Source: Novosphingobium kunmingense
GTDB taxonomy: Bacteria > Pseudomonadota > Alphaproteobacteria > Sphingomonadales > Sphingomonadaceae
Direction of reading: 5' to 3'
Assembly: GCF_002813245.1 (NCBI RefSeq)
Contig: NZ_PHUF01000004.1
Span: forward strand, 498,001-562,000
DNA length: 64,000 bases
Position 1 is the first letter of the stretch. Each line of letters begins with the position of its first letter. The notes beneath the pieces are model-generated. The model made no database searches and was not told the origin of the DNA. It saw only the letters and a program-made list of their open reading frames with translations. Positions 1 through 64,000 of the stretch are shown piece after piece. Position numbers and translations under genes: made by a program.

Positions 1-1496
1 AGGTTGATCGCCTTGAGCGATTCGCCCGAGGCATCGGGATAGGTGAACTCGAGATCCTCGGTGCGGATGCTGGCCGTGCGCACCGACGGGGTGAGCGAAG
101 CGCTGCCCATGCGGCGTTCGTCGGGCGCGTCCCACAGCTTCTGGATCGAATCGAGCGTCTGCTGCGCCTGCTGGCCGCGGGTCAGCAGGAAAGCGAGCTG
201 CCCGGCCGGCGCGAGCGAGCGCGACGAGAGCATGACGATGGCGACAATCGCGCCCATCGTGATCTTGCCCGCATCGAACAGGTAATAGCCGCCGACGATC
301 AGCGCGATGTTGGACACCTGCTGGAACGTGCTGGCCATGCCGATGGCCGCGGTGCTGACATCCTTCAGCCGCTGCTGCGAATGGGCGCCCAGTTCGGCCA
401 GCTTGCGCCACCGTCCCAGCATCGCGCCTTCGCCGGCGATGGACTTAAGGGTTTCGAGCCCGGCGATCGATTCGACCAGCAGGGTCTGCTGCAGTCCGTG
501 ATCGGCCTGCGCCTCGCGCGCGGCGTGGATCACCTGACCGCGCAGCCGCAGCCCGATCAGCGCCATGATCGCCATGGCAATCAGCGGAACCAGCGCCAGC
601 CAGCCGGCGATCCACGCGATCAGCGCCACGAACAGCACCAGGAAGACCAGATCGATGACCAGCATCACCGTGGTCGAGGCGTAGAAATCGCGGACGATCG
701 AGTATTCGGAAACGCGAGCGACAAGATTGCCGGTGTGGCCCTTGCGGTCGGCCAGCGGCGCGGCAAGGATCTTGGAATAGATCTTCTGCGACAGCTTCAT
801 GTCGAGATCGTGCCCGATCTCGTCCAGCACGGCCGAGCGCGCGCGGCGCAGCGCGTATTCGATGGCAAAGGCGCCGAGCACGCCGATCGCCAGCACCCAC
901 AGCGTTGCCTGGGTGCGGTTGGGAATGACGCGGTCGTAGACGTTCATCGAGAACAGTGGCAGCGCCAGCGCCAGCATGTTGATGATCAGCGTCGACACCC
1001 AGACCGGCGCAAAGCGGCGGCGCAGCTTGGCCACTTCGGACCAGAACCAGTGCGTGCGCGCGCCGACTTCCCATGGCTGACCCTCGGCGCGGATGGCAGA
1101 AGGATCGCCGAACACAGTCGAGAACCAGCCGGCGTACTCGGCTTCGAGGCCCGCCAGCGGCTCCCACCGCGCTTCTGCGGTTTCCGGCCGCCAGACCAGC
1201 GCATCGCCGTCGCGCAGTTCGTGGATCACGGCGATCCCGCCGCCGTCCAGCGAAACGAGCGCCGGATAACTGGCAGCGCGGTGCGGCAGGCGCTTCAGCG
1301 CCTGCGGATCGCTGTTGAGACCGAGCACTTCCAGCGCCGGTTCGGCCTGGTGAAGCGGCAGGCGGCCCGTGGCATCGAGGGCCAGCCCCGCCAGCATCGC
1401 CGGCGAAAACGGCACGCCGAAGCGTTCGGCCAATTGCGCAAGCGCGGCAACCAGCGGGTCGGCCTGGGGAACTGAAACGGAAGGCCCTTCGGCCAT
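1..1496 (-). CDS. Type I secretion ABC transporter (LapB-like), 3' part missing
   Basis: Inner-membrane ABC exporter of a type I secretion system, presumably exporting the adhesin encoded upstream. About 498 residues are present. Residues 1-130 look like a peptidase C39-like domain with no Cys at the usual catalytic place (the segment reads GVPFSPAMLAGLAL), as in LapB/HlyB-type exporters that do not process their cargo. Residues about 155-420 hold hydrophobic membrane segments, with GHDLDMKLSQKIYSKILAAP typical of the ABC transmembrane domain. The frame is open at the left edge, before the Walker motifs, so the ATPase domain lies outside. The start is the ATG at 1496, 108 bases after the TolC-like gene. 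Membrane-fusion partner not in view. Confidence 0.88.
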   Translation of the reverse strand, partial: MAEGPSVSVPQADPLVAALAQLAERFGVPFSPAMLAGLALDATGRLPLHQAEPALEVLGLNSDPQALKRLPHRAASYPALVSLDGGGIAVIHELRDGDALVWRPETAEARWEPLAGLEAEYAGWFSTVFGDPSAIRAEGQPWEVGARTHWFWSEVAKLRRRFAPVWVSTLIINMLALALPLFSMNVYDRVIPNRTQATLWVLAIGVLGAFAIEYALRRARSAVLDEIGHDLDMKLSQKIYSKILAAPLADRKGHTGNLVARVSEYSIVRDFYASTTVMLVIDLVFLVLFVALIAWIAGWLALVPLIAMAIMALIGLRLRGQVIHAAREAQADHGLQQTLLVESIAGLETLKSIAGEGAMLGRWRKLAELGAHSQQRLKDVSTAAIGMASTFQQVSNIALIVGGYYLFDAGKITMGAIVAIVMLSSRSLAPAGQLAFLLTRGQQAQQTLDSIQKLWDAPDERRMGSASLTPSVRTASIRTEDLEFTYPDASGESLKAIN

Positions 1497-1604
1497 AGAT
1501 CACACGTCCTCTTGCGGGTGGTCCCCGCGCGCCAGAGCGGCGGCAGGGACCTTCCCAAGTCACGGGAAAGCGGCACGGGCCGCTCTCCCCTCGCTCCATC
1601 GCCC

Positions 1605-3002
1605 TTACTTGGGCATGGTGCGGTATTCCAGTTCCGCAGGCTTGGGCGGACCATAGTTGAAGCGTTCACGCTCCTTCTCGCCGGCACCGGCACCCGGGGC
1701 GACATTCATCGCCGACAGGAAGCGGTTGGTGGCGGCCAACGTCTGGTAGCGCGCGAAGATGGCCGAGAAGCGGGCCGTCTCCAGGCGGACCTGGGTGTTG
1801 TAGCGCGCGTTCTGCGCATCGAGCACGTCGAGCAGCGAGCGCCGGCCAACGTTGAACTGGCTGCGGTAGGACAGCAGCAGATCGTCGCTGACGCGGCTTT
1901 GCGCCTCGAGGTCGGTGGTGATGCGGTTCTGACTGTCGAGCTTCGACCAGGCGGTGCGCACGTCCTCTTCCGACTGGCGCACAACGGTGTAGAGCCGGTA
2001 GCGGCTCTCGCTCGCGCGGCGGACCATTTCCTGGTAGTTGGCGCGATTGATCCCGCCATCGAAGATGTTCCAGCGCAGATAGGCGCGGGCCTGGACGTCG
2101 CGGGTCGCGCCGTCGACCCCGTCGATGTCGTGGCCGATCCGGCCCACCACGTCGACGCCGATCTTGGGCAGTTGCTCGGCCTTCACGCTGCTCGCCAGGG
2201 CGTGGCTCGCATCGACATCGGCTTCGGCTTCACGGACCCGCGGGTTCTGCGTGCGGGCGAGGCCGATCGCCTCGGCAACCGACCCCGGCATGGCTTCGGC
2301 CAGCGTCGGCGGCTGGACGACGGCATCGACATCGAGCCCGGACAGCGTGCGCAGCTGGATCTTCGCCTCGGTCAGCGCCTGCTGGGCCTCGATCGCGCGC
2401 ACCCGCGCGGCCTGCAGGCGTTCCTGCGCCTGCTGCTGGTCGGCGATCGAGATCGAACCCTGTTCGACCCCAGATCCAAGGTCGTTGACCAGGGCTTCGT
2501 GGAAGGCGGCGTTGTCCATCGAGGCGGCCACGACGCGCTGCTGGAGCAGAACGTCGAGGTACTGGCGCGCAACCTGCAGGCCGATGAACTCGGACCGTTC
2601 GACGACGCGGAGCGAGGCCCCGTCGACACGCGCAGCTTGGCGCAGCAGTTCGCCGCGGCGGCGACCGAAGTCGATAATGGTCCAGTCCGCGCGGGCTTCG
2701 CCGGTTACCGGATAGAGCTCGTTGTTGTGGATGCCGGTCAGGCGCCGGGTCGGGTTGTCGAGATGGCGGATGCCGGCCGATCCTTCGATGTCGACGCGCG
2801 GCGCATAGAGCCCCTGGGCCTGCTTGCGTTCGAACTGGATCGCTTCCTTGTTGTACTGCGCCTGGGCGATTTCCGGATTGGAATTCACCGCGACGGCAAT
2901 GACGTCCTGCATGGATACCGGCGCCGACTGCGCGAGTGCGGGAGTGGCGGCGGAAGCCAGCAGCGTGGCGAGGCCAGCGGCGAGCGATTTGCGAAAGGTC
3001 AT
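1605..3002 (-). CDS. TolC-family outer membrane channel protein
   Basis: Outer-membrane efflux channel of the type I secretion system (TolC/LapE group), 465 residues, the normal TolC length. It starts MTFRKSLAAGLATLLASAAT with a signal peptide cleaved after about PALAQ, then the conserved early segment of the family (DVIAVAVNSNPEIAQAQ) and two long helical repeats rich in Ala, Gln and Arg. QFNVGRRSLLDVLDAQNARY is the classic second-repeat signature. The frame is open much further upstream, but the ATG at 3002 begins the signal peptide, only 17 bases after the OmpA-like gene. The order adhesin, OmpA, TolC, ABC transporter supports a dedicated secretion operon. Confidence 0.93.
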   Translation of the reverse strand: MTFRKSLAAGLATLLASAATPALAQSAPVSMQDVIAVAVNSNPEIAQAQYNKEAIQFERKQAQGLYAPRVDIEGSAGIRHLDNPTRRLTGIHNNELYPVTGEARADWTIIDFGRRRGELLRQAARVDGASLRVVERSEFIGLQVARQYLDVLLQQRVVAASMDNAAFHEALVNDLGSGVEQGSISIADQQQAQERLQAARVRAIEAQQALTEAKIQLRTLSGLDVDAVVQPPTLAEAMPGSVAEAIGLARTQNPRVREAEADVDASHALASSVKAEQLPKIGVDVVGRIGHDIDGVDGATRDVQARAYLRWNIFDGGINRANYQEMVRRASESRYRLYTVVRQSEEDVRTAWSKLDSQNRITTDLEAQSRVSDDLLLSYRSQFNVGRRSLLDVLDAQNARYNTQVRLETARFSAIFARYQTLAATNRFLSAMNVAPGAGAGEKERERFNYGPPKPAELEYRTMPK

Positions 3003-3019
3003 GATCGTGCCCCCTGCTC

Positions 3020-3727
3020 TCAATTCTGGACCGTGATTTCGACGCGGCGGTTCTGCGGATTGCGCTCCCCGTCGACAGTCGGAACCTTGGGCGAGCTTTC
3101 GCCCTGGCCGGATACGTTCAGCAGGGCCGGATCGGCGCCCTGCATGCCCAGCATCTGCGACACGGCCTGGGCACGCTTGACCGACAACCCATTGTTGTAG
3201 GCGTCGCTGCCCGAACGGTCGGTGTGACCGGTGACGGTCAGCCCCTTCCAGCCGCAGGCCTTGAGGTTCTGCGCAGCAGCCTGGATGATCGGCAGCGCGC
3301 TTTCGGGCGGGACGGCGCTGTCCCATTCGAAGAAGACGATGCCGGCGATGGTCTCGCGGCAGGCCGGGTTTTCGACAGGCGCAGGCGGCGGCAGAACCAC
3401 CGGGGGAGCCGGCTGCATCAGCATGCGGTTGTACGCATCGACGCACTTGCCGACCGAGACCGGATCCTTGGTGCTGCTTTTCAGGAAGCCGAGCGCGATG
3501 CCGCACTGCGCCTTGGCCTGCAGCGCCCACAGATAGCGCGGGTCGTCGGTCGCGGCGGTGGTGCCGTCGCGGGTCAGCGCCAGCGCGGCATCGTAGCGCT
3601 TGGTCATTTCGCCGCGCAGGTCTGACACCGACAGTCCCAGCAGCTCCTCGGCGGTCTGCGCCTGCGCCGCGGCCGGGAGGGCCACGGCGGCAAAGAGCGC
3701 CATCGTCAGTCTAGTTTTTTTAGGCAT
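3020..3727 (-). CDS. OmpA-family peptidoglycan-binding outer membrane protein
   Basis: Secreted protein of 235 residues with signal peptide (MPKKTRLTMALFAAVALPAAAQAQ) and a C-terminal OmpA-like domain from about residue 130. Visible signatures are FEWDSAVPP, VTGHTDRSGSDAYNNGLSVKRA and the RNPQNRRVEI end motif, which bind peptidoglycan in this family. The N-terminal half is not a beta-barrel of recognisable type. The start is the ATG at 3727 because GGGGAA lies 7 bases upstream; an in-frame TTG at 3742 is possible but would sit within that site. It lies between the adhesin and TolC genes and may anchor or space the secretion channel in the envelope (inference). Confidence 0.9.
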   Translation of the reverse strand: MPKKTRLTMALFAAVALPAAAQAQTAEELLGLSVSDLRGEMTKRYDAALALTRDGTTAATDDPRYLWALQAKAQCGIALGFLKSSTKDPVSVGKCVDAYNRMLMQPAPPVVLPPPAPVENPACRETIAGIVFFEWDSAVPPESALPIIQAAAQNLKACGWKGLTVTGHTDRSGSDAYNNGLSVKRAQAVSQMLGMQGADPALLNVSGQGESSPKVPTVDGERNPQNRRVEITVQN

Positions 3728-3776
3728 CGCGATATTCCCCAATTTCGCTGCAGTCTCTCAACTCAATGACCGTAGA

Positions 3777-6700
3777 TCACGCCAAGGCAGCGGCCTGTTC
3801 GTGATCGAGTGCGGGAAGCGGTGCGAAATGCGCTGCCCCCGCATCGTAACCGGAACCCTGCACACTGCTGTCGAGCAGTCCCTGGAGTGCAAAGTCGCCG
3901 GCCTTGGACATGGCGCCCAGTTCCACGCCCGAATGGGCGGCGAAGTGATCGACGATGCTGTCGACCGCGTGGTTGCCTGCGGCGTCGGCCAGTGCGTCGG
4001 TCACGCCCGGCAGCGTTGCAGTGCCCTTGGCCGCGGCAGGAGCCGCCACCGCCAGCAGTGCGTCCATCGCCGCGTGCCCGTCGTTGCCGCCGAACAGGGC
4101 GCTCTTGCCGGCGTCGGCCGGCGCGTCCGCCTTGTCGGCGCCGCGATCGGCCAGCGTGCCGAGCGACGCGTGGTCCTGGCCCGTGGTTCCACGGTCGGCG
4201 GAACCGGTAGCCCCATCGGCCGCCGCGACCTTGTCAGCCGCGTGGGCTGCGAACTGGGCGAAGGCGGACGGGGCTGCTTGCGCAGGCAGGTCGGCTGCCG
4301 CAGCAGCCGGAGCGGCCGGCAGGTCGGCACCGTGTGTTGCAGCCTTTTCAACGCCCGGCGCTGCCGCGGCATTGGCGTGGTCCATCGCCATTGCCGCGAG
4401 AAGGGCAGTGGCCGCCGCGCTCATCGCTGCCAGTTCGGCGGGCTGGGCCTGCCGCTGGAGGGTGTTTGCGGTGGTCGTTGCGAAAGCCACGTCGGTGGCA
4501 ATGCCGGTGGTGCCGTCGGCGCGGGTGTAGGTCGTCGTCCCGAAGATCGTGACGTCGCCGCCCGCGGCCGCGTCCGCCTTGCCGTCGCTGGTCAGGTCGA
4601 GGCTGGCGATGCCGAGTTCGGCAAGCGTCTTGAACTCACCCGCCTCGCTGACGCCATTGCTGTTGGCATCCTGCCACACGCCGAACTGGGCGTAAGCCGC
4701 ATCCTGTGTGTCGAGCAGGCCGTCGCCGTTGCTGTCATAGGTCGCGGCGACACCCTGAAGGTCGGTCAGGCCGTTCCCGCCGAACACGATCTCGCTTCCG
4801 GCATCGACCGTGCCCGAGCCGTTCGCGTCGATCGCCAGCAGGCCGTCGCCAGCCGCAACCCAGGCAGTCTGTTCGGCCGCGCCGTCGCCGTTGTAGTCGA
4901 AGGCGACGCCGTCGGCGGTCGACAGGTACTGGACGCCGCCGCCATCGAGATCGACTGCAATCGGCATCACGCTTGCCGGGAAGGTGACGGTCAAGGGGAC
5001 CGCACCGGTCGAGTCGCCGTCGGCATCGGTCGCTTCGACCGTGAAGTTCAGAGTGAGCGGCTGCGGATTGCTCTGCGTCAGGATGAAGCCGATGTTGACG
5101 ATCTTGGTCACGTCGTTGTCGTCGGTCACCCCGCCATCGGCAAAGGCATTGGGCGACAGGTCAACGATGCCGCCGTTCGTCCCGACCGCGCCGTTGAGAT
5201 CGTAGGCCAGGCCGCTGGTCAGCTGGGTCGAGGTCACAACCTGCATCCCGACGATCTGGTAAACGGCCGGATCGCCCGGCAGGCGATAGTCGTTGCTTTC
5301 GATCACGAGCACTGCATCGTCGTTGTCGAAAGTGAAGCTGTACCCGGCAGGCGAACCGGTGGCCTTGGTGTAGAAATCGGAATTGTCCGCCACGAATGTC
5401 CGCGTGATGATCGTGTTCGGATTGGCGGGATCGACCAGCTTCAGCACCACGACCATATCCTCGGTGTTCCCGAACTGGTCGATCTGGAGGAACATGGCGT
5501 CGGCCATGGCCTTGGGTTCCGTCGGCGAAGACAGGTCACCGCCGGGATTCTGCGTGAAGAAGTTCAGCTCGAGCACGTCGTTCTGCGCGATGGTGTCGCT
5601 GGCCACACCGTTCGACGATCCGCTGATCGTGACATAGCTTTCCGGCGCGCTGAACGTCCCGTTCGATCCGCCCGAATAGGTGAAGCCGGATTCGAGGTTG
5701 GAGTGTTCGCCGCTGAACTGGACGAAGAAGTTGGGCAGCAGCTGCGCGACCGTGACTTCAGGACCCGAGCTGACGCCAGGATTGTCCTCGTTGTCGAACG
5801 TGGTGCGAATGACGCTCCCGGCGTTGGTCTGCACCGTCAGCGATGTCGCCACCGCGCTGTCGAGCGTGACGGTGTAATCGCCCGTCTGGGTGTTTAGCGA
5901 GATCGTCCCGCCGTTGGTGGCTGTCTGGTAGCCGGCTGCCACCGGATCGCGATCATAGGTGAACGCGAACGCATAGGTTACAAGCGACGAAGTATTGGTC
6001 GTCGGAGTCAATTCGCCGATGCTGGTCACCGTGATCGGCTGACCGTTGACGCTGCCGCTGCTCAATACGACATTGACGTAGCTGTCGACCAGCGCCGAGG
6101 CCGCGCGAGCATCGGCGCCGATGTTGAGCGTGAAGTCGCCAGTCGCCGTCCGCGAGATGACCGGGTCGGTCGGGCCGATTGCAAGCGTCGGCGCGTCGTC
6201 GGTGAACACCAGGTTCTGGCCGATGTTGGCCGTCGCGGTCGCCACGTCGCCGTCTGCATCGGTAAAGGTGCCGGTCAGCGTGACAAGAGTATCGGCAGAC
6301 AAGGACGCGGTGTCGTTCGGCCCATTGTTGGGCGTGTGAACCACCGCGCGGATCTGGTCGAGCGTCACATTGCCCGAACCGTCGACCGAAACGGTGAATA
6401 CAAGCAGGTTGCTGGTCGCAGTGCGTCCTTCGACGACATTGCCGTTCATGACCAGGTTTACATTCTGGCCGCTCAGCGTGTCGACCAGCCCGCTGGCCCC
6501 GGCAACAACGCCAAGGGTGTAGGCCGCGCCGCCGCCCACGGCCGCTCCGTCAGCGCCGAAGTTGGGCGTGAAGACCGAAGCGAAGCTTGCCGATGCATTG
6601 GTGGCAAGAACCGTTTCATCGACCGTCAACGTGGGCTGCGTGGCCGAGGCCGTAGCGGTCGGCGCATCGTCATTGAACAGGATCACAAGCCGTCCAGCGG

Positions 6701-9700
6701 TTGAGCTGTCGCCGTCGCTGTCCGCTGCACGATAATTCAGCGCGGTCGAAGTGCTCGTCTCGTTCAGCCCGGCGGCGTGGATCACGTTGTCGAGCAGGGT
6801 CACCGTGTATTCGCCTGCGGGGGTGAGTTTCACGGTGAACAGGTCGGTACCCGAACGGACACCGCCGGTGACGGTCGCCGTCAGCGTGAAGGTGGCTGCG
6901 TTCCAGCTGTAGCTGACCGTTTCGGTGCCGATCGTGCCCAACGTACCGTTGAGATTGGCGAAACTTACGGTGCCGGTATCGTTGCCGAAGCTCATGTTGA
7001 TCTGGCCGCGGAAGCTCGCTTCGCTCGACAGTGCCCCGTCAAGATCGTTCGAGTTAGCGTCGATGTCACCCGTGGTCGAACCCGGATTCCCGCCGTTCAG
7101 CCCATCGTCGTCAACCGCCGCGCCAACGTCGATCGGATTGGGTACCGAATCCGCCAGCAGCGTGATGGTTGCAGTTGCCTGGGAAACGTCACCGTCCTTG
7201 TCGGTGATCGTGTACTGGAAGGTGATCGTGCCTTCTTCGCCCGGTCCTGGCGCATAGGTGAAGGTGCCGTCGCCATGGTTGACGAGCGACCCCGTTGCCG
7301 GGTTGCCGCCGTTGGTCAGCGATCCGGCGACCAGGGTTACCGACGCCAGCACCTTGCCATCGGCGCCGCCGAGGTCGTTGGTGAAGACATCGATCGTCAC
7401 CGGCTGGTTCTCGGCCGTCTGGACCTTGCTGTCGTTGAGCGCGGTCGGCGTGTCGTCGTTGATCGTGACCTGGAACGTGCCTGCGACGCTGGCGCGGTCC
7501 CCGTCGACGTCGACCGCCTGGACGATCGCCGCGAAGTCGAGCACGAGGTTGTTCTCGGCGTTGCCGCTCGCCTGGTCGACCGGCCCCTGCAGGGTAAAGG
7601 TCCAGGCGCCGGTGTTCTTGTCGATCGCCAGCGTGAACACCGGATTGCCCCCGGCGGTCGCGGTGAGCACGTTGGTCGTGGTGTTGAGCGAATAGACCAC
7701 TGCCACGCCGCCCGAGGTGAGCGATGGCAGGCCCGTAACGGTGGTCAGCAGGTACTGCGGCGCGGTGTCGGCGCCGCCCTTGAACAGGCCGGCCACCGAA
7801 CCGGTCGCAACCGTCGCTTCGCCGGCGATGTCGCCCGTGCCGCCGGCGATTCCGCCGCCAAGACCGTCTTCGTCCACCGCGCCCGAGGTCGAGGCGAACT
7901 CCACCGGAACCGGGCTGTCGTCCTCGATCGAGACAACGATGGTCGTGCCGGTGGACGTCGTTCCGTCGGACACGTTGACCGGGATGGTCAGGCCAATGCT
8001 GTCCTCGACCGTCGCATCGGGCTGGTCGATCGCGTCAAGCAGGGTGACGGTGTAATTGCCGTTGCCGTCAATGGTTACGGTGATCACCGGAATGCCACCG
8101 GCAGTGCCGGTCAGCGTCGAAGTCCCGACACCGGTCCAGATGATCGGCACGCCGCCCGAGGTCAGGCCGGGCTGCGGCTGACCGAGGGTGAAGGTCAGCG
8201 TCTCGCCATCGACATCGGTTGCAACGATCTGACCGCCGGACGTCGCGCTGTTGGTCGTGTCGGTGTTGCCGGTCGTGTCCTGGTTACCGAGCGGGAGACC
8301 TTCTTCCGAAACCGCCGTGGTCGACGGGGTCACGACCGGGGCGTCGTTGGCGCCGTTGATCGTGATCGTCAGCTTCGCCGTGGTGGTATCGCCGTCGCGA
8401 TCGGTGATCGTGTAGGTGAACTCGTCGGTGCGGGTTTCGCCGTCGTCGAGGCTCTGGACCAGGATGTTGCCGTTGTCGAGCGCGTAGGAATAGTTGCCCT
8501 GCGCATCGATCGTCAGCGAGCCATAGGTTCCCTGGAGCGGCGCCCCAAGCGTGCCGGCGGTGACCCCGAAGCTGATTGCGGTCACGGCACCGCCCAGCGC
8601 CGCGCCATCGGCCCCGATCGAATCCTTCGCGCCGTCGGTGCCGTTGGCATCGCTGCCACCAACGCCGGTAAACACGTTGCCGTCGGCAACGAGCGCCCCG
8701 TCTTCGGTGACCGAGTCGATGTCGTTGACGGCGGTCGGCGTATCGTCGTTGACCACGATCACCAGCGTGCTGGGGGCGGTGTCGCCGTCTCCGTCGGTCA
8801 CGACGTAGTTCAGCGTGAACGAGCTGCTTTCCTCGGTTGCGCCGCTGGTCGGATGGAGGATCGGCGCGTTCTGGCTGACCGTATAGGCGCCGGTCGCGCT
8901 GTTGAGCGTTACGGTCACGACCGTGACGAAGCTGCCGCCCTGGTTCTGCTGGACCAGTATGTTCGAGCCCGAAGCGACATACTGGAACGTGGCGGGAGCG
9001 CCCGTCGTCAGGAACGCGATAGACCCGCCGTCATTGCCGAAGCTGTGCGACAGCGTGCCCCCGACGTTCGAAGCGGCGCCGGTGTCGCCCGTGCCGCCGG
9101 CGTTTCCGCCCGACAGCAGGTCGTCGTTCAGCGTGGCGACAGCGTTGCCGCCCGCACTCGGTCCATCATCGACGAAGCGCAGGTGATCGCCGATGCCCGC
9201 CGTCGCCGAGGCGCTGTCCCCGTCGCCATCGGTCACCGTCTTGGTCAGGGTGACGAGATCGGCCGCGATGGTCTCGACGTCGTTGGCACCCAGGTTCGGG
9301 TCGTGGACCACGGCGCGGCTCTGATCGAGCGTGACGTTGCCCGATCCGTCGACCGACACGGTGAAGACCAGGAGGCCGCCAGTGGTGCGGCCTTCGACCA
9401 CGCTGCCGTTCATCGACAGCACGACCGGCTGCCCGGAAAGGGTATCGACCAGACCGCTCGGCCCGGCAACTACGCCCAGCGCATAGCCCTCGCTGTCGGA
9501 AGCCGCGGCGCCATCGGCGCCGAAGCTGTGCGAGAACAGGGTGCTGAGGTCGGCGGTGCTGTTCGGCGTGAAGTTGGTTTCGTCGACCGACAGGTTCGGC
9601 GCGGTGCCGGCGGCAGTCACGGTCGGCGTATCGTCATCGATATTGATGACGATCGAACCCGGCGCGCTGTCGCCGTCGCTGTCCGTGACGGTGTAGCCGA

Positions 9701-12700
9701 GCGTGAACGACAAGTCGTTCTCGGCGCCGCCTGCCGCGTGATCGATCGCCGCGACCTGGGTTACCGTATAGGCGCCCGTCGCGCTGTTGAGCGTAATCGT
9801 CATCACCAGGGTGTTGCCCTGGGCAACCTCGATAAGCCCGGAATTGACCTGCGTGACCGTGAACCCGGCCGGAGCAATCAGCGTCCCGAAGGCCCAGGTC
9901 AGCGCACCATCGCCGCCCGCTCCGGACAGGGTGCCGCTGGTGTTGGCGGTATCGGGATCGACATCGCCCACGCCGCCCGGATTGCCGCCGGTCTTGGCGT
10001 CGTCATCAAGCTGGACGGGCGGGTTGGGCTCGGTGAAGGGGCGCGCGTCTTCGATGGTGATGATCAGCGTCGCCGTCGCGGTGTCGCCGTCGGCATCGGT
10101 GATCGTGTAGGTGAAAATGTCTTCCGAATTGCCCGGAGCCCCCGACGCACGGGTATAGGTGTAGCTGCCGTCCGCGTTGAGCTTGAGCGTACCGTAAAGA
10201 CCCTGCGTGCTGCCGTCGATCGTGCCGGCGCCGTTCGCACCCGACACAGCGGTGACAGCGCCGCCCTGGGCTGCGCCGTCCGCGCCGATCGAGTCCGCCC
10301 CGGCCGGATTGCCGTCGCCGCCCACGCCGGTCAGGACATTGCCCGAGGTCTCGTCGTTGCCCAGCACAACCGCGTCGGTATCGTTCGCGGCCAGCGGGGT
10401 ATCGTCGTCCACGTTGATGCCGAGCGAGCCTGCGGCACTGTCGCCGTCGGCATCGGTCACCGTATAGGCCAGGGTGAACGGCAGGTTGTTCTCGCCCGCG
10501 CCCGCCGGATGGTCGATCGCGGCGTTCTGGGTGACGCTGTAGGCGCCGGTCGCGGCGTTCAGCGTGACGGTCAGCACCAAGGTGCCGTTCTGGCTGATCT
10601 CGACCAGGCCCGGATTGACCACCGAGGTGGTGAAGCCCGCCGGCACGGTCGCGCCGGTCAGTGCCCAGGTCAGCGCGCCATCGCCGCCCGATCCGGCCAG
10701 CGAGCCGCTGGTGTTCGCCGCATTGACATCGTCACCCGTGCCGCCCGCGTTGCCGCCGGCAAGCGCGTCGTCATCGAGCAGGACCGTGGCGTTCTCGCCG
10801 GTCATCGGACCGGCATCCCTGAGCGTGATCGTCAGCGTGGCGGTGACAGCGTCCCCATCGCCATCGGTGAGCGTGTAGGTGAACGTGTCGATCGCGTCGA
10901 TCGGTCCGCTGGTGGTGCGCACGTAGCTGTATTCGCCGTTGGCGCCCAAGGTCAACGTGCCGTGCTGGCCAGTGGTCGTCCCGCCGATCGTCCCGGCACC
11001 GCCGAACCCGCTCACAGCGGTGACAGCGCCGCCCTGGGCTGCGCCGTCCGCGCCGATCGAGTCCGCCCCGGCCGGATTGCCGTCGCCGCCCACGCCGGTC
11101 AGGACATTGCCCGAGGTCTCGTCGTTGCCCAGCACAACCGCGTCGGTATCGTTCGCGGCCAGCGGGGTATCGTCGTCCACGTTGATGCCGAGCGAGCCTG
11201 CGGCACTGTCGCCGTCGGCATCGGTCACCGTATAGGCCAGGGTGAACGGCAGGTTGTTCTCGCCCGCGCCCGCCGGATGGTCGATCGCGGCGTTCTGGGT
11301 GACGCTGTAGGCGCCGGTCGCGGCGTTCAGCGTGACGGTCAGCACCAAGGTGCCGTTCTGGCTGATCTCGACCAGGCCCGGATTGACCACCGAGGTGGTG
11401 AAGCCCGCCGGCACGGTCGCGCCGGTCAGTGCCCAGGTCAGCGCGCCATCGCCGCCCGATCCGGCCAGCGAGCCGCTGGTGTTCGCCGCATTGACATCGT
11501 CACCCGTGCCGCCCGCGTTGCCGCCGGCAAGCGCGTCGTCATCGAGCAGGACCGTGGCGTTCTCGCCGGTCATCGGACCGGCATCCCTGAGCGTGATCGT
11601 CAGCGTGGCGGTGACAGCGTCCCCATCGCCATCGGTGAGCGTGTAGGTGAACGTGTCGGTCGCGTCGATCGGTCCGCTGGTGGTGCGCACGTAGCTGTAT
11701 TCGCCGTTGGCGCCCAAGGTCAACGTGCCGTGCTGGCCAGTGGTCGTGCCGCCGATCGTCCCGGCACCGTTCGCACCCGTCACAGCGGTGACCGAACCGC
11801 CGTCCGCGTTCGGCGAATCCTTGCCGCCGTCGCCTTCGGCATCGGTCAGCACGTTTCCGGTCGCCGGGCCCATCGCCCCGGCCAGCAGCGCATCCGTATC
11901 GTTCGCCGCCGCCGGTGCGTCGTCGACGAACTGCAGCAGACCGCCGATGCCGGCCGTTGCCGAGGCGCTGTCGCCATCGCGGTCGGTCACCGTCTTGGTC
12001 AGGGTGACGAGGTTCGCGGCCAGGGCGGCGATATCGTCCGGACCCGCATTCGGGGTGTGAACCACGGCGCGGCTCTGGTCGAGCGTGACGACGCCGTTCG
12101 CATCGACCGTCGCGGTGAACACCAGCAGCCCGCCCGTGGTGCGCCCTTCGACCACCGCGCCGTTCATCGCCAGCACGACTGGCAGGCCGGTCAGCGTGTC
12201 GACGAGGCCGCTCGGCCCGGCGACGACGCCCAGCGCATAGCCGATGCTGCCGCTTGCAGCCGCGCCATCGGCGCCGAAGGCGTGCGTGAAGAGCGTGCTG
12301 AGATCCCGCGATGCGTTGACGCCGAAATCGGTCTCATCGACGACCAGCGCGGGGGCGCGGCCGGTGGCCGTCACGACCGGAGTGTCGTCGTCGACATTGA
12401 TCGTCAGCGAGCCCGTAGCGGGATCGCCGTCGATGTCGGTCACGGTATAGCCGATGGTGAAGGCGGCGTTGTTCTCGTCGGAACCCGCGGCGTGGACGAT
12501 CGGCGCAAGCTGCGTGACCGTATAGCCGCCGGTCGCGGTGTTAAGCGTGACCGCTAGGACCTTGGTCGAGCCCTGGAACACGTCGATGCCGGTTCCGTTC
12601 GCGGCATAGCTGAAGCCGGCCGGCGCGCCGGCGGCCGAGAGGGCCCAGGTCAGCGTACCGTCGCCGCCGCTGGCGGCCAGCGTGCCGGTGGTGTTGGCGG

Positions 12701-14048
12701 AATCGGCGTCATCGCCCGTGCCGCCGGCATTGCCGCCGGGGAACGCATCGTCGTCGAGCAGGACTGCAGCGTTGGCGCCGGTCTGCGGCGCGGCGTCGGC
12801 AATGGTGATGGTCAGCGTCGTCGTGGCGGTATCGCCATCGGCGTCGCGGATCGTGTAGGTGAAGGTATCGGTTACGCCGCCCGGCGTGCCGGGATTGCGG
12901 ATATAGCTGTAATTGCCGGCCGCATCGAGCGTGAGCTTCCCGTACTGTCCGGTCGTCAGCCCGGTCACGCTGCCCGCGCCGCCGAAGCCCGAGATCGCAG
13001 TGATGACGAGCCCGCCATCGGCGCCAACCGAATCGCGACCGTTGTCGCCATCGCCGGAATCGCCGGCTGCGGCGTCAGTCAGGATGTTGCCGGTAGCCGG
13101 ACCAAAGGTGCCAGCTGCAATCGTGTCGGTATCGGGACCGGCGACCGGGCTATCGTCATCGACGTTGATGCCCAACGTGCCCGAGGCGGTATCGCCGTCG
13201 ATATCGGTGACCGAATAGGTCAGCGTGAACAGCTGGTTGTTTTCGCCCTCGGCCGAGGGGTGGACGATCGGCGCGAGCTGCGCGACCGAGTAGGCACCAG
13301 TGGCCGGGTTCAACGTGATCGCCAGCACCTTCACCGCGCCCTGGAACACATCCACGCCGTCGCCGTTGGCGACATAGCTGAAGCCCGATGGCGCACCTGC
13401 GGTCGACAGGGTCCAGGTCAGCGCGCCGCTGCCGCCCGAAGCGGACAGGATGCCCGATGTGTTGGCGTTGTCGGCATCATCGCCGGCGCCGCCCGGATTG
13501 CCGCCAGTCAGAGCGTCGTCGTCAAGCAGGACGTCCGGGTTGGGGCCAGTTTCCGGCTCGGCATCGGGCGCCGGGAAAATTTCGCGATCCTGCGGCTCGG
13601 GAAAGCGCAGTTCGGTATAGGGCAGCAGGTCGCCGATCTTGTAAGCGTCCTGGATCGATCCAACCGGGACGGCGAAGTTGCCGCCCGAGCTGCGCACCGG
13701 GCCCGCAGCAGGTTCGGGCTCGTTTCCGATCAGCAGCGCAGCCAGGTTGAGCGGCGGCACGGTCACGCCCTGGGCGATCACCTGCGGCACGAAAACCGCG
13801 CCGTCGACGATAATGTAGACGCGTCCGTCGTCGGTCTGGATGATCAGATCGCGGCCGCGAACAGTGATGTCGTCGAGGCTGGCACCTTCGGGCAGGACGA
13901 CGGTGTTGTTCGCATCGGGAACCAGGGCGGTTGCTCCGCTTCGCGCGACGGCTGCGGCTGCAACTGCCAGCTCGGGCAAGGCCTGCGCCAGCGCGGCGCT
14001 GTCCAGCGCGGTTTCGGTCTCGGTGTTGCGCGTGCCTTCGAAGTCCAT
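3777..14048 (-). CDS. Giant T1SS-143-type repeat adhesin, type I secretion substrate
   Basis: Surface or secreted adhesin of 3,423 residues. The N-terminal 110 residues (VVLPEGASLDDITVRGRDL, then a beta-rich stretch ending VPPLNLAALL) resemble the prefix/retention module of BapA/LapA-type adhesins. A PAAG motif follows, then more than ten repeats of about 100-250 residues with cadherin/VCBS-like signatures (FTYTITDADGDT, INVDDDTP, LLDDDALAGGNAGGTGD), typical of T1SS-143 repeats. Near the C-terminus are four EF-hand-like calcium loops (DANGSGTVDAGSE, DSNGDGLLDTQD, DANSNGVSEAGE). The last 250 residues are very Ala-rich with no GGxGxDxxx nonapeptides. The start is the ATG at 14048 (GAGAG 11 bases upstream); an in-frame GTG at 14060 is the alternative. 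Likely role: biofilm and surface attachment. Confidence 0.92.
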   Translation of the reverse strand: MDFEGTRNTETETALDSAALAQALPELAVAAAAVARSGATALVPDANNTVVLPEGASLDDITVRGRDLIIQTDDGRVYIIVDGAVFVPQVIAQGVTVPPLNLAALLIGNEPEPAAGPVRSSGGNFAVPVGSIQDAYKIGDLLPYTELRFPEPQDREIFPAPDAEPETGPNPDVLLDDDALTGGNPGGAGDDADNANTSGILSASGGSGALTWTLSTAGAPSGFSYVANGDGVDVFQGAVKVLAITLNPATGAYSVAQLAPIVHPSAEGENNQLFTLTYSVTDIDGDTASGTLGINVDDDSPVAGPDTDTIAAGTFGPATGNILTDAAAGDSGDGDNGRDSVGADGGLVITAISGFGGAGSVTGLTTGQYGKLTLDAAGNYSYIRNPGTPGGVTDTFTYTIRDADGDTATTTLTITIADAAPQTGANAAVLLDDDAFPGGNAGGTGDDADSANTTGTLAASGGDGTLTWALSAAGAPAGFSYAANGTGIDVFQGSTKVLAVTLNTATGGYTVTQLAPIVHAAGSDENNAAFTIGYTVTDIDGDPATGSLTINVDDDTPVVTATGRAPALVVDETDFGVNASRDLSTLFTHAFGADGAAASGSIGYALGVVAGPSGLVDTLTGLPVVLAMNGAVVEGRTTGGLLVFTATVDANGVVTLDQSRAVVHTPNAGPDDIAALAANLVTLTKTVTDRDGDSASATAGIGGLLQFVDDAPAAANDTDALLAGAMGPATGNVLTDAEGDGGKDSPNADGGSVTAVTGANGAGTIGGTTTGQHGTLTLGANGEYSYVRTTSGPIDATDTFTYTLTDGDGDAVTATLTITLRDAGPMTGENATVLLDDDALAGGNAGGTGDDVNAANTSGSLAGSGGDGALTWALTGATVPAGFTTSVVNPGLVEISQNGTLVLTVTLNAATGAYSVTQNAAIDHPAGAGENNLPFTLAYTVTDADGDSAAGSLGINVDDDTPLAANDTDAVVLGNDETSGNVLTGVGGDGNPAGADSIGADGAAQGGAVTAVSGFGGAGTIGGTTTGQHGTLTLGANGEYSYVRTTSGPIDAIDTFTYTLTDGDGDAVTATLTITLRDAGPMTGENATVLLDDDALAGGNAGGTGDDVNAANTSGSLAGSGGDGALTWALTGATVPAGFTTSVVNPGLVEISQNGTLVLTVTLNAATGAYSVTQNAAIDHPAGAGENNLPFTLAYTVTDADGDSAAGSLGINVDDDTPLAANDTDAVVLGNDETSGNVLTGVGGDGNPAGADSIGADGAAQGGAVTAVSGANGAGTIDGSTQGLYGTLKLNADGSYTYTRASGAPGNSEDIFTYTITDADGDTATATLIITIEDARPFTEPNPPVQLDDDAKTGGNPGGVGDVDPDTANTSGTLSGAGGDGALTWAFGTLIAPAGFTVTQVNSGLIEVAQGNTLVMTITLNSATGAYTVTQVAAIDHAAGGAENDLSFTLGYTVTDSDGDSAPGSIVINIDDDTPTVTAAGTAPNLSVDETNFTPNSTADLSTLFSHSFGADGAAASDSEGYALGVVAGPSGLVDTLSGQPVVLSMNGSVVEGRTTGGLLVFTVSVDGSGNVTLDQSRAVVHDPNLGANDVETIAADLVTLTKTVTDGDGDSASATAGIGDHLRFVDDGPSAGGNAVATLNDDLLSGGNAGGTGDTGAASNVGGTLSHSFGNDGGSIAFLTTGAPATFQYVASGSNILVQQNQGGSFVTVVTVTLNSATGAYTVSQNAPILHPTSGATEESSSFTLNYVVTDGDGDTAPSTLVIVVNDDTPTAVNDIDSVTEDGALVADGNVFTGVGGSDANGTDGAKDSIGADGAALGGAVTAISFGVTAGTLGAPLQGTYGSLTIDAQGNYSYALDNGNILVQSLDDGETRTDEFTYTITDRDGDTTTAKLTITINGANDAPVVTPSTTAVSEEGLPLGNQDTTGNTDTTNSATSGGQIVATDVDGETLTFTLGQPQPGLTSGGVPIIWTGVGTSTLTGTAGGIPVITVTIDGNGNYTVTLLDAIDQPDATVEDSIGLTIPVNVSDGTTSTGTTIVVSIEDDSPVPVEFASTSGAVDEDGLGGGIAGGTGDIAGEATVATGSVAGLFKGGADTAPQYLLTTVTGLPSLTSGGVAVVYSLNTTTNVLTATAGGNPVFTLAIDKNTGAWTFTLQGPVDQASGNAENNLVLDFAAIVQAVDVDGDRASVAGTFQVTINDDTPTALNDSKVQTAENQPVTIDVFTNDLGGADGKVLASVTLVAGSLTNGGNPATGSLVNHGDGTFTYAPGPGEEGTITFQYTITDKDGDVSQATATITLLADSVPNPIDVGAAVDDDGLNGGNPGSTTGDIDANSNDLDGALSSEASFRGQINMSFGNDTGTVSFANLNGTLGTIGTETVSYSWNAATFTLTATVTGGVRSGTDLFTVKLTPAGEYTVTLLDNVIHAAGLNETSTSTALNYRAADSDGDSSTAGRLVILFNDDAPTATASATQPTLTVDETVLATNASASFASVFTPNFGADGAAVGGGAAYTLGVVAGASGLVDTLSGQNVNLVMNGNVVEGRTATSNLLVFTVSVDGSGNVTLDQIRAVVHTPNNGPNDTASLSADTLVTLTGTFTDADGDVATATANIGQNLVFTDDAPTLAIGPTDPVISRTATGDFTLNIGADARAASALVDSYVNVVLSSGSVNGQPITVTSIGELTPTTNTSSLVTYAFAFTYDRDPVAAGYQTATNGGTISLNTQTGDYTVTLDSAVATSLTVQTNAGSVIRTTFDNEDNPGVSSGPEVTVAQLLPNFFVQFSGEHSNLESGFTYSGGSNGTFSAPESYVTISGSSNGVASDTIAQNDVLELNFFTQNPGGDLSSPTEPKAMADAMFLQIDQFGNTEDMVVVLKLVDPANPNTIITRTFVADNSDFYTKATGSPAGYSFTFDNDDAVLVIESNDYRLPGDPAVYQIVGMQVVTSTQLTSGLAYDLNGAVGTNGGIVDLSPNAFADGGVTDDNDVTKIVNIGFILTQSNPQPLTLNFTVEATDADGDSTGAVPLTVTFPASVMPIAVDLDGGGVQYLSTADGVAFDYNGDGAAEQTAWVAAGDGLLAIDANGSGTVDAGSEIVFGGNGLTDLQGVAATYDSNGDGLLDTQDAAYAQFGVWQDANSNGVSEAGEFKTLAELGIASLDLTSDGKADAAAGGDVTIFGTTTYTRADGTTGIATDVAFATTTANTLQRQAQPAELAAMSAAATALLAAMAMDHANAAAAPGVEKAATHGADLPAAPAAAAADLPAQAAPSAFAQFAAHAADKVAAADGATGSADRGTTGQDHASLGTLADRGADKADAPADAGKSALFGGNDGHAAMDALLAVAAPAAAKGTATLPGVTDALADAAGNHAVDSIVDHFAAHSGVELGAMSKAGDFALQGLLDSSVQGSGYDAGAAHFAPLPALDHEQAAALA
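10245..11780. repeat. Two near-identical 768-base tandem repeats inside the adhesin gene
   Basis: Bases 10245-11012 and 11013-11780 align at an offset of exactly 768 bases (256 codons). Reading both copies side by side, I see no difference over the first 646 bases, one change at 10891/11659 (Ile versus Thr) and a few more in the last 40 bases. Other repeats of the gene are far more diverged, so this duplication is recent or kept uniform by recombination. Confidence 0.93.
13701..13712 (-). other. Candidate LapG-type dialanine cleavage site (PAAG) in adhesin
   Basis: The codons encode Pro-Ala-Ala-Gly at residues 113-116 counted from the ATG at 14048. In LapA, the periplasmic protease LapG cuts within a TAAG motif at about residues 107-110, directly after the retention module. 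The position and sequence match that arrangement. Whether a LapG-like protease exists here is not shown within the window. Confidence 0.5.
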
Positions 14049-14650
14049 GGCCGTCGTCACTCTCTACACGCTGCCGGCCGAAGGGTCGGGAGCCGATGAA
14101 GGACGCAGGACGACATGATCGCGGACGCAGCACTGAGCCGCTGGCCTGAGCCAACCAAGACGTTCTGCGACCTGTAGGTGGCGTGCGGCGCTTATCTGCC
14201 GGATTTTTAATCCGAATCGGGTGGCGCGCCCTACGCCTTGATCCGGTTAGAACACCCACCCCCAATCCTTGCAAGATCGTTAACCGGGTTTGGAAACCAT
14301 TGGGATGCCTGCGTGACCGCGACTCCACGCGGTCAGCATGCCCGAAAAAACGTCGTGTGACTTGTGACCGTCGGACATGTCAGACATTTTATCATGTTAA
14401 TACAATATCTTAGATGTAGAAGAATGTGTCCAGGCACCGTTAACCACGATTCGCAAAGCCGAAGCGAAAGTCGTTCCAAAGTGACGCAAATTGCCGCCGC
14501 AGGACCAGTTCGTTAACTGACGAGTTTCCACACTATCCTTAAATTACAGAACTTTGCACCGCAGAAGTGGCGCCTTGCGTTTGGCATTTGACTCCTTTTG
14601 CCGATTCGACGGACAATTTGGCGGCCGATTTCGGCTCAGGGGACCCCGAA
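14049..14650. promoter_or_regulatory. Gene-free divergent control region between adhesin and secreted protein
   Basis: About 600 bases with no supported gene, separating the minus-strand adhesin from the plus-strand gene at 14651. It contains the most AT-rich stretch I saw at this end of the window (about 14380-14420, around TTTATCATGTTAATACAATA) and a short perfect hairpin CGGATT-TTT-AATCCG at 14200-14214. A long leader and an AT-rich core suggest regulated divergent promoters. No recognised operator was identified. Confidence 0.45.
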
Positions 14651-15592
14651 ATGCATTCGATCAGCCCTTCGCTCGCGCTGCCGTATGACCGCCCGATATT
14701 CGGAGCGGTAGCCCTTGCTGCTTGCCTGGCAGGGGGCACGTCCACCCAGAGCATGACCGCCATTCCGGCAATGTCATTGGGCGCAGAGCGGATCGACGCG
14801 TCGATCCGGTTCGCTCCACCGGCCGCTCCGGTCCGACCTCTGGCACTTGCCACGGCGACCCGGGGCCCCGAAGCCACCCCTGCCCGCCAGAGCGTTGCAA
14901 TGGCCGTCGCGCCATCCCCGGCAAGAGTGCCACTTGATGTCGAGCAGCCGCTCGAAGTGTGGGAGGCTCCCGTCTCAGCACCGTTGCTTGCTGCAACGGC
15001 TCGGCCCGCGCCCCTTGGCTCGGTGCCGACGGCGGTGCTCGAAGCGGCTCCCGAGTCTGTCCCGGCAACCGAAACCGTCAACTTCGCCGCCGTACCGGTC
15101 GTCCAGCCGCTGGTCGAGACCGCCGTGGCGCCGGCGCCAGCGTCCACCTCTCCGGCGCTTCAACTGGTCAGCTCGCCCGAATTGCGGAAGTTCGATCTGG
15201 CCGACTATCACAAGTCGGTGCCGCGCGAGGGACGGTTCGCCGCCGCCCGCAAGGTCACGCCCGTGGCAGGCAGGACCGCTCCTGCCGCCAGCAAGGCGCG
15301 CACCACGACCCGGCTGATCGACGAAGTGTTGTACCACCAGACCGCGATCAGTGTCGGCGGGCAGTCCGGCGGCGACATCGCCGTGCGCATCGGGCCGGAC
15401 ATGAAGCCCTCGGTCAAAGTCGGCGACCTGCTGAGCCTGGTCTCGGCGCAGATGGATCCCGACGCCCTGGCGCGCTTTTCGCTCGCCAGCGGCGCTCAGG
15501 ACTATGTCAGCTTCGCCGACCTGCGCAGCGCCGGGTTCGAAGTTCAGTACAACGCCGGCGCCAACAGCATCGCGATCAGCGTCGCGCCCTGA
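14651..15592 (+). CDS. Secreted Ala/Pro-rich protein of unknown function
   Basis: Not recognised. A 313-residue protein with a hydrophobic N-terminal segment (about residues 15-35, FGAVALAACLAGG) that may be a signal or anchor. An Ala/Pro/Val-rich low-complexity linker covers about residues 55-200. A compact C-terminal domain follows from about 225 (RLIDEVLYHQTAISVGGQSG, later VGDLLSLVSAQMDPDALARF and LRSAGFEVQYNAGANSIAIS), with a pattern faintly like periplasmic substrate-binding or usher N-terminal folds; this is only a guess. AGGGGA stands 7 bases before the ATG at 14651, which decides the start over an upstream in-frame ATG at 14567. It is divergent from the adhesin and may be a biofilm accessory. 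Confidence 0.78.
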   Translation: MHSISPSLALPYDRPIFGAVALAACLAGGTSTQSMTAIPAMSLGAERIDASIRFAPPAAPVRPLALATATRGPEATPARQSVAMAVAPSPARVPLDVEQPLEVWEAPVSAPLLAATARPAPLGSVPTAVLEAAPESVPATETVNFAAVPVVQPLVETAVAPAPASTSPALQLVSSPELRKFDLADYHKSVPREGRFAAARKVTPVAGRTAPAASKARTTTRLIDEVLYHQTAISVGGQSGGDIAVRIGPDMKPSVKVGDLLSLVSAQMDPDALARFSLASGAQDYVSFADLRSAGFEVQYNAGANSIAISVAP

Positions 15593-15596
15593 CGAC

Positions 15597-17396
15597 CTAG
15601 CGGCCGACCAGCGCGCTCGGCACCTTGACCGGCATGTCGAGCAGTTGCTGTGCCTTGCCTTTGGCCAGCGGGTCGAGGCGCAAGCTGGCGAACTGGCCGC
15701 CGCCCAGCGAATTGAGGAAATGGAGGTTGATGGCATTCATGCCGGGCACCTCGTAACGGTGGACGGCGCTGTCGCTGGCGCGTTCGAATTCGTGCGCGAA
15801 CCAGTCGAGCATAGCGGCCGGGTCCAGCGCCGCGCGAATCCACGGCAGGTATTCGGGCCGCCGCGCAATCACCCCGACGTTGAAGGCATCGCCTTTGTCC
15901 CCGCTGCGTGCCCAGGCGAGATCGATCAGCGGGACCTCGCTTAGCGCCTGATTTTCTCCGCCTTCCGCTGCATGGCCAGGCGCTGGCCGCTCGATCAGGG
16001 CCGGATCGAAGGTTGCAGCCGGTCGGCCCTCGCCTGCATCAAGCGTCTGCCCTTCGAACTGCACGTGCACCGCTACCGCCTCGCGCGGAATCGTGGCCGA
16101 GAAGACGCGCATGACCGGCTTGACCTCGGCTCGGGCGCCGAACCAGCCGGTTGTGCCGACCGACATCGATGTCGTCGGGCTGTCGAATTCGCGCAAGAAC
16201 GGCTTGAAGGCCTCGGCATCGTCATGCTCGACCGCAAGCTTGTAGATCACCTCGCGCGTGCCGAGCGCGCGGGCATTGGCGCCATAGCTCGATTCAGTGC
16301 CGAGCAGTTCGATCCGCGAGGCCCGGAACGGCCCGAGATTGCGATCGCGCAGCATCCGGTTGACCCGTTCGAGCACGGCTTCGGCCTGGCGCTGCGCCTT
16401 GCGCGCCGCGTCGCGCCCGACGACCGGCATGAAGGCCATGCTGCGAAACCCGTCGGCCCAGGTGACGCAGACCTTGTAGCAGCCGGTCGGCGGGTATCCG
16501 GTGGCCCCCGTCACACGAACGCGATCCGGCCCGGCCGGTTCGACTTTGACCTGCGCGAAATCGCAGACCACGTCGGGCAGCATGTAGGCCTGCGGATCGC
16601 CAACCTCGTAAAGGATCTGCTCGGCCACCACGGCCGGCGTCACGAGGCCGCCCGTTCCAGCCGGCTTGGTCACCACGAAACTGCCATCGGCGGCGCATTC
16701 GATGATCGGATAGCCGATATTGCTCCAGTCGGGGACGTCCTCCCAATCGGTGAATAGCCCGCCCGACCCTTGCGCCCCGCATTCGATGACGTGACCCGCC
16801 AGAGACCCTTGCGAGAGCTTGTCGAGATCGGCGCCGGTCCAGCCGAACTCGTGCATCAGGATACCCAGGGTCAGCGCGGAATCGACGCAGCGCCCTGTAA
16901 TCACGACGTCCGCTCCGGCCGCCAGCGCCCGGGCGATCGGCCCGCCGCCGAGATAGGCGTTGGCGGTCAGGATGTGCTCGCGCGGCGGAAAGGGAGAGCC
17001 GACGAACATCTCGGTCTGGTCGGCGAGTTCGTCGATCCGGTCGAGCAGGTCGTCGCCTTCGACAAAGGCGATGCGAAAATCGAGCCCGGCTTCCTGCCCG
17101 AAATGGCGCATGCGAGCGACGCAGGCCGCCGGATTCACCCCGCCGGCATTGGTAACGATCTTCGTGCCCGTCTGCTTGAGGATCTGGAGGTTGTCCTTCC
17201 ACACCCATTCGGTGAAATCGGTAGCATAGCCGAGGTCGGCACGGTGCCGCTTCATCATGCCGAGCTGCGACATCGTCGCTTCTGCCAGATAATCGAGGAT
17301 CAGGTAATCGACCCCGGCGTCGATCAGCTGGCGTGGCGCCAGGCTGGAATCGCCGAAGAACCCGCATGCGCCGCCGATCCGTACCGTTCGTGTCAT
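15597..17396 (-). CDS. AtuA-family acyclic terpene utilization protein (DUF1446)
   Basis: A 599-residue member of the AtuA/DUF1446 family, named after the acyclic terpene (citronellol/geraniol) utilization locus of Pseudomonas. The biochemical role is not established. The full family pattern is present: N-terminal GGACGFFGDSS, LDYLAEATMSQL, KIVTNAGGVNP, then ITGRCVDSALTLG, HVIECGAQGSGG and GATGYPPTGCYKV. The last 110 residues form the usual C-terminal AtuA domain (LIDLAWARSGDKGDAFNVGV). It lies at the 3' end of the minus-strand catabolic gene run but 185 bases after the thiolase-fold gene, so it may have its own promoter. None of the island's 21-base dyads is in front of it. Confidence 0.9.
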   Translation of the reverse strand: MTRTVRIGGACGFFGDSSLAPRQLIDAGVDYLILDYLAEATMSQLGMMKRHRADLGYATDFTEWVWKDNLQILKQTGTKIVTNAGGVNPAACVARMRHFGQEAGLDFRIAFVEGDDLLDRIDELADQTEMFVGSPFPPREHILTANAYLGGGPIARALAAGADVVITGRCVDSALTLGILMHEFGWTGADLDKLSQGSLAGHVIECGAQGSGGLFTDWEDVPDWSNIGYPIIECAADGSFVVTKPAGTGGLVTPAVVAEQILYEVGDPQAYMLPDVVCDFAQVKVEPAGPDRVRVTGATGYPPTGCYKVCVTWADGFRSMAFMPVVGRDAARKAQRQAEAVLERVNRMLRDRNLGPFRASRIELLGTESSYGANARALGTREVIYKLAVEHDDAEAFKPFLREFDSPTTSMSVGTTGWFGARAEVKPVMRVFSATIPREAVAVHVQFEGQTLDAGEGRPAATFDPALIERPAPGHAAEGGENQALSEVPLIDLAWARSGDKGDAFNVGVIARRPEYLPWIRAALDPAAMLDWFAHEFERASDSAVHRYEVPGMNAINLHFLNSLGGGQFASLRLDPLAKGKAQQLLDMPVKVPSALVGR

Positions 17397-17581
17397 TTGT
17401 TCGCTCTCCCGATCCCGGTCAGTCTTGCTGCCTAAGGGCGCCGGATCAACCCGTGAGCGTACCGAACATACAAAAAAGAACGCTCCGCGCGCCTGGCTCG
17501 GTCAGCAGACGGACCTTCTCCGGCGTGGAGCTGGTTGGGCGCCCGGCGGCCAGGACGGGCCATTCCGTCAGACGCCAGGGA

Positions 17582-18742
17582 CTATCCGATGCCGAAGATC
17601 GCTGAACTGACGGTGGGAGAGCCCGGACCACCGGCAAGGAGGCAGGTCTTCGCCCCGGCAACGGGATTGGCCGTTTCCCCCCTGAGCACGCGGATCGCTT
17701 CGATCGCGCAGCCGATGCCATGCACGAAACCGTGCGCGAAATTGCCCCCCGACGTGTTGACCGGCAGCCTGCCTCCATCGGCGATCAGGTTTTCGAAGCG
17801 CACGACCTCCGTCACGTTCTCGTAGGTGCAGAAGCCGTGGTCGATCAGCGAGGCGACGCCCTGGGCGCTGAAGTTCTCGTAAAGCTGGACGACGTCGATA
17901 TCCGCCGGGGTCAGTCCGGCCTGGTCGTAGAGCCGCTGGCGGATCGCGCCGAACCCGGCTGTCGGGTAAAGGTCTTCGCGGTCGTTCTCGAGCAGGTCGC
18001 CCCAGCCCCTTTCGGCGCCCTGGGCCACCGAAAGCAAGGTCACGGGCGGCTTGCGCAGGTCCCTGGCCAGCTCGCTCGAAACGAGCAGCAAGGCTCCCGC
18101 GCCGTCGTTTTCGCGGCTGCAGTCGAACAGGCGGAAAGGCTCTGCGATCCAGCGCGACGTGCGCGCCTCGGCAGCGTCGTATTCGTGCCCGAAGGCAACG
18201 GCTTCGGGGTTGCGGCTGCCGTGATGGTAGGACGCGCGGACAAGCTCCTCGCACACGGAGGTCGGAACGCCGTGATGCTCGAACAGGCGCTGGGCGCGCA
18301 TGGCGCACAACTGTGCCGGCGCGACCATGCCGGCCGAGACCATGTGATCGTTGAGGTGATGCGCCATCACCGCAGTCGAGAGGCGCCCGCTGTTGCCCTC
18401 GACGAGGGCGCGGAACACGACGACGGCCCTGGCCTGCCCGGTGAGGATCGCAGCCGAGGCCAGGCCGAACGCCCCGGCAACGCCGCCGCCGCCGCCGCCC
18501 CAGACCTGCGCCGACCAGTTCAGGTGCTTCATGCCCAGGTCAGGCATCAGGCGCACCGGTTCGTTCTTGTCGTCGCCGTAGGAAACGAAACCATCGATCA
18601 GCGCCGGGTCGAAACCGGCGTCGTTGCAGGCATCGACGATCGCGCTGACCAGAACGCCGCGTTCGGGCAGCGGGGCCGTCCCGCGCTTGTACTGGCGATA
18701 GCCGATCCCGGCCACGGCCGTCAGCCCGCTGGGATTGATCAT
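17582..18742 (-). CDS. Thiolase-fold (SCP2-thiolase/Ltp2-like) protein, no visible nucleophilic Cys
   Basis: A 386-residue thiolase-superfamily protein of the lipid-transfer-protein/SCP-x group. It shows LTAVAGIGYRQYKRG at the start, then DIDVVQLYENFSAQG, VNTSGGNFAHGFVHGIG (the HGxG loop) and CLLAGGPGSPT. Where thiolases carry their nucleophilic Cys, this one has a glycine run (QVWGGGGGGVAGAF), so it is probably not a true thiolase. Ltp2-type steroid retro-aldolases also lack this Cys and need a DUF35 partner, and such a partner is encoded directly upstream with an ATGA overlap (18739-18742). Proposed role: carbon-carbon cleavage of a hydroxyacyl-CoA (inference). Start is the ATG at 18742. 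Confidence 0.85.
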   Translation of the reverse strand: MINPSGLTAVAGIGYRQYKRGTAPLPERGVLVSAIVDACNDAGFDPALIDGFVSYGDDKNEPVRLMPDLGMKHLNWSAQVWGGGGGGVAGAFGLASAAILTGQARAVVVFRALVEGNSGRLSTAVMAHHLNDHMVSAGMVAPAQLCAMRAQRLFEHHGVPTSVCEELVRASYHHGSRNPEAVAFGHEYDAAEARTSRWIAEPFRLFDCSRENDGAGALLLVSSELARDLRKPPVTLLSVAQGAERGWGDLLENDREDLYPTAGFGAIRQRLYDQAGLTPADIDVVQLYENFSAQGVASLIDHGFCTYENVTEVVRFENLIADGGRLPVNTSGGNFAHGFVHGIGCAIEAIRVLRGETANPVAGAKTCLLAGGPGSPTVSSAIFGIG

Positions 18743-19161
18743 GCCACCAGTCTCCACCGCAGCGCGGGAATGTCATGGGTGCCGAAACGTGTCCGGTCGA
18801 TCCGGCCCTCTACCTCGGCCCCGATGCGCAAGCCCTCTTCGGACCCTTCCAGGACGCCGATAAGACGGATCGGCACCTCGGTCAGCGAAACCAGCACGGT
18901 CGTGAACGGACGGTCAAAGGCTTCGGTCCCGGCAAAGGCATGGTGGGTTCGAGTATGGCTGAAAACGGTGCCGGTCAGCGCTCGTTCGACCCATTCGTGG
19001 TCCCACGAACCGCACTCGCCGCAGCGCCAGACAGCGGGCCAGTGCCACGCCCCGCACCCCCGGCAGCGCGGCAGCTTCAGGTGACCGTCGAGCAGAGCAT
19101 CCCAATAGGGCCCTTCGGCGCCCAGCGGACCCGTCGCCGTCGCATAGGAGAAAGCGGCCAT
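18739..19161 (-). CDS. DUF35 OB-fold protein with zinc ribbon (ChsH2-like partner)
   Basis: A 140-residue protein with a rubredoxin-like zinc ribbon (CRGCG at Cys33/Cys36, CGECG at Cys47/Cys50) followed by an OB fold (TGTVFSHTRTHHAF). This is the DUF35/OB-fold acyl-CoA-associated family. In steroid side-chain degradation such domains (ChsH2 C-terminus) bind Ltp2 to form the aldolase. The start is the ATG at 19161, which shares one base with the P450 stop, and the stop overlaps the thiolase-fold gene by four bases. Tight coupling on both sides suggests a stoichiometric complex with the thiolase-fold protein. Confidence 0.87.
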   Translation of the reverse strand: MAAFSYATATGPLGAEGPYWDALLDGHLKLPRCRGCGAWHWPAVWRCGECGSWDHEWVERALTGTVFSHTRTHHAFAGTEAFDRPFTTVLVSLTEVPIRLIGVLEGSEEGLRIGAEVEGRIDRTRFGTHDIPALRWRLVA

Positions 19162-20369
19162 CAGGCGACGGTCCATTCGAGGGGGAGCGATTCCAGGGCG
19201 ATCACGGTCCCGATCCGGAACCCGTGATGCGCGCCTTCCACGGCCCGGAACGAAGGCACGCGCTTGATCCATTCCTCGACCAGGATGCGCATTTCGGTGC
19301 GCGCCAGCGCGTGGCCCAGGCACAGGTGGGGACCCGTGCTGAAATTGTAGTGCGGCATGGCGCCGCGATCGATATCGAAGCGGTCGGGATCGTCCAGCTT
19401 GGCCGGGTCCCGGCCGCTTTGCCACAGGGCGCACAGCACCATTTCGCCTTTGCGGAAGGCGACGCCGTGATCATCGAAATCCTTCACGACAAGGCGAGGC
19501 GTCCCGATGACGCCGAACATCCGCAGACCTTCTTCGGCAAATTTGCCCGCAAGGGAGGGATCGGCGGCGAGGCGGGCCTGCAAGGCCGGGTCGCCGGCAA
19601 GGTGCTGCACCGAAAAACCGGTGACATTCGTGACCGTGTCCATGCCGCCCAGGAACAGGACGAAGCACATCGCGAGGATTTCCTCGTGGCTCAGCCGCCG
19701 TCCTTCGCCCATGTCGACGGTAAGGAAATGCGTCAGCAGGTCCGTCCCCGGATTGTCGCGCCGGTAGTCCAGCAGCTCGTTGAAGATCCCGAAGATCTGC
19801 TGCGAACTCGCCTGGATTTGCTCGCTCGTACGCGCCTTGAAATAGGTGTCGGCAATACTGCGGAAATCGTGCAGCCGTTCGAGCGGCAGGCCCATGACCT
19901 CCATGAACACCGACACCGGAAAGCGTGCGGCCACGTCGTGGATGAAATCGCATTTTCCCTTGTCCGCGACCTCGGCGACGATCTCGGCCGCCATGGCGCG
20001 CATCCTGGGCTCCATTTCGGAGACCGCGCGCGGCGAGAACTTGGGCATGAGGACGTGGCGATACGGCACGTTTTCAGGGGGATCGACGCTGAGAGGGATA
20101 AAGAACGGCGGATTCTCAACCCGCGGGATCTGCATCTCGCGCGCTGAAAAGACCGTCGGGTTCTTGACGATTTCGGCAATCAGGTCGTGGCGCTGTACCA
20201 CCCAGTGTCCACCGTTAAGCGGCGACCAGAAGATGTCCGGAGCCGCCTTGAGGACAGCCGAATAGCTGCCCTGGACATCGTCATCGATGCGCGGATCGGC
20301 ATAAATGTCGAAATCGAACACCTGTTCGGGACGAACGTTGGGCGGAATGACGCGTGCCAGTGTGGCCAT
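19161..20369 (-). CDS. Cytochrome P450
   Basis: Soluble bacterial P450, 402 residues. The I-helix oxygen-binding motif is GGMDT (241-245), the K-helix ExxR is Glu280-Arg283, and the heme loop FSTGPHLCLG carries the thiolate ligand Cys350. No membrane anchor, so it should take electrons from a small ferredoxin; the [2Fe-2S] ferredoxin encoded at 23145-23465 is a candidate donor. No ferredoxin reductase is present in the window. It lies 15 bases after the acyl-CoA synthetase gene and overlaps the DUF35 gene by one base, so hydroxylation and side-chain breakdown appear co-transcribed. Substrate unknown. Confidence 0.94.
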   Translation of the reverse strand: MATLARVIPPNVRPEQVFDFDIYADPRIDDDVQGSYSAVLKAAPDIFWSPLNGGHWVVQRHDLIAEIVKNPTVFSAREMQIPRVENPPFFIPLSVDPPENVPYRHVLMPKFSPRAVSEMEPRMRAMAAEIVAEVADKGKCDFIHDVAARFPVSVFMEVMGLPLERLHDFRSIADTYFKARTSEQIQASSQQIFGIFNELLDYRRDNPGTDLLTHFLTVDMGEGRRLSHEEILAMCFVLFLGGMDTVTNVTGFSVQHLAGDPALQARLAADPSLAGKFAEEGLRMFGVIGTPRLVVKDFDDHGVAFRKGEMVLCALWQSGRDPAKLDDPDRFDIDRGAMPHYNFSTGPHLCLGHALARTEMRILVEEWIKRVPSFRAVEGAHHGFRIGTVIALESLPLEWTVA

Positions 20370-20384
20370 GATCGGGACTTTCGC

Positions 20385-21881
20385 TCAGCGGACCCGCGGA
20401 AGGGTCAGGTGTGCGTCGCGGTATTCGTCGCGCAACGCGGGTTTGGAAATCTTGCCGGTCGCAAGGCGCGGCAGCGGCTCGTCGCGAACGGCGACGTAAC
20501 GGGGCACCTTGTAGTCGGCGAGGCGGCCGTTGCAGTGCGCGATCAGCGCCGCAACATCGATCGGCGCATTCGGATAGAGCGCCACCATGGGTGTTTCCTG
20601 GAACCGGTCGTCGTGCGCGGCAATCACCGCGACTTCCTCCACGCCGGGAAACTCGAGCACGGCGCGTTCGATCTCGGCGGCGGAGATGTTGAGACCGCCC
20701 GATACGATGATGTCCTTGATCCGGTCGATGAAGGTCAGGAGACCGCGTTCGTCCATCACTCCGATATCGCCGCTGTGCAGCCAACCGTCGCGGATTGTTT
20801 CCGCCGTGGCCGCGGGGTTGTTCCAGTAACCGATCATCATGCCCGGCCCGCGGATCAGGATCTCGCCCTCGACCCCCGGGGGCACGTCGTTGCCCCTCGC
20901 ATCGACCACGCGGTGATGGGTGAACATTCCGCCCCAGCCGACCTTTTCCGGAAACTCGGCCGCAAAGCGTTCGGGCATGACAGTGGAATTGCCGCCGGCC
21001 TCGGTCTGGCCATAGGTCTGGCGGATATGGAGGCCCTTGGCGGCCCAGGTCTGGAACAATCTGGGCGTGACCCGCGCGCCGCCCGCGGTCACCATGCGGA
21101 TGTGCGACAGGTCGGCCTCGGCAAACCCTTCGCAGGCCGCGATTCGTTCGAAGAATGCGGGTGCGCCGGCAAAGCTGACGATCGGCTCCTCGACCAGGAT
21201 CTGGAGGAAACGTTCGGCCACGAAGACAGGCTCGAGGTAAAGCGTGCAGCCCAGCACCGAATAGTGGACGACCTGCACCATGCCGGCCGAAGTGGCGAGC
21301 GGCGCGACGATGATCACGCCGCCTCCGTCGCGAAGGACGCCGTCCTCCATCGCCGCGGCCATGGCGTAGTCGCACATCGACCGGTTGGAGAACATCACGC
21401 CCTTGGGCTTGGCCGTCGAACCGCTGGTCGAAATGATCACGACGCAGTCGTCCGGGTAGGGCTCACGCGGTGGAGCGACGGACGCGCCGCCGCGAAGGCC
21501 GTCGACCTCCGCCATGGCGTGAACGGGCACCCCGCAACCGGTGAACTTGCTTGCCTGATCGTCGCCTGCGAAAATGAGGCGCGGGGCATGATCCTGCACG
21601 ATCTCCGCCAGTTCGTGTGCGGTGAAGCGGGTGTTGAGCGGGGCGATGACCGCGCCTGCGCGCATGGCCGCAAAGGCGAGGACGCAATAGTCGATCCCGT
21701 TGGCGGCGCAGGCGTTGACCCGGTCGCCGCGCTCGACCCCAAGGTCGATCAGGCGTGCCGCCACCCGGTCGATCCAGGGCACGAGTTGGCCATAGGTCAC
21801 GCGGTCGCCTCCGAGGACGAGCGCGGGCGTATCGGGCCGGCTCTTGGCCCACCACGAAAGGGCACTGTGGATTGTCAGCAC
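20385..21881 (-). CDS. Acyl-CoA synthetase (AMP-forming ligase), GTG start
   Basis: Class I adenylate-forming enzyme that activates a carboxylic acid to its CoA thioester, 498 residues. Visible motifs are the phosphate loop STSGSTAKPKG, YGQTEAGG, the hinge GWLHSGDIG...FIDRIKD, and the catalytic lysine near the C-terminus (LATGKISKPALR). No ATG precedes the first conserved block, so the start is the GTG at 21881, 14 bases after the Rieske gene stop. The frame stays open far upstream through the Rieske gene, but that part is a different reading frame of the oxygenase and not a fusion. It supplies the CoA ester used by the acyl-CoA dehydrogenases and aldolase of the island (inference). Confidence 0.92.
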   Translation of the reverse strand: MLTIHSALSWWAKSRPDTPALVLGGDRVTYGQLVPWIDRVAARLIDLGVERGDRVNACAANGIDYCVLAFAAMRAGAVIAPLNTRFTAHELAEIVQDHAPRLIFAGDDQASKFTGCGVPVHAMAEVDGLRGGASVAPPREPYPDDCVVIISTSGSTAKPKGVMFSNRSMCDYAMAAAMEDGVLRDGGGVIIVAPLATSAGMVQVVHYSVLGCTLYLEPVFVAERFLQILVEEPIVSFAGAPAFFERIAACEGFAEADLSHIRMVTAGGARVTPRLFQTWAAKGLHIRQTYGQTEAGGNSTVMPERFAAEFPEKVGWGGMFTHHRVVDARGNDVPPGVEGEILIRGPGMMIGYWNNPAATAETIRDGWLHSGDIGVMDERGLLTFIDRIKDIIVSGGLNISAAEIERAVLEFPGVEEVAVIAAHDDRFQETPMVALYPNAPIDVAALIAHCNGRLADYKVPRYVAVRDEPLPRLATGKISKPALRDEYRDAHLTLPRVR

Positions 21882-21895
21882 GTCCGGTGGTCCGT

Positions 21896-23083
21896 TCAGT
21901 TCGCCAGCACGCGATCCAGGATCTCGTTGTACAGCGGGATCGTCGCCTCGAGCCCGGAGTAGACGACGTCGTCGATCGCTCCGGTGGCAAGACCGGCGTG
22001 CGACAACTGCGCTGCGTAGAAATCCTCTCCGCCAAAGACCGAGACAATCATCTCGTAACTTTTGCGGTAGAGTTCGGCGCCCTTCGGATTGTCGGGCGGG
22101 CGACGGGTCAGCATGAAGTAGTCGACCGTCGTCTTGTCCACTGCCGTCGGCATCAGGAACATCACCGAGATGTAATAGGGGCTGGTGACCACGACGCAGT
22201 TCGGGAACACGTTGTAGGCGTGGGTCACCGACGCGTGAATGTTCTCGCCCGGGATATCGAGGCAGTCCGGAGTAAAGTTCATCTTCCCGGAAATCTGCCG
22301 GATGTTGAGCCCCAGCGTATCCACCACGTTGGGGACGTCGGCAAACAGCGGGCCCACCGTGCTCGCGTGGAGGCGCTGCACGTGATAGCCTTCGAGGAAT
22401 GGTTCGAGGACCAGCTTCCAGTTGGCGTCGAGGTGAAACTGCTTGTGCCCGTAAACGTGCAGGCCGGGCAGTTCGAACGCATCGAAATCGGCCGCCAGCT
22501 GATCGTCGACGCCTGAAAAGTCGGGCGCGGCATGGCGGTCGAGCATGGCCCAGATGATCCCGCCCGCTTCGCGCGAAGGCAGTTCGGCAAGGCCGCGCGA
22601 CGACTTGTCGAGATTGGCAAAGGTTTCCGGGCGCGCCGCGCCGATCAGCTTGCCGTCGGTCGAGAAGGTCCACGCGTGATAGGGGCAGGTCAACCTGTTG
22701 CCCTTGGCAACATCGCAGCCGTCGATCAGCTTGGCGCCCTTGTGGGTGCAGGCGTTGAGGAACACGTGCGACACGCCGTTCTTGTCGCGGGTCACCAGCA
22801 AGGGAATCCCGTAGCCGTCATGGGCGACCGCGCTGCCGGGATCGGCGATGCGGGCCGAAACCGTGATCGGCACGGCCTGTTTGCGGAACAGCCGTTGCTG
22901 CTCGAGCTGGAAGAAATCCTCCCCGGTAAAGGTCGAGACCGGTCGCCGCGCCTCGATGGTCGGGACCGTCGCCGCGTCATGCGGGGCGATGCGCCGGATC
23001 GCGCGCTGCTGGCTTTCGCTCAACATGTCGAGCGTTTGCAGAAGGGCTCGTTCGGTCGGTGCAGCGGTGGCTGTGGCGTTCAT
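21896..23083 (-). CDS. Rieske non-heme iron oxygenase, catalytic alpha subunit
   Basis: A 395-residue Rieske oxygenase. The [2Fe-2S] ligands are Cys112-x-His114 and Cys133-x2-His136 (ACTHKG, CPYHAW). The mononuclear iron site is EPFLEGYHVQRLH with His234 and His239. The bridging residue between the two centres is Glu231 rather than the usual Asp, a feature known from the carnitine monooxygenase CntA and related enzymes. No beta-subunit gene is nearby, so it is probably a homo-oligomeric alpha-only enzyme. It begins a tight minus-strand operon with the CoA synthetase, P450, DUF35 and thiolase-fold genes, and a 21-base dyad sits 43-63 bases ahead of its ATG. Confidence 0.92.
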   Translation of the reverse strand: MNATATAAPTERALLQTLDMLSESQQRAIRRIAPHDAATVPTIEARRPVSTFTGEDFFQLEQQRLFRKQAVPITVSARIADPGSAVAHDGYGIPLLVTRDKNGVSHVFLNACTHKGAKLIDGCDVAKGNRLTCPYHAWTFSTDGKLIGAARPETFANLDKSSRGLAELPSREAGGIIWAMLDRHAAPDFSGVDDQLAADFDAFELPGLHVYGHKQFHLDANWKLVLEPFLEGYHVQRLHASTVGPLFADVPNVVDTLGLNIRQISGKMNFTPDCLDIPGENIHASVTHAYNVFPNCVVVTSPYYISVMFLMPTAVDKTTVDYFMLTRRPPDNPKGAELYRKSYEMIVSVFGGEDFYAAQLSHAGLATGAIDDVVYSGLEATIPLYNEILDRVLAN

Positions 23084-23125
23084 GGAATCGATCCTCTTTC
23101 CCTGCGGGCGAATCTATCAGCCCTT

Positions 23126-23146
23126 TTATCTATTGCCAATAGATTT
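23126..23146. promoter_or_regulatory. Proposed TetR operator 1, upstream of the Rieske operon
   Basis: TTATCTA-N7-TAGATTT with a palindromic spacer; the core ATCTATTG-C-CAATAGAT (23128-23144) is a perfect dyad. It overlaps the ferredoxin stop codon and lies upstream of the Rieske start. One of five matching sites in the island. Confidence 0.68.
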
Positions 23147-23465
23147 ATCGCTGCGACGGCGGCAGCTCGATTTCGATGCCGTCAAGCGCCTCGCTCATCA
23201 CGATCTGGCACGACAGGCGCGAATTGGGCCGGGGATGGCGCGTGTATTCGACCATCTCCGCTTCCATTTCACTGGGGGGTTCGAGTGTGGAGAGCCACGC
23301 CTCGGCTACGTAGACCTGACAGGTGGCGCAAACCATCGAGCCGCCGCATTCAGCCTCGATCCCGTCTATACCGGCGGCCTTGGCGCTCGCCATCAGGGAC
23401 AGGCCCGGCGATGCGTCGAACGCCCCTTCGATCCCGTCTGCCGTGCGATATCTTACGCGAACCAT
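23145..23465 (-). CDS. [2Fe-2S] ferredoxin, putidaredoxin/adrenodoxin type
   Basis: A 106-residue plant/adrenodoxin-fold ferredoxin with ligands Cys40, Cys46, Cys49 and Cys86 (C-x5-C-x2-C spacing, ECGGSMVCATC). It should transfer electrons to the P450 and possibly to the Rieske oxygenase, both encoded just downstream on the same strand. A reductase gene is missing from the window, so electrons must come from a reductase encoded elsewhere. It is transcribed divergently from the GMC oxidoreductase gene; the 21-base dyad at 23505-23525 lies between them. Confidence 0.94.
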   Translation of the reverse strand: MVRVRYRTADGIEGAFDASPGLSLMASAKAAGIDGIEAECGGSMVCATCQVYVAEAWLSTLEPPSEMEAEMVEYTRHPRPNSRLSCQIVMSEALDGIEIELPPSQR

Positions 23466-23504
23466 CCTGCCATCTCCCGTTACCGGGACAGTTGCGCAGG
23501 CCGA

Positions 23505-23525
23505 TTATCTATGTCAATTAGATAA
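23505..23525. promoter_or_regulatory. Proposed TetR operator 2, ferredoxin/GMC divergent promoter
   Basis: TTATCTA-N7-TAGATAA, both arms perfect. It sits in the 91-base gap between the divergent ferredoxin (start 23465) and GMC oxidoreductase (start 23557) genes, so one site could control both. Confidence 0.72.
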
Positions 23526-23556
23526 TGCCGCAACAAGACGGCGGGTGGAGAGCGGA

Positions 23557-25164
23557 ATGGCCGGTTTCGATTATATCATCGTAGGTTCTGGCGCGGCGGG
23601 ATCGGTTCTGGCCTATCGCCTGTCCGAGGATCCGGCGAACCGCGTACTCGTTCTCGAGGCCGGCCCGGCCGATCGCCATCCGCTGATCCACATGCCCAAG
23701 GGTATCGCCAAGGTCATGGCCGACCCCTCACACGTCTGGGCGCACGAGAGCCGGCCCGAAGCTTCGACGGCCAACAAGCCCGAATACTGGGTCCGCGGGC
23801 GTGTCCTGGGAGGGTCGACCTCGATCAACGGCATGATGTACGTTCGCGGCATGCCGGCCGATTTCGACGGGATCGCCGAACTGTCGAGCGACGACTGGTC
23901 GTGGGAGCACATCGGCAGGGCCTATGCCGCGCTGGAGAATCACGAACTGGGTGCTGCCGCGACGCGCGGCAATTCGGGTCCGATCCACATCACCTTGCCA
24001 ACGCACCGCGACCGGCTCAGCGATGCGCAGGTTGCCGCCGGTCACGCGCTCGGCTGGGGCAGCAAGCGCGACATGAACGAGCCCGACGATGCCGTGGCGA
24101 TCGGCTATGCCCCGCGCACGGTCTACAAGGGCAAGCGCGAAAGCGCGGCGAAGGCGTTCCTGAAGCCGGCCATGCGCCGCCCCAACCTGACCGTGATGAC
24201 CAATGCCGTGGCCGACAAGGTGCTGTTCGAAGGCAAACGCGCCATAGGCGTCCGCGTCGTCGCCGATGGCGCGGTGCGGGACATCCTGACCGACGGCGAA
24301 GTGATCCTGTGCGGCGGCGCCCTGGCCAGCCCTGCCATCCTCGAACGCTCCGGCGTGGGCGATCCGGCGCTCTTGTCCGGGCTTGGCATTCCCGTTGTCC
24401 AGGCCAATGCACAGGTCGGCGAAAACCTGATCGAACATCGCGCGATACTGATCCAGAGCCGGCTCAGGCAGGACATTTCGCACAACCGCGAGTACGGGGG
24501 CTGGCGTCTGGTCAAGAACGCGCTGAAGTACTTCCTCGGCATGGACGGCCTGATGTCGGCCGCATCCTACGAGATCGTCGGCTGGCTCAAGACCGATCCG
24601 GGCCAGAATCGGCCCAACGCCCAGATCCTGGTCGCGCCCTTCAGCTTCAACATGGACGATCGCACCCAGGTGGAGAAGGTGCCGGGAATGCACGTCACCG
24701 CCTACACCCTGCGCCCGACTTCGCGCGGTGCGATCCACATAACGACGACCGATCCCGATGCACCCGCCGGCCTGTCCGCCAACCACCACGCCACCGAAAG
24801 GGACCGCGCCGAGATGGTCGCGCTGGTTCGCGCGGTTCGCACCTATTTGGCAACCGAACCGCTGGCCTCGCTGATCGCAGAGGAAACCTCGCCCGGGCCG
24901 CAATATCGCACCGACAAGGAAATCCTTGCGGCCTACGACCGGTTCGGCACCTGCGGCTATCACGCGGTCGGCAGCTGCCGCATGGGCAATGACCCGGATT
25001 CGGTCGTCGACCCGCAACTTCGGGTCCGGGGCGTTGAGAACCTGCGCGTCATGGACACGGCGATCATGCCGGTCATTCCTTCCGGCAACACCAACGGCCC
25101 GACCATGGCCATGGCCTGGCGCGCCGCCGACATCATCCTGCGCGACCGCACCGCGCGCGGGTGA
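23557..25164 (+). CDS. GMC-family FAD alcohol oxidoreductase (choline dehydrogenase-like)
   Basis: A 535-residue FAD-dependent alcohol dehydrogenase of the glucose-methanol-choline family. The N-terminal dinucleotide motif is IIVGSGAAGSVLAYRLSE, followed by GRVLGGSTSINGMMYVRG (GMC signature 1) and a second signature near LCGGALASPAIL. The catalytic His is in CGYHAVGSCRMG, with the partner Asn in SGNTNGPTMA. GGAG lies about six bases before the ATG at 23557, so the longer open frame is not used. It would oxidise an alcohol to an aldehyde, which the aldehyde dehydrogenase at 31067 could take further. Its TGA directly abuts the stop of the convergent acyl-CoA dehydrogenase (TGATCA, no spacer). 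Confidence 0.93.
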   Translation: MAGFDYIIVGSGAAGSVLAYRLSEDPANRVLVLEAGPADRHPLIHMPKGIAKVMADPSHVWAHESRPEASTANKPEYWVRGRVLGGSTSINGMMYVRGMPADFDGIAELSSDDWSWEHIGRAYAALENHELGAAATRGNSGPIHITLPTHRDRLSDAQVAAGHALGWGSKRDMNEPDDAVAIGYAPRTVYKGKRESAAKAFLKPAMRRPNLTVMTNAVADKVLFEGKRAIGVRVVADGAVRDILTDGEVILCGGALASPAILERSGVGDPALLSGLGIPVVQANAQVGENLIEHRAILIQSRLRQDISHNREYGGWRLVKNALKYFLGMDGLMSAASYEIVGWLKTDPGQNRPNAQILVAPFSFNMDDRTQVEKVPGMHVTAYTLRPTSRGAIHITTTDPDAPAGLSANHHATERDRAEMVALVRAVRTYLATEPLASLIAEETSPGPQYRTDKEILAAYDRFGTCGYHAVGSCRMGNDPDSVVDPQLRVRGVENLRVMDTAIMPVIPSGNTNGPTMAMAWRAADIILRDRTARG

Positions 25165-26289
25165 TCAACCCGCCGCGCGCCGGCGAAGGTGGAACCCCTC
25201 GCTGCCGAACGAATGCTCGATCACCGTCGCGCGCTTGAAAAAATGCCCGATCGCCAGCTCGTCGGTCATGCCCATGCCGCCGTGGATCTGAACCGCATTC
25301 TGCCCGACAAAGCGGCACGCCTGCGCCACGGTCAGCCTGGCCGCGCTGGCCGCCCTTCCTCTCACGTCGGCCGGTTCGTCCAGCGTCTGGCACGCAAGAA
25401 GTGCCGCCGATCGCGCGAGTTCGAGCTGCAGGTGCATGTCGACCATCCGGTGCTGCAGGGCCTGGAACGAGCCGATCGTCTGGCCGAACTGCTCGCGCTG
25501 TCTGGCATAGGCCACAGTCTCCTCGACCAGCCTTTCAAGAATGCCGCAGGCTTCGGCGCTGGCCGCGGCAATCGCGCGGTCACGCCACTCCTCGAGCAAG
25601 GCGAGACCGTCGCCCTCCACCCCGATCAGGGCTTCGCGCGGCACTTCGACCCCGTCCAGGGAAACATCGGCGGCCCAGCGTTCGTCGAGCATCCGGTAAG
25701 GCCGAAGCTCCAGCCCCTGAACATCAGCCGCAACCACGAACAGCGACAGGCCCGTCGCGTCGCCCGCCTGTCCCGCGTGCCGAGCGGCAACCAGCAGGTG
25801 CGTGGCCCAGGGCGCGCCGACCACGATCTGCTTGGCGCCGTCGATCTGCCAGCCGGCGTCGGTATCGCGCGCAGAGCAGGCGATGGCGCGAAAGTCGTCG
25901 CGCACGCCGTCCTCGCCAATGGCGAGCGCGATGCGCACCGAACCGGCTGCGATCCCCTGCAGCAGGGCGTCTGCCGCCGGGGATTCGCTTTGCGCGAGCA
26001 ACGGCGCGGCCTGTAAGAGCGTTTCCGCCACCGGTTCGGGCGCCAGTGCGCGGCCGACAGATTCCATCACCACCATTTGCTCAACGCCGCCGCCGAAGCC
26101 GCCCAGGCGATCGGGCAGTCCGACCGCCAGCACCCCAAGTTGCGACGCCAGGTCCTGCCAGACCTGCGGCCGCCAGCCGTCGCCCTGGCGCAGGTCGAGC
26201 TTGTCCGCGCCGAAGGCCCGACCGGTCTCGAGGAAGCGGTCGAGAGACGCCTTGAACTGGCGCTGCTCATCGTTCAGTTCGAATTCCAT
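25165..26289 (-). CDS. Acyl-CoA dehydrogenase, probable non-catalytic subunit
   Basis: A 374-residue acyl-CoA dehydrogenase-family protein (start MEFELNDEQRQF at 26289). The C-terminal FAD and dimer motifs are present (RQREQFGQTIGSFQALQHRM, QIHGGMGMTDELAIGHFFKRA). The usual catalytic-Glu positions are not kept: the segment matching YEGT of MCAD reads HSFGSEGFHL, and the helix that carries the base in isovaleryl-CoA dehydrogenase reads EEWRDRAIAAAS. It is divergent from a second acyl-CoA dehydrogenase that keeps a candidate base. Such pairs form heterotetramers in actinobacterial steroid side-chain oxidation (ChsE1-ChsE2 type). An alpha2beta2 enzyme is therefore likely, but inferred. Confidence 0.88.
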   Translation of the reverse strand: MEFELNDEQRQFKASLDRFLETGRAFGADKLDLRQGDGWRPQVWQDLASQLGVLAVGLPDRLGGFGGGVEQMVVMESVGRALAPEPVAETLLQAAPLLAQSESPAADALLQGIAAGSVRIALAIGEDGVRDDFRAIACSARDTDAGWQIDGAKQIVVGAPWATHLLVAARHAGQAGDATGLSLFVVAADVQGLELRPYRMLDERWAADVSLDGVEVPREALIGVEGDGLALLEEWRDRAIAAASAEACGILERLVEETVAYARQREQFGQTIGSFQALQHRMVDMHLQLELARSAALLACQTLDEPADVRGRAASAARLTVAQACRFVGQNAVQIHGGMGMTDELAIGHFFKRATVIEHSFGSEGFHLRRRAAG

Positions 26290-26353
26290 GGCCTCGTTTG
26301 CATCCCTTCCGTTTCCCGGATCAAGCGCAAAGGGTTCGCCGGGTTTGACCTCA

Positions 26354-26374
26354 TTATCTAATGGTATAAGATAA
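26354..26374. promoter_or_regulatory. Proposed TetR operator 3, between the two acyl-CoA dehydrogenases
   Basis: TTATCTA-N7-AAGATAA. It lies in the 112-base gap between divergent acyl-CoA dehydrogenase genes, 28 bases before the ATG at 26402. Because the TetR gene follows that plus-strand gene, this site would also give autoregulation. Confidence 0.66.
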
Positions 26375-26401
26375 ACTGGCAAGCGAAGAGAGGGTGCTGC
26401 A

Positions 26402-27613
26402 ATGGAACTGTCGTGGAGCAAGGCCGACCTGGAGTTTACCGACGACGTCCGCCGTTTCCTTGACGACAACCTCGACGACGACCTGCGCGCCGCGGGTCGC
26501 TGGATGACCAGCGTCTACGCCGATCACGACGCGTCGCTGGAATGGCAGCGTCGGCTCCATGCCAGGGGATGGGCGGCGCCTTCGTGGCCGGTCGAATACG
26601 GCGGCGGCGGGTTCAGCGTAACCCAGCGCTACATCTTTGCGCGCGAATCGGCCCGGGCCGGCGCACCGCCGACCTCGCCCATGGGCATCGCGATGTGCGG
26701 CCCGGCGCTGATCGGGCACGGCACCGACGAACAGAAGGCGCACTTCCTGCCCCGCATCCTCACCGGCGAACACTTCTGGTGCCAGGGCTATTCCGAACCC
26801 CATGCGGGATCGGATCTCGCCCCGCTCAAGATGCGGGCAGTGCGCGACGGCGATCACTTCGTCTGCACCGGCACCAAGATCTGGACGACCCATGCCAATG
26901 TTGCGAACTGGATCTTCTGTCTGGTGCGTACGGGCCAGTTCGACCGGCCGCAGTTGGGCATAACGTTCCTGCTCATCCCGATGGATAGCCCCGGCGTAAC
27001 CGTGCAGCCGATCATCATGACGTCGGGCGAGCATATCCAGAACCAGATCTTCTTCGACGAGGTGCGGGTGCCGGTTGCCAATGCGGTCGGCGCGATCGAC
27101 GACGGCTGGACGGTCGCCAAGTACCTGCTCGAGTTCGAGCGTGGCGGCAGCGCCTATGCTCCCGGACTTCAGGTGCGGCTCGACCGCATCCGGCAGCTGG
27201 CGGCCGAAGGAGCCGATCCGCCGGGCAACGACCCCGTTTTCGCTGCGAGGTTGGCCGCCGCACAGGTGCGAATCGATATCCTCGAAGTCTACGAGTTCCG
27301 GATGCTGACCGCCGCCGCGCGGGGTGGCCGACCGGGGATCGGCGGCTCGGCAATGAAGATCTTCGGAACCGAATTGAGCCAGCATCTGACCGAACTCGCC
27401 ATCGAGGCAGCAGGTCCCTACGCACTGACGTTCCAGCCCGACGCGGGTGCGGCTGGCGGTCCCAACCGGATACCCCACCAGGCCGGCTGGCAGGGCCCGC
27501 GCGAAGCCGCGATCGCGCCGCTCAAGTACTTGAACGACCGGGCCGGTTCAATCTATGCCGGTTCGAACGAGATCCAGCGCAACATCATCGCAAAGGCCCA
27601 GTTGGGGCTCTAA
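26402..27613 (+). CDS. Acyl-CoA dehydrogenase, probable catalytic subunit
   Basis: A 403-residue acyl-CoA dehydrogenase (FadE17/FadE26-like in layout). It shows WCQGYSEPHAGSDLAPLKMRA and KIWTTHANVANW for the active-site and FAD contacts, plus the terminal IYAGSNEIQRNIIAKAQLGL. At the MCAD catalytic position (YEGT) there is Ala instead of Glu. Glu246 in LLEFERGG lines up with the base of isovaleryl-CoA dehydrogenase and is the better candidate. It is divergent from the dehydrogenase at 25165-26289 and followed after 15 bases by the TetR gene, so enzyme and regulator appear co-transcribed. Confidence 0.92.
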   Translation: MELSWSKADLEFTDDVRRFLDDNLDDDLRAAGRWMTSVYADHDASLEWQRRLHARGWAAPSWPVEYGGGGFSVTQRYIFARESARAGAPPTSPMGIAMCGPALIGHGTDEQKAHFLPRILTGEHFWCQGYSEPHAGSDLAPLKMRAVRDGDHFVCTGTKIWTTHANVANWIFCLVRTGQFDRPQLGITFLLIPMDSPGVTVQPIIMTSGEHIQNQIFFDEVRVPVANAVGAIDDGWTVAKYLLEFERGGSAYAPGLQVRLDRIRQLAAEGADPPGNDPVFAARLAAAQVRIDILEVYEFRMLTAAARGGRPGIGGSAMKIFGTELSQHLTELAIEAAGPYALTFQPDAGAAGGPNRIPHQAGWQGPREAAIAPLKYLNDRAGSIYAGSNEIQRNIIAKAQLGL

Positions 27614-27628
27614 CCGACAGGACAAGCC

Positions 27629-28267
27629 GTGCCCGAAAGCAAGACCAAGACCCGCGCGGGACGGCCGCTCAAGCCCCTGATCACCCGCGATGCTGCGGTG
27701 CGCGCCGCGATCAAGGTGATCGATCGCGACGGGCTCGAGGCGCTGAGCGTTCAGGCGGTCGCGCGGGCGATGAAGGTGTCTGCACCCTCGCTCTACTATC
27801 ACTTCAAGGACAAGGACGAGCTGCTCGAACTCGTCGCGCTCGAACTGCTGCGCGAAGTGGGTGCCAATGCCGACAAGGACGCGTGCTGGGAAGACCGCAT
27901 GGTCGGGCTTTCGTTGGCGACCCGCCGCGTGATCCTGCGCCACGCCAACGCCGCGCCGTTGATGCTGCGCTTCTTCCCGCGCCGGCTGATGCTGTCGGCC
28001 TACGAACACGCGCTGGCCGATTGCCCGTTCCCGGCCCAGCATCACATCGTCATCAGCGAGGCGATCGAGAAGCTGACCTATGGCTCGTCGCTGTTCGCGG
28101 CTGCTGCCGCGACCTATCACACCCCGGCCATCCCCGCCTTCGATGTCGAGCGCTTTCCCTTGTTCGCCCGCGCCATCTCAAGCGGCCCGGGGGACGAGGA
28201 GGCGATCTTCGTCGAATCGCTGCGCAGCCTGATCGACGGCTTTCGCGCCCGCTACGGCCCCAAATAG
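27629..28267 (+). CDS. TetR-family regulator, proposed controller of the island
   Basis: A 212-residue TetR-type repressor. The N-terminal helix-turn-helix is at about residues 30-55 (LEALSVQAVARAMKVSAPSLYYHFKDKDELLEL), with the hallmark YYHF. The C-terminal part looks like a TetR_C ligand domain. The start is a GTG at 27629, with AGGA a few bases upstream. It is the only TetR gene in the island, and TetR proteins typically bind dyads of 15-21 bases. The five TTATCTA-N7-TAGATAA sites in the island are the natural targets, including one ahead of its own operon. The inducer would be a pathway intermediate, perhaps a CoA thioester (inference). Confidence 0.92.
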   Translation: MPESKTKTRAGRPLKPLITRDAAVRAAIKVIDRDGLEALSVQAVARAMKVSAPSLYYHFKDKDELLELVALELLREVGANADKDACWEDRMVGLSLATRRVILRHANAAPLMLRFFPRRLMLSAYEHALADCPFPAQHHIVISEAIEKLTYGSSLFAAAAATYHTPAIPAFDVERFPLFARAISSGPGDEEAIFVESLRSLIDGFRARYGPK

Positions 28268-28268
28268 A

Positions 28269-28294
28269 ACGGGCGGCCATTGCTGGCCGCCCGT
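28269..28294. terminator. Probable bidirectional terminator hairpin
   Basis: ACGGGCGGCCA-TTGC-TGGCCGCCCGT forms a perfect 11-base-pair stem with a 4-base loop, 2 bases after the TetR stop and 27 bases from the stop of the convergent TonB receptor gene. The T-tract is weak on both sides. Confidence 0.75.
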
Positions 28295-28320
28295 CCGGTT
28301 TGCGGATCGGGAGAGACCGA

Positions 28321-30741
28321 TCAGAACTTGAAGCCGACTTCCACGAACACTTCGCGCGGATTTTCGACGAAGGCCGACATGTCGGCCAGCAGTCCGGTGC
28401 CCGTCGTCCCCGTTCCGGTACCGCCGGCGAAGGGAATGTCGTTGGCGGCCGTCACGATCAGCTTGTTGGTCAGATTTCGGCCGATGACCGCGACGCTCCA
28501 GCGATCCTCGGGTCCCTTCAGGCGGATGCTGGCGTCGAACTTGGTAAAGGCCGGCTGGATCGAATCCGGCCGCAGCGTATCGGTGTAGTTGTAGCTCGAG
28601 GTGTGGGCCATGTCGCCCGACAGCACCAGCCGGATATCGCTCGACGAAATCGGCATTTCATACGTGAAGCCGAGCGAGCCGCCGAAACGCGGTGCCTTGG
28701 GCGGCGTGCGACCGCCGTAATCCTGGCTGGTATAGGCGCCGGCTGCCAGCAGCAGGTTGCAACCCTGGGCCACGGTCTGACCGCCGTAGCACTGCCCGAC
28801 GTAGTCGTAGAACTGGGCGTGGTTGTAGGCTGCGGCACCGCGGAGGCTGAAACCGGGCAACGACAAAACGCGCCAGGTGAAGTCGGCTTCGATGCCCTTG
28901 GTGCGCAGCGTGCCGGCGTTGGCCACGACCTGGCCGATCGTGACCGGATCGAAGTTCTGCACCTGAAGGTCGTTGTAGTCATAATAGTAGGCAGTCGTGT
29001 TGAACGACAGGTCGCCGTCCAGCAGGATCGCCCGCATCCCCACTTCGCCGCCCTTCGCGGTTTCAGAGCCATAGCTGCCGGCGGCAACGGTGGCCGCGGG
29101 GGTCAGCGTCTGCGAAATGTTGAAGCCGCCCGACTTGAAGCCCTGCTTGTAGGCCGCGTAGAAGGTCAGGTCGCGCGACGGCTTGTAGCGCAGGGTGACT
29201 TCGGGCGACAAATTGTTGTCGCGGAAGCGGTCGTCGAGGCGGATGCCACTCGGGAAGAACGCCGCGAAGCCCAGATGGGCCGGCAGCGACACCTGATAGG
29301 AATCGCGCGCTTCGAAGCTGTAACGCGCGCCCCCGGATAGCTCGAACTGTTCGCCGAGGTTCGCCGTCACCTGGAGGAAGGCCGACATCGAATCCGAGGA
29401 AAAGCCATCGTCGCGCTTGAAGGTCGTATAGGTGTTGGTGACCGGGCTGATCGGCACCGGGAAGATATAGGCATCGGTGTTGAACACGAACTTGCCGTGT
29501 GAATAGAACATCCCGAACAGCGCGTTTATGGGTGCATCGAACTTGGTCTGAAAGCGCAGCTCCTCACCGTACTGTTCGTAATCGGCAAGCTGGCTGAAGG
29601 TCGCCGGATAGGCTTCGCCCGCGACGTTGTTGAGGTCGGTCTGGCGGAAGCGGTAATAGGAGGTGATCGAGGTCACATCCATCACTTCGGTGTTGATCGT
29701 GCCGGTCAGGATTCCGAAGCCGGACTTGAGCCGGGCGTACATGTGGCCATCGCCCGCATAGCGATAATTGGCCGCCGCGACCTGGGTCGGGATTGTCGAA
29801 CTGTCGGACCGGCCATCGACCTTGCAGTCCGCGTTGGGGCTCGGCGGAACGCCGTTCATGGTTGCCGGCGTGGTCCGCCCACCGCCGCAGATACGTTCCA
29901 GGATGTCGGTCGGTCCGCCATCCTTCTGGTCGGTGTAGCCTGTCTTCAGGACGAAGTTGACCGTATCGCTGGGATGCCAGTCGAGCGTCAGTCGGCCGCT
30001 CAGGGTGCGTCCGCCGCCGCGGCGTTCCGCATTGCGGTGCCGCGCCATGCCAAGCGGATCGAGATAGGTCTTGGCCGCGGTGTTGGTTAGCGCGCCTTCG
30101 CTGTCCGAGGCGCGAAACGCGAGGCGCGCGCCCAACGTGTCGCTGACAGGACCGGAAACATAGCCTTCGGCGTACTTCTCGCGCGCCTCGAAGCCATAAC
30201 CGCCGCGCAGCGCCGCCTCGAACCGGTTGCCGGGACCGGCCGTGATGACGTTGATCAGGCCGCCGGTTGTGTTCTTGCCGAAGAACAGCGCCTGCGGACC
30301 CTTGAGCACTTCGACCTGCTGCAGATCATACTGGCTGAGGTTGATTTCGCGCCCGCGGCTCATCGGCATGCCATCGACGACGAAGGATACCGACTGGTCG
30401 AAGCCGGCGCTCAGTGCGGTCGAACCGACGCCGCGCAGGAAGATGCTGGCCGACGAACCCGAGGCCGCGCGCCCCGCGATGAGGGTAGGCACCTGCGTCG
30501 CGATGTCGGCAAAGCGCGTCATCGACTTGTCCTGAAGCTCCGCACCGCTCAGCGCGGTAATCGCGACAGGCGCGTCGACCAATCGCTCGTCGCGGCGGCG
30601 GGCGCTGACGATGATCTCGGTCTCGCTCGAGGCGGTGGTCTCGTCGGCCGGCTGCGGTTCCGCCGACTGGGCCCAGGCCGCAACCGGGGTGAACAGCGAC
30701 GTTGACAGTGCAAACAGCGCGATCTTCAGACGCGACGACAT
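28321..30741 (-). CDS. TonB-dependent outer membrane receptor
   Basis: An 806-residue TonB-dependent receptor that would import the island's substrate across the outer membrane. A signal peptide ends at about AAWAQ, followed by a TonB-box-like EIIVSARRR. The plug domain contains LRGVGSTALSAGFDQSVSFVVDGMPM and QVEVLKGPQALFFGKNTTGG, and a 22-strand-type barrel ends in FVEVGFKF. The start is the ATG at 30741 with GGAGG 6 bases upstream, although the frame is open further. It is divergent from the aldehyde dehydrogenase gene. The nearest of the proposed operators (30846-30866) is about 105 bases ahead of its ATG. Sphingomonad receptors of this type often serve large or hydrophobic aromatic and terpenoid substrates. 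Confidence 0.94.
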   Translation of the reverse strand: MSSRLKIALFALSTSLFTPVAAWAQSAEPQPADETTASSETEIIVSARRRDERLVDAPVAITALSGAELQDKSMTRFADIATQVPTLIAGRAASGSSASIFLRGVGSTALSAGFDQSVSFVVDGMPMSRGREINLSQYDLQQVEVLKGPQALFFGKNTTGGLINVITAGPGNRFEAALRGGYGFEAREKYAEGYVSGPVSDTLGARLAFRASDSEGALTNTAAKTYLDPLGMARHRNAERRGGGRTLSGRLTLDWHPSDTVNFVLKTGYTDQKDGGPTDILERICGGGRTTPATMNGVPPSPNADCKVDGRSDSSTIPTQVAAANYRYAGDGHMYARLKSGFGILTGTINTEVMDVTSITSYYRFRQTDLNNVAGEAYPATFSQLADYEQYGEELRFQTKFDAPINALFGMFYSHGKFVFNTDAYIFPVPISPVTNTYTTFKRDDGFSSDSMSAFLQVTANLGEQFELSGGARYSFEARDSYQVSLPAHLGFAAFFPSGIRLDDRFRDNNLSPEVTLRYKPSRDLTFYAAYKQGFKSGGFNISQTLTPAATVAAGSYGSETAKGGEVGMRAILLDGDLSFNTTAYYYDYNDLQVQNFDPVTIGQVVANAGTLRTKGIEADFTWRVLSLPGFSLRGAAAYNHAQFYDYVGQCYGGQTVAQGCNLLLAAGAYTSQDYGGRTPPKAPRFGGSLGFTYEMPISSSDIRLVLSGDMAHTSSYNYTDTLRPDSIQPAFTKFDASIRLKGPEDRWSVAVIGRNLTNKLIVTAANDIPFAGGTGTGTTGTGLLADMSAFVENPREVFVEVGFKF

Positions 30742-30845
30742 AGCTTCCTCCCAATTCCGGCGCCTGTGGCAGCCGACAATCGCCGTTCGCCTTGTGCGAT
30801 CCGGTCGATCCGATCTCATCGTTCGGCGGCAAATTTCACCGATCG

Positions 30846-30866
30846 TTTTCTAATGTCAATAGATAA
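30846..30866. promoter_or_regulatory. Proposed TetR operator 4, TonB receptor promoter
   Basis: TTTTCTA-N7-TAGATAA; one arm perfect, the other with one change. Located about 105 bases upstream of the TonB receptor ATG (30741). Confidence 0.66.
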
Positions 30867-31001
30867 TGAACGACACTGCCTCGACGAAGGGACTGGCGAG
30901 GACGTTTGTATATGATTTGGCGTCATTTTTTTACTCGTCCAATTATCAACTAACCCTAGTTTTGCGCAGCCTCACGACAACCCCGATCACCCCTTGCACG
31001 A

Positions 31002-31022
31002 TTATCTACGTTCATTAGAATA
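31002..31022. promoter_or_regulatory. Proposed TetR operator 5, aldehyde dehydrogenase promoter
   Basis: TTATCTA-N7-TAGAATA; left arm perfect, right arm with two changed bases. Located 44 bases upstream of the ATG at 31067. Confidence 0.62.
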
Positions 31023-31066
31023 AGTGTCGGCACGTGAACCGTGAGAAGAATCGGAAGAGGAACCCC

Positions 31067-32554
31067 ATGCTCGACTCGTCATTGGCCGTAACGGCCCATC
31101 CCGACCGCCTGTTCATCGGGGGGCGGTGGCAGACGGTTGCCGGAACCAGCCGCCTTCGCCCGGTCAACCCGGCTACCGAAGCGCCCTTGCAGGACATCGT
31201 CGCGGCCGGGCCGGTCGAGGTCGAGGCGGCAGTCGCGGCAGCGCGGAAAGCCTTCGACGACGGCCCCTGGCCCCGGCTGCCGGCATCGGCGCGCGCAGAG
31301 GCGATGCGCAAGCTTTCGGCCGCGCTGGTGCGGCGGGGGACCGCACTTGACAGTTGCTGGTTGAGCCAGGTCGGCGTCCCCGCCTGGATGGCCACAGGGG
31401 CCAGCGCCGGCGCGGCCGGCCTGCTCGACTACTACGCCGCCATGGCGGAGAGCTATCCGTTCGAAGACGTTCGGCCCGCGCAGGGCATGGTCTGCAAGAC
31501 CGCCGTCGTGGTGAACGAACCGGTCGGCGTGGTCGCCGCCATCGCGCCGTGGAATGGGCCGCTGGCGTCCCTGCTGGTCAAGCTGGCCCCGGCGCTCGCC
31601 GCCGGTTGCACGGTCATCCTCAAGCCCTCGCCCGAAACGCCGCTCGAAGCCTTCCTGCTGGCCGAGGCGGCGGAAGAAGCGGACCTGCCTCCCGGCGTGG
31701 TCAACCTGCTTCCCGCCGACCGCGAGGTTTCGGACCTGCTCGTTCGCCACCCCGGAGTGGACAAGGTGGCCTTTACCGGATCGAGCAGCGTCGGCATGCA
31801 CATCGCCCAGATCTGCGCCTCGCGCATGGCGCGCTACACGATGGAACTTGGCGGCAAATCGGCCGCCATCGTCCTCGATGACTACGACCCGGCGGGCCTC
31901 GGCCCGGCGCTCGCCCCGCTGGTCACCCTGCTGTGCGGGCAGGCCTGCATCAACTTCAGCCGCATCCTGGTGCCTCGCTCGCGGCACGACGACTATGTCG
32001 AAAGTCTGGCAGCGGCGATGGCAGCCACACGGGTCGGCGATCCGCTGGCCGCCGATACGCAGATGGGGCCACTTGCGATGGAGCGCCACCATGCCAAGGT
32101 CATGGACTATGTTGCCCGCGGCAGGGCCGAAGGCGCGCGGATCGTGACCGGCGGCGAGCGACCTGGCGGCCTCGATCGCGGCTACTTCATCCAGCCCACC
32201 GTGTTCGACCGCGTCGACAACGCCATGACCATCGCCCAGGAGGAGATCTTCGGCCCGGTCACGGCGGTCATCCCCTACGACACCGAGGAAGAGGCGATCG
32301 CCATCGCCAACGCGAGCGACTTCGGCCTGTCGGGCGGCGTCTACACCCACGACACCGATCGCGCCTATGCGATCGCGCGGCGCATACGGACCGGCACCTT
32401 CACCCAGAACGGGCGGGAATACGATCTCACCAACCCGTTCGGCGGCTTCAAGAAATCCGGCGTCGGGCGCGAAGGCGCGCGCGAGGGCCTCGAAGCCTTT
32501 ACCGAGGTCAAGACCGTCTTCCTGCCCCACGTGCCGTCCGCGCTGGCGCAATGA
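31067..32554 (+). CDS. NAD(P)-dependent aldehyde dehydrogenase
   Basis: A 495-residue aldehyde dehydrogenase superfamily enzyme oxidising an aldehyde to its acid. The Asn of the oxyanion site is in APWNGP, the general base Glu in MELGGKSA, and the catalytic Cys is Cys294 (GQACINFSR). EEIFGPV and the C-terminal NPFGGFKKSGVGREG complete the pattern. GGAAGAGGAA lies just upstream of the ATG at 31067, so this start is preferred over an in-frame upstream start at 31034. Its stop overlaps the CoA-transferase start by four bases (ATGA). In the island it could follow the GMC oxidoreductase, giving the acid that is then activated with CoA. Confidence 0.94.
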   Translation: MLDSSLAVTAHPDRLFIGGRWQTVAGTSRLRPVNPATEAPLQDIVAAGPVEVEAAVAAARKAFDDGPWPRLPASARAEAMRKLSAALVRRGTALDSCWLSQVGVPAWMATGASAGAAGLLDYYAAMAESYPFEDVRPAQGMVCKTAVVVNEPVGVVAAIAPWNGPLASLLVKLAPALAAGCTVILKPSPETPLEAFLLAEAAEEADLPPGVVNLLPADREVSDLLVRHPGVDKVAFTGSSSVGMHIAQICASRMARYTMELGGKSAAIVLDDYDPAGLGPALAPLVTLLCGQACINFSRILVPRSRHDDYVESLAAAMAATRVGDPLAADTQMGPLAMERHHAKVMDYVARGRAEGARIVTGGERPGGLDRGYFIQPTVFDRVDNAMTIAQEEIFGPVTAVIPYDTEEEAIAIANASDFGLSGGVYTHDTDRAYAIARRIRTGTFTQNGREYDLTNPFGGFKKSGVGREGAREGLEAFTEVKTVFLPHVPSALAQ

Positions 32555-33741
32555 CCAGCGCCGCGAACGTCGCGGGCGACGGGGCTCCTGCCATGCTCGA
32601 GGGCATCCGCGTCCTCGACCTGACAACGGTCGTGTTCGGACCCTACTGCACGCAGACGCTGGCCGACCTTGGCGCCGACGTGATCAAGGTGGAAAGCCCC
32701 GGATCGGGTGACGCCTTTCGCTGGTCGGCCAGGGCCGCGGCCACGCCGGGCATGTCGCCGGGCTTCATGGCCTTCAACCGGGGCAAGCGATCGCTCGCGC
32801 TCGACCTCAAGCAGGAAGACGACCTCGCCCGGATGAAGGACCTTCTGGTCAAGGCCGACGTGTTCGTCGTCAACGTGCGCGGCAAGGCGCTCGAGCGGCT
32901 CGGTCTCGATTACGAAGCGGTGCGCGCGATCAATCCCGATATCGTCTACGTCCACTGCGTCGGATTCGGACAGGACGGCCCCTATGCGGACCTGCAGGCC
33001 TATGACGACGTGATCCAGGCCGCAACGGGCACGGCCACGCTGCTGCCGCGCGTCGACGGCGACGCCCGCCCGCGCTATTTGCCCTCGCTGATCGCCGACA
33101 AGGTGGCCGGGCTCCATGCCGCCTATGCCTCGCTGGCCGCGCTGTTACATCGCCAGCGCACCGGCGAAGGGCAGCGGGTCGAGGTCCCGATGTTCGAAGC
33201 GTTCTCGCACTTCATGCTCAGCGAGCACCTGGGAGGGCGCAGCTTCACGCCCGCGCTCGGCCCTGCGGGCTATGCCCGCCAACTCGACCCCGACCGCCAG
33301 CCCTTTCCGACCAGCGACGGGCACATCAGCATCGTCGCCTATACCGACGACGCCTGGAGCCGGATCTTCGCGCTGCTGGACGAGCCTGACTTCCTGGCCG
33401 AGCCCCGTTTCGCCACCGCGCGGGACCGCGTGCGCAATCAGGCCGCGCTCTACCAGGGGATGGCGGCGCTGACCCCCCGCTTCACGACCGAAGACCTGCT
33501 TGGCCGCTGCGCCGCGGCCCAGATCCCCGCCCAGGCGGTGCGCGATCTTGATGCCATGCTGGACGACCCGCATCTGAACGGGGTCGATTTCTTTCGCCGC
33601 CGCCAGCATCCCAGCGAAGGCGGCTATGTGGAAATGCGTGCCCCCGTCGCCTTTTCGGCACGGCCCGGAATCGACCCATTGCCCCCGCCGCGGCTGGGCG
33701 AACACGCTGATGCCCGATGGAACGGCCAGCCATCCGGCTGA
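32551..33741 (+). CDS. CaiB/BaiF-family (family III) CoA-transferase
   Basis: A 396-residue class III CoA-transferase, moving CoA between carboxylic acids. The family pattern is clear: LEGIRVLDLTTVVFGPYCTQTLADLGADVIKVE at the N-terminus, FMAFNRGKRSLALDL, and VGFGQDGPYADLQAYDDVIQAATG around the region of the catalytic Asp. It is translationally coupled to the aldehyde dehydrogenase through the ATGA at 32551. Together with the AMP-forming ligase in the same island it gives a second route to the CoA ester, perhaps exchanging CoA between product and new substrate (inference). It ends shortly before a convergent tRNA gene. Confidence 0.93.
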   Translation: MTSAANVAGDGAPAMLEGIRVLDLTTVVFGPYCTQTLADLGADVIKVESPGSGDAFRWSARAAATPGMSPGFMAFNRGKRSLALDLKQEDDLARMKDLLVKADVFVVNVRGKALERLGLDYEAVRAINPDIVYVHCVGFGQDGPYADLQAYDDVIQAATGTATLLPRVDGDARPRYLPSLIADKVAGLHAAYASLAALLHRQRTGEGQRVEVPMFEAFSHFMLSEHLGGRSFTPALGPAGYARQLDPDRQPFPTSDGHISIVAYTDDAWSRIFALLDEPDFLAEPRFATARDRVRNQAALYQGMAALTPRFTTEDLLGRCAAAQIPAQAVRDLDAMLDDPHLNGVDFFRRRQHPSEGGYVEMRAPVAFSARPGIDPLPPPRLGEHADARWNGQPSG

Positions 33742-33797
33742 GCCGCACGCTGGCCCGCCTGGAGATAGCCCGCCACTATCGCGATGCATGGAAAAAC

Positions 33798-33872
33798 TGG
33801 AGCGGGCGAAGGGATTCGAACCCTCGACCCCAACCTTGGCAAGGTTGTGCTCTACCCCTGAGCTACGCCCGC
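33798..33872 (-). tRNA. tRNA-Gly (anticodon GCC), CCA encoded
   Basis: Complete cloverleaf on the minus strand. The acceptor stem is GCGGGCG/CGCCCGC, the D-arm TAGCTCAGGGGTAGAGCA, the anticodon loop TTGCCAA (anticodon GCC), and the T-loop GGTTCGAATCC. The 3' CCA is part of the gene (33798-33800). It marks the right edge of the catabolic island; tRNA-Gly genes are common integration targets, but no integrase is visible. Confidence 0.97.
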
Positions 33873-34056
33873 TCGAACGCCTGCAAACCCTTGCCGGAAC
33901 GGCCATGGGTTCGGGGTGAGGCGCGCCGTTAGCATTGCCCTATTGCCTTGCCAAGCCAAAAAGTTGCAACGAGGGTCAATCGCGCTTTGTCCCTTCACAA
34001 ACGCACGCAAAGCCCCACATTGGCGCATCACCGAAACCTGCAGACGGAGAACCCCC

Positions 34057-34962
34057 TTGGCGAGCATGGGCCTCAACCTCGAAGAACAGAAGGCCGTCGA
34101 CCGGTTCCGCAAGGCGGTGGTCGAACCGTCGATGCACTCGCTGGTGATTCTAGACTTCTGGGCCGAGTGGTGCGGGCCGTGCAAGGCGTTGACCCCGGTG
34201 CTGGAAAAGGTCGCAGCCGATTACGCCGACAAGGGCGTGATCCTGGCCAAGGTCAATGTCGACGAGGAACAGTTTATCGCCGCGCAGTTCCAGGTGCGCT
34301 CGATCCCCACGGTCTATGCCCTGTTCCAGGGCCAGCCGGTGGCCGACCTGACCAGCGCGCGAACCGAGAGCCAGCTGAAACAGATGCTCGACCAGCTCCT
34401 CTCGCAGCTCCCGGTCAAGGGTGGCGCCCCGGCGCAGGACATCGAACCGCTGCTGGACATGGGCGAGGCGGCGCTGGCCGAGGGCGACGGCGCGCGGGCA
34501 GCGAACATCTTTGCCCAGATCGCCGAAATCGCGCCCGACAGCGGCGCGGCGATCGGCGGGCAGGTGCGCGCGCTGGTCCTGGCGGGGGAACTCGACCAGG
34601 CCGACATGGTGCTGGCAGCGATCCCCGACAGCCTGCGCGGCGATGCGGAAATGCACCGCGCGCTGGCCGCCCTCGAACTGGCCCGCAGCAAGCCCGACGA
34701 CAGCGAACTGGCGCCGCTCAAGGCTACGGCCGATGCCGCGCCAGACGATCATGCGGCGCAGATCGCCTATGCCGAAGCGGCCTTTGCCGCAGGCGACCGC
34801 GATGGCGCGGCCCAGCGCCTGCTCGATTCGATCGCCGCCGACCGCGAATGGAACGAGGGCGCGGCCAAGGCGAAGCTGCTGCAGATCTTCGAAGCCGTCG
34901 GGCTGGAGGATCCGTGGGTCGCCGCCACTCGGCGCAAGCTGTCGCTGATCCTGTTCGGATAG
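34057..34962 (+). CDS. Thioredoxin-domain/TPR co-chaperone (YbbN/CnoX-like)
   Basis: A 301-residue cytoplasmic protein with an N-terminal thioredoxin fold (FWAEWCGPCKALTP, active CxxC) and a C-terminal half of TPR-like helices (LLDMGEAALAEGDGARAANIF). This matches YbbN/CnoX, a holdase that passes clients to GroEL and DnaK. The preferred start is the TTG at 34057 because GGAG lies 7 bases upstream; an in-frame ATG at 34066 would be 16 bases from it. It is followed after 12 bases by the LON-domain gene, a common alphaproteobacterial pairing. Confidence 0.9.
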   Translation: MASMGLNLEEQKAVDRFRKAVVEPSMHSLVILDFWAEWCGPCKALTPVLEKVAADYADKGVILAKVNVDEEQFIAAQFQVRSIPTVYALFQGQPVADLTSARTESQLKQMLDQLLSQLPVKGGAPAQDIEPLLDMGEAALAEGDGARAANIFAQIAEIAPDSGAAIGGQVRALVLAGELDQADMVLAAIPDSLRGDAEMHRALAALELARSKPDDSELAPLKATADAAPDDHAAQIAYAEAAFAAGDRDGAAQRLLDSIAADREWNEGAAKAKLLQIFEAVGLEDPWVAATRRKLSLILFG

Positions 34963-34974
34963 GGGCCTTCAGCC

Positions 34975-35580
34975 TTGCGCATCTCGATCTTTCCCCTGCC
35001 CGGCGCGATCCTGTTTCCAGGCCTGCAACTGCCGCTGCACATCTTCGAGCCGCGATACCGGGCAATGATCAAGGACGCGCTGGCCCGCGACCGTCGCATA
35101 GGGATGATCCAGCCGCAACGCCCCGTCGAAGGCGCGCCGCTGTTCGAGGTGGGCTGCCTCGGCCGGATCGGCGAGGTCGAGGCGCTGGAGGACGGTCGCT
35201 TCAACATCGTGCTGGAAGGCGAATCGCGCTTCCGAATCCTGCGCGAGCTGGATGCCGCCACACCTTTCCGCCAGATCGAGGGCGAATTGATTGCCGAGGA
35301 TGAAGACGCTGCCCTGTCTCCGGTCGAGCGCGCCGGGTTCGAGCGCGAAGCGCACCGCTTTGCCGATGCCCAGGGCTATTCGGTTGACTGGGACGCTGTC
35401 ACACGGCTCGACGATCGCTCGCTGATCGACGGAGTCAGCCAGATCGCCCCCTTCGACGCCGCCGCCAAGCAAGCCCTGCTTGAGGCACCGGACCTTGCCA
35501 CCCGTTGCGAGCTGCTCATCCAGTTGATGCAGTTCTTCGGCCGCCGCGACAGCGACGACGGAGAGGTTACGCTGCAATAG
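34975..35580 (+). CDS. LON peptidase substrate-binding domain protein, TTG start
   Basis: A 201-residue protein consisting of the LON N-terminal substrate-binding domain alone, without ATPase or protease parts. It begins RISIFPLPGAILFPGLQLPLHIFEPRYRAM, followed by the conserved IGMIQP and GRFNIVLEGESRFRI. No ATG precedes this conserved block, so translation must begin at the TTG at 34975. The role of stand-alone LON-domain proteins is unclear; a link to protein quality control with the adjacent co-chaperone is plausible. Confidence 0.92.
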   Translation: MRISIFPLPGAILFPGLQLPLHIFEPRYRAMIKDALARDRRIGMIQPQRPVEGAPLFEVGCLGRIGEVEALEDGRFNIVLEGESRFRILRELDAATPFRQIEGELIAEDEDAALSPVERAGFEREAHRFADAQGYSVDWDAVTRLDDRSLIDGVSQIAPFDAAAKQALLEAPDLATRCELLIQLMQFFGRRDSDDGEVTLQ

Positions 35581-35586
35581 GCCGGT

Positions 35587-36207
35587 TCAGCCCATCACCG
35601 CTTTCAGCCCGTCAATCACATACTGCGCAGCGAGCGCGGCCAGCAGCACGCCGAGCAGGCGGGTTATCACCGCTTCGACCTGCGATCCGAGCAGGCGCAT
35701 CAGCGGCTTGGCCGCGATCAGCGCTGCGACGGTCAGAACCATCACCGCGATCAGCGCGCCGAGGATAGCCACCGTCTGCTCGCTGCCCTGCGCGCGGCCC
35801 ATCAACAGCATGATCGTGGCGATCGAGCCCGGCCCGGCGATCATCGGCATGGCCATGGGGAAGACCGAAACGTCCTCCACTTCCGGCGTGGACTTGATCT
35901 TTTCGGCCCGTTCCTCGCGCCGCTGGGTGCGCTTCTCGAACACCATGTCGAGCGCGATCAGGAACAGCATGATGCCGCCGGCAAGCCGGAACGAATTGAG
36001 TTCTATATGGAGTGCGTGGAGCAGGTCTTCGCCGAACAGGGCAAAGACAATCAGGATCAACGTCGCGATCAGGCAGGCGCGCACCGCCATGACAGTGGCC
36101 TGGCGCTGCGTCGCGCCCGATACCAGACCGGCATAGATCGGCGCGCAGCCGGGCGGATCGATCACCACGAACAGCGTGACGAAAGCGGACAGGAACAGTT
36201 CGGCCAT
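35587..36207 (-). CDS. MarC-family (UPF0056) integral membrane protein
   Basis: A 206-residue inner-membrane protein with about six hydrophobic segments and family landmarks FVVIDPPGCAPIYAGL near the N-terminus and MAMPMIAGPGSIATIMLL in the middle. MarC proteins are of unknown function; their early link to multiple antibiotic resistance is not supported. The start is the ATG at 36207, one base after the stop of the upstream secreted-protein gene, so the two are co-transcribed. Confidence 0.92.
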   Translation of the reverse strand: MAELFLSAFVTLFVVIDPPGCAPIYAGLVSGATQRQATVMAVRACLIATLILIVFALFGEDLLHALHIELNSFRLAGGIMLFLIALDMVFEKRTQRREERAEKIKSTPEVEDVSVFPMAMPMIAGPGSIATIMLLMGRAQGSEQTVAILGALIAVMVLTVAALIAAKPLMRLLGSQVEAVITRLLGVLLAALAAQYVIDGLKAVMG

Positions 36208-36208
36208 G

Positions 36209-36901
36209 TTATTTCGCGGGCGCTTCGACCTGCAGGTCCTGAACCGTGACCATCTGTCCGGCGCTGGCCATGGCCACGACGAAGCGGCGCGCGCCGTCGG
36301 TTTCGACCGCGACGTCCCAGGCCAGCGTACCGTCGAGCGACTTTCCGCCGCGCTTGAACGGATCGAGCGGCGCGGCCGGCGCCTTGCTGGCCTTGGGCGG
36401 CTTGCCACGATAGCCCGGCGGGCAATCGGCAACCTTGGCGTTGATCATTTCGGGCGCGTCGAGCGCCATGGGCAGCGGTTCGCCCATGTCGACGACCCAC
36501 TTGTACCTGCCGTCCTTCTGCTGCTGCCAGACCGTGGTGAAATAGCCGGCCGTATCGTTTTCACCCTGCCAGGCGCCGCGCGTCACCGCGAGGCTGCCGT
36601 CGCAGCTCGACCACACCTGGTGCGGCTGCCAGGTGACCGTCCTTGCCGGATCGGCCTTGCCCTTCAGCCAGGCCTGCGCCGCCACGATCTGCGGCACGAA
36701 CATGATCGCGTCCTTGGTCGCGGTCGCGCGGAAGGCGGTCCACTGACCCTTCTCCTGGGCCAGCTTTGCAAAGGCGATCTCGGCGGCGACGACCGCGCTG
36801 GGATTGGCATAGCCGCGCGCGGGGCCGCGATTCTGCGCCTGCGTCGAAGTCGCGGAAAGACAAAGTGAAAGGGCGGCAAGGCCCATGAGTGCGCGCGTCA
36901 T
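36209..36901 (-). CDS. Secreted protein of unknown function
   Basis: Not recognised with certainty. A 230-residue protein with a clear signal peptide (MTRALMGLAALSLCLSATSTQAQ). The middle (FAKLAQEKGQWTAFRATATKDAIMFVPQ, then the YKWVVDMGEP strand) recalls the NTF2/SnoaL-like fold used by many DUF4440-type periplasmic proteins. A Lys/Pro-rich linker (about 165-190) leads to a beta-rich end. It lies in a minus-strand run folD - this gene - marC, nine bases after folD and one base before marC. Confidence 0.8.
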   Translation of the reverse strand: MTRALMGLAALSLCLSATSTQAQNRGPARGYANPSAVVAAEIAFAKLAQEKGQWTAFRATATKDAIMFVPQIVAAQAWLKGKADPARTVTWQPHQVWSSCDGSLAVTRGAWQGENDTAGYFTTVWQQQKDGRYKWVVDMGEPLPMALDAPEMINAKVADCPPGYRGKPPKASKAPAAPLDPFKRGGKSLDGTLAWDVAVETDGARRFVVAMASAGQMVTVQDLQVEAPAK

Positions 36902-36910
36902 GGCGCGCTT

Positions 36911-37807
36911 TTACAACGCCTTGTCGTCGAGCGCCACACCAGCGTTGCGGTGCGCGGCGACCAGCGCGTTGCGCAGCAGAACCGCAATGGTCATGGGGCC
37001 GACCCCGCCCGGTACCGGGGTGATCGCACCGGCGACCTCGGCCGCTTCGGCATAGGCGACATCGCCCACAAGGCGCCCCTTGGTCTTGCCCTCTTCGGGC
37101 GGCAGGCGGTTGATGCCAACGTCTATCACCGTCGCGCCGGGCTTGATCCAGGAACCCTTGATCATTTCCGGACGACCAACCGCAGCGACCACGATATCGG
37201 CGCGACGCACCACCTCGGCAAGATCGCGAGTGCGACTGTGCGCCACGGTGACGGTGCAGTTTTCAGCAAGGAGCAGCTGCGCCATTGGCTTGCCGACCAG
37301 GATCGAGCGCCCGATCACCACCGCGTCCAGCCCCGACAGGTCGCCGAGCCGGTCCTTGAGCAGCATCAGGCTGCCAAGTGGCGTGCAGGGCACCAGCCCG
37401 GGCTGCCCCAGGGCGAGACGACCCGAACTGAGGGGTGTCAGCCCGTCGACGTCTTTGTCGGGATCGATCCGGGCGACGACCTGCTGTTCGTCGAGGTGCC
37501 GGGGCAAGGGCAATTGCACAAGGATACCGTCGACCGCCGGATTGGCGTTGAGCGCATCGACCAGGGCGAGCAGATCGGCCTGCGTAGTGTCTTCCGGCAG
37601 GCGGTGCTCGAAGCTGGCCATGCCGCATTCGGCGGTCTGCTTCGCCTTCGATGCGACATAGACCTGGCTGGCCGGATCCTCCCCCACCAGCACCACGGCC
37701 AGGCCGGCCTTGCGGCCCGCAGCCTGTTCAAACCGGGCCGCCTGGTCTGCCACGCGGGCGCGCAGTCCGGCGGCAAAAGCCTTACCGTCGATGACGCTGG
37801 CGGTCAT
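36911..37807 (-). CDS. folD: Bifunctional methylenetetrahydrofolate dehydrogenase/cyclohydrolase
   Basis: FolD, 298 residues, interconverts 5,10-methylene-THF and 10-formyl-THF with NADP. Signatures are [14 protein letters not shown] (catalytic Lys), [54 protein letters not shown] and [11 protein letters not shown] at the end. The start is the ATG at 37807, overlapping the YggT stop by four bases; the frame is open further upstream only by chance. Confidence 0.97.
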
Positions 37808-38100
37808 ACGACGACCGAGGCGGCGATCGTCCCGATGATCGTCTGCAGGATCCACAGCCCGAACAGCAGGACCATGTAGGAGAAGTCCATGCCGCCAACT
37901 GCCGGCATGCGCCGCCGGATCGGTCCAAGCATCGGTTCGAGCACGGCGTTCAGCGCTTCCCACAGCCCGGCGATGAACCGGTTGCGCAGGTCGATGACGT
38001 TGAACGCGATGAGCAGGTAGAGAATGAACTGGCAGATGAGCACCATCCGAACAATGAAGATCAGATAGCTCAGCGCCGACAGGATCGACATCAGAAGCAA
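37804..38100 (-). CDS. YggT-family small membrane protein
   Basis: A 98-residue protein with two hydrophobic hairpins and the YggT pattern ([40 protein letters not shown]). Function is not firmly known; relatives are linked to osmotic or cell-shape functions. A TTG start at 38100 has AAGGGA at proper spacing; an ATG three codons later (38091) is possible. Its stop overlaps folD by four bases. Confidence 0.9.
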
Positions 38101-38124
38101 GGCGTTTTCCCTTCGGGCCCCGCA

Positions 38125-38643
38125 CTAGGGCCTGAGCGTCGTGCTTTCAATATGCCAGCGCAGTTGTTCCGGCGTTGCGCCATCGACGTCATTGACCCGG
38201 CGCAGGACCACTTCGCCCGGGATGCGGCGACCGCCATCGACAATGGTGACGGGCACCGAATAGAACAGCGATCCCGCCGCGCCTTCCTGCCGCCCCTGGC
38301 CGATCTCGAGGTCGGGTTGCTGAAGCTTGCTCCAAGCGGCGGTGAACTGATCGACCGTCATGCCGCTTTTCGCACCCTTGTCGCCCCAGTACCCGTAGAC
38401 CGTGGGCCAGTCCTTGAGGCTGACCGCCTTGGCCCAGGACAGCAGCACTTCCTGCGGGTCGCGCGAGGTCGATGGCGGTACGGCCCTGGGCAGGATGTCG
38501 GTCGACGAGGTCGGCGCGGCGGAGGCTCCGGCTTCTGCCTGGCCGCCTTCCTTCACCACCCGGTCGCAGCCCGACAGGTGGAACGAAACGGCGGACATCA
38601 CGGTGATGGCGAACATGCGCGACAGCATGGTCCTTAGACCCAT
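38125..38643 (-). CDS. Probable lipoprotein of unknown function
   Basis: A 172-residue protein with a lipoprotein signal ([21 protein letters not shown], lipobox LSGC). A short Ala/Ser/Thr linker follows, then a domain of about 110 residues ([26 protein letters not shown]) that resembles periplasmic NTF2-like folds. AAAGG lies seven bases before the ATG at 38643; another ATG at 38649 is too close to it. It sits between argB and yggT on the same strand. Role unknown. Confidence 0.85.
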
Positions 38644-38669
38644 GAGCATGCCTTTCGGTTCCACAAGAA

Positions 38670-38684
38670 GCCTGACGGTCAGGC
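38670..38684. terminator. Short hairpin after argB
   Basis: GCCTGAC-n-GTCAGGC forms a perfect dyad overlapping the argB stop codon, followed on the minus strand by TTCTTGT. It is weak as a terminator, and could only partly separate argB from the lipoprotein gene. Confidence 0.4.
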
Positions 38685-39590
38685 CCGGATCAGCGTTCCT
38701 GCACCGCGAGAGGTAAAGAATTCGAGCAGCATCGCGTGCGGCACACGCCCGTCGAGAACGACCGCCGCCTCGCATCCGGCCTCGACCGCGTGAACGCAGG
38801 TCTCGAGCTTGGGGATCATCCCGCCGCTGATCGTGCCGTCTTGCTGCAAACGCTCGATATCGGCGGGGGTGAGGTCGGTCAGGAGCTGCTTGTCCTTGTC
38901 GAGCACGCCGGCGACGTCGGTCAGCAGGAACAGCCGGGCCGCACCCAGCGCCGCGGCGATCGCCCCGGCCATGGTATCGGCGTTGATGTTGTAGGTTTCG
39001 CCGTCGCTGCCCGCCGCGATCGGCGCGATCACCGGGATCATGCCGGCCTGGCAACAGGTCTCGATGATCGTCGTGTCGACCGTTTCCGGTTCGCCGACGA
39101 AGCCCAGGTCGACGACCTGTTCGATGTTGCTGTCCGGGTCCTTGGTGGTGCGCTGCACCTTGCTTGCCGTGACCAGCCCGCCATCCTTGCCCGAAATGCC
39201 GATCGCCCTGCCCCCGGCTCCGGCGATCCAGCCGACCAGTTCCTTGTTGATCGCGCCCGACAGGACCATTTCGGCGACGTCGGCGGTGGCCTTGTCGGTC
39301 ACCCGCAGCCCATCGACGAAGCGGCTTTCGACGCCCAGCTTCTTGAGCATCGCGCCGATCTGCGGGCCGCCGCCGTGGACGACGACCGGATTGATCCCGA
39401 CCGCCTTCAGCAGCACCACGTCTTCGGCGAAGTCGCGCGCCAGTTCGGGATCCCCCATCGCGTGGCCGCCGTATTTCACCACGAAGGTGCGACCGGCATA
39501 GCGCTGCAGATAGGGCAGCGCCTCGATCAGCGTCTCGGCCTTGGCTAGGTTGAGCGTGCGCTCGGCGGCGGGGTCCATCGTGTGCGACAT
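38679..39590 (-). CDS. argB: Acetylglutamate kinase
   Basis: ArgB, 303 residues, phosphorylates N-acetylglutamate in arginine synthesis. Family landmarks are [10 protein letters not shown] near the N-terminus, [14 protein letters not shown], the central [39 protein letters not shown] and [14 protein letters not shown]. The N-terminal extension (about 30 residues before VVKYGG) is of the kind seen in arginine-sensitive hexameric enzymes. No other arginine genes are adjacent. Confidence 0.97.
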
Positions 39591-39647
39591 AGCGCTGCGC
39601 CCTTTACTCCGCTTTGCCGGGAATTGAACCCTTTTCGGACGCCGCGA

Positions 39648-40319
39648 TCAGGCTTTCCGGCCGTCCATCCACTGGCCGAGCTTGACGAAGACGACGATCA
39701 TCGGCGGGACCATGATGGTCGAGAGGACCAGCTTGGAGATGATCTGGCCGGTCATGATCTCCATCAGCGGCATGTCCTGGCCGTAGAAGCTGATCGTGAT
39801 GAACAGGATCGTATCGACGATCTGCGACAGCATCGAGGCGAGCCAGGCGCGCAGGACCAGCGCCTTGCCCTGGCCGCCTGCGATTCGGCTGAACAGGTAG
39901 ACGTTGAGCGTCTGCGAGGTGCCGTAGGAAATCAGGCCCGCAAACTGCATCCGGACGCCCTGGCCGAGCAGCTTGGCGAAGGGTTCCTGATCGGGCCAGA
40001 ACGGCGCCGGCGGCACGACGCGGATAACCAGCGTCAGCATGACCATCGAGACGATCAGCGGCACGAAGCCGTAACGGACAAGCTGGTTGGCACGGTCCTG
40101 ACCGAACAGTTCGGCGACCGCGCTGGAGATGATCACCAGGAACAGGAAGGCGAAGATCCCGCTTTCCACGGCGAGACTGCCGAGAAGCGGCCAGTCGCCC
40201 AGCGCCGCCAGTTTGACCCCCATGACGCCGGCCAGCACGCAGAGGCCGCCGTAAAGCAGGGAAAACACGAACAGCGACTTGGGGATCATGGCCCCGGGGG
40301 CCTCGGCGGGTCTATCCAT
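39648..40319 (-). CDS. Queuosine precursor transporter (YhhQ/VUT family)
   Basis: A 223-residue inner-membrane protein with six hydrophobic segments and the VUT_1 family landmarks SSAVAELFGQDRANQLVRYGF, RMQFAGLISYGTSQTLNVYLF, RAWLASMLSQIVDT and GQIISKLVLSTIMVPPM. The family imports queuosine precursors for tRNA modification. It starts at 40319 with MDRPAEAPGAM; a later ATG (MIPKSLF) would also retain all membrane segments. Confidence 0.92.
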   Translation of the reverse strand: MDRPAEAPGAMIPKSLFVFSLLYGGLCVLAGVMGVKLAALGDWPLLGSLAVESGIFAFLFLVIISSAVAELFGQDRANQLVRYGFVPLIVSMVMLTLVIRVVPPAPFWPDQEPFAKLLGQGVRMQFAGLISYGTSQTLNVYLFSRIAGGQGKALVLRAWLASMLSQIVDTILFITISFYGQDMPLMEIMTGQIISKLVLSTIMVPPMIVVFVKLGQWMDGRKA

Positions 40320-40466
40320 CGCGACGGCTTAGCGAGGGTGCGCCCCGCCGAAAAGAGCGCCCGCGCAATTGTTCCCCAGACCCGCGCCGAGCGCAATTTG
40401 ACTAGGCCCGCAAAGGCGTTACCACCCTGCCGGCAACGGGCACTTCAAGCGGAACCGCATCCAGAC

Positions 40467-41804
40467 ATGAAAATCCTCCTCAGTCTTGCCGGCATGGCGC
40501 TGATCCTCGGCCTTGCCGTCCTGCTCTCGTCCGATCGGCGCGGGATCCGCCTGCGCGTGGTCGGCGCGGCCTTTGCGCTGCAGGCCGGGTTTGCCGCGCT
40601 GGTGCTTTACGTGCCGTGGGGCAACCGCGTGCTGCAGGCTGTCGCTGGTGGCGTTTCGGCCCTGCTCAGCTATGCCCACGCCGGGACCGAGTTCGTTTTC
40701 GGCCCGCTGGCCAAGCCAGAAATCGGCGGGCAGAGCTTTGCCATCGCCGCCCTGCCGGTGATCATCTTCTTCGCGGCGCTGATCTCGATCCTCTATTACC
40801 TCGGCATCATGCAGCTGATCATCAAGTGGATCGGCGGCGGACTGGAAAAGATCACCGGTATATCGCGGGTGGAAAGCCTGTCGGCGGCGGCCAACATCTT
40901 CGTCGGGCAATCGGAAAGCCCGCTGGTGATCCGCCCTTACCTCGCATCGTTGACCCAGTCGCAGATGTTCTGCCTGATGAGCGTCGGCATGGCCGGCGTC
41001 GCGGGCACGATTCTGGCCGCCTACGCCTCGATGGGCATCCGCATCGACTATCTGGTGGCCGCCGCCTTCATGTCGGCTCCCGGCGGGATCGTCATGGCCA
41101 AGATCATCATGCCCGATTCGCGCCCCGCCGTGGGCAGCGCCGGTGCGGGCAACGCGGTCGAGGTGGCCCCGCCGCCGGCCGGACTTGCCGCCGCCGCGCT
41201 CAACCGCGAGGACGTTGCCGCGCAGCCCGGCGTCCATGCCGACGAACCCGTCGCGGTCGATCACGACGAGGAACGCCCCGCCAACATCATCATGGCCGCA
41301 GCCCAGGGCGCGCAGACCGGGGTCAAGCTGGCGGTGGCGGTGGGCGCCATGGTCCTGGCCTTCGTCGCGCTGGTGGCGCTGGCCAACGGCATCTTCGGCT
41401 GGGCGGGAAGCTGGTTCGGTCAGCCCGACCTCTCGTTTCAGCAGGTGCTTGGCTATGTCTTCGCGCCGATCTTCTACCTCCTGGGCGCGCCCGACTGGGC
41501 CGAAGCGATGCGCGCCGGGGGCTTTTTCGGCACCAAGGTGGTGCTGAACGAATTCGTCGCATTCATCGATCTGGGCGGTGCCACCGACCTCTCGCCGCAG
41601 ACCCAGGCGATCGTCACTTTCGCGCTTTGCGGTTTCGCCAACTTCAGCTCGATCGCGATCCAGATGGCCGTTGCCGGCGGGCTTGCGCCCAACCAGCGCC
41701 CGGTCATCGCCCGGCTGGGACTGAAGGCGCTTGCCGCTGGCAGCCTGTCCAATCTGATGAGCGCGGCGCTCGCCGGGCTGTTCCTGATGCTCGCCGCGGG
41801 CTGA
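40467..41804 (+). CDS. CNT-family nucleoside transporter (NupC-like)
   Basis: A 445-residue concentrative nucleoside transporter with the conserved core ANIFVGQSESPLVIRPYLASLTQSQMFCLMSVGMAGVAGTIL and the C-terminal GFANFSSIAIQMAV...RLGLKALAAGSLSNLMSAALAGL. About ten membrane segments; imports nucleosides with a cation gradient. A hydrophilic, Ala/Pro/Glu-rich loop (about residues 215-275) is inserted in the middle. The ATG at 40467 is chosen as the beginning of the first membrane helix; no strong ribosome binding site is seen. Confidence 0.94.
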   Translation: MKILLSLAGMALILGLAVLLSSDRRGIRLRVVGAAFALQAGFAALVLYVPWGNRVLQAVAGGVSALLSYAHAGTEFVFGPLAKPEIGGQSFAIAALPVIIFFAALISILYYLGIMQLIIKWIGGGLEKITGISRVESLSAAANIFVGQSESPLVIRPYLASLTQSQMFCLMSVGMAGVAGTILAAYASMGIRIDYLVAAAFMSAPGGIVMAKIIMPDSRPAVGSAGAGNAVEVAPPPAGLAAAALNREDVAAQPGVHADEPVAVDHDEERPANIIMAAAQGAQTGVKLAVAVGAMVLAFVALVALANGIFGWAGSWFGQPDLSFQQVLGYVFAPIFYLLGAPDWAEAMRAGGFFGTKVVLNEFVAFIDLGGATDLSPQTQAIVTFALCGFANFSSIAIQMAVAGGLAPNQRPVIARLGLKALAAGSLSNLMSAALAGLFLMLAAG

Positions 41805-41891
41805 AACGCGGGGTCCTTACCTCCGTACCGGAGCGAAACCACGCAGTTTCCCGGATAGTGCGATGCCCCGTCCCTGCGCGAGGTCGCGGGG

Positions 41892-42275
41892 ATGGAGACC
41901 ATCACCGGTGCCGTCGCGGCCTTCGCCCTCTGCACCAGTGCCCCGCGCGACACCTGCGTCGTCGATGGCGACACCTTCTGGCTGGCAGGCGAGAAGATCC
42001 GCCTGGCCGATATCAACGCGCCCGAAACGCACCAGGCCGCCTGCGCCGCCGAACGCGCGCTGGGCGAACGGGCCAAGGCGCGTCTGGCACAGCTTCTGGG
42101 CGGCGGTTTTGCCTTGTCGGTCGAGGGCCGCGCGACCGACCGCTACGGCCGCTTGCTGCGGGTGGCGCGGCGAGAGGGCCGTTCGCTCGGCGCGCAGCTC
42201 GTCGCCGAAGGACTCGCCGAACCGTGGCGCGGACGCCGGTCGGACTGGTGCGTGCGGCTTGCCGCGCGCGAGTGA
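41892..42275 (+). CDS. Small SNase-like thermonuclease-domain protein
   Basis: A 127-residue protein made of a staphylococcal nuclease-like domain with VVDGDTFWLAGEKIRLADINAPE, GERAKARLAQLL and DRYGRLLRVAR, so the Asp, Arg and Glu positions of the active site are broadly kept. Residues 1-14 are hydrophobic and may be a leader. It is shorter than typical thermonucleases. It is directly followed by a second protein of the same fold, suggesting a local duplication that diverged strongly. Confidence 0.87.
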   Translation: METITGAVAAFALCTSAPRDTCVVDGDTFWLAGEKIRLADINAPETHQAACAAERALGERAKARLAQLLGGGFALSVEGRATDRYGRLLRVARREGRSLGAQLVAEGLAEPWRGRRSDWCVRLAARE

Positions 42276-42294
42276 TCCCGCCATAGATAGGGCG

Positions 42295-42888
42295 ATGGGC
42301 GATCTCATTCCCTTCCGCCGCAAGAAGCGCAAGACCTGGACCAAACCCGATGATTACGGCCACGTCCTGCCGACCAATGCATGGCGGGGAGCGAAGCCGG
42401 GCAAACCGCTGAAGAAGCGGCTGCAGCTGTGGATCCTGCCGATCCTGTTCGTTGCGATCCTGGCCTGGACCTACTGGTCGGCACTGCCCCAACGGGCGAC
42501 GGCACCCGATGCCCGCAGCCAGCGCATAGATCCGCCGGTCACCGCTTGCGGCGCGGGGCCGGCGCAAACCTGCGTGATCGATGGCGACACGATCAAGGTC
42601 GGCGCCCGCACCATCCGCGTGATCGGGATCGACGCGCCCGAGATCTCTCCGCCGCGCTGCGTCGAGGAAGCCGCCAAGGGCCTTGCCGCGCGCGACCGGC
42701 TGGTGGCGCTGGCCAACCAGGGCCCGTTCTTCCTCACCGGCACGGGCGAAGTGGACGAATATTCCCGTGAACTGTTCAATCTGGTCCGGGTGCGCTCCGA
42801 CAATTCGCTGCAGAGCCTGGCGCAGGAGATGATCGACGGCGGCTTCGCCCGGCCCTATGCTGGCGGCGCGCGCCGGCCGTGGTGCTGA
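42295..42888 (+). CDS. Membrane-anchored SNase-like nuclease-domain protein
   Basis: A 197-residue protein with a very basic cytoplasmic N-terminus (FRRKKRKTWTK), one membrane segment at about residues 45-64 (LQLWILPILFVAILAWTYW) and an external nuclease-fold domain (VIDGDTIKVGARTIRVIGIDAPE). At the usual DRYGR site it has DEYSREL. The N-in topology places the domain in the periplasm. The start is the ATG at 42295. It ends exactly one base before the stop of the convergent oxidoreductase gene. Confidence 0.87.
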   Translation: MGDLIPFRRKKRKTWTKPDDYGHVLPTNAWRGAKPGKPLKKRLQLWILPILFVAILAWTYWSALPQRATAPDARSQRIDPPVTACGAGPAQTCVIDGDTIKVGARTIRVIGIDAPEISPPRCVEEAAKGLAARDRLVALANQGPFFLTGTGEVDEYSRELFNLVRVRSDNSLQSLAQEMIDGGFARPYAGGARRPWC

Positions 42889-43656
42889 TCAGATCCCGGC
42901 GTACCAGGCATAGCCGCTGCGATCCTCCCAGAAGCCGCCATTGCCTTTGTAGAGCCCGGCCAGCGCGGCGCGCAGTTCGATCCGCATGACGAACTTGGCG
43001 TGTTTGTAGCCAAGCTGGCGTTCGACACGCAGCCGCAGGGGCGCGCCGTGGCGCTCGGTCAGGGGGGCGTCGTTCATCCGCCAGGCCAGGATCGTCTGCG
43101 GATGGAAGGCATCGATGAGGTCGATCGATTCGTAATAGGGCGCGCCGCCCAGCACGTCGGCGCAGTGGAACACGGCATAGCGCGCTTCTGGCAGAAGTCC
43201 GGCGCGGGCCAGCACGGCGGCCAGCTGCGGCCCCTGCCACTTGCCGATCGCGCTCCACCCTTCGACACAGTCGTGCCGGGTGATCTGGGTGCGTTGCGGC
43301 AAGCCCTTCAGCGCGGCCAGCGGCAGCAGGAGCGGCTGTCGTACCAGCCCGTCGACCCTCAGCGCCCAGCCTGCAAAACCCTGGGCCAGATGCGCGCGAT
43401 AGGCCGCGTCGGTCACGCCCAGGCTGCCGTTGGCCTTGAACGCCGGGGAGATGTCCGCCGCACCGTATTCGCGCGCCAGGGCATCGCCCATCAGCAGGCG
43501 CTGGCTGCGCATTGTGAGCCCTTCCGCCCCTTCGAGAAGGCTGCGGAAGCCCGGTGACCGATTGAGCTGGTCGCACCCGCCGAGGAGCAACCCGCCAGTG
43601 CCGGCCGCGGCAAGGCCGAGCAGGCGGCGACGCGAGAGTCCGCTGTCGTCCCTCAT
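42889..43656 (-). CDS. Molybdopterin-dependent oxidoreductase with twin-arginine signal
   Basis: A 255-residue sulfite-oxidase-fold protein. Its N-terminus has a Tat motif (SRRRLLGLAAAG) and a Cys just after it (GGCDQ). The likely Mo-coordinating Cys is in TRHDCVEGWSAIGKWQG, and LRLRVERQLGYKHAKFV is the conserved C-terminal part. It is exported folded to the periplasm. It resembles MsrP in this region but is shorter, and its partner is a cytochrome b rather than MsrQ. The ATG at 43656 overlaps the cytochrome stop by four bases. Substrate unknown. Confidence 0.9.
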   Translation of the reverse strand: MRDDSGLSRRRLLGLAAAGTGGLLLGGCDQLNRSPGFRSLLEGAEGLTMRSQRLLMGDALAREYGAADISPAFKANGSLGVTDAAYRAHLAQGFAGWALRVDGLVRQPLLLPLAALKGLPQRTQITRHDCVEGWSAIGKWQGPQLAAVLARAGLLPEARYAVFHCADVLGGAPYYESIDLIDAFHPQTILAWRMNDAPLTERHGAPLRLRVERQLGYKHAKFVMRIELRAALAGLYKGNGGFWEDRSGYAWYAGI

Positions 43657-44435
43657 GCCTCCTCGCCCCGTTCGCGCGGCAGCCGGTACCAGCCGGTGAT
43701 CATAGAACGCACCTCGTTGAACGGCCCCGCCAGCACCACCATAGCCACGTGAACGACGAAGAAGACGACGAGGCCGCCCGCGAACAGGAAGTGCAGCGAG
43801 CGGGCCGATTGCCGCCCGCCGAACAGGTCGAGCAGCAGCGGCCACGCGGCGTTGAGGCCGGGCGACATGGTCAGGCCGGTCATTATCACCCCCGGCAGGA
43901 GTACGAACAGGACAGCAAAGTAGGCCAGCTTCTGCAGGACGTTGTAGCGCAGCGCCGCCGCTCCCTTGGGGAAACGGAGCCGGGCGTGCTGGGCGATGTC
44001 GGACAGCAGGTGGCCCGGGGCCAATTCGGACCGGCTGGGCGTCAGGTCGCGCCGCGCGCGGCCGCCGATCAGCAGCCACAACAGGTAGGCGGTGAAAGCC
44101 AGCGCCAGTACCCAGGCAAAGGCCAGATGCCACAGCCGCGCATCGGCCAGACTGTAATCGGTCGGGATCGTCGCCCAGCCGGGAAAGGCCGTGCGCCCGC
44201 TCAGCCCCGTCAAGTCGAGCCAGGCCGGATCGCTGTATTCGCGCGCGTTCGAGCCGTATTCGCCCCAGTACAGCCTCGGGTGGGCGTTGAAGATCATCAG
44301 CCCGCTCATCAGCATGACGGTCACCGCGGCGAGATTGATCCAGTGCCAGACACGCGTCGGCCAGCCGTGCCGGCGCACAAGGTCGCCGCCCCGTGGACCA
44401 GTGCCGGGTTCGGGTGTTTCGGTCGGGCCATCCAT
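43653..44435 (-). CDS. Cytochrome b561-family membrane electron carrier
   Basis: A 260-residue membrane protein of the cytochrome b561/Ni-hydrogenase b subunit type, with four to five hydrophobic segments. Heme-binding His candidates are in RHGWPTRVWHWINLAAV, ARLWHLAFAWVL and LHFLFAGGLVVFFVVHVAM. It would pass electrons between the quinone pool and the molybdopterin protein encoded directly downstream with an ATGA overlap. The start MDGPTETPEP at 44435 is preferred over an upstream in-frame start at 44471. Confidence 0.9.
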   Translation of the reverse strand: MDGPTETPEPGTGPRGGDLVRRHGWPTRVWHWINLAAVTVMLMSGLMIFNAHPRLYWGEYGSNAREYSDPAWLDLTGLSGRTAFPGWATIPTDYSLADARLWHLAFAWVLALAFTAYLLWLLIGGRARRDLTPSRSELAPGHLLSDIAQHARLRFPKGAAALRYNVLQKLAYFAVLFVLLPGVIMTGLTMSPGLNAAWPLLLDLFGGRQSARSLHFLFAGGLVVFFVVHVAMVVLAGPFNEVRSMITGWYRLPRERGEEA

Positions 44436-44482
44436 CCCGCAACGATATACCACGCGCGCAGCCCGGGCCAACGTCCCTTGGG

Positions 44483-45379
44483 TCAGGTCCCCGGCAGCAG
44501 CACATCGCGGCCCTGCTGCACCGCATCGCCCAGCCAGTCGCGCGCGGCGCGGACCCGCGCCAGGTTGTGGGTGTCCTTGTGCGTGACCAGCCAGAAGCTG
44601 CGGGTGATGCGCCGCTCGGGCAGGACGGTGACGAGCGAGCCGTCGGCATCGCCGATGAAGCAGGGCAGCACGCCGATCCCGGCCCCGGCCGCAATCAGCC
44701 GGTGCTGGGCGTTGATGCTCGAAGACCGCAGCCGCACCTCCAGCCCGGGATGGATCTCTCCCAGGTAGTTCAGCGCCGGATCGTAGAGCAGGTCGGGAAT
44801 ATAGCCGATCAGCCGGTGCCCCAGCGCCAGGTCCACCGCGCGGCGGGGCTGGCCGCGTTGGGCAAGGTAGGCCGGACTGGCGTAGAGACGGAGGGCATAG
44901 TCCGCCAGCTTGCGCGCGATCACCGGGCCAGCCTTGGGCCGCGACAGGGTGACGGCAACGTCGGCCTCTCGCTTGGTCAGGCTGAGGAGGCCGCTGTTGG
45001 CGACAAGATCGAGCGTCAGGTACGGGTAGGCCTGGGCAAAAGCCGGAACGCGGGGCGGGAGGAACCAGCCGCCCAGCCCCTCGGGTACGCTGATCCGCAC
45101 GGCTCCCGCCAGTGCCGCCGTGCCGCCGCCTTCGCCGATCGCCGCAGCGGCGCGGGCCATGGCTTCGACCTGGACCAGCAGGGCTTCGCCCGCCTCGGTC
45201 GGGACCTGGCCCTCGCGGCTCTGTTCGAACAGTGTCGCGCCGAGCCGCGCCTCGAGCCGGCGCAGGCGGCGGCCCATGGTCGTCGCATCGACGCCCAGGG
45301 CCTGCGCGGCCTTGGCCAGTTGCCCGGCCCGCGCGATGGCGAGGAAGGCCTGATAGTCACTCCAGTCACGTGCCTGCAT
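44483..45379 (-). CDS. LysR-family transcriptional regulator
   Basis: A 298-residue LysR-type regulator with a winged helix at residues about 5-62 (WSDYQAFLAIARAGQLAKAAQALGVDATTMGRRLRRLEARLGATLFEQSREG) and a periplasmic-binding-protein-like ligand domain. It is divergent from mmsA with 92 bases between the starts, the standard position for a regulator of the valine/isobutyrate genes. Dyads in this gap overlap its own start codon, which would suit autorepression. Confidence 0.94.
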   Translation of the reverse strand: MQARDWSDYQAFLAIARAGQLAKAAQALGVDATTMGRRLRRLEARLGATLFEQSREGQVPTEAGEALLVQVEAMARAAAAIGEGGGTAALAGAVRISVPEGLGGWFLPPRVPAFAQAYPYLTLDLVANSGLLSLTKREADVAVTLSRPKAGPVIARKLADYALRLYASPAYLAQRGQPRRAVDLALGHRLIGYIPDLLYDPALNYLGEIHPGLEVRLRSSSINAQHRLIAAGAGIGVLPCFIGDADGSLVTVLPERRITRSFWLVTHKDTHNLARVRAARDWLGDAVQQGRDVLLPGT

Positions 45380-45406
45380 GATTGCAGGTCATAGCCGCAA
45401 AATTGC
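45373..45406. promoter_or_regulatory. Dyads in the LysR/mmsA divergent promoter
   Basis: CCTGCA-TGAT-TGCAGG (45373-45388) is a perfect dyad across the LysR start codon. TTGC-N11-GCAA (45382-45400) and GCAA-N2-TTGC (45397-45406) follow. LysR proteins usually bind such interrupted dyads near their own start. Confidence 0.5.
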
Positions 45407-45471
45407 GACTTGTCTGCATCGCGCGCAGGGTGCAGGGCCTTTGCCAAGACAGGACTCGAGAGGATACTGGC

Positions 45472-46971
45472 ATGCGCACGATCGATCATCACATTGTCGG
45501 CGGCACGGGCGGCCTGGCGCAGGCGCGGAAGGCCCCGGTGATGGACCCCAACAACGGCGGACAGCAGGCCGAGGTCGTTCTCGGCAGCGCCGACGCGCTC
45601 GACCGCGCGGTCGCCGCCGCCCAGGCTGCGCAGCCCGGCTGGGCCGCCTGGAACCCGCAGCGCCGCGCCCGCGTGATGTTCCAGTTCAAGGCTCTGATCG
45701 AACGCGACATGGACGAACTGGCCGCGCTACTTTCGGCCGAACACGGCAAGGTGATTGCCGATTCGAAGGGCGACATCCAGCGCGGGCTCGAGGTGGTGGA
45801 GTTCTGCTGCGGCCTGCCCCACGTGCTTAAGGGCGAATACACCCAGGGCGCCGGCCCCGGCATTGACGTCTATTCGATGCGCCAGCCGATCGGCATCGGC
45901 GCCGGCATCACCCCGTTCAACTTCCCGGCGATGATCCCTCTGTGGATGGGCGCCATGGCGGTATCGGTGGGCAACGCCTTCATCCTCAAGCCCAGCGAAC
46001 GCGATCCCTCGGTTCCGGTGAGGATAGCAGAACTGTTCGTCGAGGCGGGCCTGCCCGAGGGTGTGTTCCAGGTGGTCCACGGCGACAAGGAAATGGTCGA
46101 CCTGATCCTCGATCACCCGGCGATCGGCGCGGTCAGCTTCGTCGGTTCGTCGGACATCGCGCAGTACGTCTATTCGCGCGGAGTCGCGGCGGGCAAGCGC
46201 GTCCAGGCGATGGGCGGGGCCAAGAACCACGGCATCGTCATGCCCGACGCCGATCTCGACATGGTGGTCAACGACTTGTGCGGCGCGGCCTTCGGTTCGG
46301 CAGGCGAACGCTGCATGGCGCTGCCCGTCGTGGTGCCGGTGGGCGAGGATACGGCCGAACGCCTCAAGGCCAAGCTGATCCCGGCGATCCACGCGCTGAA
46401 GATTGGCATATCGAGCGATCCCGAGGCGCAGTACGGCCCGGTCGTCACGGCCCAGCACAAGGCGAGCATCGAGCGCTGGATCCAGACCGCGGTCGACGAA
46501 GGCAGCGAACTGGTGATCGACGGCCGCGGCTTCAGCCTGCAGGGGCACGAGGACGGTTACTTCGTCGGCCCGACCCTGCTCGACCGCGTCACGCCCGAGA
46601 TGACCAGCTACCAGAACGAGATCTTCGGCCCCGTGCTGCAGATGGTCCGGGCCAAGGATTTCGAGGAAGCGCTCGCGCTGCCGAGCAAGCATCAGTACGG
46701 CAACGGCGTGGCGATCTTCACCCGCAACGGCCACGCCGCCCGCGAGTTTGCCGCCCGCGTCAATGTCGGCATGGTCGGCATCAACGTGCCGATCCCGGTG
46801 CCGGTCGCCTACCACAGCTTCGGCGGCTGGAAGCGTTCGGGCTTCGGCGACACCGACCAGTACGGCATGGAGGGGCTCAAGTTCTGGACCAAGGCCAAGA
46901 AGGTCACCGCGCGCTGGCCCGACGGCGGCGGCGACGGATCGAACGCTTTCGTCATCCCGACCATGGGATGA
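45472..46971 (+). CDS. mmsA: CoA-acylating methylmalonate-semialdehyde dehydrogenase
   Basis: MmsA, 499 residues, converts methylmalonate semialdehyde plus CoA and NAD to propionyl-CoA. Diagnostic parts are IGIGAGITPFNFPAMIPLWM, KPSERDPSVPVRIAELF, MGGAKNHGIVMPDAD and the catalytic Cys281 in GSAGERCMALPV. The final SFGGWKRSGFGDTDQYG is typical. GAGAGGAT lies upstream of the ATG at 45472. First enzyme gene of the valine catabolic group that ends with mmsB. Confidence 0.96.
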   Translation: MRTIDHHIVGGTGGLAQARKAPVMDPNNGGQQAEVVLGSADALDRAVAAAQAAQPGWAAWNPQRRARVMFQFKALIERDMDELAALLSAEHGKVIADSKGDIQRGLEVVEFCCGLPHVLKGEYTQGAGPGIDVYSMRQPIGIGAGITPFNFPAMIPLWMGAMAVSVGNAFILKPSERDPSVPVRIAELFVEAGLPEGVFQVVHGDKEMVDLILDHPAIGAVSFVGSSDIAQYVYSRGVAAGKRVQAMGGAKNHGIVMPDADLDMVVNDLCGAAFGSAGERCMALPVVVPVGEDTAERLKAKLIPAIHALKIGISSDPEAQYGPVVTAQHKASIERWIQTAVDEGSELVIDGRGFSLQGHEDGYFVGPTLLDRVTPEMTSYQNEIFGPVLQMVRAKDFEEALALPSKHQYGNGVAIFTRNGHAAREFAARVNVGMVGINVPIPVPVAYHSFGGWKRSGFGDTDQYGMEGLKFWTKAKKVTARWPDGGGDGSNAFVIPTMG

Positions 46972-47037
46972 GGGGGAACTGCTGCTGAAGATCGCACGTT
47001 TCGTGTCGAATATCAGCTGCATCCGATGGAGAGCCCG

Positions 47038-47541
47038 ATGCCCAAGATCGCCTTGCCCGCCGCACTCATAGCGCTGGCTGCCCTGTCCGCCTGTGACAGC
47101 ACGGCGCCGGTGCCGGCCCCGTCCGACGAGGCGACCGGTTCGTCGGATGCCTCTTCTTCGCCGATCGAAACCGGATCGCCATCCCCTTCGCCGACGCCAA
47201 GCAGCCCGGCCACGCCGCCGGCTGGCACCAACTTCCCGGCAGCGATGCAGGGGCGCTGGGGCCTGACCGCGGCGGATTGCACCGCCCGGCCCGGCGACAC
47301 CCGCACGCTTCTCACCATCGGCGCTAAGGATATCCGCTTCTACGAATCGGTTGCCACGATCCGCACGGTCAAGGAAAGCAGTGCCACCCGGCTTCGCGCC
47401 ACGCTCGCCTACGAGGGCGAAGGCATGCAATGGAACCGCGACGCCCTGCTGGAAGTGCGGCCCGCCGCGAACCAGCTGGTGATGGAAGAGTTCGGCAGCG
47501 ATGCCGTGCCGGGTGCGCGCACCTACGCGCGTTGCAAGTGA
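47038..47541 (+). CDS. Putative lipoprotein with Ser/Pro-rich linker
   Basis: A 167-residue protein with lipobox LSAC at residue about 20, a Ser/Pro/Thr-rich linker (to about residue 62) and a globular domain beginning AMQGRWGLTAADCTARPGDTRTLLTIGAKDIRFYES. This recalls small periplasmic domains of unknown function found in sphingomonads. GGAG lies six bases ahead of the ATG at 47038, which decides against the in-frame start at 47026. It lies 66 bases after mmsA and 16 before the I78-like gene. Function unknown. Confidence 0.87.
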   Translation: MPKIALPAALIALAALSACDSTAPVPAPSDEATGSSDASSSPIETGSPSPSPTPSSPATPPAGTNFPAAMQGRWGLTAADCTARPGDTRTLLTIGAKDIRFYESVATIRTVKESSATRLRATLAYEGEGMQWNRDALLEVRPAANQLVMEEFGSDAVPGARTYARCK

Positions 47542-47557
47542 GGAAGGAGAGACGTCG

Positions 47558-47869
47558 ATGACTGCCAGGACTGCCGGCATCATTCTGGTCCTTGCCGCCG
47601 TTCCCGCGCTGTCGGCCTGTGCCACGACCGCCAGCGATGCTGCGCCCGGACCGACGAGCCAGGTCAACCACTGCCAGGCCGCGCCGGGACAGGCCTTCAT
47701 CGGCCAAACCGCCAGCACCCAGACGGGCGCCGCGATGTTGCGGGCGACGAACGCCGCCGAAATCCGCTGGGTTCCGCCCCGGACAATGGTAACGATGGAA
47801 TTCAAGTACGGACGGCTGACCGTCGGCTATGACGACGCTATGACGATCGCCAGCGTCGCCTGCAGCTGA
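47558..47869 (+). CDS. Lipoprotein with peptidase inhibitor I78-like domain
   Basis: A 103-residue lipoprotein (lipobox LSAC) whose mature part fits the peptidase inhibitor I78 family, which includes fungal inhibitors of serine proteases. Visible features are the core PGQAFIGQTASTQTGAAMLRATNA, the turn TMVTMEFKYGRLTVGYDDAMTIASVACS, and Cys near both ends. AGGAAGGAG lies just upstream of the ATG at 47558. It may protect the envelope from proteases; why it lies in a valine-degradation operon is unclear. Confidence 0.87.
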   Translation: MTARTAGIILVLAAVPALSACATTASDAAPGPTSQVNHCQAAPGQAFIGQTASTQTGAAMLRATNAAEIRWVPPRTMVTMEFKYGRLTVGYDDAMTIASVACS

Positions 47870-47895
47870 TCGCCGCCGGGGGGAACGATAGAGAA

Positions 47896-49041
47896 ATGCA
47901 TAACCAGTTTGCGCTGACCGAAGACCAGCTTGCGATCCAGGACATGGCGCGCAAGTTCACCGCCGACCGCATCACGCCGTTTGCCGCCGAGTGGGACGAG
48001 AAGAGCCACTATCCGGTCGAGGTTTGGAAGGCCGCCGGCGAACTGGGCTTCGGCGCGATCTACGTGTCCGAGGAATCGGGCGGCATCGGGCTGGGCCGGC
48101 TGGATGCGGCGCTCATCATGGAAGCCATGGCCTATGGCTGCCCGGCGACCAGCGCCTACATCTCGATCCACAACATGGCCGCCTGGATGATCGACAGCTT
48201 CGGTTCGGCGGAACTGAAGGCGCGGTTCCTTGCCGATCTGGTCAGCATGGACAAGATCGCCAGCTACTGCCTGACCGAACCGGGTTCGGGCAGCGATGCC
48301 GCCGCGCTCAAGGCCAGCGCCCGGATCGACGGCGACCACTATGTCCTCAACGGCACCAAGCAGTTCATCTCGGGCGCGGGTTACAACGACATCTACGTCG
48401 CCATGGTCCGTACCGGCGAGCACAAGTCGGGCGGGATCACCTGCCTCGTCATCGAAAAGGACACGCCCGGCCTGTCGTTCGGCGCGCCCGAAAGGAAACT
48501 CGGCTGGAACGCCAGTCCGACCGCGCAGGTGATTTTCGAGGACTGCCGCGTGCCGGTGGCCAACCGCGTCGGCGCCGAAGGCGAGGGCTTCCGCTTCGCC
48601 ATGGCGGGGCTCGACGGCGGCCGGCTCAACATCGGGGCCTGCTCGCTCGGCGGGGCGCAGCGCTGCCTCGACGAGGCGATCGCCTATACCAAGGACCGCC
48701 AGCAGTTCGGCCAGCCGATCTCGGACTTCCAGAACACCCAGTTCATGCTGGCCGACATGGCGACCGATCTCGAGGCCGCGCGCGCGCTCCTCTACCTTGC
48801 CGCCTGCAAGGTCAGCGAAGGCGCGCCCGACAAGAGCCGGTTTTCCGCCATGGCCAAGCGGCTGGCGACCGACAGCGGATCGAAGATCGTCAACGATGCG
48901 CTGCAATTGTTCGGCGGCTACGGCTATCTGCGCGACTATCCTATCGAGCGCTTCTGGCGCGACCTGCGCGTCCATTCGATTCTTGAAGGGACCAACCAGG
49001 TGATGCGCATGATCGTCGGCCGGGACCTGCTGCGCCAATGA
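47896..49041 (+). CDS. Isobutyryl-CoA dehydrogenase (acyl-CoA dehydrogenase)
   Basis: A 381-residue acyl-CoA dehydrogenase, normal length. It has YCLTEPGSGSDAAALKASA, GTKQFISGAGYNDIYV, RQQFGQPISDFQNTQFMLADM, QLFGGYGYLRDYPIERFWRDLRV and the catalytic Glu in SILEGTNQVMRMI (the YEGT-type position). It would oxidise isobutyryl-CoA to methacrylyl-CoA. Its stop overlaps the hydrolase gene by four bases (ATGA at 49038), and it is flanked by the other valine-pathway genes, which is the main reason for the substrate call. Confidence 0.93.
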   Translation: MHNQFALTEDQLAIQDMARKFTADRITPFAAEWDEKSHYPVEVWKAAGELGFGAIYVSEESGGIGLGRLDAALIMEAMAYGCPATSAYISIHNMAAWMIDSFGSAELKARFLADLVSMDKIASYCLTEPGSGSDAAALKASARIDGDHYVLNGTKQFISGAGYNDIYVAMVRTGEHKSGGITCLVIEKDTPGLSFGAPERKLGWNASPTAQVIFEDCRVPVANRVGAEGEGFRFAMAGLDGGRLNIGACSLGGAQRCLDEAIAYTKDRQQFGQPISDFQNTQFMLADMATDLEAARALLYLAACKVSEGAPDKSRFSAMAKRLATDSGSKIVNDALQLFGGYGYLRDYPIERFWRDLRVHSILEGTNQVMRMIVGRDLLRQ

Positions 49042-50081
49042 CTGACGAGGTCCTGATCCGCCGCGACGGCGCCGCCGGGTTCCTGTCGCTCAATCGGCCC
49101 AAGGCGATCCACGCCCTGACGCTCGACATGGTCCACGCCATGACGGCGGCACTGCTCGAATGGCGGGACGATCCGGCGGTGCAGGTCGTGATCATCGACC
49201 ATGCCGAGGGTCGCGGTTTCTGTTCGGGCGGCGATATCGCCTTCCTGCGCAATTCGGCCCTGAACGATGATGGTGTGTCGGGCCGCAAGTTCTTCCACGA
49301 CGAATACCAGCTCAACCACCTGATCTTCACCTACCCCAAGCCGGTGGTCGCCTTCATGGACGGGATCACGATGGGCGGCGGGGTCGGGATCTCCCAGCCC
49401 GCCAAGTTCCACGTCGCGACCGAGAACACCCGCTATGCCATGCCCGAAACCGGGATCGGCCTGTTCCCCGACGTCGGCGGCGGCTGGTACCTGTCGCGGC
49501 TGCCGGGGCGGATCGGCCAGTTCCTGGCGCTGACCGGCGCGCGCTTCGACGGCGCGGAGTGCAAATGGGCCGGCCTTGCCACCCATTACCTGCCGCACGA
49601 CGCGCTGGCCGAAGCCAAGGAGCGGCTGACCCACGGGCACGATCCGGCGCAGGTGCTCGCCGCCCTTGCCGTGACCCCGCCGCCGGCGCGGATCGAAGGC
49701 AACGCCATGGCCATCGCCCGGCACTTCGCCTCGGACCGCTATGAGGACATTCTCGCCGGCCTCGAAGCCGACGACAGCGAATGGGCGGCCAAGGAACTCG
49801 CAACCCTGCGCACCAAATCGCCCCAGACCTGCAAGGTCGCGCTGCGCCAGTTGGCCGACAGCCTGAAATGCGCCGACTTTGCCGCGAACATGGCCATGGA
49901 ATACCGCGTGGCCAGCCGCGTCCTGACCCTGCCCGACTTTGCCGAGGGCGTCCGCGCAGTGATCGTCGACAAGGACAATGCCCCCCAGTGGGACCCCGCC
50001 ACCCCCGAGGGCGTGAGCGATGCGCTGATCGACAGCATCTTCGCCCCCCTCCCCGCCGATGAGGAATGGAAACCGCTATGA
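49038..50081 (+). CDS. 3-hydroxyisobutyryl-CoA hydrolase
   Basis: A 347-residue crotonase-fold hydrolase freeing 3-hydroxyisobutyrate from its CoA ester. The HIBCH pattern is clear: [14 protein letters not shown] (oxyanion hole), [13 protein letters not shown], and [23 protein letters not shown]. The extended C-terminal region to 347 residues separates it from plain enoyl-CoA hydratases. It is ATGA-coupled on both sides (49038 and 50078). It lies between the dehydrogenase that makes methacrylyl-CoA and the hydratase that follows. Confidence 0.94.
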
Positions 50082-50860
50082 GTTATGAAAATATCCTTGT
50101 CGAACAGCGCGGCGCGGTCACGCTGATCACGCTCAACCGTCCGCAGGCGCTCAACGCCCTCAATTCGCTGGTTCTTGAAGACCTGATCGACGCCTTCGCC
50201 AAGTTCGAAGCCGATGCCTCGCAGGGCTGCGCCGTTCTCACCGGCGCGGGCGAAAAGGCCTTTGCCGCCGGCGCCGACATCAAGGAAATGTTCGAGAAGC
50301 CAGCCGCCGAATTCTTTGCGCAGGACTTCTTCAGCCGCTGGACCAGCCACCTGGTCAAGACCACCCGCAAGCCGTGGATCGCCGCGGTCAACGGCTTTGC
50401 CCTGGGCGGCGGCTGCGAGCTGGCGATGATGGCCGATATCATCATCGCGAGCGAAAACGCCAAGTTCGGCCAGCCCGAGATCAAGCTGGGCGTCGGCCCC
50501 GGCATGGGCGGCAGCCAGCGGCTGACCCGCGCCATCGGCAAGTCCAAGGCGATGGAAATGTGCCTGACCGGGCGGATGATGGGTGCCGAGGAAGCCGAGC
50601 GTTCGGGCCTCGTTTCGCGCGTCGTGCCGCTCGCCAACCTGGTCGACGAGGCGGTCAAGCTCGCCGCCGAGATTGCCGCCATGCCGCCGCTCGCCGTCAT
50701 CGCCAACAAGGAAGCCGTCAACGCCGCCTACGAGATGACGCTGGAGCAGGGCCTGATCATGGAGCGCCGGATCTTCCAGGTCCTCACCGCGACAGAGGAC
50801 AAGGTCGAAGGCATGGGCGCCTTCATCGAGAAGCGCCCCGGGGTGTGGAAGGGTAAGTGA
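50078..50860 (+). CDS. Enoyl-CoA hydratase
   Basis: A 260-residue crotonase-type hydratase with [33 protein letters not shown] and [20 protein letters not shown]; both catalytic Glu positions (GCELA and GQPEI) are present. In context it hydrates methacrylyl-CoA to 3-hydroxyisobutyryl-CoA. The start is the ATG at 50078, inside the ATGA overlap, and not the earlier in-frame ATG at 50066. Its stop overlaps a GTG start of the small membrane gene. Confidence 0.95.
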
Positions 50861-51114
50861 TCGTCGCACTCGCCTTGTTTGGAGTTGGTGCGCTCTTCAC
50901 TTGGCTTGCCGCTCTTGGCTGGCGGCGCCGCGACGATGACAACATCAGCATTCTTGAGGCGGGTATTTTGAAGGTCACTGGCGCTGAGCCTCTGCCAGTG
51001 ACGGGTTTCGATCGGTGGCTTCAGCGTTTCCAATTGGTGATGATGTCGCTTTTCGGCCCGGTGATGATCTTCATTGGCGGCTTTGGATTTCTCTCGGAGT
51101 TGGGTGTGTTATGA
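50857..51114 (+). CDS. Small two-helix membrane protein inserted in the valine operon
   Basis: An 85-residue protein with two hydrophobic segments, at about 2-21 ([20 protein letters not shown]) and 60-80 ([20 protein letters not shown]), and a charged middle ([14 protein letters not shown]). No family recognised. It starts at GTG 50857 in a GTGA overlap with the hydratase stop, and ends in an ATGA overlap with mmsB, so it is translated with them. Its codons end in T or A far more often than those of its neighbours (TTT, GGT, CTT), suggesting a different origin or weaker codon selection. Confidence 0.72.
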
Positions 51115-51980
51115 AAATCGCCTTCATCGGCCTCGGCAACATGGGCGGCGGGATGGCCGCGAACCTGGTCAAGGCCGGGCATACAGTCCACGCCTTCGAT
51201 CTCAGCGCCGAAGCGACCGAGCGCGCCACGGGCAATGGCTGCGCGGTCTTCCCGACCGTGGCCGAGGCCGTGCAGGGCGTCGATGCCGTGGTCTCGATGC
51301 TGCCCAACGGCAAGATCGTGGAGAGCCTCTACACCGCCAATGTGATCGGCCAGGCTCCAGCTGGCGCGCTGCTGCTCGATTGCTCAACCATTGATGTCGA
51401 TACCGCCCGCAAGGTCGCCTCGGCGGCCGAAGCTGCTGGTTATGCCATGGTCGATGCGCCCGTCTCGGGCGGGATCGCCGCGGCCAATGGCGGCACGCTG
51501 ACCTTCATGGTCGGCGGCACGGCCGAAGCCTTTGCCCGCGCCGAGCCGATTCTGGCCGCGATGGGCAAGGCGGTGATCCACGCCGGTGCCTCGGGCGCTG
51601 GCCAGGCCGCGAAGATCTGCAACAACATGATCCTGGGCGCGACGATGATCGCCACTTGCGAGGCGTTCGCCCTGGCGGACAAGCTCGGCCTCGACCTACA
51701 GACTTTCTTCGACATCTCGTCAAAGGCCTCGGGCCAGTCTTGGTCGATGACCTACTATTGCCCTGTCCCAGGCGTCGGCCCGCAAAGCCCGGCCGACAAC
51801 GATTACCAGGGCGGGTTCGCCGCGGCGCTGATGCTCAAGGACCTGAAGCTTGCGATGGAGGCGGCCACTTCGGTCGGAGCCAAGGTGCCGATGGGCCAGC
51901 GCGCCGAGGAACTCTATGAAGCCTTTGCGGCGTCCGGCAACGGCGGTGCCGACTTCTCGGGCATCATCCGCACGCTGTGA
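51111..51980 (+). CDS. mmsB: 3-hydroxyisobutyrate dehydrogenase
   Basis: MmsB, 289 residues, oxidises 3-hydroxyisobutyrate to methylmalonate semialdehyde with NAD. The N-terminal dinucleotide motif is FIGLGNMGGGMAANL, followed by LLDCSTIDVDTARKVA, DAPVSGGIAAANGGTLTFMVGG (substrate-binding) and GAGQAAKICNNMILG with the catalytic Lys. The start is the ATG at 51111, overlapping the small membrane gene stop. Last gene of the valine set; its product returns to MmsA at the start of the operon. Confidence 0.95.
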   Translation: MKIAFIGLGNMGGGMAANLVKAGHTVHAFDLSAEATERATGNGCAVFPTVAEAVQGVDAVVSMLPNGKIVESLYTANVIGQAPAGALLLDCSTIDVDTARKVASAAEAAGYAMVDAPVSGGIAAANGGTLTFMVGGTAEAFARAEPILAAMGKAVIHAGASGAGQAAKICNNMILGATMIATCEAFALADKLGLDLQTFFDISSKASGQSWSMTYYCPVPGVGPQSPADNDYQGGFAAALMLKDLKLAMEAATSVGAKVPMGQRAEELYEAFAASGNGGADFSGIIRTL

Positions 51981-51992
51981 TCTTGCCCCGGC

Positions 51993-52036
51993 GGCACGGC
52001 TCCCCTACCGCTCCGGCAGGGGAGATCCGCCGTGCC
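51993..52036 (+). promoter_or_regulatory. Hairpin covering ribosome site and start codon of the EamA gene
   Basis: GGCACGGC (51993-52000) pairs with GCCGTGCC (52029-52036), and TCCCCT (52001-52006) pairs with AGGGGA (52018-52023), giving about 14 base pairs with one 5-base bulge. The ribosome site AGGGGAG and the GTG start (52032) are both inside the stem. It also lies 12 bases after mmsB and could end that transcript. Confidence 0.62.
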
Positions 52037-52925
52037 TGCCGGCCACAAACGTCACAATCACCTGATGCCGTTCCTGGCGGTCGCCGCCGGGATCGCCAGC
52101 TTTTCCGTGATGGACGGGCTGATGAAAAGCGCCAGCCTGGCGATCGGCGCCTATAGCGCGATGCTGTGGCGCTCGGCAGCGGGCGTCGTGCTGATGGCGC
52201 CGGCCTGGAAACTGCGCGGCGGAACCATGCCGCAGGCCGCGCTGCTGCGCCTGCACGCACTGCGCGGCGCGAACACGGCGGGCATGGCGGTGAGCTTCTT
52301 CTACGGCATCACCAAGCTGCCGCTGGCCGAAGGTATCGCCATTTCGTTCATCGCGCCGCTCATCGCGCTCTACCTCGCGGCGATCTTGCTGGGCGAATGG
52401 GTGGCCCGCCGGGCCGTGCTGGCCTCGCTCCTTGGCCTCTCGGGCGTGATCGTGATCTGCGCGGCGCGGCTGGGCGAAGGTGGTTACGATCGCGACGCGG
52501 TCCTCGGCATCGCCGCAATCCTTTTCTCCGCCGCGCTCTACGCCTGGAACCTGATCCTGCAGCGCCAGCAGGCGCAGATCGCCGATCCGGTGGAGATCGC
52601 GCTGTTCCAGGCGGTGTTCACTGGCCTTGCCCTGCTGCCCTTCGCGCCATGGTTCGGGCACCTGCTGCCTGTGGCGCAGTGGAGCGCGATTGCCCTGTCG
52701 GCGGTCCTCGCCATGCTCTCGCTGATGCTGATCGCCTGGGGCTATGCCCGCGCCGAAACGCAGGTGCTGCTGCCGATGGAATACACTGCCTTCCTCTGGG
52801 CGGCGGTAACCGGCTGGGTGATGTTTGGCGAGGCGCTGACCCCGGCCACCGTGGCCGGCGCGGTGCTGATCGTGGTCGGTTGCTGGATCGCCGCGCGCGG
52901 GCACACCGAACAGACCGCACTTTGA
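52032..52925 (+). CDS. EamA/DMT-superfamily transporter
   Basis: A 297-residue inner-membrane protein with ten hydrophobic segments, two EamA repeats (first FSVMDGLMKSASLAIGAYSAMLWRSA, second FSAALYAWNLILQRQQ) and ends like drug/metabolite exporters. The start is the GTG at 52032 with GGGGAGA six bases upstream. Substrate unknown. No firm link to the valine operon that precedes it, although only 51 bases separate them. The strong hairpin at its start suggests controlled translation. Confidence 0.92.
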   Translation: MPAGHKRHNHLMPFLAVAAGIASFSVMDGLMKSASLAIGAYSAMLWRSAAGVVLMAPAWKLRGGTMPQAALLRLHALRGANTAGMAVSFFYGITKLPLAEGIAISFIAPLIALYLAAILLGEWVARRAVLASLLGLSGVIVICAARLGEGGYDRDAVLGIAAILFSAALYAWNLILQRQQAQIADPVEIALFQAVFTGLALLPFAPWFGHLLPVAQWSAIALSAVLAMLSLMLIAWGYARAETQVLLPMEYTAFLWAAVTGWVMFGEALTPATVAGAVLIVVGCWIAARGHTEQTAL

Positions 52926-53056
52926 CGGATTATTGCGCCAGCCACCCTTGACCTCGAAACGAAACGCGCGCATCGGCGGCGCCGACAACCGACCTGCTGC
53001 TGCTGCGAAAGGGCGCTTCGGCGCGCAGGTTTCACATCTACAGGAGAACACGCGGG

Positions 53057-55732
<2,676 letters not shown>

Positions 55733-55777
55733 GTCCGGCTGCCTTAGCCAAAGCGAAAGTTCCGGCCTGGGTCGCCG

Positions 55778-56614
55778 CTAGGTCTTGCGGCGCCGCCGGC
55801 GACCGAGCATCGCCGCGGCGGCCGCGCCGAACAGCACCAGCATCGGCGGTTCGGGCACCTCTGTGCCGCTGCTGGTCGAGGTTTCGGGCGGGGGAGGCGG
55901 AGGCGGATCTTCCCCGCCGTCACCGCCGCCAGAGCTGGTTGAGGTCGACGAACTTGTCGAGCTCGACGAGCTGGTCGAGGTCGATGACGACGTCGATGTG
56001 CTCGACGCTACATTGCCTGATGACGTCGATGTCGAGGTCGAGGTGCTGACCCCGCCGGTGGAGGTCGTCGAACTGGAAGTCACGCCCCCGGTCGAAGTCG
56101 TCGAGCTCGAAGTCACCCCGCCGGTGGTGGTCGAGGTCGAGCCGCCCGAGCTGGACGTGGAGCTGGAGGTCGATCCCGTGGTGGTCGAGGTGATGACGAC
56201 GCTGCCGCTCGACCCGCCGCCTCCGCCGAAGAAGCCGCCGAAAAAGCCGCCACCGAAGCCGCCCAGACCGCTCGATCCGCCGATGACCACGGTCTGCCCG
56301 CCGCCGCCACCTTCGGGCATCGGCTGGGGCGGCAGCGGCGGCAGGTAAGGCATGGCCACGGCCAGCTGCGGTGACGGTTCGCCCGGCGCGCAGGTATAGG
56401 TGCGGGTGATGACGCGGCGGGCACGCTTGGTCTGGCGCGGGGCCGGCTTGGCCTGGCGGACGATCTTGCGTTTTGCCTTGGCCGGAGCCTTGGCGTGCTT
56501 GACGTACTGGACGCGCTTGGCGGGTGCCTCGGCCACGTGGACGGCCCCGCCACCGATCACGGCGCCGCCGGCCGCGAAGGCTGCAAGTTTCGCAATGGCC
56601 ATCCTGACGGACAT
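55778..56614 (-). CDS. Ser/Thr/Gly-rich PEP-CTERM protein
   Basis: A 278-residue secreted protein with a PEP-CTERM sorting tail: VPEPPM, a hydrophobic stretch (LVLFGAAAAAMLG) and an Arg cluster (RRRRRK). Such tails are cut by exosortase. The N-terminal 25 residues look like a signal peptide, followed by a basic region (AKAKRKIVRQAKPAPRQTKRARR), a Gly-rich segment (about 100-140) and a long Ser/Thr low-complexity part with repeats of GGVTSSSTTST. The Ser/Thr tract may be glycosylated (inference). No exosortase gene is nearby. Function unknown; exopolysaccharide or envelope-associated proteins are usual. Confidence 0.85.
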   Translation of the reverse strand: MSVRMAIAKLAAFAAGGAVIGGGAVHVAEAPAKRVQYVKHAKAPAKAKRKIVRQAKPAPRQTKRARRVITRTYTCAPGEPSPQLAVAMPYLPPLPPQPMPEGGGGGQTVVIGGSSGLGGFGGGFFGGFFGGGGGSSGSVVITSTTTGSTSSSTSSSGGSTSTTTGGVTSSSTTSTGGVTSSSTTSTGGVSTSTSTSTSSGNVASSTSTSSSTSTSSSSSTSSSTSTSSGGGDGGEDPPPPPPPETSTSSGTEVPEPPMLVLFGAAAAAMLGRRRRRKT

Positions 56615-56824
56615 AGGTTCTGCCTTTTACGCCCTTCGCGCCTGCGTACCGGCGGGAGTGCCGGGAAACGGAACAGGTCTGCCGCAAATGAAAGGAATAA
56701 AGGTAAACCGCCTAGCGCATTAACCTTGAATCCGCTGCCTCATCGGACCGGAATCGCGCGACAGACCGCGGCTTCGGCCGCCGTGTCCTGTTTCGGGACC
56801 GTCAACTGACGTGCGGTTAACGGC

Positions 56825-57871
56825 TTAGCCCATGGTGCCAGCCGGATCGCCCGAATCGAACAGGCCGACCTGACTGCCGCTTGGCGGGGCAAGGTCCAGG
56901 TGTTGCCAGCCCCGGTCGTTTAGGCATCGGCCACGCGCGGTGCGGGCGACGAGACCCAGCTGGATCAGGTACGGCTCGATCACGTCCTCGATCGTGTCGC
57001 GCGGTTCGGACAGGCCCGCGGCGAGCGTTTCGACGCCGACCGGGCCGCCCTTGTAGATATCGGCGATCATGTGGAGATAGCGCCGGTCCTGCGCGTCGAG
57101 GCCAAGCGAATCGACCTCGAGCCGCGTCAGCGCGCCGTCCGCCAGGTTGCGCGTGATCGCGGCGTCGCCGCCGACGTGGGCGAAGTCGCGCACCCGGCGC
57201 AGCAGCCGCCCCGCAACGCGCGGCGTACCGCGGGCGCGACGGGCGATCTCCTGCGCGCCGCCCGGGTCGATGCCGATGCCGAGCAGCCCCGCCCCGCGCG
57301 TCACCACGCGCTCAAGCTCGGCAACGGTGTAGAAGTTCAATCGCACCGGAATGCCGAAACGGTCGCGCAAGGGGGTGGTCAACAGACCCTGCCGCGTGGT
57401 CGCGCCGATCAGGGTGAAGGGCGGCAGGTCGATCCGCACCGAGCGCGCCGAAGGTCCCTCGCCGATGATCAGGTCGAGTGCGCGATCCTCCATCGCGGGA
57501 TAGAGCACCTCTTCGACCACCGGATTGAGGCGATGGATTTCATCGATGAACAGGACGTCGCCGGCTTCGAGATTGGTCAGCAGCGCGGCCAGATCGCCAG
57601 ACTTGGCGATGACCGGCCCCGACGTTGCGCGAAAGCCCACGCCCAGTTCGCGCGCGACGATCTGCGCCAGCGTGGTCTTGCCCAGCCCGGGCGGGCCGTA
57701 GAACAGCACATGGTCCATCGCCTCGCGCCGCGACCGCGCGCTGTCGATGAACACCTTGAGGTTGTCCTTCGCCCCGGCCTGCCCGACGAATTCGGCAAGC
57801 GTCTTGGGCCTGAGCGCCGCATCGGCATCCTCTGGCTGCGGCGCGGGGGTGAGGAGCGGGTTGTCGCTCAT
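56825..57871 (-). CDS. ruvB: Holliday junction branch migration ATPase RuvB
   Basis: RuvB, 348 residues, the hexameric motor of branch migration. Walker A is [11 protein letters not shown], Walker B region [20 protein letters not shown], sensor [18 protein letters not shown], and the winged-helix end contains [15 protein letters not shown]. The start overlaps the ruvA stop by four bases, the classic ruvAB order on the minus strand. Cytoplasmic. Confidence 0.98.
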
Positions 57872-58467
57872 CCCGCCGCCCGCTTCAGGCCGACCCGGAT
57901 CAGGTCATTGAGCGCCGCGCCTTCGCCCAGTTCTTCGATCGCGCGGGCCACGGCAAGCGTCGCGACATTGGGCTTGAAACCAAGGTTCTGGAGCGCCGAG
58001 ACGGCATCGGCGCTGGCCGATCCGGCGGGGACGGCGGCCATCGCGACGCCGGCGACCGTCGCCAGTCCGCCGGCCTTGTCTTTCAGTTCGTTGACGATGC
58101 GGCCGGCAAGCTTGGGCCCGACCCCCTGGGCGCGGGCGATCATGGCGGCGTCGCCGGCGGCGCAGGCGCGCTGCAGATCCTCGATGCTAAGCGCGGAAAG
58201 GACCGCCAGCGCCATCTTGCTGCCGACGCCCTGCACCGCGGTGAGCAGGCGGAACCAGGCGCGTTCCTCGCCGCTGGCGAAGCCGACCAGGCGCATGTCG
58301 TTTTCCGAGACCTGCAGTTCGGTGTGGACCGTCACCCGGTCCCCCCGCGTGCCGAGCGCGTCGAGCGTCTTGGCGCTGCAATGGACGAGATAGCCGACGC
58401 CGTTCACGTCGATCACCGCCCAGTCGGGGCCGAAATCGTCAAGCAGGCCGGACAGGCGGGCGATCAT
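57868..58467 (-). CDS. ruvA: Holliday junction-binding protein RuvA
   Basis: RuvA, 199 residues, binds four-way junctions with RuvB. The N-terminal OB part ([30 protein letters not shown]), two helix-hairpin-helix motifs ([32 protein letters not shown]) and the C-terminal RuvB-binding domain ([25 protein letters not shown]) are all present. In this genome ruvC is separated from ruvAB by about 1.7 kb. Confidence 0.98.
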
Positions 58468-58598
58468 GGCCCGGGATTATCGCGCGGTCGCCTCGGGCAC
58501 AAGGGGCGGGAACAAGGCGCGAACAGGTTTATTGTTCAGGACGCCGCAAGCCCAATCGGCTAAGGCCTGGCAAACATCTGTCATTCAAGGGAATTGCG

Positions 58599-59135
58599 AT
58601 GCCGATCAGCCGCCATCTGCCCCTCGCCGCCGTGACGCTGGCCCTTGTCGCCGCGCCTGCCGCGGCGCAGGAGGTTTACCTTGGCGCCAGTTTCCATGCC
58701 GTCGATCTGCCGACCAGCCTCGACAACGGCGAAGTGGGTGGTCACGATGTGCAGTTCGGCTTGCGCAGCGATCCGATCGAGGCGCTGGCCGTGATCGGCA
58801 AGCCGTCGATCTATGCACACGGCCAGATCGGCCTCGATCGCACGACCAGCCTCGGCGCGGTGGGACTGAGCTGGAAGCTGGGCGACGCGATCTATGTCCG
58901 GCCTGGAATCGGACTTGCCCTGCACAGCGACCGCATCCGCGAGTTCGCGGGGCCCCAGCGGATCGACCTCGGCTCGCGCGTGCTGTTCGAGCCCGAACTG
59001 GCGCTGGGCGCGCGTCTGAACGACCGCGTGGCCTTGGAGGCAAGCTGGGTCCACGTCAGCCACGCCACCCTGCTGAGCGGCCAGAACCCCGGCATGGATT
59101 TCCTCGGCGCGCGGCTGGTCTACAAGCTCAACTGA
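58599..59135 (+). CDS. PagL-like lipid A 3-O-deacylase (acyloxyacyl hydrolase)
   Basis: A 178-residue outer-membrane beta-barrel enzyme. A signal peptide is cleaved at about AAAQ, followed by an eight-strand-type barrel. The catalytic motif near the C-terminus is WVHVSHATLLSGQNPGMDFLGARLVYKL, in which His and Ser fit the HxS catalytic site of PagL. It removes the 3-O acyl chain from lipid A, altering outer-membrane permeability and immune recognition. Family membership rests on the catalytic motif and length. Confidence 0.88.
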   Translation: MPISRHLPLAAVTLALVAAPAAAQEVYLGASFHAVDLPTSLDNGEVGGHDVQFGLRSDPIEALAVIGKPSIYAHGQIGLDRTTSLGAVGLSWKLGDAIYVRPGIGLALHSDRIREFAGPQRIDLGSRVLFEPELALGARLNDRVALEASWVHVSHATLLSGQNPGMDFLGARLVYKLN

Positions 59136-59142
59136 CACGAAA

Positions 59143-59172
59143 AGGGCCCGGAAGCGGCTGCTTCCAGGCCCT
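59143..59172. terminator. Probable terminator between convergent PagL and lipoprotein genes
   Basis: AGGGCC-c-GGAAGC with loop GGCT and the matching GCTTCC-a-GGCCCT arm form a 12-base-pair stem with one mismatch, 7 bases after the PagL stop and ahead of a convergent gene end. Confidence 0.7.
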
Positions 59173-59195
59173 CTATCGACATGCCGGCAAAGGCG

Positions 59196-59534
59196 TCAGA
59201 AGCGCGGCAGGACCATGTCCGCCGCAAGGCCACAGGCCAGCGCGGCGCCGCCCACTTGGACCGCCGTTTCGGTGTCGCGCAGCGAAGCGGCGACGCGCAC
59301 CAGATCGCCGAAGGTCAGGGCGCCGTTGCCGTTATAGTAGCGCGCCGCGTCGGCCAGGCGATCGACCTGGCGGGTCGACAGGTGTCCGCGCAGGAACTCG
59401 GCCGCGCAGCTCGCCTTGTTCTCGCTCATGCCATAGCGCATCAGCGCGTCGCTGATCTGATAGCGGCTGGCCGTGCAGGCCGACAGCGCCAGTCCGGCAA
59501 CGGCGGCAAGGGTAAGGGACTTGGCAAATCGCAT
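59196..59534 (-). CDS. Small lipoprotein of unknown function
   Basis: A 112-residue protein with a lipoprotein signal (MRFAKSLTLAAVAGLALSAC) and a short mature domain (ALMRYGMSENKASCAAEFLRGHLSTRQVDRLADAARYY) rich in helix-forming residues, with Cys in CAAEFL and ALACGL that could form a disulfide. Not recognised. It stands alone on the minus strand between a terminator and the deaminase gene. Similar small sphingomonad lipoproteins are common. Confidence 0.84.
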   Translation of the reverse strand: MRFAKSLTLAAVAGLALSACTASRYQISDALMRYGMSENKASCAAEFLRGHLSTRQVDRLADAARYYNGNGALTFGDLVRVAASLRDTETAVQVGGAALACGLAADMVLPRF

Positions 59535-59628
59535 GGGCTGCTCCCGCTGAAACTCGAATGGCGCGCCCTAGCCCACCGACACTGAATGACCACTGGCGCG
59601 CGGGTTCAGGCTGCAGCAAGGCAGGCGC

Positions 59629-60132
59629 CTACGTGTTGGCCTGCTGGTCTTCGGGCACGTCGTCCTCCGGCCCGAAATACAGCCGCGCGCACTCGTGTGG
59701 CAAAACGCCGCCGTCGAGCGTCAGATCCTTCTTGAAGGCGTCCCGGATGAAATCGACCGTGTCGAGATGGCGATCCTCGAAATACATCCGGTGCACGTCG
59801 CTGCGCCCGGCGCCGAAGACGATCCGCTCCACCCCCGCCCAGATCGACGCCATTGTGCACATGCCGCAGGGCTGAAGCGTGGTGTACAGTGTGGCGCCGC
59901 GCACCTGCATGGTGCCGACGGCCCGGCACGCCGCGCGCAAAGCCTCGATCTCGGCGTGAGCGGTAGGGTCGCAATGTTCGGCCGTGCGGTTGACGCCCTC
60001 GGCGACAAGCTGCCCACCGCGCACCACCAGGGCGGCAATCGGCGTGTTCGCCGGATCGGTGCCCTTTTCCTGCGTGGCGAGCAATATCGCCCGGGCCATC
60101 CACTCTTCGTCGCTGCGCGCCGGGGTGCTCAT
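59629..60132 (-). CDS. Nucleoside/tRNA adenosine deaminase-family protein
   Basis: A 167-residue zinc deaminase of the cytidine/deoxycytidylate family. Zinc and catalytic residues are His59-Ala-Glu61 (HAEIEALRAAC) and Cys89-x2-Cys92 (TTLQPCGMC). It is close to guanine deaminase and TadA-like enzymes; which substrate is used cannot be settled from sequence. The ATG at 60132 is 7 bases after the ruvC stop, so it belongs to the yebC-ruvC transcript. Confidence 0.9.
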   Translation of the reverse strand: MSTPARSDEEWMARAILLATQEKGTDPANTPIAALVVRGGQLVAEGVNRTAEHCDPTAHAEIEALRAACRAVGTMQVRGATLYTTLQPCGMCTMASIWAGVERIVFGAGRSDVHRMYFEDRHLDTVDFIRDAFKKDLTLDGGVLPHECARLYFGPEDDVPEDQQANT

Positions 60133-60139
60133 GCCCCGA

Positions 60140-60628
60140 TCAACGGGCGAGGAGTGCGCTCGTTCCCGCCAGATGCGCGTGGGCGATGGCGACGGCCAGC
60201 GCATCGGCAGCATCGGCGCCCGCCACCTTGGCCCCCGGCAGCAGCACGCCGAGCATGGCCTGGACCTGCGCCTTGTCCGCGCCGCCGGTGCCGACCACCG
60301 CCTTCTTGACCAGCCGGGTGGCGTATTCGCTTACCGGCAGGCCGGCGCGGGCCAGGGCGAGCAGGCAGACCCCGCGGGCCTGGCCAAGCTTGAGAGTCGA
60401 TTGCGGGTTCTTGTTGACGAAAACCTCCTCCACCGCCCCGCAATCGGGACGGTGGCGCAGGATCACGTCGGTCAGTTCGCGGTCGAGCGTGACCAGCCGT
60501 TCGGGCAGCGTGGCGCGGGCATCGGTCTTGACCTGCCCGTTGGCAATGTGGGTCAACCGGTTGCCGCTTTTCGCGACGACCCCCCAGCCGGTGCAGGACA
60601 GGCTGGGGTCGAGGCCGATTATGATCAG
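60140..60628 (-). CDS. ruvC: Holliday junction resolvase RuvC, apparent CTG start
   Basis: RuvC endonuclease, 162 residues, resolves Holliday junctions. Catalytic acids are Asp7 ([12 protein letters not shown]), the Glu of [10 protein letters not shown], and the two Asp of [11 protein letters not shown]. The conserved start with Asp7 lies upstream of the first TTG (60556), and no ATG, GTG or TTG exists further up in frame. The best start is the CTG at 60628. It has GGAGAA 6 bases upstream and forms a CTGA overlap with the yebC stop, exactly like the ATGA overlaps seen elsewhere in the window. The TTG at 60556 would lose the active site. Confidence 0.88.
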
Positions 60629-61389
60629 GCCAGCTTCTCCATCACCGAATCGGGGATTTCGTAATTGCCCCAGACGGTCTGGACGTCGTCGTCGTCGTCG
60701 AGCACGTCGATCAGCTTGAGCAGGGTCGCCGCATCGTCCGCGCCGACCTCGGTCTTCAGGCTGGGCCGCCAGGCGAGCTTGACGCCTTCGGCTTCGCCCA
60801 GCGCCTTTTCCAGTTCGCGCGCGACCGGGTGAAGGTGCTCGACCGCGACCCAGATCTGGTGGCCGCCGGGGTTCTCGTCGCCGTCGCCCATGTCGCTTTC
60901 GACATCGTCGGCGCCGGCCTCGATCGCGGCTTCGAGCACCTTGTCCTCGTCGCCTGCGCTGGCCGGGTATTCGATCAGGCCAAGGCGCTCGAAGCCGTGG
61001 CTGACCGCTCCCGATGCGCCCAGGTTGCCGCCGTTCTTGGCAAAGGCGGTGCGCACATTGGTGGCGGTGCGGTTGCGGTTGTCGGTGAGCGCCTCGACGA
61101 TGATCGCCACGCCGCCGGGGCCGTAGCCTTCGTAACGCACTTCTTCGTAGTTCTCGCCGTCGCCCTTGCTGGCCTTTTCGATGGCGCGCTGGATGTTGTC
61201 CTTGGGCATCGACTGGGCGCGCGCGGCAAGCACCGCGGCGCGCAGGCGCGGGTTCATGTCCGGATCGGGCATGCCCATCTTGGCGGCGACGGTAATTTCG
61301 CGCGAGAGCTTGGAAAACTGCGCCGCGCGCTTCTTATCCTGCGCGCCCTTGCGGTGCATGATGTTCTTGAATTTGGAATGGCCGGCCAT
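60625..61389 (-). CDS. YebC/PmpR-family transcriptional or translational regulator
   Basis: A 254-residue YebC-family protein with the signature start [31 protein letters not shown], followed by [27 protein letters not shown] and [23 protein letters not shown]. Members act as transcription regulators or ease ribosome stalling. The start is the ATG at 61389. Immediately downstream lies ruvC in a CTGA overlap, the common yebC-ruvC arrangement. Confidence 0.96.
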
Positions 61390-61473
61390 GGCGTCCTGTT
61401 TCGGCTGGAAGGGAGTTGCGCGCGCCCTTACACCGGGCGGGGGCCATTGGGCAAGAATGGGGAGGCAACCAAG

Positions 61474-62229
61474 GTGAAAGCTTTCGAGGGTAGCGAGGCC
61501 GGCGTGACCGATCCGACCCCTGCCCCCACCGTCCGCCATATCCTGGCCGAGTTCGCCGCCTTTCTGCGCGCGCCTGCGATCCTCGATCCGCAGGGCTGGC
61601 GAAACGGCGGGATGCAACGCTGGGCCGTGCTGACCTTTCTGCTGATCTTCGGGCTGCTGGCCGTACTGCTGCCGTTCCTCGGCCTGTGGCACAAGCTGAT
61701 GGGCACGCCCGCGCCGACCGCCTTCGACAACTTTCCGCGGGAATGGCTGGTTCCGGTGACAGTGATCGTCGCCCCGGTTGCCGAAGAACTGCTGTTCAGG
61801 GGTTGGCAGCGCGGCAGCGCCGGCGCGCTGTGGCTCTTGGCCTGCGCGGCGGCGGCCGGCCTGGTGCTGATGCAGCCCGCGGCTCTCGCCAACGTCGTTC
61901 TGGCGGGCGGAGTGATCCTTGCCGCCATGGTCGCCGCGCCGGTTGGTTGGGCACTGCTGCGCAAGCGACCCGCGCCGCTCGGCTGGTTCGCGCGCGCCTT
62001 TGCATGGATCTTTTACGGCGTCGCCATCGGCTTCGCGCTGTTCCACCTGACCAACTACCCGACCTTCGGCCTGGCAATGCTGCCGCTGGTCCTGCCGCAG
62101 CTATGGGCCGCGCTAGTGCTGGGTTACCTGCGCCAGAAGCTGGGCCTGGCGCAGGCGATCCTCGCGCACATGCTGGCCAACGGCAGCTCGATCGGCCTGG
62201 CGCTGATGTCGGGGACGGTCGGCGGCTAA
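61474..62229 (+). CDS. CPBP-family intramembrane metalloprotease
   Basis: A 251-residue membrane protein with eight or so hydrophobic segments and the CPBP (CAAX protease and bacteriocin-processing) motifs EELLFRGW (EExxxR) and FALFHLTNY (FxxxH); a third motif may be at [11 protein letters not shown]. Function in sphingomonads is unknown. The start is the GTG at 61474 with GGAGG 8 bases upstream. It ends in a four-base overlap with the convergent ybjQ-like gene. Confidence 0.88.
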
Positions 62230-62543
62230 AGAACCACCGCCGTGCCCGAAGCGCTGACCATCAGCATCGAGCCGTTGGAACCGAGCACCTCGTAGTCGAT
62301 GTCGACGCCGATCACGGCGTTGCCGCCCAAAGCCGAGGCCTGACCTTCCATTTCCTCGAGCGCCTGCTTGCGCGCGCGGGCCAGCACGTCCTCGTAGCTG
62401 CCCGACCGCCCGCCGACGATGTCACGCACGCTGGCGAACAGGTCGCGAAACAGGTTCGCGCCAACGATCACCTCGCCGGTGACGATGCCGAGATACTGCT
62501 GGACCGGACGGCCTTCGACGACGGCGGTAGTGGTGGAAAGCAT
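62226..62543 (-). CDS. YbjQ/UPF0145-family protein
   Basis: A 105-residue cytoplasmic protein of the YbjQ family, with [62 protein letters not shown] and the [14 protein letters not shown] end. These proteins form pentamers with a heavy-metal-binding-like fold; function unknown. The whole family length is present. Confidence 0.94.
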
Positions 62544-62607
62544 GGGTCATTCCCTTCCCGTTGACTGAGCGCCCGAGATAGGGGCCCGCCACCGCGCCGC
62601 AAGGGGA

Positions 62608-63912
62608 TCAGTCCTGCTTGATCACTTTGCCTTGCTTCATCACGAAGCCGACCGTTTCCAGCCGCCGCACGTCGGCGAGCGGATCGCCGGCAACCGCGAT
62701 GATATCCGCCGCCATACCCGGCGCGATGCGGCCCAGCCTGTCCTTCTGGCCCAGCGCTTCGGCCGCGCCAGTCGTTGCCGCGGCGATCGCCGCCATCGGC
62801 GTCATCCCGCGATCGACCATCAGCGCGAACTCTTTGGCATTGTCGCCGTGCTTCGACACGCCGGTGTCCGTGCCGAAGGCGATCCGGACCCCCATCCGCA
62901 CGGCCAGCACATGGCTGGCGCGCGCTGCTGCGGCGGCTTCCTCGGCCTTGGGCAGCACCGCCGCCGGCAGCACGCCCTTGCGCGCGTTCTCCACGGCGGT
63001 TGCACTGGCCAGCATGGTCGGGACCAGCCAGGTGCCCCTGGCGACCATCGCCTTGGCCGTCGCTTCATCGAGGAACGTTCCGTGGTCGATCGTATCGACC
63101 CCGGCGTTGACTGCGGCCAGCGTGCCTTCCTTGGCATGGCTGTGGGCCGCCGCCTTGCGGCCGAAGCCGTGGGCCGTGTCGATCACCGCCTTCATTTCGG
63201 CATCGGTCATCTGCTGGCCAAGGCCGCCGGCGACATTGGACAGCACGCCGCCCGTCGCGGCGAACTTGATCACGTCGGCGCCAAGCCGCACCTGTTCGCG
63301 CGCGGCGCGGCGGCAATCATCGGGGCCGTTGCAGACATTGTTGTAATCGCGCGGATGGAACGCGTCGTAGGCTTCCTCGCTCAGCCCGCCCATGTCGCCA
63401 TGACCGCCGGAGATCGAGATCATCTCGCCCGCGTTGACCACGGTCGGCCCGGTCAGCTCGCCGCGGGCAATCGCATCGCGGAGCGCGCGAATGCCGCGCG
63501 GCGGACCGCCCAGGTCGCGCACCGTGGTGAAACCGGCCAGCAGCGTCGTTCTGGCACGGGCCGAGGCTTGCAACACCTCGTCCTCGCGGTCGCGGTTCAT
63601 GGCTTCGAGCCGCGAAGTCAACGGATCGCCGCTGCTGAACAGGTGGACATGCATGTCGATCAGGCCCGGAAGGACGAAGCGATCCTTGAGATCGACCAGT
63701 GTCGCCCCGGCTTCAGGCGCCACGAACCCATCGCGCAATTCGGCCACCTTGCCGTCACGCACCACGATCGTCGAGGCGCCGCGCGGCTGCTGGCCCGGCC
63801 GGTCGAGCACCTTGCCGGCCTGGATGTAGACCACCGAGCCACCGGCCTGACCCTGCGCCGCAACGGCGCCGCAAGCCGCGGCCGCAGCCACTATCCATTT
63901 CAATCCGCGCAT
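62608..63912 (-). CDS. Secreted amidohydrolase (prolidase/imidazolonepropionase-like)
   Basis: A 434-residue metal-dependent amidohydrolase with a signal peptide (MRGLKWIVAAAAACGAVAAQGQ). Metal ligands are in LIDMHVHLF (HxH), FAATGGVLSN (Lys/Thr region), HSHAKEGT, TIDHGTF and FGTDTGVSKHGDN (Asp). This class includes Xaa-Pro dipeptidase-like and imidazolonepropionase-like periplasmic enzymes. It is likely to cut peptides or amidated xenobiotics, but the substrate cannot be read from sequence. AGGGAGG stands 7 bases before the ATG, inside a hairpin. Confidence 0.92.
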   Translation of the reverse strand: MRGLKWIVAAAAACGAVAAQGQAGGSVVYIQAGKVLDRPGQQPRGASTIVVRDGKVAELRDGFVAPEAGATLVDLKDRFVLPGLIDMHVHLFSSGDPLTSRLEAMNRDREDEVLQASARARTTLLAGFTTVRDLGGPPRGIRALRDAIARGELTGPTVVNAGEMISISGGHGDMGGLSEEAYDAFHPRDYNNVCNGPDDCRRAAREQVRLGADVIKFAATGGVLSNVAGGLGQQMTDAEMKAVIDTAHGFGRKAAAHSHAKEGTLAAVNAGVDTIDHGTFLDEATAKAMVARGTWLVPTMLASATAVENARKGVLPAAVLPKAEEAAAAARASHVLAVRMGVRIAFGTDTGVSKHGDNAKEFALMVDRGMTPMAAIAAATTGAAEALGQKDRLGRIAPGMAADIIAVAGDPLADVRRLETVGFVMKQGKVIKQD

Positions 63913-63919
63913 CTTTTAT

Positions 63920-63940
63920 CCTCCCTCTCGTTCAGGGAGG
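63920..63940 (-). promoter_or_regulatory. Hairpin sequestering the amidohydrolase ribosome site
   Basis: On the minus strand CCTCCCT-GAACGAG-AGGGAGG pairs perfectly over 7 bases with a 7-base loop; AGGGAGG is the ribosome site, 7 bases before the ATG. A second CCTCCCT register exists just upstream. It could regulate translation, for example by temperature. Confidence 0.55.
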
Positions 63941-64000
63941 GAGGTTAGCCCCGCGCGCCGGCGGCGCAAGGGGCTCGCCGGTCAGCCGATGCCGAGCGCC

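Follow-up and report, generated by a model that had tools for sequence, protein, structure and literature searches.

The stretch analyzed here (the window) comprises 64,000 nucleotides of the Novosphingobium kunmingense genome (contig NZ_PHUF01000004.1, positions 498,001 to 562,000) and holds a catabolic island of genes from 15597 to 33741 that adjoins a tRNA (33801-33872), the sole Rfam match. The AtuA gene is the last of a co-directional run starting at the Rieske promoter, and a TetR-family regulator is encoded behind one of two acyl-CoA dehydrogenases (Table 1). Because the P450 is nearest to CYP101J2 and P450cam, the thiolase nearest to the Ltp2-type 6ok1, and an AtuA is present, the enzymes may be taken as a suggestion of catabolism of a cyclic terpenoid or its acid. 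Abscisic acid was also considered as a substrate, since it is degraded by both Novosphingobium and Rhodococcus, and was discarded as nothing links it to the island. Elsewhere in the window, an open frame of 3427 codons (3777-14060, minus strand) has a coding-like composition and possibly encodes a very large repetitive protein.

Table 1. Island genes and dyad sites in window coordinates; changes are counted against TTATCTA-N7-TAGATAA, and PWM is the score with the foreign-site weight matrix.
Feature	Position	Strand	Changes	PWM	Remarks
AtuA-family protein	15597..17396	-			PF07287; without own dyad
Ltp2/steroid-aldolase-like thiolase	17582..18757	-			Best PDB match 6ok1, lipid-transfer protein
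OB-fold partner of thiolase	18754-19155	-			OB_ChsH2_C
CYP101-like cytochrome P450	19161..20369	-			Best PDB matches CYP101J2, CYP101D, P450cam
AMP-binding (acyl-CoA synthetase-like, ACSL) enzyme	20385..21884	-			PF00501
Rieske oxygenase	21896..23083	-			NCBIfam and PDB matches; first gene of run to AtuA
2Fe-2S ferredoxin	23145..23465	-			PF00111
GMC oxidoreductase	23557..25164	+			PF00732, PF05199
Acyl-CoA dehydrogenase ACADa	25165..26289	-			Pfam
Acyl-CoA dehydrogenase ACADb	26402..27613	+			Pfam; first gene of TetR operon
TetR-family regulator, 212 aa	27629..28267	+			15 bp after ACADb; PF00440 E 3e-13, PF02909 E 1.2e-6; proposed repressor
TonB-dependent receptor	28321..30741	-			NCBIfam
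Aldehyde dehydrogenase (ALDH)	31067..32554	+			NCBIfam
CoA-transferase family III	32551..33741	+			PF02515
Dyad 1, TTATCTATTGCCAATAGATTT	23126..23146		2	36.0	Candidate operator of Rieske-ACSL-P450-OB-thiolase-AtuA run; faces start 23083 (-)
Dyad 2, TTATCTATGTCAATTAGATAA	23505..23525		0	28.5	Candidate operator common to ferredoxin and GMC oxidoreductase; faces starts 23465 (-) and 23557 (+)
Dyad 3, TTATCTAATGGTATAAGATAA	26354..26374		1	28.1	Candidate operator common to ACADa and ACADb-TetR operon; faces starts 26289 (-) and 26402 (+)
Dyad 4, TTTTCTAATGTCAATAGATAA	30846..30866		1	27.7	Candidate operator of TonB receptor; faces start 30741 (-)
Dyad 5, TTATCTACGTTCATTAGAATA	31002..31022		2	23.1	Candidate operator of ALDH-CoA-transferase operon; faces start 31067 (+)
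Dyad-like site, TTATCAACTAACCCTAGTTTT	30943..30963		4	13.6	Between dyads 4 and 5; weak, doubtful

A pattern search of the window recovered exactly the five dyads that the first-pass annotation had listed, with the same positions, zero to two changes, and a 7-base spacer in five of five; no further match was found in the window at up to three changes (0.04 expected by chance), and none of 100 shuffles reached five dyads. The placement of the dyads in or adjoining promoter gaps was likewise reproduced: they are confined to the non-coding 4.8% of the island, save for 2 bases of the ferredoxin stop codon (23145-23147) that are overlapped by dyad 1. Seven start codons are faced by the dyads at distances of about 28 to 105 bp, and the seven transcription starts of the earlier reading are to be understood as seven gene starts.

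The specificity of the motif was assessed with sites from other genomes. A weight matrix (PWM) built from 84 foreign sites, with no window site included, ranked exactly the five dyads first. The site at 30943-30963 came next, its score well above background (the following score was 5.6). Upstream of AtuA no dyad was found, as claimed previously: the 185-bp gap scores no site, and the best PWM score in 17350-17600 is -7, compared with 23-36 for the five sites. In the rest of the 3.5-Mb genome, the pattern search returned a single match at up to two changes (C5:135926, with two) and six more at exactly three changes; the former falls within a 257-aa ORF and was therefore rejected as an operator, being most likely a chance match. 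When a sequence model trained on 54 foreign sites was applied to the whole genome, its seven matches with E no greater than 10 all fell on dyads 1-4; applied to the window alone, it also recovered dyad 5 (E 0.057), which the genome-wide search had missed. The genome scan that the first-pass annotation had proposed therefore brought to light no dozens of unrelated copies, either by pattern or by model.

The earlier statement that the dyads sit in the right place for transcription starts can be made more precise, since most of them contain a -35 or -10 hexamer. At dyad 1, the Rieske promoter (23139-23111, minus strand) places its -35 box TTGGCA in the spacer, followed after 17 bp by TAGATT as the -10 box. 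Dyad 3 is crossed from both sides, by TTGACC-16-TAAGAT toward ACADb-TetR (plus strand) and by TTGCCA-18-GATAAT toward ACADa (minus strand); its right arm leaves the palindrome (AAGAT) at the -10 position, a departure that is conserved in six of the foreign loci described below. The spacer of dyad 4 contains TTGACA as a -35 box toward TonB, and a by-eye reading gives a possible TTGCAC-16-TAGAAT promoter through dyad 5, while GMC and ferredoxin have no clear promoter. An independent promoter scan of 23000-31200 found four sigma70-like promoters, all four overlapping dyads (1.2 expected). More broadly, it is often the spacer that provides the -35 box (TTGNCA). A spacer starting with TTG toward the gene was seen in 25 gene-facing dyads, mostly of Rieske, ligase, and TonB genes; in 13 of these 25, an A2/T6 -10-like hexamer follows after 17 bp, compared with at most three at any other spacing, and the set of sites pointing away from the gene is no true control for this count because many such sites face a neighbouring divergent gene.

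To place the motif in a wider context, 80 loci around TetR relatives were fetched by a peptide pattern including the recognition helix APSLY[YH]HF. Conservation of the recognition helix in this sample is partly selected, since the search pattern contained the helix; the DNA motif was not selected. The ATCTA-N7-TAGAT core (at least 9 of 10 positions) occurs 66, 41, and 36 times in the classes of at least 54%, 40-53%, and below 40% TetR identity, respectively, some of the loci being adjacent to or overlapping one another on a single contig, whereas eight permuted half-sites occur only 0-4, 1-12, and 0-4 times each. Among spacer lengths around these relatives, only 7 stands out as a strong peak. 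The symmetrised logo reads WWWATCTAWTGNCAWTAGATWWW. The association spans TetR identities down to about 36%, into Gammaproteobacteria and Actinomycetota, and the gene types behind the dyads are those of the window (GMC, Rieske, ligase, ferredoxin, TonB, ALDH, acyl-CoA dehydrogenase, and tetR). Where tetR has a separate promoter, a dyad is often found upstream of it. Several loci at 40-47% TetR identity have no dyad, and around the remote relative in genome G342 (34%) none was found within 20 kb. In locus L040, the genes from OB to TonB are arranged almost as in the window. Its orthologous gaps preserve the dyads at nearly every base, even at the deviating positions, between flanks that have diverged: the 21-bp core of dyad 1 is invariant, and dyad 4 is identical down to its deviating T. 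Dyad 2 is kept in L040, L064, and L049, and the ALDH homologue is preceded by dyads in L042, L044, L045, and L049.

Within the family, 398 genomes were sampled, and a TetR relative of at least 57% identity was present in seven of them, the N. kunmingense genome counted. The pattern WWATCTA-N7-TAGATWW was present in all seven, compared with five of the other 391 (Fisher 2.7e-12); as a motif common to the targets, rare elsewhere, and co-occurring with the regulator, it behaves as expected of one regulon. Ten further genomes in the sample belong to the same genus and have neither the TetR relative nor the dyad, which suggests that the island was gained or lost as one unit. Two of the five dyad-bearing genomes without a close TetR belong to a single genus (g25) that shows a reversed control pattern just as often as the dyad, and no TetR relative was found in the 16-kb stretches around the dyads at the four of five that were checked. 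In L122 (genome G334), the isolated dyad at 8001 precedes a TonB receptor and has two acyl-CoA dehydrogenase homologues (43%) nearby; the 16-kb stretch encodes no relative of TetR.

The island TetR carries a TetR_N helix-turn-helix domain (PF00440, 49.8 bits, cut-off 24) and the C-terminal domain PF02909 (28.8 bits, cut-off 21), and its predicted model (pLDDT 80) has the all-helical TetR fold, with a TM of 0.7 to TetR structures. By predicted domain and fold it is thus a member of the TetR family rather than a tetracycline repressor, as its score against the tetracycline-resistance family PRK13756 is 63.6 bits, well below the cut-off of 265.

Combined, these results make it very probable that the TetR-family repressor encoded at 27629-28267 uses the five dyads as its operators and silences the island. 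Since the palindrome travels with the repressor through dozens of bacteria and covers promoters, the dyads would almost certainly serve as its docking sites; the sequence data strongly support binding of the dyads by the island TetR, the case being weakest for the lowest-scoring dyad, at 31002. The computational basis consists of the sites themselves, their genome-wide specificity, the co-occurrence with the TetR clade, and their conserved placement, both at promoters and at tetR itself. In the proposed mechanism, a TetR dimer would sit on each ATCTA-N7-TAGAT palindrome, covering the -35 box in the spacer at Rieske, TonB, and probably ferredoxin, and the -10 region in an arm at ACADa, ACADb-TetR, and probably ALDH, and would block the start of RNA polymerase. 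The island (TonB uptake, oxygenases, CoA ligase, acyl-CoA dehydrogenases, thiolase, AtuA, ALDH, and CoA-transferase) would stay off until TetR is released, presumably by the island substrate or a CoA intermediate, and TetR would limit its own operon through the 26354 site. Steric repression and this presumed negative autoregulation are proposed because promoters overlap the dyads, including that of ACADb-TetR.

Some TetR-family proteins are activators, and the island TetR could in principle activate from the dyads or act dually; this is unlikely, as the dyads overlap -35 or -10 hexamers, the classic position of a repressor, and repression rather than activation is predicted from this arrangement. 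It is slightly harder still to credit that the dyads are real operators bound by a regulator encoded elsewhere, with TetR a bystander of the island: the genome does hold 18 TetR_N matches, but TetR is the only regulator recognised in the island, the dyad tracks its clade over genomes and phyla, and in many loci with a separate tetR promoter the dyad stands at that promoter. The -35- and -10-like hexamers within the dyads would also fit mere promoter elements, or RNA hairpins acting as terminators or attenuators, with no repressor bound; this reading is very improbable because a promoter needs no strict palindrome with exactly 7 bases between its arms, the sequence model finds no dyads in the rest of the genome, and the terminator scan does not list them. 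Chance recurrence in AT-rich intergenic gaps, where these AT-rich dyads do lie, is refuted for practical purposes by the low expectation and the shuffles, by the near absence of permuted dyads of equal composition around TetR relatives, and by the foreign-site ranking.

The proposed TetR-type repressor of the five dyads can be compared with several known systems. For TetR(B/D), tetO operators are palindromic, overlap promoters, and serve autoregulation, an arrangement that the island resembles, although autoregulation there is presumed. The fold is the same (Foldseek 1qpi, E 5.5e-7), and PRK13756 is the closest curated family; however, the island TetR is only about 20-25% identical, its operator is different from and longer than tetO, and the island has several catabolic targets and no efflux gene. 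AtuR of Pseudomonas, from acyclic terpene utilisation, is also a TetR-family repressor of a terpene cluster with AtuA, but its operators, two 13-bp repeats AGCAAGCGCTTGG/CCAAGCGCTTGCT (PMC9973270), are unrelated to ATCTA-N7-TAGAT, and AtuA in the island is without an operator of its own. An AtuR-type operator AGCAAGCGCTTGG before atuA was thus rejected, as the five dyads differ in sequence and none precedes AtuA. EdcR, the estradiol repressor of Caenibius tardaugens, is likewise a sphingomonad TetR-family repressor of a catabolic cluster; the palindrome proposed for it covers the -10 box and is conserved in part at the promoter of EdcR itself (PMC8700777). The EdcR operator TnnCnnTACnAnTnGTAnnGnnA (PMC8700777) is not the island dyad, its TAC/GTA core being absent from the dyads and from their logo, and the C-terminal domain cited for EdcR is PF16859 (PMC8700777), compared with PF02909 in the island TetR. 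Rha04620 of Rhodococcus RHA1 (PDB 2G7G) is among the nearest solved relatives (27% identity), and neither its function nor its operator was found in the literature searched. The plasmid collection yielded no close relative of the island TetR, and no report of the dyad motif or the gene cluster was found in the literature searched, which covered few subscription papers. Local control of a catabolic cluster by a TetR repressor is well known as a kind of system; the regulon and the wide conservation of its operator are new.

For an uncharacterised catabolic island, one predicted repressor, five candidate operators, and seven gene starts would provide a cheap and specific handle. The operator is conserved over a wide bacterial range, which makes it a means of locating additional pathway genes, and TetR is a candidate biosensor part for the hydrophobic compound that releases it. 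The chances appear about even that the operator code ATCTA-N7-TAGAT is fixed in one TetR clade from sphingomonads to Gammaproteobacteria to Nocardia, Rhodococcus, and Gordonia (identity to about 36%), traveling with a mobile catabolic set (P450, Rieske oxygenase, CoA ligase, Ltp2-like thiolase, and acyl-CoA dehydrogenases), so that the motif defines an undescribed cyclic-terpenoid pathway; if true, it could serve as a finder of that pathway. Two further observations concern individual loci. On contig CAILBC010000027.1 (L049, L055, and L084), a region of about 60 kb contains several TetR paralogues of the clade, and dyads and related catabolic genes lie close to each of them. Just downstream of tetR, Actinomycetota loci such as L095 and L106 have further dyads that precede a neighbouring gene weakly similar to acyl-CoA dehydrogenases, and actinobacterial regulons may therefore include other genes.
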